A stretch of DNA of 64,000 nt from Cenococcum geophilum 1.58 (Eukaryota; Ascomycota; Dothideomycetes; Gloniales; Gloniaceae). The stretch covers positions 434,001 to 498,000 of the forward strand of contig KV748244.1 in assembly GCA_001692895.1 (NCBI GenBank). The letters are read 5' to 3'. Position numbers and translations under genes: made by a program. Under the pieces are notes generated by a model that was not told the DNA's origin, did not search any database, and saw only the letters and a program-made list of their open reading frames with translations. The first letter of the stretch is position 1. Every line of letters starts with the position of its first letter. Positions 1-64,000 of this stretch are shown one piece after another.

Positions 1-1009
1 AATTACTAAAGTTTATTGCATAAGGTTCTGGAGTTTTCTTTTCACTATAGTTGTTTCTTCCAGGTCTCTAAATATCTGCGTAAGTTATTCTGTAAATCCT
101 TCCCAACTTAAGAATATAAATCGCACGTCTTAGTTAGTAGTCGTCATTCCGTTTACCTATATCTCCATAAGGTAAGGTTTAAACCACTTAAGTGCTTTTC
201 CTAATAAGAATAGTCCTGCGTAGGCTATCCGATCCACAGGTATAAGTAACTTTACTCCCTCTTATAAGACCTTAAAGTGCATCTATATAAGGAATCCTTT
301 AAGCTTTAACCTTTCTCCTATAAATCTCTTAATTAATAGTAGCTTAATCTTTGCTGCTCCTATTCCATTAAGTCTTTCTTCCAATACTATATTATTAGCT
401 ATTAGCTAGTTAACTATTTCCTATAGCTATCCAACCGTTACAGGTTGCTGTAAGTCAGTATCTGCCATACTAGTATCACCTCCTATCCTTAAAGTAGTTG
501 CTGCCGTTAATAGCGTCATAGTAGCTGCTTTTAGTAGTATGTTGTTCGACTTCTTATATTAATACTATAACTAGGTAGTGATTGTGTAACAGAACCTTAT
601 AGCAAGAACTATAATAGGCTCGTTATTGGGCTAGGTATATAGGAAATATAAGTATAAAAGTCAATAACGTAATAACAACTAGTAGAGTGGTTACCCAACA
701 GATTAACTCTAATTATATTCTAAGAATCACTATAAGGAAGGAACTATCTAGGTAGGGACTAAGGGTCCTTAAATACACAACCGTACTCCTATAAAATCCT
801 TCTTATACGTAATATACGTCTTATACGTAAGGTACGTAAGTTCCCCTCGTTCCTCTTATTTAATACGTAGCATATTATATAACCTCGGTTACCATTCCTC
901 GTCATATAGTTCTATCGGCTCCATCCTGGACCGTGCCTAAATCAACCAACTAGCTTCTTCCGTCTCTTCTCTAAGTAGTTATAATATTGTACTTAAAGCG
1001 TCCGTAACA
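1..1009 (-). mobile_element. 5' end of a Ty3/gypsy chromovirus, reversed, cut by window start
   Basis: This block is the reverse complement of the 5' part of the complete element at 1833-9805. It holds a 5' LTR at 585-1009 followed, reading leftward, by the leader and the start of gag. Positions 1-130 read in reverse match the gag stretch around 2700-2860. The two copies sit head to head about 0.8 kb apart. The rest of the element lies outside the window. Both copies are RIP-mutated but differ from one another at many sites, so they are separate insertions rather than one recent inverted duplication. No reading frame is open. Confidence 0.85.
585..1009 (-). repeat. 5' LTR of the reversed chromovirus
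   Basis: A 425-bp LTR, aligned over its length with the reverse complement of the LTRs at 1833-2258 and 9380-9805. Its outer end is ...TCCGTAACA and its inner end TGTAACAGAACC, so it has near-palindromic TGTTACGG/CCGTTACA termini. CCCCG follows at 1010-1014 and would be the target duplication, but its partner lies outside the window. Confidence 0.85.
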
Positions 1010-1832
1010 CCCCGCATTTAACTAAGCTAGTAGCGATTTTATATACCTAGTATAGAAAATCCTAATTAGTTTATTTAATAGGTAGAGCTAGTAGAGCTTA
1101 ATACCGTCGCCTAAATTTAGTAGACTAGAAATATTCTAAAGCTTACTTATATAGGCAGGTCGCTAGTACCTTATAGGTAAGTTATAGGTTATTTGCATAT
1201 AGCCAGATTCGTAAATAGTAAGGCTATATACCTATTAAATCCGCTACTAACCCTGCTTTGGCCTTACGCTATACCGGCGTAGCGCCGTATATACTTTATA
1301 GGTAGGTTATAGGTTATTTACATGCAGCTAGATTAGGATGGTAAGGCTATATACCCATTAAACCCACCACTAACCTCTATTTTAGCCTTATGCGTTATCT
1401 GCGTAGCATATACATAGAATAGTATAAATTATTAGTATAGGTTACTACTAACGGGTTACTAGTAGGTTGTAAACTCCGGTTAAATAAACCCTAGTTATAA
1501 ACGGGCCTATTCTCTAATATATAAATAATCTACTTAGCTAGTATAGAGTGACGGACTAGGTTTAGGAAGGGTGCTTTCTAAATTAAGGCTATAGTTCTTA
1601 TAGTAATTATTGCTTATTCTTTAATCCCTTAGGATATCCTTTACTTCGCTTTAATATAGGTTATATTTTAATAGCGGCGCTTATTTTTTGCCTGCGCTTT
1701 AGCTATAAGGCTAAGGTATTCTGCTTACGGTACTTATCTAGCAGTTATTAATAATTTTTAAGTTCTATCTCGTATTTCTATTTATTATACTTATTTAGCT
1801 ATCCTAGCTATTTAATAAGGTACTATAGTTAT
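1010..1832 (-). pseudogene. 3' end of an older gypsy pol (chromodomain half) and downstream sequence
   Basis: Read on the minus strand, 1832-1750 continues directly from the pol remnant that ends at 9811. The joined reading is a chromodomain with residues like YLIKWLG followed by ELKNYQQLLDKYR, with stops at Trp/Gln codons. Downstream (about 1700-1540, minus) a basic stretch with residues such as LIAKAQAKNKRR follows. Positions 1170-1420 hold a direct tandem duplication with a period of about 125 bp, starting at TTATAGGTAAG and TTATAGGTAGG. I recognise no gene in 1010-1500, which may be the 3' untranslated part or LTR of the older element. Confidence 0.75.
1170..1420. repeat. 125-bp tandem duplication
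   Basis: Two diverged copies of a roughly 125-bp unit lie end to end. Both contain GGTTATTT(A/G)CAT, then AAGGCTATATACC, then a (G/T)CCTTA(C/T)GC stretch. The differences are almost all C/T and G/A, so the copies were mutated independently after duplication. Confidence 0.7.
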
Positions 1833-2258
1833 TGTTACGGACACTTTAAGTACGATATTACGACTACTTAGAGAAGAGTCGGAAGAAGCTAGTTATTTAA
1901 TTTAGGCATAGTCCAAAATGGAGCCAATAGAGCTATATAACGAGGAATGGTAACTAAGGTCACGTGACGTGATCTGTGTAATCTATAGGATCTATATAAT
2001 CCGTAACAGAGCAGATAAAGCACACATACATTACGTATAAGAAGGATTTCATAGGAGTATAGTTGTGTATTTAAGAACCCTTAGTCCCTACCTAGATAGT
2101 TCCTTTCTTATAGTAATTCTTAGAATATAATTAAAGTTAATTTATTAGGTAACTACTCCACTAGTTATTATTACGTTATTAACTTTATACTTGTATTTCC
2201 TATACACCTAGCCTAATAATAGGACCCACCGTAGTTCTTGCTACAAGGTTCCGTTACA
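1833..2258 (+). repeat. 5' LTR
   Basis: The 426-bp repeat begins TGTTACGGACAC and ends AAGGTTCCGTTACA. It matches the LTR at 9380-9805 in length and over its whole span. The upstream flank is GTTAT, the target duplication. The primer-binding site that should follow at 2259 is not recognisable, probably because of RIP. Confidence 0.92.
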
Positions 2259-2299
2259 CAATTACTACCTAGTTACGGTATTAATATAGAAGTTAAATA

Positions 2300-3450
2300 A
2301 CATACCACTAAAAGCAGCTACCACAACGCCATTAACGGCAGCAACTATATTAGGGTTAGGTAACGACACTAGTATAGCAGACACTAACTTATAGCAACCT
2401 ATAACAGTTAGACAACTATAAGAGATAGTTAACTAGCTAACAGAAAATAATGCAACGTTAGAAAATAGGATTAACGGGATAGGCGCAGTAAAGGTTAAGT
2501 TACTATCAATTAAAAGATACTTAGGAGAGAGATTAAAGCTTAAAGGATTCCTTATATAGATGTACTTTAAGGTAGCGCAAGAGGGAGCTAAGCTGGTAAT
2601 ACCTATAGATTAAATAGCGTACGCAGGATTATTCTTAACAGGAAGGGTACTTAAATAGTTTAAGCCTTACCTTATAGAAATCTAAGTAAATAGAATAACG
2701 ACTACAAACCAAAAGGTACGGTTTATATTCTTAAGCTAGAATGGATTTGTGGAATAACTTATATAAATATTTGGAGACCTAGAGGTAGTAACCACGGCGG
2801 AAAGAAAACTTTAAGATATTACGTAATAAACCTTAGCAATTAAGTATATAACGCAGTTCCAGAGATTAGTAATATAAGTAGAGTGGAATAATAGGGCGCT
2901 TATAGTATAGTATAAATAGGGACTTAAGGCTAAAGTTTAGGACGTAATTATCCTAATAGAAGATATGGATACCCTAAGGGAACTAATAGATTAAGCGATT
3001 AAGATTAATAATTAGATCTACTAAAGGGAATAGGCTAAGAAAAGTTAGGATAAAGTTCTACAGTTATATAAGGCGCAGAGTACGTAGCGACTAAAGCTAA
3101 GTTAAAAACTATAGTATGGCGCAAAGCTAATAGATCTAAGTGGTATTAAAAAAGCCTATAAGAGATAGAGTAAGAAACTATAGAAACCTAGAGAATAAGG
3201 ATTAAGTAATTAAAGGTCTAAGGAGCAGAGACTAAACTAGGGATCTTAGCAGTAGAAGACGTTTAGGCGGACTCTATAATAAGAAAAATGGTTTAAAAAG
3301 GGAGCTTATATAAATTGCGGAAAATAAGATCATTTTATAAGGGATTATAGAGATGGTTAGAAGTACTATATAATAAAGGGAACTAGACTAATAGTAGACG
3401 ATATATATATATAGAGGGATAATAATATACTGCAAGGAACAAAGAAATAT
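2300..3450 (+). pseudogene. gag of the chromovirus (degraded)
   Basis: Gag is the structural protein that packages the element RNA. The strongest sign is a CCHC zinc knuckle at about 3302-3360. It reads roughly YINCGK-DHFIRDY, where the first and last Cys have become Tyr and the residue after GK is a stop. Upstream sequence at 2700-2900 matches the reversed copy at 1-130. The frame is broken throughout by stops at former Gln/Trp codons. Start and end are approximate. Sequence from about 3450 to 5300 continues with Lys/Gln/Asp-rich coding-like text, including a short internal repeat near 3836-3890. I assign that stretch to the gag-pol linker without a named domain. Confidence 0.7.
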
Positions 3451-5339
3451 TTAATTAAAAGTTTCGCGTTTTATTATAATAACGTATGCCGGATTTATAA
3501 GAACGCTAAGTATGGCGTAAGCTATTGGCTATAGGAGCTATATTTAGCGAAGTATAAAGGAACTAACGAACTAGTTTACAGATCGGATATTAAGGACAAT
3601 AAATTTAATAAAGGTAAAATATTTTATAATAATAAGGTAATAAAAGCGGTTTACTAGGAATATATAGCTATTAGAGATATTATATTAAAGGTAGAGGATA
3701 ATTCTACTATAGAATAGGGAATATTAGTAGGGATTAAGACCCCGCTAGATATAATATCTATTACTTTATAAGACGTAAGAGAAGTAGGATAGTAAACCAC
3801 TTCAGCACTTAATAAAGGTAAAAGGCTAAAGGCTTAAGATTCTTAAGATAAGATAAGAGATGACTAAGATTCTTAAGATAAGATAAGGTAAGCTTAAGGA
3901 CCCACAACAGACGAAAACTAATAGAGTAGAGTAATAGCTTAGTTTAAAGATATACGAATAAGCTTAGGACGAAGTTTCCTATAGATATAAGATTCTTAAG
4001 ACAAGATAAGTAAGATTTAAGACTTTTAAGACGAGATAAGAATACTAAGTAAGCCTAGTTAGACTAAGGCTAGAGCTAGGCTTAAGTTAGAAGCAAGCTT
4101 AGGATTAAAGAATCTAAGGGATTAAAAGTTTAGAGAACGAATTAGGACACCTATAGATAAGAAGTAAGGAGCTTCTTTATAGATTAGAGAATTTATAATA
4201 TAAATAGCAACTAAACTAAAAGATAGAAATATAGACCTAGAGAACTTACTAGTAGAATATAGTATTCGGACTAAAGATTGAAAAGTTAATACTAAGATTA
4301 AGAAGTAAGAGAACTTTAAGGATTAGAGCGTAAGACATAAACTAAAAGAAACTATAGAAGAGTTTAGGTAAAGAATTATTGTATAGTAAGAATAGAAACT
4401 AAATAAGAGATTTAGTATANTGGGACGTATAAAGGATAGAGCGCTAATATAAAGAATTACTAATAGGCCTAGAGTAGGTATACTAAGAGCTAAGTGGCTT
4501 ACTAAACTGGAAAACGAAGAGGATTTAGGGATTTTAACTAGATTTAAGGAATAATATATAAAAGGCTGTTATAATATAGTAATAAGAAGATACTTCCTTA
4601 CGGACAAGCCGTATATACTCTAGTAGCTATACTAAAGGTGGTATAGGCAGAGGCACAATAATAAGTAGGAAGATTTCTATATATAGTTAGACGAAAAAGT
4701 TATCTAAAACTACCTAATTATAGAAAAGGCTATAAATTACATTAAAGGAGCCTTAATTATAATATTAAAGGATCTAGAGGAATAATTAGAGGACTAGAGA
4801 AGTAAAAGACGCATTTTAGTACCTGCAAATAAAGTTATAATATTTAGATTAGTATAATAAAGGTTTAAACTTAAGGATAAAGATAAGCTAAAAGTTAACC
4901 TAAAGCACCTAGTATACTATACGTTATTATAGATTGCATATATAGATAATATATATAAAATATACAAAAATCCAAAGGAAAAGAATTAGAAATACCCTAT
5001 AAGGATATATTAGATAATAAATAAGTAATAATATAGGAATACTAAGTATATACACAGCTAGCATCTAATAGAAGTTTAAGAGTTAGGTAACTTAATACTT
5101 TAACTAGAAAGATTTCTTATAGAAGAATACTTAGACGGATAATAGTAGTAGGAATGCCCAGAGAATATATATCTATAGTATATTAAAGACAAAAAGTAAA
5201 CTAGGTATTAGCTAAAGAGTAAGCTAAGTATATAAGGATTAAGCAGCTAATAGTTAGGAAAAGTAGAGGCCTACAGGACTAGAGGGAGCTAGTAGTAAAG
5301 CCTTAGACCCTTAAAGGAATTTAAGAATAATACCTAAAT

Positions 5340-8300
5340 TTATAAGTAAAATGGCAAGATTAATAGTTTAAGGCGCTAATAGATAGTAGAGTAATAAGAA
5401 ACTATATCTTACTAGTAGTAGTTAAGAGAATAGGTTTACCTTATAGATAGAAGGAGTAACCTTATCTATTAGATATAATTTTAGGAGATCTAATAGCCTA
5501 TAAAGGAGGGATTATTAATTTTAAAATAGGACCTATTTAAATAACCATTAAAGAAAGATAAATTAAGATGTCTTTTAATATCCTACTATTAGGAAGGGAT
5601 AAGGTAGTATTAGGTATACCTTAGTTATAGGAATATAATCTAAGGATTAATTAGATTATAGGTTAGGTCAATATTAGAGATACTTAACGCCGCAAGATAT
5701 AATAATAAGCTAAGTTAGTATAGTACTAAGTAGGAGTAACCTATAAAGAAATAGAAAAAGGACTAAGTTATATACTAAANAGATACTATAAGTACGGNAA
5801 NAAANTATAGTNACNNGAAAGTAAAAAGCTNTTANANTATANAGTATAGGACTATAAGATAGAGTTAGAACTAGAAATAAGTCTAAAGTTCTTTCTAATT
5901 TACAAGCTTACTAAAAAAAAAGGTAGAGTATTAAAAGAGTTTATCTAAGAAAATTTATAAAAGGGATATATTAGACTATTACAGTTATTAACGGGTTATT
6001 TAGTATTATTTGTACTAAAGAAAAATAGCAAACTAAGGTTATATATTAACTACAAATAGTTAAACAGTATTACTAGAAAGGATAGGTATTCTTTACCCTT
6101 AATTAGCGAAATCTAAGATAGGATAAGCAACGCGTAAATCTTTATAAAGATAGATTTAAGATAGGCGTACCATTAGATCTGGATTAAGGAAGGCGATAAA
6201 TAAAAGGCAGCCTTTAGGTTAAAGAAAGGACTATATAAACTATTAGTTATACAATTTAGGCTTATAAACGTATTAGCAATATTCTAAAAGCGTATTAATA
6301 ATATATTAGGAGAATATTTGGATAAATTTATTATAGTATACCTTAACGATATTATTATCTACTTAATAACTAAGGAAGAATACAAAGAATATATTAAATG
6401 GGTTTTAAAGAGACTATAAGAAGAACAAATGCTAGTAGTAATTAAGAAATGCGAGTTCTTTACTAGGAAGACTAATTTCGTAGAATTTATTATTAAACTA
6501 GGCTAACTTAGTATAGATTTAAAGAAGATTAAGGCTATAGTGAATTGGTAAGAACTAGAGAACATTACGCAGTTAAGATTATTCTTAGGGTTTTGCAATT
6601 ACTACAAAAGGTTTATAGCGCAGTAGTTAAAGGATATTAAGCCACTTACGCGACTAATAAAAAAAGAAGAACTATAGGTATAGGAAAAGGAGTAGCAAGA
6701 ATTATTTAAGAGGATTAAGGAATTGTTTACCTAGGAGCTAGTTCTTAAAATCTATTAACTAAAACTAGAGACGGTTATAGAAATAGATGTATTAGACTAT
6801 ATACTAAGGGCGTGCTTTATATAGAAATATCAAAATAGATAGCACCTAGTAGCATACTATAGTTAAAAGATAATACCACTAGAGTTAAACTATAACATCT
6901 ATAATAAGGAGTTATTAGGTATAGTTATAGCATTAAAGAAATAGAGAGCATTTTTATAAGGTATAGAGAAACCATTTATAATTAAAATAGATTATAAGAA
7001 CCTAATAGGATTCCTAATAATAAAGGAACTTAACTAAAGACAGGTTAGATAGGCAGAGATACTTATAAAATACTATTTTAAGATTTAGTATACTAAGGGT
7101 ATAGATAACATATAAGTAGATGCTCTAAGTTAGAAGGCTAAACTATAAAATAAAAAAAAGCTATTAGGGGCTTTATTGCGAAAAGACATAGACGGATTAA
7201 TTAGGTATAATTATCTAAAGATCGCAGCAACTTAGGAGGAACTAAAGGGAGTTTATAAGTCATTGGAGAGCTTTTAGGCATAAAGAATTCTAAAAGTATA
7301 ACTAAAAGATTTATAGACGGATATATATAAAAACCGAGAAGTAAAGTATATTCTAAGAAGCATAGCAGAGCAATTTATAGAAGAATTCTATAAGGGATTA
7401 ACTTAAGGATATAGCGGAGCTATAGGCTTAGTATTAAGACTCTAGGAAGAGTATATTATTAATAAAATCTAGAATATTATAAGAAAAGTAATAAGGGAAT
7501 ATCTAAATTATTAAAGAAATAAACTAATAAGGCATAAGCTATATGGAGGGCTATAACATATTAAAATACTAAAGAAACTATAGGAGGTTATATTATGGGA
7601 CTTTATTATTAAGTTACTAAAGTTAAGAGACCCTATTACTAGATAAGATCACAACGCGATTTTAGTAATAGTAGACAAGCTTATAAAGTAGGGATACTTT
7701 ATAGCATGCATAGAAGAAATCTTAGCGAAAGATATTACTAGAATTTATATTAAAGAAGTGTTTGTAAGATATAGAGCACTAAGTAAAATTATATCAGATA
7801 GAGATCTAAGATTTATAGCAGTATTTTAGGAGGTATTTTTAGCAGAATAAGGAGTTAGAGCAGTAACTTCTACTATATATTATCCGCAGACAGACAGTTA
7901 AACGGAAAGATTAAATTAGACATTAGAGCAGTATCTAAGGCACTATATTAATTATGCATAAAACAATTAGGTATCGCTATTACTAGTTATATAGTTTATA
8001 TATAATGCAATACCTTAAGAAGGAATAGGTATATTACTATTTAAGGCAAATTANNGATATAAGCTAAGAATATTNTTNTTANTATAATAAGTAAAGAANA
8101 NAANTAGCANAGCTAAAGAAAAAATAAAGACGTTAATAAATCTTTATATAGACCTTATAGAGTTAGTAAAGAAGGTATAAAAGAGAATAAAAAAGTACTA
8201 TAATATTAAGAGATCTAAGGGACCAGATCTTAAGGAGGGAGATAAAGTATAGCTACTACACAAAAATTTTAAGAGTTAATAACTAAGTAAGAAATTGGAC

Positions 8301-8650
8301 TACGTTAGACTAGGACCTTTTAAAATTACGTAGAGGATTTTACTAGTTATATTTAAGTTAAACCTACTAGCTAGAATAAAGATCTACCCTATATAGTATA
8401 TCGCAATGCTAAAGCTAGTATACGGAAATATTAAGCTACTAGTTTATAAAGTAGACACGTATAGAGGATAAAAAGAAGATAAATAGCAAGTTTTAAAGAT
8501 CGTTAGCTATAAGGATATTAATAACAAAATATAGTATAAGGTTAAGTAGATAGGCTATAATAAAACTACCTAGGAGCTATTAAAGAATTTAAAGAATGCT
8601 ATAGGAAAGGTACAGGAGTATTAGAAGAAATTAGGTTAGGCAGTATTAAT
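5340..8650 (+). pseudogene. pol of the chromovirus: protease, RT, RNase H, integrase, chromodomain
   Basis: The polyprotein can be followed through its stops. The protease active site near 5375-5410 reads ALIDSRVIRNYI, where Gly and Ala of the usual DSGA have become Arg and Val. In the RT, IFIKIDLR lies near 6140 and VYLNDIIIY near 6336-6362, the second Asp-box Asp having become Asn. RNase H follows at about 6760-7150. The integrase keeps the D,D,E triad as WDF near 7590, SDRD near 7795 and TERLN near 7900. The chromodomain YKVKWIGYNKTTWE lies near 8530-8577. All changes fit C-to-T or G-to-A. The chromodomain would have guided integration to marked chromatin. The protein is not translatable as it stands. 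Confidence 0.9.
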
Positions 8651-9130
8651 AAAGAAGAATTACTAAAGAATAAGTCACCTAAGGGGGACCTAAGAAGAGT
8701 AGTTGCTAAACTACTTAGATCTATTTCCTTCTCTATTAAAAGAGAATCCGTTTTTTTATTACTAAGTTCCTATAAACCTTATTTTATAAGTTTCTACTCC
8801 TTAAAACGGACCTTTTTACGCACCTTCTTAAGACGGATTAACTAAGTGGACGCTATAAGATAAGACTTAAGGGCCCGTTACTAAGTATCGGCAGCCCCTT
8901 ATTCTACATTATAGGAACGGCGTAATTCCGTAAGAGTAATAAACAGTTTATTATCTAGCTACGTAGTAGTAGATTAAATATAAAACCCTAAGATAAATTA
9001 ACTAGGGAACTAGACAACTATTAAGAGTAATAGGTTACGTATATTTAGCATTAGAGATAGAGCGAACGTTATAGGACGAACGAATATTTGCTTTAGTATA
9101 CTCTAAGTAAGAGAACGGTTATTATAAAGA
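8650..9130 (-). pseudogene. Conserved antisense reading frame 3' of pol
   Basis: On the minus strand, between pol and the 3' LTR, a frame of about 140-150 residues can be read with stops only at codons RIP could have made. It aligns without gaps to the same region of the second copy (21230-21690, minus). Shared blocks are LNIR, QFI-GF-IQS, FIT, QLIRLKKV-KKVRFKE and GL. Codon-preserving divergence over more than 100 residues suggests the antisense strand once coded for protein. The C-terminal half is Lys/Arg-rich. I do not recognise the family. The plus strand just before the LTR (near 9320-9375) also reads plausibly, as NDLEIF-IFKDK, so the two readings may overlap there. Confidence 0.55.
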
Positions 9131-9379
9131 TAGGTTCGCTAACGCAATATAAACTAACCCCTTTTTTAAACAGCGAGAACATAGAGATAGTATAATCTCA
9201 CTAAGGGACAATATTGCAGTAATAGTGCGAGCACGATAAGTAGTTAAGGAAGAAGAAATTGCTTTAGGTATAATAAGTAATAATATTAACTAAATTAATT
9301 AGACGGATATTACACCTCTAGTAAACGACTTAGAGATATTTTAAATCTTTAAGGATAAANATAAAGAGGAGGGANATNG

Positions 9380-9805
9380 TGTTANNGACNCTTTAAGTAT
9401 AATATTATAACTACTTAGAGAAGAGTTAAAAGAAGCTAGTTAGTTAATTTAGGCACGGTTTAGGATAGAGCTAATAGAGTTATGTAATGAGGAATAGTAA
9501 CTAAGGTTATGTAACGTAATCTATATAATCTATAGGATCTGTATAATCTGTAATAGAGTAGATAAAGTATATATATATTACGTATAAGAAGGATTTTATA
9601 GGAGTACGGTTGTGTATTTAAGGACCCTTAGTTTCTACCTAGATAGTTCCTTCCTTATAGTAATTTTCAGAATATAATTAGAGTTAATCTATTAGGCAAC
9701 TACTCCACCAGTTATTATTACGTTGTTAACTTTATACTTGCATTTCCTACATACTTAGCCCAATAATAGGACCTACCGTAGTTCTTGCTATAAGGTTCCG
9801 TTATA
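9380..9805 (+). repeat. 3' LTR
   Basis: The 426-bp 3' LTR begins TGTTANNGACNCTTTAAG and ends GGTTCCGTTATA. A purine-rich tract AAAGAGGAGGG lies immediately upstream, as expected for a polypurine tract. GTTAT, the second half of the target duplication, follows at 9806-9810. Confidence 0.92.
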
Positions 9806-9810
9806 GTTAT

Positions 9811-12728
9811 CTAGCATAATTCTAGTAGGTAATAATTACTTCTACTTCCTAGCTACCTTCCTTAAGCTCTTTTATTACCAGGGGTTAAAACCTAAGGCGT
9901 GACCTATAAGGCTCTAGTAGGGAGATATAGAAAACTAGGTAGAGCCGTACTATAGTAGGTAGAAGCTCTAGCTTATATACTTACTACCCTACGCGCTCTA
10001 GAATCTAAAACGGTCCTATAAACTTATAGTTAAGCTTTTTATAAGGACGTTTTGTATAGATATTCTTAGAGGAGAGTAGGACTTGTTTACCGACAGCGAA
10101 ATACTTAGCTAAATGGTGACGATTGTAGTATTTTGCCTAAAGCTTTTAGGTATACATTATTGACGCCGCCGCTGCCTTATATATAAGGCGTAGGCGTTAT
10201 AGATATATCTCTATAAGTTAGATATTTGTTAACTTAAACCCCTCCCTACCTTACTAGGCGTCTTAGATACTATCTAGGACTCTATCTAGAACATTTAATA
10301 GCTAGCTATAGGTAAGCTTAATAGGGGAACGCTTTATTATAGTATAGACCTTAAAGTTATAGGCGAAGGCTACTTCTTTAAGTAGGGAGGCCTAATTAGA
10401 CTATTCTTAGTTTGTAAATATATATAGGTATACCTTAAGCTCCTAGTTCTAACGCTCCGTCTAATTATCTATCTATAGGTAGAATGCGGTACTAAGTTTA
10501 CGTTAAACGTAGAGATAGTAGTATATAGTGCTCTAGTACTCGCTTGTAAATATACTACCTTTATTAGAGATAATATTATCTAGAGGTCCATTTATATAAA
10601 AACTCTAAATAAGAGTTCTACGAGTTATATAGCATTAATTATCTTATATACTAGATAGTAACGCACTAGCTTTATAAAATAGTCTATAAGGACAAGGACG
10701 GAGCTATACTCTACGCTATTAGGAGTCTTAGACTCTAGGAGATCCGTAATAAAGTTAAGTAAATAATACCGCTAGGCTTGGGTGGGGGCTTAGAGAGGCT
10801 ATAGCTTACTATAGGGTTTATAGCGGCGCGATTTAGAGTATTAGTAGGTATTATAATTATCTAGGTATTTACAGAGGTCCTAGGTAAGGCCGTTCTAAGC
10901 GTACTTTTACATAATTACCTTAAAAGTATAGTTAAAACTATAGTGGCCGCCTATAGGATTATTATAATTCTACTTAAGGATCTCCTATTATAATAGTGTA
11001 TAATTTAGCACCTAGACCTTATTATTTTGCCTTAGGAGTCCTTAATTATTAAGGGTGTAGTCCTTATTACCTGTTACGGCAGAACTAGCAGAACTGGTAG
11101 AACTAGTAGAACTTAGCAGAACTAGCAGAACTGGTAGAACTTGGCAGAACTGGTAGAACTGGCAGAACTTGGCAGAACTTGGCGGAACTTCGCACTGGCA
11201 AGTTGCTACAGATTGCCGTATATTACGATTACGTGACGCGAAGATCTTATAAAACACTGAACGGCGCTGCTCTTCTTCTCTTTTCCTTTCCCTAGCTTTA
11301 GATTCTCGTTTATAGACAATCCAATCGTACAGGCTTGCGCGACCCTTTTGCCGTACTTATGTCTCGATTGACTAAGTCGCTAACATTACTAGTAGGAACT
11401 TATTTTTAGGTTAACTAATTATATATAGAGCGTATAAAGGCGTCCCTTTTTTATACTCTACGAATAAAATTAACTAGTGACTTAGGGGGTTGTTCTATAA
11501 ACGCCGTTTTAGCTAAAGTAGATATTACTACTTCTTGCCGTAGCATAAGACTCTGCGTAAAGTTAGTGCTAGTAAAGTAACGTATAATACGTAGGTAACT
11601 CACTAGGTTATTATAGGGGACCGTAGCCTAGGCTAAGGGGTTTTTCTTAGGGTTAGGCGCTATTAGGTTAGTTAGAGTAGTCTTAAAGAAAATAGTAGGA
11701 CGCTCTAGTCCGCCGGCGCCAAGTTCGTAAAGGTCGCTTATATACTACACGTATACTACTTACTGGTTTAGTATAATAGCACTAGGGCTGCCTATAAGGC
11801 CTATAACCTGCAACTTTTGCTATAATATAGGTAGTATAGCATTAAGAATTGTTTTTTACTACTATCTTTAAAGCCTTTAGTATAATCTAGGCGCTAGGAT
11901 AGTATATTAGCGGGATTTGCTTTACCTAGCTTATATTTAATCTTAAAATTAAACTTAGCTAGTTCCTTAACGTACTAGGCCTAGTAAGTAGATAAGCTCT
12001 TAGTGGTTATAAAGTACCTAAGATTATTGTAATTGTAGAGTACGCACGTTATATACGCGGCGTGTTTAAGGTAATAGCGCCACGTCTTAAAGTATTACAC
12101 TATAGCGAGTAGTTCTTTATTGTGCGTATTATACCGTACTTTTAGGCTAGTAAGCTTCTAACTATAATAGGCGATTAGGTACTAGTAGAGTTAATCTCTT
12201 TACCCTAAAGGCTATAGAAGTATACCGCTATAGGTATAGTTAGAAGCGTTAGTAATTACTATTAGGGGTAGATTAGGGTTAAAGTGGCGAAGCAAAGGAG
12301 CCTATATAAATGCAGCGCGTAGCTTATAAAACGCCTATTACGCGTCGTTGGGCTAGGACTAGGGTTAATACTATTTAGTAGGCCCTTTTAACTTATGTTT
12401 CTTCTTCTTCTCCCTATCTAATATTAGGTTGCAATATACCTATATAAGATGTGTATATAGGGAGTATATAGTATCTAAGTAGTTCTAAATAAATCGCCTA
12501 TAGAAGTTAGCAAAGCTAAGAAAGACCTAAATATCTCTATAGAACTTAGGCTTAGGCCATTTTTTAATAGCTTTTACGCGGTTAGGGTCTATTATAATAC
12601 CCCTAGGGGTAATAATAAAGCCTAGGAACTTAACGTTCTTAGTATAAAAAATATATTTTAATAGTTTGGCGTATAGGCCCTAAGCGCAGAGCTGTTATAG
12701 TACCTACTTAATATACTTGACGTGCTTA
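9811..12728 (-). pseudogene. Older gypsy pol, minus strand: RT end, RNase H, integrase, chromodomain start
   Basis: Read leftward from 12728, the translation gives the end of the reverse transcriptase and the connection to RNase H. It includes FLGFIITPRG, then IIDPNRVKAIKKWPKPK and FANFYRRFI (about 12690-12480). RNase H and integrase follow across about 12400-10200. At 10150-9811 comes a basic tail with KYFAVGKQVLLSSKNI, FHISLLEPY-like text and the first half of a chromodomain. The chromodomain resumes at 1832. Stops fall at Gln/Trp codons. The element is a second, older chromovirus family. It is split by the 8-kb element, by the solo LTR at 11072-11385 and by the 2.9-kb element. Confidence 0.85.
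11072..11385. mobile_element. Solo LTR inside the older gypsy
   Basis: This 314-bp unit begins TGTTACGGC and ends GCTAACA. It is flanked by TTACC (11067-11071) and TTACT (11386-11390), a 5-bp target duplication with one C/T difference. Its base composition is richer in G and C than the surroundings. Positions 11080-11190 contain a run of GCAGAACTG/GTAGAACTT 9-10-bp repeats. No internal retroelement sequence accompanies it, so I read it as a solo LTR left by recombination. Short open frames in it are by-products of the repeat. Confidence 0.7.
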
Positions 12729-12829
12729 CGTCAGGAAAAAATTTACCAGCATTTTTACAGTATTTGGCAGCATTTGGCGGCCAAATGCGCATTCTGCGCA
12801 CTATAACGTATAGCGTATAGTATTAACTA

Positions 12830-13017
12830 AGGTGCGGTATACTGCTACATTTAACAATACAGTGCGGCATACTGCTGCATTTAACAATGCAGTGCGGCAT
12901 ATTGCTGTATACTGCTATATTTAACAATGCAGTGCGGTATACTGCTGTATTTAATAATACACTACGGTATACTGCTGTGTTTAACAATACACTGCGGTAT
13001 ACTGCTATATTTAACAG
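12830..13017. repeat. 30-bp tandem repeat
   Basis: About six copies of a unit like GCGGTATACTGCTGTATTTA followed by ACAATACAGT. One copy has an internal TATACTGC duplication. Differences are mostly C/T. Confidence 0.8.
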
Positions 13018-13670
13018 TATCCCTTACATGGATAGATACGCTCTATAAAATGTAGTCCGTGCGCACCAATCAATAAGGTGCATATACGGGCGGTAAGTCA
13101 TTCTGCCGTATCACCAAAGTTCTTAAATAAAGCCATCATTGAAGTTTGGGCGCCAATAATCCTTAATGCTGCTTTCTATATGCAAGCCTATATAAATTAG
13201 CATCGCCAAATATGCATATAGCTCCTGCCTTAATGTAGGCCTTTATCCGCATAAAAATTCCTTATCCTCTGGAGCTAGGTGTAGTTCTGCATTTTTGTTT
13301 ATATACTCTATAAGCTAGTTAAGCAATTCGTCCGTCCAAAATAGCCTAAAAAGCTGCGTAGGATCCTTATTGTCGATATTTTCTAGAAGCTTTAGCTAGC
13401 CATATTCGTTTTCATTAAATATTGGGAGAGGTTTAAAAGGAGGCAGTGGTTTAGGCTCTGGTGGAGGCTTTTTTATAATCCAATTTTTAGAAATAGGATA
13501 TTAGATAGGCTGCATAAGGTCTATATCATTGGATGTATAGTTACGCACCATCTTAGTGGCGTATTTGATTGATAAAGTTATCTATTTACATCTTAACGCG
13601 AAAGAATTAATGTTCTTGATCGCGTGCACGGGCCACATTTTATAGCACCCCATCCATGCAAGGGATAGTG
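13015..13670 (-). mobile_element. PiggyBac-type fragment with terminal inverted repeats
   Basis: The ends are inverted copies of each other: CA(G/C)TATCCCTT(A/G)CATGGAT, continuing into CTATAAAATGT then CCGTGC. The left end starts at 13015 directly after TTAA. A matching TTAA on the right is not clear, the sequence there being CAGCTAAC. The 656-bp unit is far too short for a full PiggyBac element and is probably an internally deleted copy. It lies between two tandem-repeat blocks of the larger 2.9-kb element. Confidence 0.55.
13050..13551 (-). pseudogene. N-terminal fragment of a PiggyBac-like transposase (DDE_Tnp_1_7)
   Basis: The minus-strand frame starts MVRNYTSNDIDLMQ at 13551 and runs with only a few stops, all at Gln/Trp codons. 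It carries a Pro-rich linker (KKPPPEPKPLPPFKPLP), then LFRLFWTDELLN, ELHLAPED, and LAMLIYIGLHIESSIKDYW. This is the pattern of the N-terminal part of DDE_Tnp_1_7 transposases: a TDELL helix, then a (G/M)I.-GLH-DYW stretch. The catalytic DDD part is missing because the reading runs into the right terminal repeat. It is much less RIP-altered than the surrounding gypsy. Confidence 0.6.
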
Positions 13671-13694
13671 CAGCTAACTACGCATTTTGCACTT

Positions 13695-13830
13695 AATGCG
13701 CAATTAATATATAATGCCCTCCTCGCGTATTCTGTATATAATGCCCTTCTTACACATTCTGTACATAATGCCCTTCTCACACATTCTATATATAATGCCC
13801 TCCTCGCGCATTTTATATATCTTACTTACT
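13695..13830. repeat. 27-bp tandem repeat
   Basis: About five copies of TATAATGCCCT(C/T)CTCGCGCATTCTATA-like units. The period is a multiple of three, so a 61-residue frame with a 9-residue repeat stays open on the plus strand. I do not regard it as a gene. Confidence 0.8.
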
Positions 13831-13917
13831 TTAAGCAATAAATATTGCTCTTTTTACGCAGTTAGTGCAAAATAAATTGTATTGTTTTAGATAATTTAAT
13901 ATAATATAGCGACGGTT

Positions 13918-14085
13918 CTCTTCTACCTACCTACCTGCCTACCTACTAACCTACCTGCCTGCCTGCCTGCCTGCCTACCTACCTGCCTACCTACCTATCT
14001 ATCTGTCTATCTATCTGTCTGTCTATACCTACCCATCTATACCTACCTATCTGTGCCTACCTGTCTGTGCCTACCTATCTATATC
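13918..14085. repeat. CTAC/CTGC tetranucleotide microsatellite
   Basis: A long run of (CTAC)n, (CTGC)n and (CTAT/CTGT)n, decaying at its right end into CTGTGCCTAC units. Confidence 0.9.
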
Positions 14086-14139
14086 ACCTTAATTCGATCG
14101 ATTAAATCGTTTATTGTGTTCGCTAGCTGGTTATTTAAA

Positions 14140-14590
14140 CGGTTGTCGTGTGGCTCTGGCGACGGTCGTGTGGCAATAACGACGGTTGTCTAGCTCTGGC
14201 GACGGTTATCTGGCTTCGGCGATGGTTGTCTAGCTCTAACGACGGTCGTCTGGCTCTGACGGTCGTCTAGCTCTAGTGACGGTTATCTGGCTCCGGCGAC
14301 GGTCGTCTAGCTCTGACGACGGTTGTTTGGCTCTAACGGTTGTCTAGCTCTGGCGACGGTTATCTGGCTCTAGCGACGGTCGTCTAGCTCTAACGACGGT
14401 CGTCTGGCTCTGATGATGATCGTTTAGCCTCTGGCGACGGTTATCTAGCTCCGGCGACGGTCGTCTAGCTCTGACGACGGTTATCCAGCTCTGACGACGG
14501 TCGTCTAACTCTGACGACGGTCGTCTGGCTCTAACGACGGTCGTCTGGCTCTGACGGTCGTCTAGCTCCGGCGACGGTCGTCTGCTGGCT
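14140..14590. repeat. 20-bp minisatellite
   Basis: About twenty copies of CGACGGTCGTCTGGCTCTGA, with variants in which CGAC is lost or C/T differ. The block remains GC-rich, unlike the RIP-altered gypsy around the element. Confidence 0.88.
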
Positions 14591-14719
14591 GTCGTTCTGG
14601 TGTCTTCCTAGGTAGGGAGGATGTAAGGAAGGGGTAAAAAATAAGGTGGCTACCTAGGTGTATATAGGGGGTATACTTAGCAGAGGTATGTGTAGAGGCT
14701 ATTGGGAATATAGCGGGGA

Positions 14720-15400
14720 CCCGATGCGGAGCTTTGTGTAGAGCCTCCGTACGCAGAGCTTCGTGTAAAGCCTCCGTACGCAGAGCTTCGCGCAGAGCCT
14801 TGTGCAGAGCCTCTGTACGCAGAGCTTTATGTAGAGCCTTGTGTAGAGCCTCGTGTAGAGCTTTGTATAAGAGCTTCCGTGCAGAGCTTCGTGCAGAGCT
14901 TCGTGTAGAGCTTCGTGCAGAGCTTTGTGTAGAACTTCGTGCAGAGCCTCGTGTAGAACTTCGTGCAGAGCCTCGTGTAGAACTTCGTGCAGAGCCTCGT
15001 GTAGAACTTCGTGCAGAGCCTTGTGTAGAACTTCGTGCAGAGCCTTGTGTAGAACTTCGTGCAGAGCCTTGTGTAGAGCTTCGTGCAGAGCCTCGTGTAG
15101 AGCTTCGTGCAGAGCCTCGTGTAGAGCTTCGTGCAGAGCCTCGTGTAGAGCTTCGTGCAGAGCCTCGTGTAGAGCTTCGTGTAGAGCCTCGTGTAGAGCT
15201 TTGTGCAGAGCTTCGTGCAGAACTTCGTGTAGAGCTTCGTGTAGAACTTCGTGTAGAGCTTCGTGTAGAACTTTGTGCAGAGCTTTGTGTAGAGCTTCGC
15301 GCAGAGCTTCGTGTAGAACTTCGTGTAGAGCTTTGTGTAGAGCTTCGCGCAGAGCTTCGTGCGGAACTTTATGCAGAACCTCGAACTTTATGTAGAACTT
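14720..15400. repeat. 12/24-bp minisatellite
   Basis: Roughly fifty copies of a 12-bp unit GTGCAGAGCTTC, often paired into a 24-bp unit as GTGCAGAGCCTC plus GTGTAGAACTTC. Because 12 is divisible by three, several plus-strand frames stay open (for example 14734-15417 and 14925-15395) with Arg/Glu/Leu- or Cys/Arg-rich repeats. These are by-products of the repeat. Confidence 0.9.
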
Positions 15401-15401
15401 T

Positions 15402-15627
15402 AGAAAAAAATTACTAGCATCTAATTTTACTTTTCTGCCATTTTAGCATTTTCTAGCATTTAGCAGCTAAATGCTAATACTTAATTATAAATGCGGCATT
15501 TGGCGCTAAATGCTAGTACTTAGTAATAAATGCCGCATTTAGCTGCTAAATGCTAGAAAATGCTAGAAATGCTAGAAAATGCTAAAATGGCAGAAAAGTA
15601 AAATTAGATGCTAGTAAATTTTTTCCT
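15402..15627. repeat. Long inverted repeat (hairpin) at the right end of the 2.9-kb element
   Basis: The left arm (about 15402-15485) reads TTACTAGCATCTAATTTTAC then CTGCCATTTTAGCATTTTC. The right arm (about 15535-15627) is its reverse complement. The loop is made of GCATTT/AAATGC units that are themselves palindromic. The right arm runs into the terminal repeat, so the left arm looks like an internal copy of the element end. Confidence 0.8.
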
Positions 15628-15631
15628 GACG

Positions 15632-16200
15632 TATCCTCGTTATTTAAGTAAATAAGAATATTATCTAGGTAAACTATATAGATAGTATTTACTAGGGTTC
15701 CTAGAGCTTTATAAATATAGCTTTAGAAAGTTATAGGGGCGTTAGTAAGACTAAAGGGCATTACTAAGTACTTAAAGTGACCGTAGCGTGTCTTAAATGC
15801 GGTCTTCCATTCGTCTCCCTTTTTAATGCGAATTTTATAGTACGTATTACGAAGATTTAGCTTTATAAATATCTTTATATAGCTAAGCCTATTAAAGAGC
15901 TCGCTGACCAGCGGTAGGGGGTACCGATTTTTAATCGTAATCTTATTTAGGCGTCTATAGTTAACGTATTATACTGTCTACTTTTAGCATAAAGAGGATG
16001 GGCGCTTTAGTAGGCGACTTACTAGGCCTAATTTAGCCCTTTTTAAAAGCACTGTCTAGGTACTTTTATAAGATCTATAACTCTTTCTATAAGAGGTTAT
16101 AGAGGGGCATTTATAGTGGCGTCTTGCCTTCTTCTAAGTTAATTATATAGTCGTACTTAGAGTTCTGCGGTAGTATACTTACTAGCTTATTAGAGAAGAT
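15632..16200 (-). pseudogene. Reverse transcriptase N-terminal half of the older gypsy
   Basis: Read leftward from about 16150, the frame gives NLLQKELQILQKYLDSAFKKG, then RPSKSPTKAPILFMLK. After one frame change it gives [57 protein letters not shown] and VYLDNILIYLNNED. That ends exactly at the TA target of the 2.9-kb element and resumes at 12728 with KHVKYIKQVL. The catalytic YLDD box reads YLDN. This is a textbook Ty3/gypsy RT, inactivated. Confidence 0.88.
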
Positions 16201-17905
16201 ATTAATTTCCTCCTTATATATATCTAGTAGGCCGGGGGCTATAGAGGTTAAAGTAACTATTATATAGTAGTATGCTTTTAGGAGCTAGTAAAGAGAAGGG
16301 TATAGCTAATATACGTTTTGTAGGTATACTTACACTAAGAGTATATATAGCTCTATTGTAGTATACTTAATAGTTTTAGGGTTTTAATTACCTCCCCTTT
16401 ATATATAAGTGATCTATACTAGTACCGGAGGGTCTCTACGGGTACTCGCTACTAGTAACGGCAGGTCCTCTACTATATTAATAACCGGTATCTTTATATC
16501 CAGAGGGTTTATATAGGTACTTACTACCAGTAATAACAGGTCCTCTATTATATTTATAACCGGCGTAGAAAAGGAGTTTTCTAGCTATAGCGAATAGACT
16601 ATTTCGCTAGCCTTAATGTCTACTAGGAGAGCGTTAAGGGTGACTATCTAAAGGCGTCTAGGGTTTAAAGTACCTTAGATAAACTGTCTAGAATAGAAGC
16701 TAATTAATAGATCTGCTTCTGCGAGCTAATCCTATTTAAGAACTATATTATAACTATTAAATAAGCCGCCCTAAAAGGTCTGCGGGCTGATAGTACGAGA
16801 GGTACCCTAGGAGTCGCTAGTGGTAACTATTAGATTATAAGCATCCCAGATTGTTATTTAGTTGCTATTAAGGAAACGTATAATAGGTTTATGTAAATAT
16901 AGCGCGTAGTATATAGGTTGGTTAAACCTATAGACGATATCTTAATTAATAAGGTTAATTTGGCACCTATTATTATATAAAGTATATAGGTGGACTTCGC
17001 CTTAGGGTATATCTATCGCAACATATACCACAATGCGTTTCTTCTCTCCCTCTATATTAGGCCCTAGTTGTAGTTAAAAGAGATATACTACTAGGGCTTT
17101 AGGTTTTCTAAAGGCTAAGCTAACTTCTCTTTAACCTGCTTCTAGTGTTCCTTATAGTGGCCGCCTACGGTCCTTTAACTTACCTGCGTAGCACTGGTGT
17201 CTGGGGGGTCCCCTAAGCTATCTAGCTTTTAGGTAGTCTCCCTAGGAGTTTACTTAGAAAAGCGTTGCCCTTTTTAGGTTCTATTCCCTAAGCCTAAGTT
17301 TACAGAGCCTATACTGCGACCGCGCTTCGTACGTAATGATTTACCGCTGCTACTTACGCGATCTTCCGCGAGCTTTATAGTATCGAGCAATTGCTCTATA
17401 TAGTGGATTTCGTTAAAGAGGTCTTTAGCAGTTCTTACCTATTAGGTAAAGTTCTAGCAGAAGAGCTCTACTTATAGGTAAGCTGGGAGATATAAGAACT
17501 AAAAGGCTACCTGTTATTTAGGATTAATAAAAGGGGTATATAAGAAGAGGTCCTCTAAGCTATATATACGGGCTAGGAAGACATTAAACCTCTAGTTCTC
17601 CTTTATAATAGCCGTATAGTATATTATAGCGTTATTAAAGCGTCTTACTATAGGGTTCCTAATCTAGTCTTAGACTATAGTCTTAAATTTATTATATAGT
17701 AAAGGACTCTTATCCTTAGTGCCTAACCGGCGATAAACTAATTAGGCAATTGTCTTCTTTTTTATAAGACCTTTAATGGCCTAGCGCGTGCGTTGCTTAT
17801 AGTTATAGTTAGCGTTATTAACCTTAAATTGGTTCTTAACTGCGGCAATCTACCGGTTAAAATACTGTTAAGTAGTACCGCTAATATTAGGTAGTAACTT
17901 CTTAA
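16200..17905 (-). pseudogene. Upstream part of the older gypsy (protease/gag region), poorly preserved
   Basis: The minus-strand translation continues upstream of the RT with coding-like text (NLEEGKTPL, then YIVTLTSIAPGLLDIYKEEI in the linker). I could not identify a clear protease DSG or gag zinc knuckle by eye. Position in the element predicts protease at about 16300-16900 and gag at about 16900-17900. Stops again fall at Gln/Trp codons. The boundaries are inferred from context only. Confidence 0.5.
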
Positions 17906-18285
17906 CTAGGGCTAAAAGAGCGCAATATTATATATATTGTAGTAATATGCCAGCTTATAGCTATAAAATAGATATTATTACTATTATTGCATTTATCGCA
18001 GATATTATATATCTTGCTATTATTAAAATCTATATTTATAATTATGCGTTTCTTTTACGGCTCTAACTCTTTACATATTTACTAGCAGCTTATTTACCTT
18101 TTAAAAGAAAATCCTTATTATATAATGTATTAAACCAATTAAAATTAACCTAAGAATTAATAATAAAGCTCTAGGGCTCTAACCTAAGCTTTAATAGCAC
18201 TATATATACGCTACGGAGCACTAATAAAAGGTTATAAATATAACGTCTATTAATACTTCGTTGGCACTTTACAAGAGATTGCTGG
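17906..18285 (-). mobile_element. Fragment of a second Plavaka-family element, inverted
   Basis: This stretch is the reverse complement of the 3' end of the transposase region of the large element at about 62720-63095. Shared strings include CAATCTCTTG, AACGAAGTATTA, ATTTATAACCTTTTATT, TAGTGCTATTAAAGCTTAGG and AGAGCGCAATATTA. Similarity stops abruptly at both ends. The fragment shows that at least one further copy of this family was once present. It contains no terminal inverted repeat. Confidence 0.75.
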
Positions 18286-18700
18286 TTAAAGTTCCTTAAT
18301 ATCTTCGCGCCACGTATATATACTACCTATCTCTCTATACGCAAAATTAAGACGCTCTTTCCCCTTTAAATTTTTTCCTTACTAAGGTTTTTTATGGGGT
18401 TTTATTAAGGCTTAAGTATATAAAGGATCGGGGACAACCCTTTTTAAAGGGGGGAGCATTATTAGGTAAAACCTAAGTAGATAGTTATATAGCCGCAAGG
18501 TATAGGCGACCCTGGGGTAACCTAGGGGTAACTTACCCGTAAGGTACGTGCGCTATATATACCTAGGGAAAACCCTTCCTACCTTGCATATAGACTTCTC
18601 CTTTTCCCTTAAGGATTCGTCTCTGTCTATATAATATACCTATTATTCTATTATTAGACTCCCTATCTATATCCTTACCTTATAATATAATCACCCTAAG
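18286..18700. other. Gene-less stretch, probable LTR of the older element
   Basis: I find no coding frame here. A purine-rich tract AAAGGGGGGAG at about 18456 is followed by CATTATTAGGTAA. Near 18680 the sequence TTACCTTATAATA is a rough inverted match to TATTAGGTAA. A TATA-like run CGCTATATATACCTAGG lies near 18550. Together these suggest a degraded LTR of about 230 bp (about 18465-18690), but I found no matching partner, so this is tentative. Confidence 0.35.
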
Positions 18701-19079
18701 CTAGTAGTAATTTAAGAGGATAAAGAACTAGAAAGAGTCTATAAGACACTAAAGAGCTTTTAGGTATAAAGAATTTTAAAAGTATAGCTAAAAGATCTAT
18801 AAATAAATATATACGAGAATTAAAAAGCGAAGTATATCCTAAAAAGCATAGTAAAGCATTTTGTGGAAGATTTCTATAAGGAAATAACTTAAGGACACAA
18901 TGGAGTAATAGGCTTAGTATTAAGACTTTAGGAAGAATACACTATTGATGGAATCTAAGGCATAGCCAGAAAAGTAATAAAAGAGTGTCTAGATTACTAA
19001 AGGAATAAACTAATAAGGTATAAGCTATATAGAGGGCTATAACCTATTAAAATACTAAAGAGATTATAGGAGGTTATAT

Positions 19080-20167
19080 AAAAATGTCTATTCAAAGCGA
19101 AGTCACGCCTTCCCTCCGAACAGCAACAGCAACATCAATATCTATCACAATTAGCCTTTTGGCTTTTCGCTTTAAAATAAGGCTTATTTAATAGAGATTT
19201 TGTTATTTATTCGTCTTATAGCCTTAATAATGCTATGCCGTACGGCGTTGTGTTATCGTCGCGATAAAACGTCTTACCCCTTAGAGGATCGCAAAGTTTC
19301 GCGTTGCGTTTTTCCATAACAGCTGTTAATAAGTAGTCTTTCCTAACAATTTTTCCCACAGGGTTTTTTTAATAGGTTTTAAATTAACGCTTTCCAGCTT
19401 CCTCCTTACTACGTCGTTGTCGTCGTTAATAGCCTTTAATATTACCTAACTAAACGGTTTTTAATGATACTCTATGGGCGTAAAGAGACGACATATATTT
19501 TTACTCCTATATTAGTTATTAGGCGTAGGCCTTATACCGCTAGGTTTGTTATTAATAGCCTTTAATATTACCTAGGTTCTGGGTTACCTAAACGGTCTTT
19601 TAATAATACCCTACAGGCGTAAAAAAGACAAGATATATTCCTACTTCTATATTAGTTATAGGGTAGGCCTTATACCGCTAGCTTCTAACGGTACGCGTTA
19701 TTTAGGGCAATAAGTATATAATTATCTACTACTGCTTAAGATAGTAGGGAACCTACTATGCAATATAGCAGGCTAAGATAATTACCCTCTCCTTAGGCCT
19801 ACACCCCCTAATATAATACACTATTTAGAATATATCTCTATCTCTGCGAGCAAGTAAATAGATAAAAATGTCTATTTAAAGCAAAGTTATGCCTTCCCTT
19901 CGAATAGCAACATTAATATCTATCACAATTAGCCTTTCGGCTTTTCGCTTTCCTACCCTTCACCCTATAAATAGATTTTGCAGCCTCTTAGGCTTGCGGT
20001 AGGCCCGAGGGGGGCAATGAGTATGTAATCATCTACTACTGCTTAAGATAGTAGGGAACCTACTATGCAATACAGCAGGCTGAGATGATTACCCTCTCCT
20101 CGGGCCTACCCCCCCAATACAATACACTATTTAGAATATATCTCTACCTCTGCGAGCAAGTGAATAG
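19080..20167. mobile_element. 1.1-kb composite insertion with two direct repeat pairs
   Basis: The segment is absent from the equivalent place in the complete copy (between GGTTATAT and TATGGG near 7585). Its plan is A-X-B-A'-B'. A (about 19088-19170) and A' (about 19868-19950) start TGTCTATT(C/T)AAAGC. B (about 19700-19867) and B' (about 20010-20167) end GCAAGT(A/G)AATAGAT. TCTATTC at the start and GAATAGA at the end form a short terminal inverted repeat. X contains a diverged direct repeat of about 125 bp (19424-19548 and 19549-19685). The A and B parts are much less RIP-altered than the host copy. No protein is recognisable. The target duplication is not clear; about 2 bp is possible. Confidence 0.7.
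20006..20112. repeat. Hairpin-forming inverted repeat in the 1.1-kb insertion
   Basis: GGTAGGCCCGAGGG and GTAATCATCT on the left pair with AGATGATTACCCTC and CTCGGGCCTACC on the right. The loop contains ACTGCTTAAGATAGTAGGGA. A diverged copy without the full pairing lies at about 19695-19800. Confidence 0.7.
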
Positions 20168-21229
20168 ATTATGGGACTTTATTATTAAGTTACTAAAGTT
20201 AAAAAATCCTATTACCAGATAAGAGCATAACGTAATCCTAGTAATAGTAGACAAGTTAACTAAATAGGGCTACTTTATAGCATATACAGAAGAAATCTTA
20301 GTAAAAGATGTCACTAGAATCTATACTAAAGAAGTGTTTATAAAATATAGAGTACTAAGTAAAATTATATTAGATAGAGATCTAAGATTCGTAGCAGCAT
20401 TCTAGGAAGTATTCTTAGCGGAATAAGGAGTTCGCGCAGTAATATTAATAGTATACTATCCGCAAATAGATAGATAAACGGAAAGATTAAATTAGACACC
20501 ATAATAGTATCTAAGGTATTATATTAATTATGCATAGAATAATTAGGTATTATTATTACTAGTTATACAGTTTATATATAATATAACACCTTAAAAAGGA
20601 ATAGGTATATTACTATTTAAGGCAAATTACGGATATAAGCTAAGAATATTATTATTACTACAATAAGCGAAGAAAATAAGTAGTACAGCTAAAGAAAGAA
20701 TAAAGGCATTAATAAATCTTTATATAGACCTTATAGAATTAACAAAAAAGGTATAAAAAGGATAAAAAGGTACTATAATGCTAAGAGATCTAAGGGACTA
20801 GATCTTAAGGAGGGGGACAAAGTATGGCTACTATATAAAAATTTTAAGAGTTAACAACTAAGTAAGAAGTTAGACTATATTAGACTAGGACCTTTTAAAA
20901 TTATATAAAGGATTTTACCGGTTATATTTAAGTTAAACCTACTAGCTAAGATAAAGATCTACCTTATATAGCATATTATAATGCTAGAGCCAGTATATAG
21001 GAATATAGAGCCATTAATTTATAAAGCAGATACGTATAGAGGATAAGAAGAAAACAAATAGTAAGTTTTAAGGATTATTAGTTATAAGAATATTAATAAT
21101 AAAATATAGTATAAAGTAAAGTAGATAGGCTATAATAAGACTACTTAGAAACTACTATAGAATTTAAAAAAACGCTATAGGAAAGGTATAGGAGTATTAA
21201 AAGAAAACAGATTAGGCAATATTAAGAAG

Positions 21230-21690
21230 AAGCTAAAGATAAAAGGATTAGTTAAAGGCAATAGACGAGCCGGATTATTTAAGGGATCTGCCGCTAGTGT
21301 ATTAGTTATTTCCGCCTTAACTTAATTAGAATTCTTTTTAGCCTCCTTAGCCTTAAGCTTATGGAGACCTTACTTAACTAAGCGGTACTCTTTAAAGCGC
21401 ACCTTCTTATAAACCTTTTTAAGACGGATTAACTAAGCAAATATAGTCTAATAAAGCTTAAACATACAACGCTAGGCTTCTAGGAGACGAGTAAACTCTT
21501 TAAAGGAATAATGGAGTTTATTATAAGCTGTAATAAAAGAGGCCTTAAGCTTCTTAGCTTCGGATTAAATACGGAACCCTATAATAAATTAAATAAGGAA
21601 GTTAGAGACTTTAGAGACTAATAAGACGCGTATATTTAGCGTTAAAGACGGATTAAATATCGCAGGATAACCGCATATTCGCTTTCGTGC
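21230..21690 (-). pseudogene. Conserved antisense reading frame, second copy
   Basis: The minus-strand frame contains LTLNIRVLLVSKVSNFLI, then FIIGFRI, SEAKKLKASFITAYNKLHYS, FKEFTRLLEA, and LIRLKKVYKKVRFKEYRLVK followed by GLHKLKAKEAKKNSN. It lines up without gaps with the minus-strand frame at 8650-9130 over at least 80 residues. Stops are all TAA/TAG in places where Gln would fit. The C-terminal part is rich in Lys and may bind nucleic acid. The family is unknown to me. Confidence 0.55.
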
Positions 21691-21970
21691 ACTTGATATA
21701 AGAAGAAGGTTAGCGACTAGATGGAGCCGTAATTGCAATATATACTAACTTCTTCTCTATATAACGAGAGTAGGACGGTATAACTTTACTAAGAGAAAGA
21801 ATCTTAAGTACTATATAATTATAACAATTAGTGGACAAAGAGGAAGTTGCCTTTAGCATAATAAGTAATAATAAAGGTCATTAAATTAAAGACGGGAATG
21901 CCACACCTCTAATAGACGACTTAGAGATATGAGATATCTTTAAGGATAAAGATAAAGAGGAGGGGGATGG

Positions 21971-22373
21971 TGTTACGGACCTTATATCGGCAGTAGTAGA
22001 ACTACTAAGAAGAGATATAAACGGACTAATGGTGGAAGCACAGGAGGTGTTAAAACTAGTAGAACTATAGGACGAGGGGTAGCTAAGTTATATAATAAGT
22101 TATAAGAGGAGATCTGTTAATCTATAGGATCTATAAAATCTGTCTACGTACCTTACGTACTTAGTATTTTATAGGCGCAGTATTGTGTATTTAAAGGACT
22201 ACAGTCCCTACCTAGATAGTTCTCTTCTTTATAGTGAATCTTAGAATATAATTAGAGTTAATCTATTAGGCAACCACTCCACTAGTTATTATTACGTTGT
22301 TGACTTCCTATTTACCTATATACCCAGCCCATTAATAAGTTTACCGTAGTTCCTGCTATAAGGCTTCGTTATA
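21971..22373 (+). repeat. 3' LTR of the truncated chromovirus copy
   Basis: It begins TGTTACGGACCTTATATCGG and ends AAGGCTTCGTTATA. It is about 403 bp and clearly diverged from the 426-bp LTRs, but has the same termini and the shared middle block AGTCCCTACCTAGATAGTTC. The polypurine tract AAAGAGGAGGGGGATGG precedes it. Confidence 0.85.
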
Positions 22374-22620
22374 GAGGGAGAGGGAAAAAAGACTAAAATA
22401 AGGGTTAAGGAGCCAAAATTAAAGCCTTAAAATGCGCTAGATGGAAATCCCGAAGCCAATACACTAAATAGTATATAGGGGCAAATAATTAATTTGATTT
22501 GGTTGGGTGTAAATAGCTACTAAAGTAATATAGCCGATTTAGTAGAGTAACTAAGTTTAGGGGGTAACCGAATTCTAGGGGTCCGAGCTTATAGTAGTAT
22601 AAAAATAACCCCTAGAATAT
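22374..22620. other. No recognisable gene
   Basis: About 250 bp between the LTR end and the next pol remnant. It is AT-rich, with no repeat or motif that I can assign. Confidence 0.5.
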
Positions 22621-23180
22621 TAAGGATATTGTTCCTAAAAGGGAGGTACTAGTAGCGTTTAAGAGGATTAAGCAAATAAGAATTCGTAGATAAGAACTTA
22701 AAAAGCATTTACTAGACACCTAGGCCGTATAGAAAAAGCACTATAATAAAAAAAATATCCTAAAAGAATTTAAGATAGGAGATAAGGTCTTACTATTTAT
22801 ATAAAATATCTAAATAAAATATATTAAGAAGAAGCTAGATTACCAGTAGCTTAGACCCTTTAAGATAGTTAGGAAAACGAAAGGAAATTAAGCCTATAAA
22901 TTAGAATTACCAAAATTATATTTAATATACCCTATATTTTATCTTTCCATACTAGAGCTATACTAGAGAAGAGACGGTATAGAACTATCCCTACCTAGCG
23001 AAATTAATAGGGAACTAGAATAGAATATAGAAAATATTTTAGACTAAAGATAGCGTTAGAAGAAACGTAAAATTTTAGTTTATTAAAAAGGATACTCTTA
23101 GATATATAATAGTTGGAAACCTAAGAAGTACCTTTAGCCGGAATATAATATAGTAATTAAAAATTTCCTAAAGACTATAA
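22621..23180 (+). pseudogene. 3' end of a third gypsy pol (integrase tail and chromodomain)
   Basis: The plus frame reads KEFKIGDKVLLF near 22750, KKLDYQ-LRPFKIVRK, YKLELPKLY, then ILELY-RRDGIELSLP. It ends in a chromodomain-like VY-KGYSQIYNSWKPKKYL near 23075-23130. This is the usual end of an integrase C-terminal domain joined to a chromodomain. It belongs to a family different from the two gypsy elements to the left. The 5' part of this element is missing. Confidence 0.75.
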
Positions 23181-25145
23181 GCTAAGATTTAGTAATAGTT
23201 CTAGATATACTATAGGTAAGATAATAGGGAAGACCCTATAAATTAAAACCATAAGGTTAAGTATAGGTATTAAGAATAAAAACATTTCGCTATTATAATA
23301 GGGATCCTAAAATTCTATAAGAGGAAGCCTATAAGGATCTATAGGAGAACTACTAGGGATACTATCTAAAGAAGACGCTATTTAAGAATAAGTAGTAGCA
23401 CTATAAGAAGAAGCCCTAGGGATTTAAATAGGTCCCCTAGGGATAGAAGGAGAGTATTTAGCCCAGTACTAGAGATATATAGTAGAGTTAATAGTATAAA
23501 GAGGAGTAAAAGGACAGCCTATAAAGAATTAGAAATATTAAGAAATTATAAGGCACCTATAGGAATATTACCCGTTTATTATATACGGGGATTATAGTAG
23601 TATACTGCTTTTATATAGATTATTACTAAAGCTTAAGGTAAAGGTATCCCTAAAGTATAAAGTTAATTCCTAGTACTAAGATATTCTAAAGGCACTAGAG
23701 AGGCTAAAGCTATTCTATAAGAAGAAGGATAGAATAAGATAATAACTTAAATACTAGCCGAAGCAATAGGGGAATCCTCTTCTATCTTAACGTTATTATT
23801 ATTAGTAGTATTATTAGCACTTCTATCCCTAGAAGTATTAGTACCTTTACTAATATTCTTCTTTAAGCATTAGGAAGATAGGCTAGTATAGGTAGAAAAC
23901 TGGCGAGGAGAACGTTTATCTTAACTTTTATCGCTATTCTTAGTATTATCCCTAGGTTCTAAATTAGCAACTAAGTAGGGATTAGAAAGCTATTAGCTAA
24001 AAGAATTAGTATAGTTTCTAATATATTACTAGAGAAACTCACCTAGCTAAAAACGCCTGCGTAAGAGTGCGAATATTATTATTTATAAGGGTAAGCTACT
24101 TATAGATATATTTATAGACACTATATATCCGAGTCTATTATATTTCTATAGTAGTAGAAACCCTTATTAAATTAAAGAGCCTATAAGTAATAGAAGATAC
24201 CTTCTATCCCTATCTATTGCTATTTAAATATAGATAGAAATCCCTAATAGCGCGCTAGAGCTTATAAGTCTTATATATGTAAACGGCAGGGTCTAATTAA
24301 TTATTAAAATCTAGAATAGGATAGAATAGAAACCACTAGAATATAGGTCTTTCTCCTACTACGGTAATAGAAGTATTTAGGTTTATTTTTGCTAGAATAA
24401 GATATATTATAAGTATGGGATAGGTCTAGTATAAGAGTATAGACGCAATAATAGTAATATTTTAGGGAAACTATTATAGGAGTAATAGAAGTTATCTAAG
24501 GCGCCAATAAGAGAGAAATAACACTGCCGCTAGTCTAGGGATACGTAGTATATCTATAAGCTATTATTATGAGAATACTCTAGGAAGTTAGTATTGTTAT
24601 AAGAGATAAGGCGGGGATCCTATTACTTATAGATATATTATAAAAAGATAATAGAATAGTAGTAAAAGAATAGCTAGAAATATAGAAGCTAAAAGTTAAG
24701 ATATAATAAAAAACAGTCTATTTAAGAATAAGATAAATAGTATTATTAATAGAAGGATAAGTAAGAGATAATACCTTATAAATAGAAAGAAATTAAAGAA
24801 AGACGTTATTATTAAAATCTATTTTAGGTAAATAGGGGTAGTAGTTAGTTAGCGCGTCGTACTAAATAATCTCTAAATCTATTTATAATAAGCTCCTATA
24901 ATTAGAAAGGTAAATCCTACTAAATTTTATTTTTATTATTAAAATTATATTATAAAAGCACTATAAAGAGCTAGGGTAGAAGAAGAGTAGAGAAATAAAA
25001 GATAAAGTAAAGTTCTATACTAGTAAAGAGTTAGTAATAAGCCGCATTATAGAGTACCTTTCTACTAAGAACTTTCCTTAGTAGTTTTAGTCGGAATTTA
25101 ATAAAGGTTTATTAAGAGGTAAAGTTTTAGAGGACTAGGACCTTT
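23181..25145 (+). other. Unassigned coding-like region between pol and 3' LTR of the third gypsy
   Basis: Almost 2 kb separate the chromodomain from the LTR, far more than a normal 3' leader. The plus strand carries long coding-like stretches, for example SSSILTLLLLVVLLALLSLE near 23790 and RSFSYYGNRSI-VYFC-NKIYYKYG near 24340-24420, which may be a damaged Cys-rich zinc finger. Lys/Gln-rich text follows near 24690-25050. I recognise no family. It may be an extra open reading frame of the element or an inserted, degraded sequence. Confidence 0.4.
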
Positions 25146-25159
25146 AAAGGGGAGGTAAT

Positions 25160-25505
25160 TATAGTAGAATCCCCTAGGAGGTATATATTAGATAAGATAG
25201 TAGGAGGTTTTATTAATATCTTATTTATATCTTATCTATACCCTAAAGAAGATATAGTTAGATAGATAGGGGTAAAAGGTTTTACTAGTATTTTAGAAGG
25301 ATTATATAGGAAGCTAGTTCTCCTCTAGAGAAGAACTAGCAATTAGTCTCTAAATAAAAAAGGTTAGAAAGTATTTGTCCTTTAATATATAAAACCTATT
25401 CTACCTTTAACTTACCTTTAACTTACCTTCTACTTACTTATAATACTATTAATTAAATAATTATATATTCTAGAAAGGCTGGCCTCTTATAAGACCTTTA
25501 GTATA
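25160..25505 (+). repeat. 3' LTR of the third gypsy (tentative)
   Basis: A polypurine tract AAAGGGGAGG (25146-25155) is followed by TATAGTAGAATCCCC, which would be TGTAGTAG before RIP. The unit ends CTTTAGTATA, probably TAGTACA before RIP. A TATA-like run and repeated CTTACCTTTAACTTACCTT lie near 25420. No second copy is in the window, so the ends are inferred. Confidence 0.5.
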
Positions 25506-25509
25506 TAAT

Positions 25510-28500
25510 TTATTGACCCGAGGTACGAGTGGTCTATATTTTCGGGTCCTAGAATTCAAACCCTGCCAAGCTGGCTTCTGATTGGTCAAAAAAAAGTGCG
25601 CGCGGTAAGTTGTGGCAGAATCCACGTGACGAACATCAAAATATTATGAACATCAAAATATCCACGTATTGCGCCTTCCTTTTTGTTGACACCTCTATTA
25701 ATACCCTATATATATTATAAATATGGCAAATCCTACTATAATTAAGTGCAGCAAGTGCCATATCTATAAGCCCCGCCTTAACTTTGTTAAAGACGGCCCT
25801 TTAAAGAAGATTTTAAAGCTGTGCTAGTTATATCGGTTAAAGGCGCGTCTTCCCTATATATTACTTCTACTTCTACTTACTTTTTCTAGGCCTCTAAATA
25901 TAAGCGGAAAGCTCTTATAGAGTTAGATTCTACTACTAAGAATCGTCCTATAAGGCGCTAGCGAACTGCTCTACCTAAAAACGATACTGAGAATGCTTTC
26001 CTGCCTCGCGGCCAGAACAGTTAAGATACCCCTAAAATGGCTTAATAGCGGAAGGTAATTAGGGCAATACAACGGGAGTACCGCATTCTTAATTGGTGGG
26101 GTAAAGCTTACTCGCCTACTCCTCCGCTATATACTATAAATAAAGCTCCGTTTAGTAGAAGAGGCACTCTAAATGGCCTAAATGCGTCCTTACTAGAACT
26201 AGCTCCTATGCCTACTCTAACTACGGCTACACCACTACCCGTTTCGGCCGTCAATTAGGAGCGAATTAAGAAGTTTAGGAGTATACTATAGGCTGAATGT
26301 ATGGAGACGTGCAGTTGTTGTAAGGAGCGGTAGTTCTAAATGGGCCTAGCTACGGAGGGTGATAATATAGGTGTATATAAAGCCTGCATTAAGGACGCCG
26401 ATAGCCTTAAGAATCCAACCCTTTCTCCCCTATTTAGTAAAAGCAATGAGCTTAATCTAGGGCCTGTTCCTGGCTTCTTACCTATACTTACCGCGGTAGA
26501 GGAGCTTCTAATTGCGCGCGTATACGTTTATCTACAAGTCGTGCGTGTACGTGGCTAGTAATATCGCTATACTAGTTACGTCTGCTGCTTTGGCCAGAAT
26601 ATACTAAAGACTTAAAGGCAGCTACCACGGCTACCTAATAAACTTGATATACTAGTCGTAAGGCCTATAGCAGTAGAGGGTGGCGAATACCTAAGTTAAC
26701 GGTTTACTAAGCGGTATACCGTAAGGCGCTCTACTATATTACTATAGCTTTACTTTCTAAAGGTTAATCATCCTAATTATTGCGACGTTAAAATATATAG
26801 CACCTGGCTTACCAGCTTACCCAAAAATAGCTCTATATTAGATTAGCTACCTTATATTAATAAGTCGGAGTCTAATTTTAGTAGCCCGACAGCTCACCCT
26901 ACTGCTCCTATACAACGTCCTGCTGTTAATCCTCTACCTGCTAAGCTTGGCAGTAATATACCGGACCGCGAATTTAATAACAACGTACTAGATACTTTAG
27001 TTCCTAATCTAGTGCCTAACCTTAATAAATTAAAGCTTTTAGGTCGCGAGGTTTAATACTAATAAGACCTATAAGTGGGCCTAGAGGTTCCTACTATGCG
27101 ATAGACACCTCTCTCTAAGCAATTAGCCAGTTTCATTATGCGCGGCGCCTTTCCTACTCTATTTCCTTATGGCAAAGCTAATTTTAATATGCTATAAAGC
27201 CGTACCGTTACCCTAGCTGCGTACGCCAAGCATATGCTTAAGTATTAGGACGGTTAGTTTGGCCGCTACCCCTTATTTCGCTACTACGTGTTCAATCGGA
27301 TTATAAGAGAGCAGGCCCTTAACGCCACCTATTTCCTTTACGGCCGATTAGATAAGAATAGTCTATCTTTAAATAAGCTTAGTAATGTTATAAATAGTAA
27401 TAGGGGTGGCTAGTTGCTAAATAAGATTGTACAGCATATATGGAGCCTTAAGGGCACTAGACCTTACTAGAGGCAGAAGAGAAATAAGCTTACGGCTTAT
27501 GCTAAGAATATTAAAAGCAGGTCTCTATTCTTTATACTTAGCGCTACTAATCTACATTGGCATGATCTACACTCTTATATGCCTCTATTTAACGAATATA
27601 AGGCTACTAATAAGGCTTAGCGCTACCGGATTGCTTCTTAAAATCTTAATAATAATCCGCATATTGCTGCTTACTGGCTGTATCGCCGCTTCGATCTATT
27701 TAGGAAGCACGTGCTTATAGGCCTATTTAATAGCACTAACTTTTGGTCCTAATATAAGTGGTAGGTATAAGGTAGTGGCTATATATATAGCTTCTTATAG
27801 AGTTTAACAGCCCTAAGGCTAGATCCGTTAGCTATTAAATTAAGGGCGGCTTTTGCTAAGTACTAGGCTACTTTTATATCCGTAATTAATCCTAATTAAT
27901 CTAGGCCTCCTAATCTCCGATATTCTTCTACTCTAAGCTATAAAGAATAGCTTAATACCAGTAAGCTTCTTACTGCCTACCTTAATCGATTTTAACGGCA
28001 CCGCAATTGCACCAAATCTTACTGCTTAAGATTAAAGAAAGGCTCCACTAGAGCAAAGGAGTACCGCTTCTATTTTCCACGCTCTCTCCGTAATAAGGCC
28101 GCTGTATTAAAGGATTAAAATCCACATTACTAGACGTTCTGTCCGCAGCGTAATAATAAGCTTCTTAATGGTTATAATGCAGCTATAATATTAGCGTGGA
28201 TAGCAAATATTAATACGTTACCCGCTATAAGCATATTAGTAATAGTTAACTATATAGGCAAGTATTACAGCAAGGAGGAGAAGAAGTCAACTTCCTACTA
28301 GGAGTTACTCTAATTAGTATAGCCGCACGCTAATAGCCTTCACGCCTTTAGTTCGGTTGTAGCTAGGTTTATAAACAAGCTTATTACTAAACGCGATTAG
28401 TTAGCGCAGGAGGTATACCATCTGCTTCTTAATATTCCCCTTTATAAAGGCTCTAGGAATATAGTAACTTTAGACTACCGCTAAGAGGATAATTAAAGCG

Positions 28501-30700
28501 CTACGTATAAGCTTAATAATGGGCAACTAAGAGGGTGCGGACTATCTAACTATAAGAAATATAAGCGCCGCCTAGATAAGGTAGAGGACGTTACTTTCCT
28601 TAATTTTCTACTCTATTTTAATTACTCTACTTATAAGCGTCGGCTAAGAGTAAGGCCTTAAGTTATATTATACTTTCCGCGATATAACGGCGATCGTTCC
28701 TATCTATAGTATCCTAAGTTTTACCGCGTAAAGCTTATTCTTTATTACCCGTAAAGGGAGTATAAGGAAGTAGCTACTTATACTAATAGATTTAGGGCTC
28801 CTAATTATATAGCTTCCTATTAGGCTTACGTTAACTCTTATTAGCATTAGCCTAACTACTTCTGCAATTAGAAACTAGAGAAAAATTGCGAAACTACTAA
28901 TAATATTAATAAGTTTAAGGGCGATTTCGTAGACGACTTAGAGCTATACCAGTCCTTTAAGGCCCTGCATGCCCGCGTTCGAAATACCAACTAAGTTAAA
29001 ATTAAGGATCTAGATAGGCTTGGTAATAGGGAGCTTAATTATAACTACAACTAGAGTACGCATTAGGGTACGTACCCGCAGCTTAATAAGAGGACTTATT
29101 AGTAGAAAGCACGGCTACAGCCTCTACCGTGGAGCCGCCTATCCCAAATAGCAACTCCGTCCTCCTTATAACTAGGTCAGCGTTATATCTATAATATTAT
29201 AGTTAATCACTATAGGCAGATCTAAGTGGGCCTTGGCCCCCCCCTACTGCGGATTAATATTAATAAAGAGGCAGGAACTAGTAAGTCACATCTTATTACT
29301 GTTCTGTCTACTACGCTCTATAATATAGCTATGTCTAATAGTAAGCCGTCGCTATTAGTTCGAGCCACCCCTACTAGAGTAGCTACCTTTAATATTAACG
29401 GTAGAACTATATACGAACTATTAAGGTTGCTAGTAAATCGCCCCTTTAAGGAATTGCCTGCTGCTAGTCTTACGCCTCTATAATAAGCTTTTAAGGATAT
29501 TTACTATCTTATCCTTAATAAGAAATCTATAATCAGGCAAGTACATCTGGCCTAGATTAATTGCCACCTCCGTTAGATCTACCCTACACGTAATAACAAC
29601 TACTTTAGAGGCTTAAACATCTTACTAGTAGGCAATTTCCATCAGCTTCCCCCTATAGGTCAGGCGGCCTTATATAGTAATCTACCTGCTAGGCCGTTAG
29701 AGCTCGCTAGCTATAAAAAGGGAGCCTATAAGGCAATTAACCGAACTACTATCCTAGATCAAGTTATATAGCAGGGCGGTAATAACGCTAAGAGCTCTAT
29801 ATTTAGGACTGCCCTCACGGAGCTACGTAGTAATTCTATAAGTAATTTAACCTAAAAGCTTCTTTTAACTAGGTATAAGCAGAACCTATCCACCGATAAG
29901 GTTGCGGGCTTTAATAACGCAATTCGGCTATATGGCATACGCGCTACTATAGGTAAGTATAACACTATTCGGCTTCGCGACCTTTTACAGCCAGTGGTGG
30001 CTATTAAGTCAGTTAACACTAGTATAGGTACGCGGAAAGTTACTCCTAATTAGTGCGATACTATAGAGAATCTAGCCCTATATATTAGCGCGAAAGTAAT
30101 GCTAATATAGAATATCTAGGTTAAACTAGGCTTAGTAAACGGTACTACTAGTACAATTAAAGATGTTATATGGAAGGGACACGCGGATATTAAAAAGGAT
30201 CAGCCTCAGTCACTACTAATTGCGGTAGATAGGTACAACGGACTTACCCTATTCACTCGGCAGGATAGTAAGAAAGTTATCCCTATATTTTCTGTGCTTC
30301 GTAAGTAGGAGGGTATAAGAGGCTCTTACTCACGGCGTCAATTTCTAATTACTCTGGCTTTTGCTCTTACTATACATAAAAGCCAGGGCCTAACACTTAA
30401 CTAGGTAGTTCTAGATATTAAGGAAAAGGATAAAACAGCTAGGCTAACCTATATAGCAATCTTATAAGTTAAGAAGCTTTTAGGGCTTATATTTAAACGT
30501 AGGTTCAATATAAAACAATTTTAGTTATTTATAAGTAAGACTAAAGAGGCATAACAAGAAGATTTTGCATAAAGGCAGTAGTAACTACTCGTAAACAACT
30601 TTTCCTAATTAGGAAATTATATACTGGCTCAGAGGTAAGCAGAGAATGCGGCATTTATCTTAGTTTTCTAACTTTTAAACAGCTTAACCGCGAAATCCAA
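25510..30700 (+). mobile_element. Helitron 1 (Rep-helicase rolling-circle transposon), RIP-inactivated
   Basis: The left end TTATTGACCCGAGGTA(C/T)GAGTG is shared with Helitron 2 at 39885, which fixes the start. The element encodes a Helitron_like_N (Rep, HUH) domain followed by a PIF1-type helicase on one strand. The 3' end is not certain: coding ends near 30565, and I could not place a terminal hairpin and CTRR, nor compare with Helitron 2, whose 3' end is outside the window. It lies directly against the LTR of the third gypsy. Confidence 0.85.
25723..30565 (+). pseudogene. Helitron Rep-helicase protein, copy 1
   Basis: The protein would start MANPTIIKCSKCHIYKPRLN at 25723, 15 bp after a TATATATATTATAA run. 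A Cys-pair N-terminus is followed by the Helitron_like_N Rep region. The HUH site, expected after WQARGS, reads WQVQGSGYIYSFL near 27765-27795, both His being Tyr. The Y2 motif NYIGKYYSKEEKK is kept near 28248-28285. The PIF1 helicase follows, with Walker A as EAGTSKSH near 29265 (Gly to Ser) and Walker B as LLVGNFHQLPP near 29625 (Asp to Asn). Downstream are LVNGTTSTIKDV near 30135 and LAFALTIHKSQGLTLN near 30355. Many stops lie at Gln/Trp codons. Three stretches remain open for 70-97 residues but are only pieces of this gene. Confidence 0.9.
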
Positions 30701-31079
30701 TTTTCTAAATTTTAACCCCCCTATCCGTCCTACCTTCTTACCGCTTCTAGAGCTATTAAATATATATATAATAGTATATAGGGAGAATTGGCAGTACTAC
30801 CGGATCAATATTGCTGCTGTCTATAGCATTAATCGATTTTTAGAATTTTTTAATTTTTTAAAGGGCGGAAATGTCGCTTATATAAGAAGTCACGTGACCT
30901 CCGAGAATACTTGGGACCGTATATTAGCAGCCACGACTTCTCTACACTATAGTTAAGATTTTATATATACCACACCTAGAGCTACTTGCAATAACTATTA
31001 CCTATAGATCTGCCGATTTACAAATCAAAAATTAGACGTAGTTAGAGCTGTTAGTAGGGGTCATTAATCGCGCTCCCTG
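30700..31079. other. Gene-less stretch: Helitron 3' region and copia leader
   Basis: No gene is visible. The stretch holds the palindrome CACGTG, a TATATAAG near 30880 and AT-rich runs. A Helitron 3' end and the LTR/leader of the copia remnant should both lie here, but I could not place either. Confidence 0.4.
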
Positions 31080-31417
31080 TAATAAAATCCAACTAACGAA
31101 TAAACTAACGAATTAAATTAAAAGTTCGGAACGTCCAAATAAGGTTCTGCTAAGACGCTAGCTGGACCCTAACCTAGACCCTTCCTAACCTATTAAATTC
31201 TAAAAATAACAACCTCTACTAAATTAAAAATTAACCTTATCCTTAACAAGCCATCCGATTAAATTTAATGGTTCTTTATTATCTAAGATATAGCTAAAAC
31301 TAACAAGGTATGGCAGTATATCCACCTATCTAAGAAGAAAGATAATCTTCTAAAGCTAGAACTACCAAGTCGGCCTATACTAAGGGATATACTACCTACG
31401 GCTATATTAATAGCAAA
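31080..31417 (+). pseudogene. copia-type gag, N-terminal fragment (interrupted)
   Basis: The plus frame reads WFFII-DIAKTNKVWQYIHLSKKKDN, LLKLELPSRPILRDILPTA and ILIA. After the 1.4-kb insertion and its target duplication are removed it continues at 32859 as KLDPN-LTAYN-LYAKYKDDLR. This pattern (W..I..DP-like start, P.RP.L.DI.P.A..IA, then L...Q...Y..L...Y) is that of the gag of fungal Ty1/copia elements. Stops replace Gln/Trp. Confidence 0.7.
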
Positions 31418-31611
31418 TGTAACCGACTACCGGACCTTGCATATTACCCTGTTTCACCTGCGTCAGCACTACCCTCGTATATCTCAGATACGTTGGAAAT
31501 AAGTCATGGGCTTCGGAGTTCGGGGTCTACTTTCATGTATTTATACCACTTGATTTCCATAGGTTTACAATCAAGTTGCTCGTTCAATTTCCACACACTG
31601 CAAAGCTTACA
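31418..31611 (+). repeat. 5' LTR of the TRIM
   Basis: 194 bp, TGTAACCGACTACCGG to CAAAGCTTACA. It is nearly identical to 32660-32853. Confidence 0.92.
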
Positions 31612-31624
31612 GTTATGAGCCCGG
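31612..31624 (+). promoter_or_regulatory. Primer-binding site like half-tRNA initiator Met
   Basis: GTTATGAGCCCGG lies one base or less after the 5' LTR. Its core TTATGAGCCC is the complement of the anticodon-arm sequence GGGCTCATAA of initiator methionine tRNA. Drosophila copia and yeast Ty5 are known to prime from such an internally cleaved tRNA. It supports a copia-type parent for this miniature element. Confidence 0.65.
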
Positions 31625-32659
31625 CCTGCCTACCGTACTGCATCTAATCTGTACATTCAGCGCTTACTAAGCAATCAATCTACCGCCTTTGCAAGTGTTT
31701 CGAGCTTCTTCCGGGTACCTCTCTTATACTCGTGATTATCTTCATTTACCAAACGGACGGACAATAGAACATCGATCAAATCGAACATCGAACATCAAAC
31801 ATCGAACACATCAAACATCAATTACGTCGAACATCGATCAAACCGAACCTGACCGTACAAACCCAACCATACGAACCCTAACCTCCTTCAACCCAGATAC
31901 ACAACCATTCAACAGAGTCGACCTATCCACCACAGCGTAACAACCTCATATGGCGTCCAAGTGAGAGCCCAGCCAGAGCGAGATGCCAGAGCACAGAGCC
32001 AGAGCACAGAGCCAGAGCAAGATGCCAGAGCACGGAGCCAGAGCAGAAGCTAGCTTAGATATACTAATAGTAAGAGACAAGGATATTGGGTAGACATAAG
32101 GAAGGTACCAGACCGACGGCAGCCAAAGGACCGTCGCAAATCAGACAACCGTTTGAACGACCAGCTAGCGAACACCAGAGCCTCAATATAGGCCTGTCAC
32201 CAAATCAAATCAAGGCCTCCTAGGGAGGCACCAACGCTACAATCAGTCGCAGCCATCACGCTGCAGACGTCCTACCACAACCAGTCGCAGCCATCACGCT
32301 GTAGACGCCCTTCCGAAACGCCAGCCTACATTGGCACCAGCCTCATCGGCACCAGTTGCGACGACCGCAACGTCACCAGATACGACGTCTTAACGTCACC
32401 AGAGTCACCAAATGACTACGTCCTTCCTGCAATAACAGCAGCTTCCAAAGCACGTCAATGCAATTAAGCAGCTTCCATGAGCACGTCAATGCGATTGAGC
32501 AGCTTCTAAAGCACGTTAATGTAATTAAGCAGCTTTCAAACACCATTACCCTATCCTTTTACCACTCCTAAATTGTATCTAAATTTCCTATTTTTGGGAC
32601 AGTTTCTACCTTTATTTGTCTTCTACAGCTTTGACTACACCGTCAAATCTGGGGGGGTG

Positions 32660-32853
32660 TGTAACCGACTACCGGACCTTGCATATTACCCTGTTTCACC
32701 TGCGTCAGCACTACCCTCGTATGTCTCAGATACGTTGGAAATGAGTCATGGGCTTCGGAGTTCGGGTTCTACTTTCATGTATTTATACCACTTGATTTCC
32801 ATAGGTTTACAATTAAGTTGCTCGTTCAATTTCCACACACTGCAAAGCTTACA
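32660..32853 (+). repeat. 3' LTR of the TRIM
   Basis: 194 bp, the same ends as the 5' LTR. Four transitions separate the two. It is preceded by a G-rich tract and followed by the GCAAA duplication. Confidence 0.92.
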
Positions 32854-32858
32854 GCAAA

Positions 32859-33050
32859 GCTAGACCCAAATTAGCTCACTGCCTATAACTAGCTCTACGC
32901 TAAATATAAGGACGATTTACGCGTACACTAGAAGCAAAAACAGGCTATAAATAATATTAACAACTACATCGTTTGCACTACATCGGTAGCCTACCTTTTA
33001 CTTATTAACAGCCTTAGTAGTCGGTTACATTAAATATTTAAGGCGTCTCT
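32859..33050 (+). pseudogene. copia-type gag, continuation
   Basis: It continues the frame broken at 31417: KLDPN-LTAYN-LYAKYKDDLRVH, then QAINNINNYIVCTTSVAYLLL. The sequence then stops resembling gag at about 33050, so the remnant is truncated. Pol is not present in the window. Confidence 0.65.
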
Positions 33051-33166
33051 ACTACTGTAGTAGCTACTGCAGTGATAGAGATACCCCGTATTTTGGTAAG
33101 CAATTAAGCCCATCTTATACGAGAATCTTATACTTATTAGTACTTACCAAATCACGTATTCGCAGG

Positions 33167-34150
33167 GCCTCCTCCCATTTATAAATACTCCCTTCTCTAC
33201 ACCTTCCTTTCTTCTTTTCTTCTTCCTTATAAGAGCTAGTGGTTCTCTAATACTCCTTCTTAGTTCCTACTAAGGGATCTATTAGTTAATATGGCGATAT
33301 AGACAGCATCAAATAAGAAGATGGGTAAGAAAAAAGACAGGAAGGACAAAGGAGCCTCCGGTAGGTATTAGCCGAGCAACGTTAACGTCTATATTATAGC
33401 TGCCTAATCTCCCGTTCGCAGGCCTCCTCCCATCTATAAATACTCCCTCCTCTACACCTTCCTCTCTTCTTTTCTTCTTCCTTATAAGAGCTAGAGGTGC
33501 TCTAATACTCCTCCTTAGTCCCTATTAAGGGATTTATTGGTTAATATAGCAATATAGATAGCATCGGACGAGGAGACGGGCAAGAGAGAAGACAGGAAGG
33601 ACGAAGGAGCCTCCGGTATGTGTCAGTCGAGCAACATTAATAGCTATATTATGGCTGTCTAATCTCCTGTACTTATAGGCCTCCTCCTGTCTATAAATAC
33701 TCCCTTTATACCTTCCTTTCTTCTTTTCTTCTTCCTTATAAAAGCTAGAGGTGCTCTAATACTCCTCCTTAGTCCCTACTAAGGGATCTATTAGTTAACG
33801 TAGCGATATAGATAGTATCGGACAAGGAGACGAGCGAGAGAGAAGATAGGAAGGACAAAGGAGCCTCCGGTATATGTTAGTTAAGCAACATTAATAGCTA
33901 TATTATGGCTGTCTAATCTCCTATGCTCGCAGGCCTCCTTCTGTCTATAAATACTCCCTTTATACTTTTCTTTCTTCTTTTCTTCTTCCTTATAAAAGCT
34001 GGAGGTGCTCCAATACTCCTCCTTAGTCCCTACTAAGGGATCTATTAGTTAATATAGCGATATAGATAGCATTAAATAAGGAGATAGGCGAGAGAGAAGA
34101 TAGGAAGGACGGATAAGTCTCCGGTAGGTGTCAGTCGAGCAACATTAACG
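33167..34150 (+). repeat. Four tandem ~255-bp units with TATA box, ATG exon and intron-like segment
   Basis: Units start at about 33167, 33420, 33678 and 33932. Each begins GGCCTCCTCC then TATAAATACTCCC (a TATA box), a pyrimidine-rich stretch and CTTATAAGAGCTAG. About 70 bp later comes ATATGGCGATATAGA-like sequence (ATG decayed to ATA in some units), then a Lys/Glu/Asp-rich run of about 25 codons ending GGAGCCTCCG. A GTATGTGTCAG-like donor, a TCTAATCTC branch-like site and CTTATAG complete the unit. It looks like a promoter plus first exon and intron copied four times head to tail. Later exons are not recognisable. Copies differ mainly by C/T and G/A. Confidence 0.65.
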
Positions 34151-34900
34151 GCTAGTTTTCGTTACCCAAAAATTGCGTTATATAACGACATTTGGGAACG
34201 CAAATATGCACCCCCGTCCCATACTCACACCACTACTAAATATTCTAGATTTTGCACTCGGAGCTACTTATAATAGGCATTCCTAAAATATCTGCTAGTT
34301 TAAAGCTCTATAATTAAACGTTATTAACGTTTTATATAGGGGTCGTCGATTAAGCTCCTGGGACACGATTTTTAAAGTTTAACACTATACTAATATTACG
34401 ACCTTCTTACAGTGGCCGAGCCACCCCTAATCTCCTCCCCTCTCTCCCCTCCCTTCCATTACTCGGCGCCGAGCTATTGTGTTGTCGCTGAGCTATTGCG
34501 TCGTTGTACGTCCGAACTGGGTGGGCAATGACGTGGTTAATAGTTATTAGGCATTAAAAATATTTAGTATATAAAGCTTTAAATTGGAATCACAATCTAC
34601 TATATCATATTCTACGTAAAGGGCTCTGCATTAAAGCTCTGCAGTCTAAATATGTGCTATATTTGTGACCAATATAATCTTTAAGCCCAGCTTAAGTAAG
34701 GTGCCTCGGTCACTGCAGTAGATCCTTACCTAGTAGTAACCAAGGCGCCTTAATCTTATACTACTTCTAAATTAAGCAAAAGCTCTATATAGGGGGGTCC
34801 CAGGGGGTCTCCCCCTGGAAAACCTCATCTCTATATATATTAATTAAAATCTATATAATAAAGCTCTAAGTTAAAGCTTTAGGTTATAAACTCGGGTTAA
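34151..34900. other. Gene-less stretch with two hairpins
   Basis: A less AT-rich segment (34400-34540) with pyrimidine-rich runs. I see no gene. Near 34698-34752, AAGGTGCCTCGGTCACTG pairs imperfectly with TAGTAACCAAGGCGCCTT. Near 34810-34830, CCAGGGGG pairs with CCCCCTGG. The first may be the meeting point of two element ends. Confidence 0.5.
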
Positions 34901-36775
34901 AATTAGCGTTAGGGGACTAACGTTCCGCATGTTATCTAAGGCTTTAGAGGTTAACTAGTTTAAGGCCTAAGGGTATTAGGAGTATAGGTAAATAGCAAGC
35001 TTTAATAGAGTGTATATATGTTATAAGCGGCCTATAAGGGCTAAGTATAGTATATTATAATATCTAGGATCGTAAATTCTATATAGGGTCTATACTTCTA
35101 GAGGTTATACCTACTATATATAGTAGCTATCTAGCTAACTATAATATACGGTTTTAGTATCTAGGCTATTAGAGAAACTAAAAAAGGCCCCCTTAAACTA
35201 CTCCTTAAACTACTCTAAAAGGTCTAAATAGCCTACCTCTAAAGTATAATAAGCAGGTATAAGCGAATAGCTATAGTACTGCTTAAGAAGGAAGCTAATA
35301 TCCCCTCCCTATAACTATATATTAGAGCTACTATAATATAAAGGGCGTAAAAGGAATATAACTCTAATATTATAAAGTATATTAAGATACGCCTAAATAA
35401 ACTATAAAGAGACGCTAGGGTGCCCTATAGGAGGATAAACTAATAACCCTAAAGTAGGGAAGATATACTAGAGAAATAAGTAGAGAAAGTAGAAGAAGAG
35501 TAGCGCTATATTAGGGCCTAGGCCTATATAGAGGAGGAAGGGAGATGCGTAAGAGGCTAGTAAAGATAATAGTAAGAAAGAGAAAGGAGCTAAAGCAGAG
35601 TATAAAAGAATACTAAGAAACTACCTACTATAATATAACACTAGTTAGACTAACGCTAGAGAGGTATATAGGCGTTAAAGGTATAGAGTTTAACTTAAGT
35701 AAAAGGAACCTAAGCTATAGTATAGTTAATACTATAAGGGGTAAATACCTAAGGGCTCTAAGAAGGCCTAATAAAGATAGAAAATATAATAGTAATACTT
35801 TTAAGGATAGGAATAATAGGACTAAAAGATTAGCTCTATTAGGTAGGTATTTTAATAGAGAGCCTAAGGTATAAATATAGCTAGCTAAGATAGATACTAA
35901 AATATATAATATTATTATACCCCTTATACACTAACTAAGAAGTAATACTTTTAGTAGCTAGCATAGAGAACTATAATATACTACTCTTAATATAAAAAGG
36001 TCCTAAGGCGGTTACCTAGTAGCTTATTAGCTAAAATATACTAGACTAGTTTTAGGTTATAAAGGAAATAGTAATAGAAGGTAAAGGGGCAAGTAATAGG
36101 CGCCCCTAATAACTCTATAGTAGTAAAGTAAAGTTCGTAATACTAGCGTGTCCGTAGGCTTGCTATAGCAGTAGTAGTTCCTAAAGAGGTTAAAAAGTAA
36201 GGTAGTAGAGCACTATAGGTGACTTGTAGGCGCTAAATAGGCGAGTCCTAAAAGGTAGGGAGATAGATTATAGGGTTTTCTTAAATAGAGTTTTCTCTCA
36301 ATACATAAGGAGTAGTCCGTTTAAGCCTAATAGGGATCTAAATCGGACGTTAAGCAATAAATAATTATTAATAATATAATAATAGTAGTTAAATAATTGA
36401 GCTAAAAGAATAAAGACCGTAATATTTATTAGCTTAATATATATTTTAGACAATAAACTTTAGTATTTAAAGGCTTTAAATAGGATAGCTAGAATGTTAC
36501 TAGATATCTTTATAGTATTAGCGTATATAATTATATTTAGAATAAAGGTTTAAGGATCTTTAGGCTGTTTTATAATAGTAGAAAGTAGTATAGGTTTAAT
36601 AGTAAGGTTTATCTCTTTAGACGCTTTAGAAGTGTTCTTTATAGTATTTTTAGGTGCTTTAGCTCTCCTCCTATATATTATAGCACTAACTAAAATAGGA
36701 AATAATATAGGCTTTAAATAGGTTTAAAAAATAGACGATAGCGATATATTAGCATGGAGGATAGGTAGTACAGCT
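34901..36775 (+). other. Unidentified RIP-degraded coding-like region
   Basis: The plus strand reads with stops mostly TAG/TAA at places suited to Gln or Trp, for example ISPPYNYILELL, RKRNITLIL and INYKETLGCPIGG near 35300-35440, then a charged GDA-EASKDNSKKEKGAKAEYK near 35540-35610. The minus strand near 36060-36240 also reads without many other stops. I could not assign a family. It is most probably another degraded transposon. Confidence 0.35.
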
Positions 36776-37283
36776 CTGTTCACGACCGGCTTCCACCCCC
36801 CTCCCTCTGGCAAAAATTTATTTCGCTACTCGCTAAATCGCCACCAACTGTACAAGGAGGCGTCTAAGGCATTGATGTTACCCCCTTGTACATAGCAATT
36901 GTAGCGAAGCCGTATGCTTGGCCGCAAGAACTTTGCTTCTGGCGGACTTCGCGATCGGTCCTCCTCCGTAGAGTCGTGATCTTTGTGAAATATCGTGAGG
37001 TTTCCACCCGTACGATATTGCCAAATTTCATCAGCAATTGCAGAGACAGTGTTGTATTCGCGTTTTGGCGACCACAATAAGGGGGAGTGTACGTCAATTT
37101 AATTCTCCTGGCCAACCAAAGTGATTCTCCCGGCCAACCAAGGCGATTCTCCAGGGCAACCAAAAAGGCCCTTGCGTGCAGGCACATGCGTTCGCTATAA
37201 TTGTTATATACAGTTGGTGGCGATTTAGCGAGTAGCGAAATAAATTTTTGCCAGAGGGGGGGGTGGAAGCTGGTCGTGAACAA
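36776..37283. mobile_element. 508-bp MITE with ~75-bp terminal inverted repeats
   Basis: The ends CTGTTCACGACCGGCTTCCA and TGGAAGCTGGTCGTGAACAA are inverted copies. The pairing extends about 75 bp through CTGGCAAAAATTTATTTCGC and CGATTTAGCGAGTAGCG. Flanking AGCT (36772-36775, 37284-37287) may be a 4-bp target duplication; since AGCT is palindromic, this is not conclusive. The interior has three direct copies of a GATTCTCC(C/T)GGCCAACCAA-type unit. There is no transposase. Short open frames on both strands cross the terminal repeats and are not genes. It is hardly affected by RIP. Confidence 0.82.
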
Positions 37284-37538
37284 AGCTATGGTATGCGCGA
37301 GTACAGAAAAAGGGTTCACACAGGTGAGGATTCGGCAAATTTCTATTTTTGATTATGGTTTCTGACATTTGATCGTCCTTTTCCGAAGCGACTGTAGTGA
37401 TTTGATTGGCTTAAGAGTCCACAAGTGTGCACTAGATCTTTGGCGTCACGCCGTGGCAGGATTTCTCCCCGGGGGTCTGATTGATGAGATAACGCCCGCA
37501 TAAGGATTTCCGATTACACGGATAAATCTCCCCTCTCT
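37284..37538. other. 3' flank of the DUF3632 gene
   Basis: About 250 bp of normal base composition with no frame or repeat that I can assign. It should hold the 3' untranslated region of the minus-strand gene. Confidence 0.5.
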
Positions 37539-38486
37539 CTATCCACTCTCTACTTGGTCCATGNTCTGAGCAGCTCGAGTGGCTTCTGTTCTTACCGCCT
37601 GAGAAATTTCAAGCTCGGCTAACTCCCGAAACTTGCTCTTCCAGAACACCCATCGATCCAAGGAAAGCACCTTCTCCTCATTAAAAAATGGGCTCTTTAG
37701 TGTCTCGCGGTCAGCCTCACTTGGTTCGGTTTCCCGTAAGGTTTTAAAGAGCGTGGGGCCACTGTTTTTAAACCATTGCGCTGCTGCAGCAACGCGACTT
37801 TCTAGGAGATCGATTAAAGGAACTTCCGAGTTTTCTAAAGAGCCTTGTATCGTCCAGATAGCGAAGTAGTACCATTTTATAAGACCGGCTCCGTAGAGAC
37901 GGGAGACGAATGAGTTAAGGTTTACCCACTCTTTAAATGGTTCAAAGGAATCCTCCAGTTCTGAAGGTGCTGTGTTACGTTAAATAGGGTTTCTAGATCA
38001 CCGAAAAGACAAGGCGAACGTACCTTCCCAATTGTCCATAAGAACATTATCGAGTCGTTGCAAATGCGCCCAAATTAACTGCGTGGTCTGCTACCGCCGA
38101 AGCAAAAAAAAGGGTTAGCCGGGGAAATAATGTATAAGAAGTGAGCAGTCTGGTATCGTGCGTACCTCTGTTAAAGCCATAGGTTGGCGATCTAACTCTT
38201 TTACCAACTCGACTAACCGTTCCTGAGACGGATGGTCGTGGGGCACTTGTCGTACAATTACTATATAAGTTTCCCAGAACTCGAGAAGAAAGCTGCCAGG
38301 TTGTTCGGCCTTTTCTCCCTCAGACAGCTGTCTTTTTAACGGTGTAAGGGCATCTAGGCTGGCAGCCGTTTCTGTCGCGGAAGCGGAGCTATCTGGTTGA
38401 AGGTACGCAGCGACAATATCGAACGCCTTCTTAGCTACAATCCAGGGGTCGTTATCTCTTAACGCGAGGTCAAAATGTGAGACCAT
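37539..38486 (-). CDS. DUF3632-family protein, intact, three exons
   Basis: The only intact host-type gene. Exon 1 is 38486-38166 (MVSHFDLALRDNDPWIVAKK to MALTE), exon 2 is 38090-38024 and exon 3 is 37969-37539. The total is 819 nt, 272 residues. Intron 1 (75 nt) is GTACGC...CTAAC...GGTAG and intron 2 (54 nt) is GTACGT...CACAG; both are typical of ascomycetes. The signature RLYGAGL and WYYFAIW follow WVNLNSFVS in exon 3, then RVAAAAQWFKNSGPTLF and LDRWVFWKSKFRELAE. This fits my memory of the ascomycete DUF3632 family (function unknown, often multi-copy and variably present). No signal peptide or membrane segment is visible. There is one N at 37564 (one residue unread). The lack of stops shows it has escaped RIP, unlike everything around it. 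Confidence 0.85.
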
Positions 38487-38570
38487 GATTAATTCCTTAA
38501 TATCTGCTTCTAGATTTTAGAGTTTCGACGGAATAAAATGGTGGCGGATAATTTAAGATTGACACGTTGG

Positions 38571-38756
38571 CTAATAGAAGGCGGCCTGAAAAAGACGGGA
38601 GGGGTCAGTTAGGCAGCCAGCAGCTAAAGCAGCCTTCTGCGCCTGCACAAATCCTCGACGGGGGACGCACCGGATGCAATAAGAAATCGTTGGCCAGGTA
38701 GTGCTCTTTACGTGGCAGTCTATCAGATGCTTCGAGATGAATGCTCTGCAATGCAA
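38571..38756 (-). CDS. Small hypothetical protein, 61 aa
   Basis: An open frame starts at 38756 (MHCRAFISKHLIDCHVKS) and ends FQAAFY at 38571, 84 bp upstream of the DUF3632 start and on the same strand. It has Cys and His spaced like a damaged C2H2 finger (C at residue 3, H at 10, then H15 and two later Cys) and an Arg-Arg-Gly-Phe followed by Ala-rich text. A TATATATAA run 80 bp upstream (38831-38840) could serve it. It may be a separate small gene, a piece of a larger one, or a leader of the DUF3632 transcript. Function is unknown. Confidence 0.35.
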   Translation of the reverse strand: MHCRAFISKHLIDCHVKSTTWPTISYCIRCVPRRGFVQAQKAALAAGCLTDPSRLFQAAFY

Positions 38757-38825
38757 TTATATTGTCGACCAGAAATTTCAGATCAAAAAAGGGCTCGTGT
38801 GTAGATTGATCTATGAGGGGGGGAG

Positions 38826-39250
38826 ACTATTTATATATAAGGTAGATGCAGGCAACAGAAACAGATAGTAAGCAATACGATGGTGGTGAGTCATAAGGTG
38901 GTAGGATACAGGGTAGTGAGTCATAAGGTAATAGGCAGCTGAAACAAAGAACGTAAGGCCGATCTTGGTCGACATATATCTACGAGTTCTCGGCGTTCGT
39001 CCTTTATTTAGCTGTCAATCTCTTACACTTCCCTTTCGCCTTGTTAATCTGGCTTTTTACCAGCTGTCGAGAACACTCCGGCGGTAACATTTTATATCTA
39101 AGGTAGTTGACTAGGCTCTTGCAGTTTGTCGACCCAGATCGGCTATTCTTACTTTATTCCAGTTGCCTATTGCCCTATGACTTAACACCCCGTTTCTGTT
39201 GCCTATTGCATTCCTTTGCTGCCTATACCTACCTTATGTATATATAGAGC
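38826..39250. promoter_or_regulatory. Imperfect 420-bp palindrome with a TATA box at each end
   Basis: The left arm (38826-38990) and right arm (about 39090-39250) are inverted matches. TATATATAAGGTAG with GGCAACAGAAA on the left matches CTACCTTATGTATATATA with TTGCTGCC on the right. GAGTCATAAGGTAATAGGCAGC matches GTTGCCTATTGCCCTATGAC, and GCCGATCTTGGTCGAC matches GTCGACCCAGATCGGC. The left TATA points toward the small minus-strand frame, the right one toward the ribonuclease-like gene at 39396. It looks like a duplicated, inverted promoter for a divergent pair, though a transposon-derived inverted repeat is possible. Confidence 0.6.
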
Positions 39251-39395
39251 TTCTAGAGCCAGCTTTGATCGACAGAGTTCTCATTCTTGATCGTCCTGTT
39301 CGACACAATTGCTCTGCCATTCTTGATTCGGACATTTAATCGATTTTTACTACAATCCATTGCCACTTAAATAGCAGACTTGGGGAAACAATAAT

Positions 39396-39859
39396 ATGGG
39401 TAAAGGCAACCAATCGTCTAAAGAGAGTAGTAACGATACGGTAAGTTTTGCTACAACCATGTTAAAAGACCTAGTCTAATATTGTAGACCTTAATTTCCA
39501 AAAATTAGGCCTTAACGAATAATAAGATTTCTCAGAATAGCGTCCTTAAACAGCTCTTTAAAGCACCAGCACCTACGGACAAAGGCAAATCTGGATACCC
39601 GCACAAGTATCTAAACTTTGGTGGGTTTTTTCGCAAGCGTAAAAATAGCTCTACTACTAGTTACTACGAGTATCCAGTCTAGTAGTCGGGGATAGGCTAT
39701 AACTTTGGCTCTAAGCCCAAAGATGACCCCGGTCTATACTGAGGAATTACTAACCAGAACAGGACATATAAGGGCACCATCTGTTATAATGGCGACAAGA
39801 AGACTAACAACACGAACGCCGGACGTTTTCACCTCTGTAAGCAGGATGGGCAGCAATAA
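39396..39859 (+). pseudogene. Broken guanyl-specific ribonuclease-like gene (T1 / ribotoxin-type fold)
   Basis: Exon 1 is 39396-39440. The intron is 39441-39508 (GTAAGT, CTAAT branch, TTAG). Exon 2 is 39509-39859, giving 131 codons. The order of motifs recalls the microbial RNase fold of fungal guanyl-specific RNases and ribotoxins: a YPHKY segment, SYYEYP with the Glu expected as catalytic base, then SKPKDDPG, and a C-terminal Cys-rich FHLC. It is broken by TAG-TAG at 39680-39685 and TGA at 39740-39742. The TGA lies where the family has a catalytic Arg and would come from CGA by C-to-T. The last catalytic His region reads Tyr (TAT). No signal peptide is seen, so the N-terminus may differ from secreted relatives. 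Family assignment is from memory and moderate. Confidence 0.5.
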
Positions 39860-40098
39860 AGGACTTGGTGGGGATAATGTTAGGTTATTGACCCGAGGTA
39901 TGAGTGGTCTATATTTTCGGGTTCAAGATTTCAAACTTTGCCAAGCTGGCTTCTGATTGGTTAGAAAAAAACTTGCGCGTGGTAAGTCGTGGCAGAATTC
40001 ATGTAACGAACGTCAAAATATTATAAACATTAAAATATCCTAGTATTGCGCCTTCCTTTTTGTTAACACCTCTATTAATACCGCTATATATAATAAAT

Positions 40099-43000
40099 AT
40101 AGCAGATCCTACTGCAATTAAGTGTAGTAAGTGCTATATCTATAAGCCCCGCCTTAACTTTATTAAAGACGGCCCTTTAAAGAAGATTTTAAAGCTGTGC
40201 TAGTTATATTAGTTAAAGGCGCGTCTTCCCTATATATTACTTTTACTTCTACTTACTTTTTTAGGCCTCTAAATATAATTTAAATAAGCGAAGAGCTCTT
40301 GTAGAGTTGGATTCTACTACTAAGAATCGTCCTATAAGGCGCTAGTAAAGTGCTCTACTTAAAAATAATACTAAGAACGCCTTCCTACCTCGTGGGTAGA
40401 ATAGCTAAGATACCCCTAAAATAGCTTAACGGCGGAAGATAATTAGGATAATATAACGGGAGTACCGTATTCTTAATTAGTAGGGTAAAGCTTACTTACC
40501 TACTCCTCCGCTATATACTATAGATAAAGCTCTATATAGTAGAAGAGGTACTTTAAATAGCCTAAATACGTTTTTACTGGAACTAGCTTTTATACCTGCT
40601 CCAATTATAGCTACACTACTACCCATTTCGGCTGTTAATTAGGAGTGAATTAAGAAGTTTAGGAGTATACTATAGGCTAAATATATAGAGACGTGCAGTT
40701 ATTATAAGGAGCGGTGGTTCTAAATAGGCCTAGCTACAGAGGGTGATAATATAGGTATATATAAAGCCTGTATTAAGGACGCTAATAGCCTTAAATATTT
40801 AACCCTTCTTTCCCTATTTGGTGAAAGCAACGGGCTTAATCCAGGGCCTGTTCCTAGCTTCCTACCTATACTTACTGCGGTAGAGGAGCTTCTAATTACG
40901 CGCGTATACGTTTATCTATAAGTTATACATATACGCGGCCAGTAATATCGCTATACTGGCTATGTTTACTGCTTTAGTGTAAGGGTTATTTTGGCCCTTA
41001 CTCGGCTGCATCGCCTAGGGGCTCTTAGGGGTCGCCAAGGCTAGCCTTCGGCTAGCCCTTGGCACCTCCTTATAAGCACCTCGGGCTTGCAGCCTCCTTC
41101 CTCCCCCATCGGTTCGTCTCTGTACTCAGGCTATTGCCTACCCTCATTACCATATCGTCCTCTTCCATCGACTCCCTATGTGACTCATGCTCGGCTTGCT
41201 TGCTCCCTACCATACACCCTGGCAATACTGCCTTACATTTAGCTAGAATATACTCAAGACTTAGAGGCAGCTACCGCGGCTACCTACTAAACTTAATATA
41301 CTGGTTATGAGGCCTATAGTAGTAGAGGGCGGCAAATACCTAGGTTAGTGGTTTACTAAGCGGTATACTATAAGGCGCTCTGCTATAGTATAGTGGCTTT
41401 ACTTTCTAAAGGTTAATTATCTTAATTATTACGACGTTAAAATATATAGTATTTAGCTTACTAGCTTACCTAAAAATGGCTCTATATTAGATTAACTACC
41501 TTATATTAATAAGTTAGAGTCTAATTCTAGTGGCCTAACGGCTTACCCTACTGCTCCTATGCAACGTCCTCCTACTATTAATCCTCTGCCTACTAAGCTT
41601 AGCAGTAATATACTAGACGGCGAATTTAATAATAATATACTAGATACTTTGGTTCCTAATCTAGTGCCTAACCTTAGTGAATTAGAGCTTTTGGGTTGCG
41701 AGGTTTAATACTAATAAGACCTATAAGCGGGCCTAGAGGTTCTTACTATGCGATAGATACCTCTCTCTAAGCGATTAGCTAGTTTTATTATACGCGGCGC
41801 CTTTCCTACCCTATTTCCTTATAGCAAAGCCAATTTTAATATGCCGCGAAGCTATACGGTTACCCTAGCTACGTACGCTAAGTATATACTTAAGTATTAG
41901 GACGGTTGGTTTGGCCGCTACCCCTTATTTTACTATTATATATTTAATTAGATTATAAGAGAGCAAGCCCTTAACGCCACCCGTTTCCTTTACGGCCGAT
42001 TAAATAAAAATAGTCTATCTTTAAATAAGCTTAGTAATATTATAAATAGTAATAGGGGTGGCTAGTTACTAAATAAGATTATATAGTATATATGGAGCCT
42101 TAAGGGCACTAGACCTTACTAGAGGTAGAAGAGAAATAAGCTTATAGCTTATACTAAGAATATTAAAAGCAGGTCTCTATTCTTTATACTTAGCGCTACT
42201 AATCTATATTAGTATAATCTACACTCTTATATACCTCTATTTAACGAATATAAGGCTATTAATAAGGCTTAGCGCTACCGGATTGCTTCTTAAAATCTTA
42301 ATAACAATCCGTATATTGCTGCTTACTAGCTGCATCGCCGCTTTAATCTGTTTAGGAAGCATATACTTATAGGCCTATTTAATGGCACTGACTTTTGGTC
42401 CTAATATAAGTGGTAGGTATAAGGTAGCGGCTATATATATGGCTTTTTATAGAGTTTAATAGCCCCAAGGCTAGATCCGTCAGCTATTAAATTAAGGGCG
42501 GCTTTTACTAAGTACTAGGCTACTTTTATATCCGTAATTAATCCTAATTAATCTAAGCCTTCCGATCTCTAATATCCTTCTACTTTAAGCTATAAAGAAC
42601 AGCTTAATACCAATAAGCTTCTTACTACCTACCTTAATCGATTTTAACGGCACTGCAATTATACTAAATCTTACTACTTAATATTAAAGAAAGGCTCTAC
42701 TAGAGTAAAGAAGTGCCGCTTTTATTTTCCACGGTCTCTTTATAATAAGGCTACTGTATTAAAGGATTAAAATCTATATTACTAGACGTTCTGTCTATAG
42801 CGTAATAATAAGCTTCTTAATAGTTATAATACAGCTATAATATTAGCGTAGATAGCGAATATTAATACGTTACCCGCTATAAGTATATTAGTAATAGTTA
42901 ACTATATAGGCAAATATTGCAGTAAGAAAGAGAAGAAGTTAACTTCCTACTAGGAGTTACTCCAATTAGTATAGCCGTATGCCAATAGCCTTTATACCTT

Positions 43001-43996
43001 TAGTTTAGTCGTGGTTAGGTTTATAAATAAGCTTATTACTAAACGTAATTAGTTAGCGTAGGAGGTATACCATCTGCTTTTTAATATTCCCCTTTATAAA
43101 GGCTTTAGGAATATAGTAACTTTAGACTACTATTAGGAGGATAATTAAAGCGCTATATATAAGCTTAATAATGGGCAACTAAGAGGGTGCGGATTGTCTA
43201 ACTATAATAAATATAAGCGCCGCCTAGATAGGGTAGAGGATATTACTTTCCTTAATTTTCTACTCTATTTTAATTACTCTACTTATAAGCGTCGGCTAAG
43301 AGCAAAGCTTTAAGTTATATCGTACTTTCCGCGATATAACGGCGATTATTCCTATTTATAGTATCCTAAGTTCTACCGTATAAAGCTTATTTTTTATTAC
43401 CCGTAAAGGAAGTAGCTACTTATACTAATAGATTTGGGGCCCCTAATTATATAGCTTCCTATTAGGCTTACGTTAACTCTTATTAGCACCCACCTAACTA
43501 CTTCTGCAATTAGAAACTAGAGGAAGGTTATAAAACTACTAATAATATTAATAAGTTTAAGGGCGATTTCGCAGACGACTTAGAGCTATATTAGTCCTTT
43601 AAGGCCCTATATACCTACGTTTAAAATACTAATAGAGTTAAACTTAAGGATCCTAATAGGCTTGGTAATAGGGAGCTTAATTATAACTATAACTAGAGTA
43701 TATATTAGGGTACGTACCTAGAGCTTAATAAGAGGACTTATTGGCAGGAAGTACGGCTATAGCCTCTACCGTAGAGCTGCCTATCCTAAATAGTAACTCC
43801 GTCCTCCTTATAGCCAGGTTAGCGTTATATTTATAATATTATAGTTAATTACTATAGGCAGATCTAAGTGGGCCTTAGCCCCCCCTTACTGCAGATTAAC
43901 GTTAATAGAGAGGTAGAAACCGGCAAATCGCATTTTATTACTATTCTCTCTACTACGCTTTATAATATGGTAAGAGCTAATAGTAAGCCGTTACTA
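40099..43996 (+). pseudogene. Helitron Rep-helicase protein, copy 2, N-terminal part
   Basis: It matches copy 1 throughout. The start codon has become ATA (40099-40101). The HUH region near 42410-42440 again reads YIYGFL, so both His are lost in parallel. The Y2 region near 42898-42925 keeps NYIGKY-S. A 10-bp deletion relative to copy 1 near 43405 shifts the frame. The Walker A region near 43910-43930 reads VETGKSH, so here the Gly that copy 1 lost is preserved (ETGKS). The gene breaks at 43996 in the helicase and resumes at 63241. Confidence 0.88.
40978..41237. mobile_element. Solo LTR in Helitron 2
   Basis: The 260-bp unit starts TGTAAGGGTTATTTTGG and ends ACTGCCTTACA, with a perfect 7-bp TGTAAGG/CCTTACA terminal repeat. 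It is flanked by TTTAG (40973-40977 and 41238-41242). The segment is absent from Helitron 1 at 26590. It is GC-rich and shows no RIP, so it is a young insertion. Positions 41040-41070 have a GGCTAGCCTTCGGCTAGCC palindrome. The short open frame in it is not a gene. Confidence 0.88.
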
Positions 43997-44103
43997 CGTC
44001 AGGAAAACGGAAGAGTGGTTAGGGCTAGCTAGGGGCTAGCCCGGGGCTGGCCTAGGGTCATTTCAGCTGGATCCGCTGATCTGCTTATGTACACTTCTTT
44101 ACG
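43997..44103. repeat. Left terminus with GC-rich subterminal motifs
   Basis: After the terminal repeat come GCTAGCCCGGGGCTGGCC and, at 44103, GCTAGCCCAGGGCT. The right terminus has AAGCTAGCCCTGGGCCCC near 63170. These repeated subterminal GCTAGCCC-GGGC motifs are candidates for transposase binding sites. They stand out against the AT-rich interior. Confidence 0.6.
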
Positions 44104-44129
44104 CTAGCCCAGGGCTACTTTAGCAACCT

Positions 44130-44757
44130 TATATCTTAAAATTATAATATTTCCTATGATTGTAATAGTTATAATATTTCCCACAACTGCAATATTTATA
44201 ATATTTCCCGCGACTGTAATGGTCGCAATATTTCCTACAACTGCAATAGTTGCAATATTTCCCACGACTGCAATATTTATAATATTTCCCGCGACTGCAA
44301 TAGTTGCAATATTTCCTATAACTGCAATAGTTGCAATATTTCCCACGACTGTAATATTTATAATATTTCCCGTAACTGCAATGGTTGTAATATTTCCCGC
44401 AACTGCAATAGTCGCAATATTTCCCGCAACTGTAATGGTTGTAATATTTCCTACGACTGTAATAGTCGTAATATTTTCTATGACTGTAATAATTGCAATA
44501 TTTCCCACGACTATAATAAGTGTAATATTTTCTACAACTGCAATAGTTGTAATATTTATAATGTTTCCCGCAATTGCACTAGTCGTAATATTTCCTATAG
44601 CTATAATAGTCGCAATATTTCTTATAACTGTAATAGTTATAATATTTCCTATAACTATAATAGTTATAATATTTCCCACAACCATAATAGTCGTAATATT
44701 TTCTATAACTGCAATAATCGCAATATTTTTTATGACTGTAATAATTATAATATTTTA
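44130..44757. repeat. 27-bp satellite (about 23 copies)
   Basis: The unit is ATAATATTTCCCGCAACTGCA followed by ATAGTT, with C/T and A/G variants at most CpA-type sites. Since 27 is divisible by three, open frames of about 195-200 residues run on both strands (44104-44685 minus and 44156-44758 plus) with Ile/Thr/Val-rich 9-residue repeats. I regard these as by-products. Confidence 0.9.
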
Positions 44758-44759
44758 GA

Positions 44760-47700
44760 AAGTGAAATATTATCTATATACCTTAGAGGAAGTAACTATA
44801 TATCTAGGTTATTATCTTTAGGCAATCCTAGCCTTATTTTAATATTATTATTTTTCTTTTGCTGTATAGACTCCAAAAATATATCAAATCTACTATTATT
44901 TAGTAGCTTTTCCCTCGTTCTAAGAGTATACTAAAGAAAATCTTCTTCTTTAATACTTAGTAAGTTTTGTAGTCTATCTGGTGTTATTATATATAGTATA
45001 TTAAGTATATATGGTTTATTATCTAAGTTATAGTGCTAAGTAATCCTAAAGTAAGAAGCCTTATAGTTTTAGATAGGCGGGCTATTTATAGTTATTGGCG
45101 GTAAAGAGACTAGGGTTAAGCGTAAAGTGCCCTAGTTAAGTTATTAATGTAATAATTAGAAATGCGCTTTTGCTTACTCTTTAATCTAAAACTAAATCTT
45201 TACTTCTTGCTAGTATTACCTTATCTATATAAGCAAAAGAGGAAGAACTAGTAGGCCTTAAGTTATTATTGCTAGAGATAGGAAAGCTATCTATTACTAA
45301 GAACTTAAACTTGTACTAGGTTGTGTATGGCTTAAGCTTATCTAGATTATTAGTATTATTTGCGTATAGATTATATACTATATACGTATTTTTAACTAGG
45401 TTACTAGTCTTGCATATCTACTTCTAAATAAGACTAGCTATTACCTATAGTAGTTTAACTTTTTTGTTAGAAGCTTACGCGTCCTATATCTTCTAAATTT
45501 AATAGTATATTACTTTATAAATTAATATCTTATAATATATAGGTAGATTAGAGTATTACTTATACCGTTTAGTTCTCCTATTATATTTACTTTAACTATT
45601 TACCGTAGACCTCCCTTTTTATATTTGGTGAGTGCATATTAAATATAAGTAGTAATTAGTATAATAGTGTAAGCCAAAAGTAGGTGAAAATACTTGGATG
45701 TCTGGGGGTGCAAAGCTAGGTCTTTTAAGTTTGGGTTAAAAAAGCATTAAGTAATACACTTAATAATTATGGGTGCTGCGAATCGTTATTTCCCCTTCTA
45801 TTATTAGTAAGTAAACTCTAAGAGTGTATAGTAGGGCTTATAAGCTTTAGATATGCGCATATAAATATATTATCTTTAAGTAGTTAAAAGACTAGAGCTT
45901 AGGTATCTAGTGTATTAAGGAATAGATAATATATATATATAATTACACGAATATTACTTAGAATATATAATCTAAAGTCGCCAATGTAGTTAAATAACTA
46001 TAGTTTTGCGATATATACTGTGTTAGCAGTACTTTAAATATTGCTAGTAGGAGGTATAGATTTTAAAAACTTGCCCTATAAGCTTCTTTTAGTTTAGGTA
46101 GAGGCCGAATATTATTAAATATACGCCCCCGATTGTTTGAACCAGCCTTTTACTAAGCATTAATAATTAGTGCGTTAACGCCCGACTTCTATCTTTCTGG
46201 CTATGGAGAGAGTCTATAGGAAGGATTAAAGTGGCCTATTATAACTATAGCCTATATAAGCAGCCTAGTGTGGGCTAGTATAGGTACGTGTGCGGGTGTA
46301 GAATTAAACTTGGCCCGCTGTCGTACCCCCTACTAGAGTAGTTCTGGTTTATATCTTAATTGTTTTATACTATTAGTGCTTCCGTCCTTAGTAGTGCTTA
46401 GTTAATAATAGCGTTTATTAGGTAATATATTATAATAACCCTATATATATAGGTAAATGGTTAATCTATATACTAGGTATATAGGCCTTACTATTTTCTA
46501 AACTAATGACTTAGAATAGGTGGCAGATTTAAGCTTATATTAAGTTATATTAGTCCTATAGTAATAAGTGTCTTAAGGGCAATAGGGGTATAGTGGAATC
46601 TTATTACTATTGGATTTGTCCTTAAATATGCGCAAGTCTTGCTAAGACTATAAGTTCTACCTTATTAGCTATATACTACTACTATAAAGTGGATATAAGT
46701 CGCACCTGGCTGCTAGACGCTGCAATAACCTATATATTAGATAATTTAGCCATAGTAGAGAATAGTGTTAGTTTAATATATTAGTGTTAAAGATGTATTT
46801 AATGGCCTATAGAAAGAGTACTAATGTAGATTATTAATAAGAGAGAGGAGAAAAGTAAAAATTGTAAAGGGGCTCTTTAATTTTAAGCCCTGCTTATTTA
46901 GGTTAAGCTATCTAGTATATTTAGCCGAGCTAGTATAATATGCATAACCGTGTATATATTAACACTATATTGGAAATATTAGGTATATAAAATGTAGTAT
47001 AGTGCGCGAGATGGTTAGTATAATATAAATATAATATTAGGCCCTTGGTTTTTTTTCTTAGGCTAGATAGAGGTCTCCCGTTTCCGCTTTAATTTATTGC
47101 TTACTAATTCTACTTTATATATAGAAACCGTTAGTCTAAGTATACTACTAATTTCCTATATAGATGCCCTTAAACCCTTAGGCCTAAAACGATTTCTCTC
47201 TAACTCTAGTTATGTTTTAGGTAGCGTTAACAATAAGTTGCTTATAACGGCTTATGGTATAATGGTTTTGATATATATAGGTGTAGTGGCTAGGTGTAGT
47301 GTACCTATTTAAATGCGTTAGAATATTTTTAATATTGCTAAAATTACTTATATAATCTATCTTACCTTGGTCTTTGTATCTTACTATAAAATAAAAATAA
47401 TTAAGTCCTTTGGTATATATTTTATCTATAGCAGCCCTCTAGGTTTATTTGGTAAGAACTTCTATCTCCCTTCCTTAGCTATTATAATAGAAAATTCTAT
47501 GTTTTGTGGGATTAAAGCCGATATCTTTTAAGAGTACGCTAGTAAATAGACTAAAGTCTAGATTAGTTGACGTAATTTTATTGTCTGGTATACTACCGGC
47601 CGTAAAGTATCTATAACCATACAGCATTTCCTAGCTATCTCCTTTGTAAACTATTTTAGTTTACACCGTCCTAAATATAAGGCTGTTCTAAGTAATTAAC

Positions 47701-48440
47701 TCTAGGTCTTCTTTGCTTAGTTAGCGTATATTAGTTGATTTAAGACAATATGTAACGGACTTAATTTATGCTGGGGTTGTTACTCTATCTAACACTTAAC
47801 ACTTTTAATTATTGTTATATTTTTAGGCGATTGTGGATAGACACCTACTCTACTAAGGTTCTAGTATGCCTATAAAAATAGTAGGAAATATTTTAATTAT
47901 ACTATAAAACACTTAATTAAGTCTTAACCGGTTCCTAACCTTATTTAGTTATAAACTAAGTATTTAAATATCTATAAGTCCCTGTTCCATAATAGAATAA
48001 ATGTTGCTATATAATATTTCATTAATTTTTAGGCCTAGGTAGATGAACTTTACTAACCAGTTCTTTGTCGCGTGGGCTTTATATACTAAAGAAAGCAATA
48101 TAGGTTTGGATTGTTGTTCCATTTACGCGTAAATGCCCAGTATAGTGCTGTTAATTGTTGTTAGGTAGTTTATAGTAGGGGTTATAATTAAGTAGGGGTT
48201 AGCATAAAGGAAAAGGAGTTATATAGCGGCTAAACCTAAATAGGTATATCTACCGATTATTTACAATATTTATAATATATTATATTAGCAAATATTATAT
48301 TTATTACCTCTCTTATAATATTTATATATATATAATAACCGTAATATCTTTATTATATATACTTAGAGCTAGGTATTATAAAATATATTATAATTGGTAT
48401 ACTATAGAGGCAGTGCCTACTTAGCTAGTAGTATTAATTA
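44760..48440 (-). pseudogene. Unrecognised minus-strand coding block of the large element
   Basis: Minus-strand frames with stops only at Gln/Trp-type codons can be read in several places. Near 46350-46080 the text is YKPELL, GVRQRAKFNSTPAHVP, LAHTRLLI and IVIIGHFNPSYRLS. Near 46760-46430 it is VIAASSSQVRLISTL, KVELIVLARLAHI and STIPLLPLRHLLL. Near 47330-47040 it is THLNRYTTPSHYTYIY, RYKQLIVNAT and ITRVREKSF. I recognise no domain. It lies downstream of SNF2 gene A in the same direction and may be one or two further cargo genes. Confidence 0.4.
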
Positions 48441-48449
48441 AGCTAGTTA

Positions 48450-51400
48450 AGTATATAGAAGAAACCGTCTATACCCTATTATATAACCTTACTAGTGGAA
48501 CCCGGTTTTAATATATATTAAGCAATCTTAAATAGCGAAGTACTAAAAAGGCGCTTCTTTTTAGTATAATGCTTTAGCGCTCTAAAGAAAGCGCCTAGTG
48601 TAAAGATTTTATATTTTTTAGCCCGCTGCTAAATATATACCTCTATATTAACCTTACTAGATATAGCCCTAATATCCGTAACTTTATCTTCTAGCTGTTT
48701 AATCCTATAGGCATGTCTAAATGCCTAAGCTTTAACTATAGGTAGCGGCTATGGCTTAAATATGAACACTTTACTTGCTCTAATTAGAGTATATACTTTA
48801 GATATTAGGCTGGTAGTTAATATAAGGAATTTTAGAGTGGGGTTATTTTCGAATTCTTTAATAATTGTCTCCCTTTCTTCTATCTTAAGCCTACCGCTAA
48901 CTAACTTATAGCTACCTAGTCTATACCTATTAAGAAGATACTAATCTAGCGTTAGAATATAAAAATATTGCTTTAAGAATAGATAAGATATACTAGATAA
49001 ATAATAAAGGCGGCTACTAGGAATGCTGTAAAGACGACTAACTTCTTAAGATGACCTTTGTAGTTAGTCCCTAGCTAAGTAAAAACTATCTTTAAGGCAT
49101 CTATTTTTAGACTTAAAGCTCTAATAAAAGGCAGTTCTTACTTAAATATAAACTGATTGGGGTTTTTGTAATGGTTGAGCATATAGCCCTTTTTTTTTAT
49201 TACCTTCTAAAAATGAGCTAGTGAAAGGCATATTAAAGTCTTTGCCCTTATTTTTCTAGAGTTGCAGCTCTAGGAAGTTTATAAAGATTTAAAGCTTATA
49301 GGTAAATATAGAGCTAGACCAGTGTGGTTTTATAGGTTTTTAATTAGCGTTTAATCCTTTCCGCTTTTACTTAACCAATTTCTTCTTATATGCTGCATTA
49401 ATCTCTTTCTTTAGTTTATCTATAGCCCTATTTAATCGCTTTAAGACTTTAGGTATATACTTAACGCGAATATTTTAGTCTACTCTTTGTACGTTAATTT
49501 TAATTAATGGTTTGTTATTAAACTATTATATATTTATAGAGCGCCTAATTATAAATTGCGAAATAATGTTATAAAAACCGTTAATAATGGCCCCCATTTC
49601 TTTCTTAGCCTCCTTTAATAGCTTAGCTTTTATTTAAACTATTTTATTTATTTTTGCCTATAGCGTATAGATATTAGGACTAAGTAACAGTTTATAATTA
49701 GGCTTTTCTACCTATTCTTCCTCCTGCCCTATTGCTAAGGTTTATAGAAATGTAGTAAGATTACTAGGGCTAGTGCCTGCTAGGGTGCCCAAATATCCCT
49801 AGAAATAGATATTATTTGGTAAAGCCTAAATCGCAAGCTCTCTGGTTATGGTTTATAACTAAGTTTAGCTGTTCTTAGTGGCATAAAACTTATTAAGAAA
49901 TATATAGAGCTATACTACTACGTTTAATTGATAGTGTGTTCTAGGTAGAAACTCGCCTAGAGAGTATAGGAATCGTTATTTCTAATATCTAATGGTTATA
50001 GCGATAATGAAGCGGGACGAGTTAGTAGGAGGATTATATAATATATCGTTCGGGTTATTTAAATTAGGCTCCTTATAGCTAAGAAGGAATTTAGGGTTAT
50101 TTTTCTAGCACTTCTAGGCCGTTCCCGCGTAGTTGCCATATATAATTTAAAACTGAATATCCGCGGTGCCCTTATTCTTGCCTATATTCTCGCGTATTAT
50201 AGCTAAATAATTTTCGCTAAGTACTAACTTAATGTTCTTTTTCCATACCAATAGAGCTTTAGGTGGTGCTATTACAAGCGTTAGGCTATTAAGTCTTTTA
50301 AATATGGAGTATGGATTCTTGTTAATATATATGCACTAAATTAGTAGGCTACCCTGTAAGGGGCATTACGTATTCTTAGCTTCCCTAGTAGAATAAGTAA
50401 GATATAATTTATCTTTTTTTGCTTAGGAATCCTAAATAGCCTATTAATTAATAATAATTAATCTGTTTAATAGATGGATAAGAATTATGGTAACTGTCTT
50501 GCCTAAGCCTATCTAGTCCGTATATACTCCGCTATTAACGTTATATTTTTTGTTTATAGTTTAGTAATAGGCGGTAATTAGTTAATATTTTTTCGCTTTA
50601 AAGGATTTTATAACTGGCTATAGCGGTAATAAAAGGCTATCTGCGTTAAGGTTGGTGTTAGGATTAAGACGGAGGTATCTACATGCCTCTAACTATAGAG
50701 TTTTGTTAATATATTTGCATTCCTTCTTTATTGCCTAATTAAAACTAGAATTTAAACTAAAAAAAATTAGTTTTCTATTAAGGGAATATCCGTATTGGAT
50801 ATATTGAAGATATATACACGTATATGCGTCTAAAGAATATAGCATTAAGATTATTCCCTTTCTCGTCGTCTGTATAGTCCTTAAAGTCGTTTTTAGCCTT
50901 ATTACCTACATTAGGGAGGGGATTATTATTACCTTTATTATTACTGCTGTTATTAGATAATACCTCTATTACGTTTATTATATTTATTCCGTTTTTTTTA
51001 ACCTATATAATTTTCTTAATTTTATAGTGTTCTGTAGTATCCGCCGACGCTAGTAGCGGAGGTAGTTAACTATTAGAAGTATCTGCATTGCCCTTTTTAG
51101 AGGTTCCGCCTATTATAGTATCCTTTCCGCTAATAGTAGTAGTCTTAGCAATACTAGGTATAAGATGGTTGCTATTATTAGGAATACTAGTATAGATTAA
51201 TGGCGAGTTAGTTAGGGTAGCGTTATTACTAGAACTAGTGGATTTTTTAGTAATAGCTAGTTTCCGAATATTGGTCTAAGGCGTTGTTAACGTGGAAGTT
51301 ATACTATTTAGGTTTAGAAATAGGTCTAATGTAGTCTATCTATCTAATTGGGATGTAGCTGGATTTTAATATTAGTAATATACTATAAGAGCCGCAATAC

Positions 51401-52300
51401 TTATAATATAAAGCATTTACGTAGAGGTTGGACCTCTAGCTTTAGTATCTATAAGCTAGAGTTTATAGTATTGCTAATTATAGTAGCTAACTCTTTTTTA
51501 TTCCCAATAGGGCTAAAGCTATTCTATAAATACTTAGTATTAAAGTTAACGGGATAAAACGCGCTACTAGATGCAGTGGCTTTTAATATAAGCTTATTCT
51601 AAAATAAACTATTTAGCGTCTAATTAGTAGACCTATAAAATTTATTTTTTATAATAGCTTAGAGACGAAACCGAATAATGGTAGTATTAGAACTGTGAGA
51701 TATATATATAGTGTACGCTAATAGGGTCACTTTACTTTTAATATAGTGTGGTAAGATTCCGGCATAAGGGTTGGCTTTAGGTATTTCCGGTTTTGCTTAA
51801 TAATACCTCTTATAACCTTTCCGGATTTTATTTAAGTGTAGAGGAATTAAGTTAGAGTTATCTTCTACGTCTATTAATAAAGTTAGCCTCTTTTAACTTG
51901 GTAGTTCCGATTTTACTCTTAATTTATTTAATTTTATCCTTATAATAAGTGCTAAGTAGCTCCTCCCCGTAAACGTTTAACTAGGACACTACTTAAAGGC
52001 GTTAATCTTAGTAAGTGTAATTGTTTTTATATTGCTACGGATTTTAGTCTAGCGGTATTATTTGGCCTTAAAATATCTATGTTCCTTAAATATCTTTTAA
52101 AGTTAGGCCTTAGCCGTAAGCAGCCTAAGCGCGTTAATTGCTAAACCTTAATAGACTATTGTGTCTAATGGCTGGACAGTAGCCGAGGCGTACTAGACGG
52201 GATGCGGGTATAAGGGTTTATTATTAACAACGGGCTATAATTTAGGACCTATAATAGTGGGTTAGTATAAATAGTAAAAGGATAGACTAGCTTGGCTTTA
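48450..52300 (-). pseudogene. SNF2-family ATPase, copy A (degraded)
   Basis: The SNF2 family uses ATP to move along DNA and remodel chromatin or proteins on DNA. Reading leftward: a Ser/Thr/Asn-rich N-terminal linker (SIAKTTTISGKDTIIGGTSK near 51150) and ISNTDIPLIENQFFLVQI near 50790. Then come motif I, YTDQIGLGKTVTIIL, at 50515-50475 (one stop) and motif Ia, LTLVIAPPKALLVWKKNI, near 50270. Motif II near 49900 reads FLNKFYATKNS, where the family would have a DE.H box: Asp to Asn, Glu to Lys and His to Tyr all fit RIP. YLGTLAGTSPSNLTTFL follows near 49790, then FIIRRSI near 49540. The C-terminal helicase lobe starts with HLKKLVVFTAF near 49040. Start and end are approximate. Confidence 0.75.
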
Positions 52301-52589
52301 ATGGCCTATATAGTTTAACTTACTAAGCTCGCTTTTCTAAGAAGTTATTATAAAGAGCCTCCTTTTAATAATATCCGGCGTAAGAAGATATCTATATTAG
52401 GATAAAAAAGGTAAGATAGTGGACTTATAATGGAAGATATAAGGTAGAAAAGGTCTACTAACTATATAGGTGAATAACTAACAACTAAGATTGCATTGGT
52501 AAGGTGAATTAATTTAAGAATTAAACTAAAATAAAATAAATGGTTATTGCGCGTAATATTGGCAATATTAAGCTGGGTATAATAGATTA

Positions 52590-53100
52590 AATGAAAATAA
52601 TTTGGTGATATGCCTTAGATTAGGGATTCTAGGGAAGTAAAACCTATTAGTGCTAGGTGTAGCTAGGATGCGAGAAGGTAATAAGTTAAGCTTATAATTA
52701 TTGTAGATATAAGATGCCTTAAGTATGCGACGCAGTACGTTAATATTTATAATATTGCAAAATATATTAATATAATGGTCTAGTAGTATGCCCTAGATTA
52801 GGGATTAGGGGAACTAGAACTTAGGTAGTGCTATTAAGAGGCGGGAACTAAGGTTACGAGGAGGTAATATTGCGACTATTATATATATAGTATGCCTTGG
52901 GTATGCGATATAGCACGCTAATATTTACGATATTATAAACCGTACTAACGTACGGGTCTAGTGCTATGCCCTAAAGCTAGGTGGTGCTGCTAAGAGGCGG
53001 GAACTAAGGTTATAAGGAGGCGATATTGCGACTATTGTATATATAGTATACCCTAAGTATGCGAATTAGTGTATAAATATTCGTAATATTATAAACTATA
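52590..53100. repeat. ~180-bp repeats upstream of SNF2 gene A
   Basis: Three copies of a unit holding TTAATATTTATAATATTGC, ATGCCCTAGATTAGGGATTA, AACTTAGGTAGTGCT and GAGGCGGGAACTAAGG, with spacings of about 179 and 154 bp. The same array recurs at 58820-59470. It lies just upstream of the SNF2 gene, so it may be part of a promoter or a terminal repeat of the duplicated unit. Confidence 0.75.
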
Positions 53101-53259
53101 TATCTATTTATCTATCCATCTATCTATTACCTACTCTCTATATTAAAATAAATTTCCTCTTACCTTAACTATACTAGCCCTTAACCTATTTTAAGTAAAC
53201 GTGGTAATAGTATATATACTAGTAAGGAGTTATAGATATCTTACGCTAATTAGTTATTA

Positions 53260-54350
53260 CAGATAAATGAAAAACCTAAGTATATAGCCACCTTAGCTAA
53301 GCGTACTAAGCGTCCCTATATTAAAAAGGCGTTATTAAAGAATAGAGATGGAACTATAAAGCCAGCTCTAAAGCTATAAAAGAAGAAGGTGGCGGATAGT
53401 TGCTAGAAGGAGATTAAAGGGTTTCTAATTAAGTAAGAGAAGAATAGTAAGGTAGCTAAAGCTATAAAGATAGTTTAGCTACCTCTTAAGAAGCCTTTGC
53501 TAACCTATTTTGTCCTACTAGCCGCTAGAAATGCCGCTATATATAGTTTAGAGAGAACTAAGTTAAATAAAAATAGCGCTGTGGAGATAGCTATTACGGA
53601 AACTAGAAAACTATAAAAGGGGGACCTCTTTAATATTATAAGTTAGATAATTAGTTATATAAAGGAGGAGTAGGATGCTTTATAAACTGCGTTAGCTGCT
53701 AATTGCTAGAATATTAAGAGTTTAAAGACTGATATTAAGGAACTTTAAAAAGCTAAAAAGGCTTAAAATATATCTATTGTTAATCTAATCTAGGATACCT
53801 AAGTAATAAAGCAGGACTATTTTATAAAAGAGCGCAATAAGTTAAAAGTAGAAATTAAATAGATTAAGAAAGCACCGCTAGAACTAGTTACGCTAAAATA
53901 TAAGTATAACTAGCTTAATACTGAGTTTAAGGACTTAAAAGAGTCCAAGATAGCTAAACTGGACGCTATAAACTAAAGACTTAATAGTATCTAGAAAACT
54001 TTATCCGTCTAAATAATAAATATAAATAGCTTTTTAAAGTCGTAAGCGACGTTGGTAACTACGCCGGTTTAATAGCTAATAATTATTATAGAGAGGCTGG
54101 CCGAGTAATTAAGAAGCTGAAGGGTAAGCTATAGAATGGTGGTTTAATAAAAATCTAATAGGGGTTAATAAGGAGCTTTTAAGGCGATTATAACGGCAAA
54201 TGCCTAAAATTGAGATGGGATAGGGCTTTTACTTTATACGTTTGCTATCTTAGCTATTTAAAGAATCTTAAGTAGGCGGCGTATAACGTGGAAACAATTA
54301 AAGTTGCGTAAGTGGTGTAATAAGCTATTAGAAATAAAATAAACTTAATA
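53260..54350 (+). pseudogene. Lysine-rich coiled-coil protein of the large element
   Basis: The plus frame reads LLQINEKPKYIATLAKRTKR then PYIKKALLKNRDGTIKPALK. Later segments include LPLKKPLLTYFVLLAARNAA, SLERTKLNKNSAVEIAITE, GDLFNIIS-IISYIKEE-D, and LVTLKYKYN-LNTEFKDLKE followed by SKIAKLDAIN-RLNSI. It is about 360 residues long. Heptad-like spacing of Leu/Ile with many Lys/Glu suggests coiled coils. Stops are all TAA/TAG at Gln-like places. No catalytic motif is seen and I recognise no family. It is the only plus-strand gene between the two SNF2 copies. Confidence 0.45.
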
Positions 54351-54639
54351 AAAATACTATTGCGCGAGTTTGGAGGTATATACGGGGTCGTAAAAACTAT
54401 AACTCTGGCGGTAGACGAGATTTTAGATATTGTATATATAGCATATAACGTAGCATATTAATATTTATAATATTGCAAGAAGTGCTAATACGCGGGTTTT
54501 AGTAGTCTTAAGGCCTAATTTTATAAGTTACGCTTCTTAGTATATATATATATATATATATTAGAGATAACTATTTTTAATCTTATTAGGCTAGCTCTAA
54601 ATTATAGTAATTATATTACTTACCGTACTACTACGCCGT

Positions 54640-57600
54640 AAGGACTTTTAGTTGTAATTTTATAAATTTAATTAAAATATAACCCCTTCCTAATTCTTAT
54701 AATTAAACATTTCTATATATAACACTATGCTAAGGATTATAATATAGATTGCCTAGATATAGCTTTATTATAATATAACGGCTTTACGCTAATTAATTAA
54801 TCTATAGCTCTAAAGTCTAGATTTATAATACTAAAAATAAGCTCTAAGTTATTAATTTTATACCGGTAGAACGAAACTTGCTAAGAGTTACTATGCGGAT
54901 CCTAGCCGGTAGAAGTAAGAGGCCTTAGTAGGCCTTAGTATTAAAGTCGTTAATAATAACTTTATCCCTCTTAACCTAGATCTAGCTAGCTATAAGACGG
55001 TAGGTGTTTTTGCTATATTTATATCTAAGAGATTAAATAATAAGTGGGGTGTAAGAATATTGCGCTTATTGTAAATATAATATACTAGGCGTATTATAAA
55101 TGTGAATATAGGGAATATAGTGAATATAATTAACTTCTATAGATTACATTTGTAAGTAGGCTAAAGTTTAGTAAGAATAGTCTTTAAGGTATCTATACTT
55201 AGGCTTATCTATATAAAAGAGTCTAACTCGCCGTAAAGGATTAAATTGTTAAGGTTCTTATAACAGCTAAGGGTATAATTTTATTTATTCTTGTTTTAAT
55301 AAGTATACGGGTGTAATAGGTATATTAAAACCTTAACCCTTATCCTTTTAATTATGCTATCCTGGAAAACTGGTATAGATATAAAGGCTTTCTATAATGC
55401 TATACTAAGCTAATATTATTCTATAGTTTTATATTATGGTTTTAACACTTTATATATCTAGCCGACTAATTTCTTACTATATAATAGCTTAAACTCCACT
55501 TTAAGGTTATAAGTGGCCTCGTTTATCTGCTTTATAGTGGAGGGATTATAGGTAGTATAGGAGTTCTGGTTAGTTCGCATTGTTTTAATCTAAATAAGTA
55601 GTTCCTTAATAAACTACTTTATCTTTATTAAACATCTAATAATAAACTAGGGGATAATACTATGGAAGCCGTTTATAATCTCTTACATTTTCTTCTTAGC
55701 ACCTTTAGTTAGCTTTACTTTTGTCCTAACTATTTTATTAATACTTCTCTGTAGTATGTAGATATTGGGACTAAGTAGCAGATTATAACTAGGCTTACTC
55801 TCCTATTTATTACCTTGCCTTATTAATAGAGTTCCTAGAAAGGCGCTAAGATTATTAGAAACAGCGGCTCTTAAAGTACTGGAATATTACTAGATGAGGG
55901 CATTGTCTGGTTAGCTAATTTTTGTAAACCTACTAATTGACTACTAGCTCTAGGTTAAGCGCTTCTTAATGGAATTGGATAAGATGTATATAGTGCTATA
56001 TAATGGGGCATTTTAGGCTTTATAGTCTGTGTTATTTTTATACTTAGGGGACTTAAGAGATTTTTTTAAATACTTTAATATTATGGTAATAACAAAATTT
56101 AGATAAGCTAATAAGTGGGGTATCTACATTAAAAATAATATTGCTTTTACGGTACTTAAGAATATTAGAGAGGAACTTGTAGTGCATTTTGTTATAATTG
56201 TTATGGATTAGCTAAAACTAAATATCCCTTCTACTATTTATATCTACGGATTTGCGTATGTCCTTGATATATTAATAACTAAGCCCTACTTTTATATTGT
56301 TTACCTAGGCTAATAAACGTCTAGGTGGTGCTATAAGAAGCGTTAGGCTATTAACTCTTTAAATTTAGAATATGGATTCTTACTAATATAGGTATACTAC
56401 CTTTGTAATCTATCCTATAAGGAGCATTACGCGCTTTTGGCTTTCCCTCCGGAATAAGTAAGATATAATCTATATTTTTTTACTTAGGAATCCTAAACGG
56501 CCTGTTTATTAAAAATAATTAATTGGTTTAGTATATAGGTAAGAATTATAATTATTGTCTTGCCTAATCCTATCTAGTTAGCGTGTATACCGCTATTAAT
56601 ATTATCTTCTTTAAATATAATCTAATAATAGGCGGTAATTAGTTGATATTTTTTCTCCCTAAAGGATTTTATAACCGGCTATAGTGGTAATAGAAGGCTA
56701 TTTGCGTTAAGGTTGGCGTTAGAACTAAGACGGAGGCATCTATATACCTCTAACTATAGATTTTCGTTAATATGCTTACATTCTTTCCTTATTACTTAGC
56801 TAAAGCTAAAATTTTAACTAAATAAATATTAGTTTTAAATTTAGAGAGTGTCTATATTGGATATATTGGAGATATATACACGTATATATATTTAAAAAAT
56901 GTGGCATTGGGATTACTAATATCCCTTTCGTTCTTATAATCTATAAAGTCGTTTTTAGCGCTATTATCTTTACTAAGGAGGGGAGCGCTATTATCTTCGT
57001 TATTACTGCTATTAGTAGACTCTACGTCTATAGCGTTGTTTAGAGTTATTAGATTATTTTTTAATTGTACTATCTTTTTAATCCTATATAGCTTAGGGGT
57101 ATCTATTAACGCTAGCGGCGGAGATAGCTAACTTTTATAAGCATTAGCATTGCCCTTTTTAGATATTCCGCCTATTATAGTATTATTTTCGCTAATGGTA
57201 GTAATCTTAGTAATACTAGCTATAAACTAATTACTATTTTTAGGAATATGGGTAGGGATTAATAGCGGGTTAGTTAGGGTGGTATTATTACTAGAACTAG
57301 TAGATGTTTTAGTAGGGACTGGTTTCTAAATACCGGTTTAAGGCGTTATTAGCGTAGAAGTTGTGCTGTTTAGGGTCGGAAATGGGCTAGCTGTGACCTA
57401 TGTATTTAATAAGGATGTAACTAGATTTAAATATTAGTAATATGCTATAAGAGCTATAATACCTATAATATAAAGTACTTACGTAGAAGTTGGACTTCTA
57501 GCTTTAGTATCTATAAGCTAGAGTTTATAGCGTTACTAGTTATAATAGCCAGCTTTTTCCTATATTAGGTAGGGACTATAGTTATTATAAGGGCGCTTAG

Positions 57601-58300
57601 TGTTAAAGCCTATAGGCTAAATCTTACTACTAGGTGCGATGGCTATTAATATAAGCTTATCCTAGTATGGGCTAACTAGTGTCTAGTAGGCAGACTTATA
57701 AGGCTTCTGCCTTATAATAGATTGGAGATAAAACTGGTAATAATATAAGTAGTACTAGTATATATTGTTATAGAGCAAGCCTATAGAGCTACTTTACTCT
57801 TAATGAAGTGCGGCGAGATCCTACTTGGGGCGTTAGCCGGAGGTGCTTTTAATTTGCTATAGTAATGCTTTTTTATAAGCTCTAGTGTTTTAGACTAGCG
57901 AGAAGACACTAGGTTAGAATTATTCCTATTGCCTATAAATAGTGTTGCCCTCTTTTAGCTTACCAATTCTAGTTTTACTCCTCCTACTATTTTAATTTTT
58001 GCTTTATAATAGTGCCGAGCAGCTCCTCTCTATAAATAGCTAAATAGGATACTGCTTAAAGGCGGTAATTATATTAAACGCTAACGCTTCTATATTACCG
58101 TATATCCTATACTTAACGTATTCTCTAGCGCGAACACAATTATAAGTGCTAAGTATATTCCCAACTTGGTTCTGGCTTCCCTATAATATTGCCGCTTTAA
58201 GTTTTAATCTCTTAGGGTTTATCTTATAGGATAATTAGATAGCGGTCTTGGCGTCCTAAACGGTATTTATATAGAGGGAAGAACCCTAATAGTGGGTTAA
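54640..58300 (-). pseudogene. SNF2-family ATPase, copy B (degraded)
   Basis: This is a diverged duplicate of copy A, in the same direction, about 6 kb to the right. Motif I reads HAN-IGLGKTIIIILTYIL at 56580-56530. ILIA-YLNFVITI text follows near 56100, then FLGTLLIRQGN near 55830, FIIRCLIKI near 55610, and a C-terminal lobe with LQKLIIFTIFPIFTFIIRL near 55130 and LARSRLRGIKLLLTTLIL near 54950. Part of the motif Ia-II region is shorter than in copy A, so this copy also carries a deletion. Upstream sequences of the two copies match closely (52590-53100 and 58820-59470). Confidence 0.7.
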
Positions 58301-58819
58301 AATACGGATTTTAGAATAATTAATTAGCGTAATTAGTAAATGGGTAGACTAGTATAGTACTAATAGACTAAGATATATAACTTGCTAAACTTAAATATAA
58401 GAAAGGATATGATGCGAAGACCGCCGTTAGTAAAATATTTTATAAGTTATTTGTAATATAGTAGGAAATATAATAGAGAAAAGAGAAGGTTAAGGGTTAA
58501 ATGTTATAAAAGTAAACGACTAGAAGCTAGAATCGTAATAGTAAAGTAAATTAATTTTATAAATAAGTATAAAAGTAAAAGTAAAAGTGCACTAACCCTA
58601 GATATTGGCAATATTGCAAAAACATATAATTGCCTAAGGGTAGAGGTGTCTTATAACTGGGATTCTAGAAAAATATAATTATTGTATAGAAGATATAGAT
58701 TAAAAGCTTAGGTAGAGGATTTGGATATTATAGATAATGCACGTATTCTATTCCTTAGGTATATAGCGCGATGCTTAAATAACTATAATATTGCGGAATT
58801 TTATAGTTATATAGAGCTG

Positions 58820-59470
58820 TAAGTGTGCCCTAGATTTAGGATTCTAGGGAAGTAAAACCTATTAGTACTAGGTGCAGCTAGGATACGAGAAGGTAATAAG
58901 TTAAGCTTATAATTATTATAGATATAAGATGTCTTAAGTGTGCGACGTAGTATATTAATATTTATAATATTGCAAAATATGTTAATGTAATAGTCTAGTG
59001 GTGTGCCTTAGGTTAGGGATTAGGGGAACTAGAACTTAGGTAGTGCTACTAAGAGGCGGGAACTAAGGTTGTAAGGAGGTAATATTGCGACTATTATATA
59101 TATGGCATGCCTTAGGTATGCGATATAGCACGTTAATATTTGCAATATTATAAACGGTACTAATGCGCGGGTTTAGTGTATGCCCTAGAGCTAGGGGTCA
59201 CAGGAACTAAAACTTAGGTAGTTCTGCTAAAAGGTAGGAAATAAGGATGCGAGGAGGCGATATTGCGACTATTGTATATATAGTATGCCCTGGGTATACG
59301 ATATAGTACGCTAATATTTGCGATATTATAAACCGAACCAACGTATAGGTTTAGTAGTGTGTACTAGAACTAGAATCGTAAGAAATTGAAATCTAGTAGT
59401 ATTAATAGGAGATAGAAGGTAAGAATTTTAAGGTTAGTAATTTACGAAAGTTAGATATCTATAATATTGC
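58820..59470. repeat. ~180-bp repeats upstream of SNF2 gene B
   Basis: The unit is the same as at 52590-53100, with copies at about 58956, 59140 and 59320. It includes the strings AGTAAAACCTATTAGT and GAGAAGGTAATAAGTTAAGC, found at the matching place of the first array. This marks the right edge of a segment duplicated with an offset of about 6.2 kb. Confidence 0.75.
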
Positions 59471-59799
59471 AAGAATTACTATAACGTAGAGCTGGTAGTA
59501 TGTAATAAATTATAGGCCCTTAAATTTTTTTAAAATAGGCTATTTCTAGTTATTAATATTGCAGATATTACATTTTTAGGTATTTTATTATTAGTGGATT
59601 ATATAATACCTTATAAACTCTACGCGTAAGTAGTTTATAAAAAACCCTTTATACGCGTCTACTCTACTCCTTACTAACTATAAAGCTGGAAATAATAATG
59701 TTATATTTACTTAATATATTACTACCCTAGTATAAGAGTAAGTTAAGCGTTAATAAGCCGTAAATACTAGCTAAATCTATAATAGTTACTGTATACTTT

Positions 59800-62700
59800 A
59801 TGGATAGAAGATATAGCCGATGCTATGTAATCCTACGTTCTACTAGTGGCGCGGAACGTTATAAAATAAAATATAAATATAAGGATGAAATCTAAAGGTA
59901 AAGTAACCCCTAGAAAAGGCGTAGATGTAGAAATAGGAATAAACCGGTCCTATTTGACTATTAAACTGCCAATGACGGATTTAATAATATACTGGAAATT
60001 GTTAACCGTAACTAATAAATATCTTCTAAAGACGAGGGCTTTGTATTGCGTAATAATAATATAGTAATTATTACTGCTAAAGGGATATCTACCCTACTAT
60101 TAAATGACTAGGCTATATGCTGTAAGGTACCTACTATAGAGACCTCTATTAACTAACCGAAACCCCCCCTATAAGAGAGAGGATTGTTATTAACTGCGAT
60201 ATCTATTAGGATAGAAGGCTATATAAAGGTTACTAGGAGAGGTGCTGGTAAGCTAGTGCAATACTGTGCGACTAAAGATAAGACGTAGTTGTATTAGCAA
60301 TGCCCTAATCTATCTAATGACGGCAGAACCGAATTCTACCTATTTTAAAGTAAAGTAGAGTATATACTTACCCTATTCTTTATCCAAGAAAAAGTGTTAT
60401 AGGGGGCTATTAATCGATTTCTACGAGACCCCTGGCTTGCTCCGCTATTATAAGATTAGATATCTATAAAGAACTTAAATGACTTGTTTTAGAGATATAA
60501 TTAATTAAACTAGGCTATTATACTTGAAAAATAGGAAGAATGCACGTTGCAAGTTAATAAAGGAAAGGATTTAATTAAATAGACTAAATACTATATCCAA
60601 TATAGAAGTATTGTATAGGTACTACGGTTCTTACTAGGCCACTAGCTATTCGCCCCAGTCCGACTATTTAACGATAATAATTCACGGATATATATGGAAG
60701 TTTATACCGGTAACTATTGGTAGTATTAGCAGGACCAGCTTCTACTGGGCGCTACTATAGTGCCGCTAGTTATTGCGACTAATAAGACCTTGCTGTTTGA
60801 ATAAGGTAAAATAATAATATATCTAGTGTATACTTTGGTGTTTAACTTAAATAGCCGAACTTGCTATATACAGAAACGCCTAGGTATAGTATTATTTGGG
60901 TTTATTCCTATTATAAAGGGGTAGGTTAAATTAGAAGTATACTATACCGTAATAGAACTTATATTAGCCCATAAGTGCTTTAAGCTACCTACCCGTATAT
61001 TACTAACTAATAGTATTTTAAGCGCTAGAAATGATTTTAAAGACTAGTATTTATATTGCCTATGCGGACGGAAAGATAAAAGTATGTTACCCTATTATTT
61101 TATTAATAATGGCAGACTATAAGGAGTAAGTTATAATTACAGGTGTAAAGAATCTTTAATAATGCACTATATGCTAAATACCGCCCAACTAGTAAGGAAA
61201 TCTCTAGGCTAAATAGAAGTTCTATAATTATATAAGCATAAGATAATAAATAGAGCTCTAATCTAGAAGGAATATTAAACAGTTAGATAATACTTGGGTT
61301 TACCTATAATAAAACTTTGCCTAGAAGCATTACTTAGTAAATATCTATATATATATAACTCCTAATATACTGCACCAGCTTATAAAAGGGACAGCAACCG
61401 ACCTAATTGACTAGACTAAGAATCTCTTGCTTAAAAATACAAAACTATAGCAATTAAAAGGGTAACTAAAGTGGTAGGGTTTAACTAAAGACTATATTAA
61501 TGCCGTGCTGAACAAACAATTTAGTTAAATACTGGAATTTGTTAGTATAAAACGGTTTAAAGAGTTTATATCGGTTAGTTAATAGATAGGCCATCTCCAG
61601 AAGGATATAATATAATAGCTTATAGCGGTACTGGCACCCCTTATACTAAAGGAATATACGGGAGCAATGCTATATACTTAAGTAGTCTTAGACTTTATAA
61701 TGCTTGCATAATACGCTTTATATAATGATAATACTATTGGGTATATAGAATATGCACTCTATATTATAGACTAAATAAAAACCGCCTTCTCTAGATTTCG
61801 CCTATTTTACCACGCAACGTAGGAATAGTACTTTAATATTTTAAAACTTTATGCTTTTACCTACTACCCCTACTATATTTATAAGATAGGTAGCCTTACT
61901 GGTGTAGATATTAAGTATAGTAAGGTTATATACAAACTTTTAGTAAAGGTATTCTTTAACTATATAAATAAGCGCTCTAACTACTAGGAGTAATTACTCT
62001 ATTATAATACCCGGTACCTTTAAATAATAGTAATAGAAGAACTCCGTATGCTTAAAGTGACGAAACTTTTATCGCCAGCAGATATTGCTAAGGTAGTTTA
62101 TGCTATAACCTTAACACAACTAGTGGACCTAACTAATATAGGCTGGTTTATTAACTAGGACAATAGATATATAGTGGAAGAGGCTAGTATCCTAATTAAA
62201 ATATGGCGCTAGGCATATTAAGTTGAAAATAAAATAGGGCTTTTTGGTTTTATTAAAGCACTAGCTATATTCTTATAAGAGAATTATAATAAGCAGGATA
62301 GAACCTTTACTACTAATATTTAAATAAATTGTAGAGAAGAGGATTCTTCTAAAGTAGGCTTATACTTTGTGTGTATCTATAACTTAGTATAATATTAAAA
62401 GCGGGATAGAAAAAACCTAGACTCTATGGCTAAAGAGTTTATCTAATATGTATATAATTGGCAGAGCTAAGGTAAATGGAGACGAGACTATTTATGGGTG
62501 TAAGAGTATACGCAAACTGCTACTTTTGGGCAGATATACCCTCTTAGCAGTATACTTCTTAGAAAAGCTTAACTGATTATTATAGTTATAGATAAAGAGA
62601 GGTTAAACTTGTAGGGTAGGCGGCTTTAATATATAGGTGTTTTGGTTAATCTGCTTTGTCTTAAAGATATAGGCCGGGTAAACGATTTTTACGGTATAGT

Positions 62701-62910
62701 AGAGGTGGAGCTATAGCAGCAATCTCTTGCAAAGTGCTAACGAAGTATTAGTAGACGTCGTATTTATAACCTTTTATTGGTGCTCTATAGCGCGTATATA
62801 GTGCTATTAAAGCTTAGGTTAGAGCCCTAGAGCTTTATTATTAATCCTTAGGTTAATTTTAATTAGTTTAATACATTATATAATAAGGATTTTCTTTTAA
62901 AAGGTAAATA
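59800..62910 (+). pseudogene. Plavaka-type transposase (CMC superfamily), degraded
   Basis: The plus frame starts with an Arg/Lys-rich stretch (KRRRCRNRNKP near 59918). SSKDEGFVLR follows near 60020, NRFLRDPWLAPLL near 60412, and the hallmark FNDNNSRIYMEVYTGNYW at 60667-60720, then LLGATIVPLVIATNKTLLF and VLFGFIPIIKG near 60890. Downstream text (YCLCGRKDKSMLPYYFIN near 61050, ERLNL- near 62600) continues to about 62910. The order of D.DSR.Y.EM.TG.WW and GATI.P.I...DKT.L blocks matches fungal Plavaka transposases as I know them. Stops replace Gln/Trp throughout. It would have acted on the CGTCAGG ends. Confidence 0.8.
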
Positions 62911-63238
62911 AGCTGCTAGTAAATATGTAAAGAGTTAGAGCCGTAAAAGAAACGCATAATTATAAATATAGATTTTAATAATAGCAAGATATATAATATC
63001 TGCGATAAATGTAATAATGGTAATAATGTCTATTTTATAGCTATAAGCTAGCATATTGCTGCAATATATGTAATATTGCGCTCTTTTAGCCATAGCCATT
63101 TGAGTATTGTACTTTTAGCTAGCGTAGTGCTGGCGCATTGCTCCGGGCTTTGGCGAATATGGCGGAAAGCTAGCCCTGGGCCCCAAAAACGCTTTTAGCG
63201 AAACTAAATTTCCTACGCCACTCCCCGTTTTCCTGACG
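62911..63238. other. 3' flank and right terminus of the large element
   Basis: An AT-rich stretch with a CGATAAATGTAATAATGGTA-type satellite remnant is followed by a GC-rich end with AAGCTAGCCCTGGGCCCC and the terminal repeat CCGTTTTCCTGACG. There is no gene. Confidence 0.75.
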
Positions 63239-64000
63239 TATTAGTTCGAGCCGCCCCTACTAGAGTAGCTGCCTTTAATATTAACGGTAGAACTATATAC
63301 AAACTATTAAGGTTGCTAGTAAATCGCCCCTTTAAGAAATTGCCTACTGCTAGTCTTATACCTCTATAACAAGCTTTTAAGGATATTTACTATCTTATCC
63401 TTAATAAGAAATCTATAATCGGGCAAGTATATCTAGCCTAGATTAATCGCCGCCTCCGTTAGATCTACCCTACGCGTAACAACAACTACTTTAAAGGCTT
63501 AAACATCTTACTAGTAGGCGATTTCCATTAGCTTCCCCTTATAGGTTAGGCGGCCTTATATAGTAATCTACCCACTAGGCCGTTAGAGCCCGCTAGCTAT
63601 AGAAAGGGAGCCTATAAAGTAATTAACCGAACTATTATCCTAGATTAAGTTATGCGGCAGGGCGGTAATAATACTAAGAGCTTTATATTTAGGACCGCCC
63701 TTACGGAGCTATATAGTAATTCTATAAGTAATTTAACCTAGAAGCTTCTTTTAACTAGGTATAAGTAGGGCCTATCTACTAATAAGGTTGCGGGCTTTAA
63801 TAATATAATTCGGCTATATAGCATACGCGCTGCTATAAGTAAGTATAATACTATTTGGCTTCGCGATCTTTTATAGCTAGTAGTGGCTATTAAGTTAGTT
63901 AATACTAGTGTAGGTGCGCAGAAAGTTACTTCTAATTAGTGCGATACTATAGAGAATCTAGCCCTATATATTAGCGCGAAAGTAATGCTAATATATAATA
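63239..64000 (+). pseudogene. Helitron helicase, copy 2, continuation (cut by window end)
   Basis: It resumes the frame broken at 43996: LVRAAPTRVAAFNINGRTIY near 63240, then LLVGDFH-LPL near 63505. Walker B keeps its Asp here (it is Asn in copy 1), although a stop follows. It continues with PTNKVAGFNN- near 63780 and YISAKVMLI at the window end, where it matches copy 1 at about 30090-30110. The rest of the helicase and the element's 3' end lie outside. Confidence 0.88.

Follow-up and report, generated by a model that had tools for sequence, protein, structure and literature searches.

A 19-kb Plavaka-type transposon carrying two SNF2-type genes, one of which may serve the element

Introduction

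Why should a DNA transposon carry genes of the SNF2 type, and do such genes serve it? The question is raised by a 64,000-nt stretch of the Cenococcum geophilum 1.58 genome (contig KV748244.1, positions 434,001 to 498,000; hereafter the window), in which a giant Plavaka-like element with two SNF2-type ATPase genes and other cargo had been predicted. Plavaka and KDZ transposons were reportedly named in a paper from 2014.

According to the main text of Kojima 2025 (PMC12730594), PlavakaB elements of the CMCT clade have target duplications of 2 or 3 bp and ends of the form CATCA..TGATG; transposases of this clade combine a catalytic D, D, E with C(2)C and H(3-4)H motifs, and TET/JBP genes are carried by Plavaka, KDZ and other transposons. 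In light of this published cargo, the original prediction was incomplete in holding that Plavaka elements usually contain little beyond the transposase. SNF2 and DUF6532 are not mentioned in that main text, and a search of the open-access literature returned no paper containing both Plavaka and SNF2 and none containing both Plavaka and ZNFX1.

Results

A complete element with exact ends

The element at 43997-63238 is a complete DNA transposon of 19,242 bp, with exact 14-bp terminal repeats and a TA duplication. Its features and those of its empty site are as follows.

27848..30114, plus strand: stretch aligning with both flanks (putative Helitron), with the empty target site at 29353-29354
43995..43996, no strand: left target-site duplication TA, from flank alignment to the empty site and the flank letters
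43997..44010, plus strand: left terminal inverted repeat CGTCAGGAAAACGG, exact
44145..44755, no strand: 27-bp tandem array adjoining the left end, its length varying between subfamilies
44787..48290, minus strand: left gene with DUF6532 domain (domain 45609-45818), extent approximate
48401..52388, minus strand: SNF2 A, predicted SNF2-type ATPase gene, RIP-broken, with no fixed indel between subfamilies
about 48695-48898, minus strand: helicase C-terminal lobe of SNF2 A, placed by eye
48941..48993, minus strand: probable 53-nt intron of SNF2 A (GT..CTAAC..AG), deduced from a frame change
50495-50509, 50249-50272 and 49868-49897, minus strand: what we take to be motif I (GLGKT), motif Ia and the motif II region of SNF2 A, placed by eye
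54881..58591, minus strand: SNF2 B, decayed tandem paralogue of SNF2 A (GLGKT at 56556-56570)
59562..62928, plus strand: Plavaka transposase gene (PF18759), extent approximate, with no fixed indel between subfamilies
63225..63238, minus strand: right terminal inverted repeat, CGTCAGGAAAACGG on this strand, exact
63239..63240, no strand: right target-site duplication TA, from flank alignment to the empty site

With up to two mismatches allowed, 0.10 matches to CGTCAGGAAAACGG are expected, and two matches were reached in one of 100 shuffles. The empty site lies in a second copy of the flanks, where the left flank stops at 29354 and the right flank starts at 29353, so that the overlap is the 2-bp TA; the exact ends, TA duplication and empty site of the original prediction were thereby borne out. 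The ends of the 19-kb family (CGTCA..TGACG) differ by one base from those given for PlavakaB in the main text cited above.

The genes are arranged in the order left end, DUF6532 gene, SNF2 A, SNF2 B, transposase, right end, and all four genes of the window copy are broken, mainly by RIP. The transposase domain PF18759 was nevertheless recognized where a Plavaka-like transposase had been expected, at 60562-60984 (47.1 bits) and 61013-61402 (48.8 bits) on the plus strand, against a cut-off of 26.3. The anticipated further cargo is the DUF6532 gene, whose domain scored 21.8-26.7 bits in the window copy versus a cut-off of 24. Genome-wide, 54 of 76 DUF6532 matches lie near Plavaka genes, making this domain a regular partner; of 131 Plavaka entries (123 plus 8 added), 13 were additional fragments of genes already counted, leaving 118 places.

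The genome (177 Mb) holds at least 16 copies of the element with a full-length transposase gene, and all 16 contain SNF2 A and SNF2 B in identical order. Copies read to both ends have nearly equal lengths and differing flanks, with the exception of C3, which has extra inserts. Among the eight copies read at both ends, five have TA, one TT, one GGA (two contigs counted as one copy) and one, C2a, no matching duplication. The right end of copy C9 was looked for and not found, and one short element has an ATT duplication.

Identity of the SNF2 genes

SNF2 A and SNF2 B form a direct duplication (48843-53096 versus 54935-59155, 66% identical). Taken by itself, the window copy gives weak matches below cut-off to SNF2 (13.0 bits) and Helicase_C (15.1 bits), and stops are present in all listed copies of SNF2 A. 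We therefore turn to the copies together: in an alignment of seven, which left out C3 and C146/C56, Helicase_C (PF00271) was matched by all seven rows, with a best E of 2.8e-6 and with the first row at 20.2 bits, below the cut-off of 23.5. The N-terminal lobe scored 13-16 bits in its own rows versus a Pfam cut-off of 24.9, three of six rows reaching E ≤ 1, and in another copy, C4:5283598, SNF2 rose above cut-off only together with neighbours in frame. An intact relative, P0001, matches SNF2 above the Pfam cut-off (36.9 bits), and the SNF2 A rows align with it (99.5%, E 3e-23); P0001 comes from metagenome contigs of up to 8,983 bases. The frame change at the putative intron is found in all seven aligned copies, and an intron-shaped pattern in five of them.

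In a profile search of the PDB, the best matches were Snf2/Rad54 (E 2.5e-6) and INO80; an unrelated tryptophan synthase chain (E 0.0025) in the same search was taken as a chance match. Two further profiles, A3 and that of the SNF2 A N-terminal lobe (A9), and P0001 found no match there, and the far SNF2 frame of C42 found none at 0.1. P0001 found no match among viral contigs, and none of 8,000 candidates scored from a protein collection matched SNF2 A of copy C11 at E ≤ 0.001. SNF2 A is an SNF2-type gene, as predicted for both genes in the middle of the element, and may have ATPase and remodelling activity. With host SNF2/Rad54/INO80 ATPases it shares readable SNF2 motifs and Helicase_C. It differs from them in that, with 66 of 132 candidates scored, the SNF2 A query matched its own family and nine distant loci, and none of the host SNF2 loci found by profile search.

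One SNF2 gene kept in frame, the other decayed

Within subfamily 1, differences between copies amount to about 8% for transitions and 0.1% (approximately) for transversions, and within subfamily 2 to 8.5-9.3% and 0.2-0.6%, respectively; the C-to-T change between copies is biased toward CpA. Because the differences are dominated by transitions with this bias, we conclude that the copies were near-identical before RIP. No working copy of the 19-kb family was seen in the genome.

Between the subfamilies, we counted no fixed frame-disrupting indel in SNF2 A (4,098 bp) or the transposase gene (3,367 bp), 8 in SNF2 B (3,711 bp) and 17 in the spacer (2,492 bp). The gene boundaries of this count were chosen after the indels were known; a recount with boundaries independent of the indels gave 0 in 3,900 bp of A, 8 in 3,586 bp of B and 0 in 2,660 bp of the transposase gene. 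The DUF6532 gene has two (46937 and 48191). Beyond its eight fixed differences, SNF2 B has frameshifts common to both subfamilies. SNF2 A thus kept its frame while the subfamilies diverged, and SNF2 B is a decayed copy; the expectation that the ATPase had been retained in duplicate was wrong, since A alone seems to have been preserved. The rate of fixed transversions, 9.5 per kb in A against 7.5 per kb in the spacer, is not reduced in A, and the excess of these changes at third positions of A is weak (18 of 39, P 0.066), so that the argument for selection on SNF2 A rests on the indels.

A second Plavaka family with an SNF2 pair

A deeply diverged second Plavaka family, that of C42, has a transposase about 29% identical to that of the 19-kb family. 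The one element read measures 21,078 bp and carries a tandem SNF2 pair, which is enclosed together with the Plavaka and DUF6532 genes by CATCA-type ends with TA; the right end reads CATCA inward, and the left is mutated. The SNF2 proteins of the two families match one another and not host SNF2 genes. The proposed cargo-bearing giant element family, here about 19-21 kb in size, is supported by the SNF2 genes in all 16 copies and in this second family. Of the nine distant SNF2 loci, C23 has only DUF6532 nearby, and C81 has no Plavaka or DUF6532 match nearby.

Discussion

Taken together, these observations favour the following reading, which as a whole we consider likely. A Plavaka transposon with a length of about 19-21 kb spread through the genome as one unit, producing mostly 2-bp (TA) duplications, and later underwent RIP. 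Its transposase would cut and insert the element, with the DUF6532 protein as a presumed regular partner. SNF2 A would loosen or clear chromatin, be it nucleosomes or bound silencing proteins, on the DNA of the element or of its targets, and the transposase could then be expressed or act; for this particular step we regard the chances as even. We infer from it a role in chromatin access or anti-silencing, and in escape from silenced chromatin, as had been proposed; SNF2 A may instead be part of a transposition complex, have another DNA-translocating role or be a passenger.

That the SNF2 genes are passengers, host genes captured by chance and without a role for the transposon, would fit the decay of B and the unreduced transversion rate in A. 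Against this reading stand the preserved frame of A compared with the indels fixed in B and the spacer, the recurrence of SNF2 in so distant a Plavaka family, and the mutual resemblance of the element proteins to the exclusion of host loci, and we consider it unlikely. We give a similarly low probability to SNF2 A working directly within the transposition machinery, where as an ATPase helper it would load or remodel the transposase complex instead of acting on chromatin or against silencing. The linkage to transposase and DUF6532 in two families speaks for such a helper; C16, the sole ZNFX1-type Plavaka element read, has no SNF2 match, so that SNF2 may not be generally needed, although this evidence is thin as RIP may mask weak matches. 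A nested or composite artefact, in which the SNF2 genes were inserted later or an assembly error placed unrelated DNA between the termini of a small element, is highly improbable: ends often pair at short range (among the first 100 of the 285 places listed, 30 of 35 pairs are separated by 1.4-2.2 kb) and a 19.8-kb pairing at C27 proved to be chance, combining an isolated right-end piece with an end of a short element, but the constant gene order, near-equal lengths and differing flanks refute it for the 19-kb family. No ends of their own were seen around the SNF2 genes and the arrangement recurs at independent sites; given the same order in all 16 copies, the SNF2 genes are cargo.

As far as the main text of PMC12730594 describes them, PlavakaB elements resemble the 19-kb family in their transposase domain, their 2 or 3 bp duplications and an extra gene of possible anti-silencing use; the cargo is TET/JBP there and SNF2 plus DUF6532 here. 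KDZ and other TET/JBP carriers described there are likewise DNA transposons with a gene that could act on silencing, but have another transposase and encode a base-modifying enzyme instead of an SNF2 motor. Tet_JBP had no match in this genome and none in the control genomes, which leaves the search without a positive control. The presence of SNF2 in two diverged Plavaka families suggests that some transposons carry tools for silenced chromatin. Should SNF2 A serve the element, a mobile element would here encode a chromatin motor, and how a DNA transposon itself, and not via the host, handles nucleosomes or heterochromatin would become testable; with the published TET/JBP cases, fungal DNA transposons would repeatedly have acquired different parts of the silencing or chromatin machinery.

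ZNFX1 is the hallmark of a host helicase that acts in RNA-based silencing. In the genome, 57 of 65 matches to the ZNFX1 domain lie near Plavaka genes. Tentatively, and with considerable doubt, we propose that Plavaka has an old SNF2 lineage of its own, predating the split of the two families whose transposases are now about 29% identical, that sister families carry ZNFX1 instead, and that giant Plavaka elements are systematic carriers of counter-silencing proteins, parallel to the TET/JBP carriers. By-eye comparison placed none of the 23 matches to the AAA_12 helicase core near Plavaka-linked ZNFX1 domains, where RIP may mask some, and these pieces with no detectable helicase core might act as decoys. 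One of the 23 does lie near a ZNFX1 domain, and by the same comparison it is the unmutated C16 gene.

Structure and classification of the element

The original prediction of exact inverted ends and a TA target duplication holds: the terminal repeats match over 14 bp, and at 27848-30114 a related stretch has both flanks without the insert, joined with a 2-bp TA overlap. A TA site thus received a 19,242-bp segment, which is rich in A+T and has open frames of at least 120 codons only on its tandem array. A Pfam search of the window translations, with stops read as X, matched the Plavaka transposase in two frames and gave weak matches to SNF2, Helicase_C, and DUF6532 on the minus strand. The read-through SNF2 frame groups with Snf2/Rad54 and INO80 in a plain protein comparison (E 3.6e-4), and the two SNF2-type genes form direct repeats of about 4.3 kb that are 66% identical. 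The predicted Plavaka-like transposase and two SNF2-like genes are confirmed.

Features of the window copy
43997-44010 and 63225-63238, inverted: terminal inverted repeats, 14 bp, exact (sequence match)
44145-44755: 27-bp tandem array adjoining the left end, length varying between copies
48843-53096: SNF2 A
54935-59155: SNF2 B
60562-60984 and 61013-61402, + strand: Plavaka transposase, two frames (Pfam)

The transposase and target duplication identify the element as Plavaka. Since its end sequence differs by one base from that of PlavakaB, we place it as a new variant. Extra genes in Plavaka are already known, TET/JBP having been described in PlavakaB (PMC12730594); a search of the open-access literature returned no paper with both Plavaka and SNF2. 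Elsewhere in the window, part of the right end recurs in inverted orientation at 17906-18284 (95% identical), and large tandem arrays with 20- and 24-bp units occupy 14145-15383, in the G+C-richest part.

Copies across the genome

We searched the whole genome (177,193,698 bases, 162 contigs; window at C69:434001-498000). It contains at least 123 Plavaka matches, a lower bound, some genes appearing as two pieces. The terminal 14-mer, with up to one mismatch, gave 137 + 148 matches versus 4 + 6 for a backward control. A DNA search with the transposase gene returned 16 full-length copies, including that of the window, and a broken one on contig C19. All 16 are accompanied by SNF2 B and by SNF2 A, the latter whole in 14, in two pieces on C3, and cut on C146, where it ends at the contig end and the missing part lies on C56.

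Of nine copies read in part or whole, seven were aligned; C3 was left out for its nested inserts, and C146/C56 because a contig break divides it. They fall into two subfamilies, between which transversions amount to 0.9-1.2%.

Subfamilies of aligned copies
Subfamily 1 (window, C43, C11, C2a): identity 0.914-0.918; about 8% transitions, about 0.1% transversions
Subfamily 2 (C2b, C22, C9): identity 0.901-0.913; 0.2-0.6% transversions

Variable C/T columns are biased toward CpA (3,329 variable versus 592 invariant), and CpC and CpT columns are mostly invariant, the mark of RIP on copies that were still almost the same at the time of insertion. The element was mobile as one unit and took its cargo genes with it.

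Target duplications were scored in eight copies, with both ends read. Five have TA (window, C43, C11, C22, and C3, whose left end carries three mismatches), C2b has TT, and C56/C146, if one copy, has GGA; C2a has no matching duplication. In C2b and C22, a second end lies 239 bp further out, and the duplications were read from this outer end. The right end of C9 was sought and not found. Terminal repeats paired at a distance of 1.4-2.2 kb are common, with 30 such pairs among the first 100 places listed in the terminal-repeat search, and are probably short non-autonomous elements. The one that was read (L028:345-2445) has about 110-120 bp in common with either end of the large element, and its target duplication is the 3-bp ATT.

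The SNF2 A protein

With motifs placed by eye, motif I of SNF2 A is GLGKT in the window (50495-50509), and the regions of motifs Ia, III, and VI are legible as well. In the copies, transitions have degraded the region of motif II, which faces an intact DExH box in P0001, an intact metagenomic relative. The frame changes once between the lobes in all seven aligned copies, which a putative 53-nt GT..CTAAC..AG intron would explain. An intron-shaped pattern occurs in five of the seven, four of which use a closer AG (48 nt) absent from C2a, and the rows after the intron match Helicase_C in all seven.

P0001 was the one protein retrieved, among 7,996 scored, when the query was an SNF2 frame from the C42 element (a second, diverged Plavaka family, see below), which is less mutated than SNF2 A. 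It comprises 616 residues, derives from five jgi contigs, and matches 81% of the query at 78% identity; its SNF2 domain scores 36.9 bits (cut-off 24.9). Its alignment to the six rows of SNF2 A covers 534 columns (99.5%, E 3e-23).

Preservation of reading frames

Fixed frame-disrupting indels between subfamilies, in the first count (gene boundaries set with indels already seen) and a recount with other boundaries, and fixed transversions per kb
Transposase: 0 in 3,367 bp; recount 0 in 2,660; 3.0
SNF2 A: 0 in 4,098 bp; recount 0 in 3,900 (domain part 0 in 2,358); 9.5
Left gene (DUF6532): 2 in 3,504 bp; recount 1 in 3,101; 5.2
SNF2 B: 8 in 3,711 bp; recount 8 in 3,586; 7.9
Spacers: 17 in 2,492 bp and 6 in 970 bp; 7.5 (spacer)

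The reading frame of SNF2 A is preserved. Under equal rates, finding all eight fixed indels in SNF2 B and none in SNF2 A has P 0.0026; indels do exist in single copies, such as one extra base in the window SNF2 A. Frameshifts of SNF2 B relative to SNF2 A recur in both subfamilies, so SNF2 B was already broken in their ancestor. The suggestion that SNF2 was retained in duplicate thus fails, only SNF2 A having kept its frame. The transposase is clearly constrained; constraint on SNF2 A is backed by the indels and hardly by the substitutions (18 of 39 fixed transversions at third positions, P 0.066).

We infer that SNF2 A works for the element. The likeliest way, with perhaps an even chance, would be to remodel or clear the chromatin of the element or of its targets. 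Otherwise, it may be a transposition helper or a passenger. Any protection by SNF2 A would not have lasted, because RIP broke the SNF2 A copies listed in the genome search with its protein.

DUF6532 and ZNFX1 as partners

DUF6532 regularly accompanies Plavaka: 54 of its 76 genome matches have a Plavaka match within 35 kb, where about 5% are expected. Of these 54, 14 are on the same strand, 3.9-4.6 kb downstream, and 23 are on the other strand, 14.7-16.6 kb upstream. A Ganoderma paper names KDZ, Plavaka, and DUF6532 together among the domains confined to parasitic and symbiotic fungi (PMC8955403).

The ZNFX1 domain (PF25396) has 57 of 65 genome matches within 35 kb of Plavaka, all 57 on the Plavaka strand (for example C16:952417-952659, in stretch L035). 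In the C16 element it lies between DUF6532 and Plavaka, the position of SNF2 in the window element. The genome search detected no helicase core near Plavaka-linked ZNFX1 domains. An unmutated ZNFX1 domain at C16:2569004-2571322, with AAA_12 close by, is probably the host gene. Another is found with a Plavaka piece and a DUF6570 domain at C30:1713000-1722900 (L037); DUF6570 is Helitron-linked.

SNF2 genes in other Plavaka elements

A genome search with the SNF2 A protein, in which 66 of 132 candidates were scored, matched its own family and nine further loci at 24-34% identity, and none of the host SNF2 loci listed by the SNF2 domain search. Seven of the nine have a Plavaka match about 4-14 kb away on the other strand. 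The locus on C23 has DUF6532 about 16 kb away, and that on C81 has neither match nearby in the genome match lists.

The 21,078-bp C42 element is flanked by TA on each side. Its ends, based on one copy, are a mutated TATTAGGAAATTT on the left and, read inward, CATCAGGAAATTT on the right. It carries a Plavaka gene, DUF6532, and two SNF2 genes that are 37% identical over 1,062 columns. Over the longer matched stretch, with stops as mismatches, transposase identity is 28.6% between the window and C42 elements, 32.7% between window and C16, and 29.4% between C42 and C16. The association of Plavaka with SNF2 is thus either old or gained twice from a related source.

Stop-rich SNF2 matches (C71, C75, C36:7153 and 35817, C100, C93, C72, and C52) lie mostly away from listed Plavaka matches. 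Several align to much the same profile positions, about 48-220, and they perhaps represent another SNF2-carrying mobile element.
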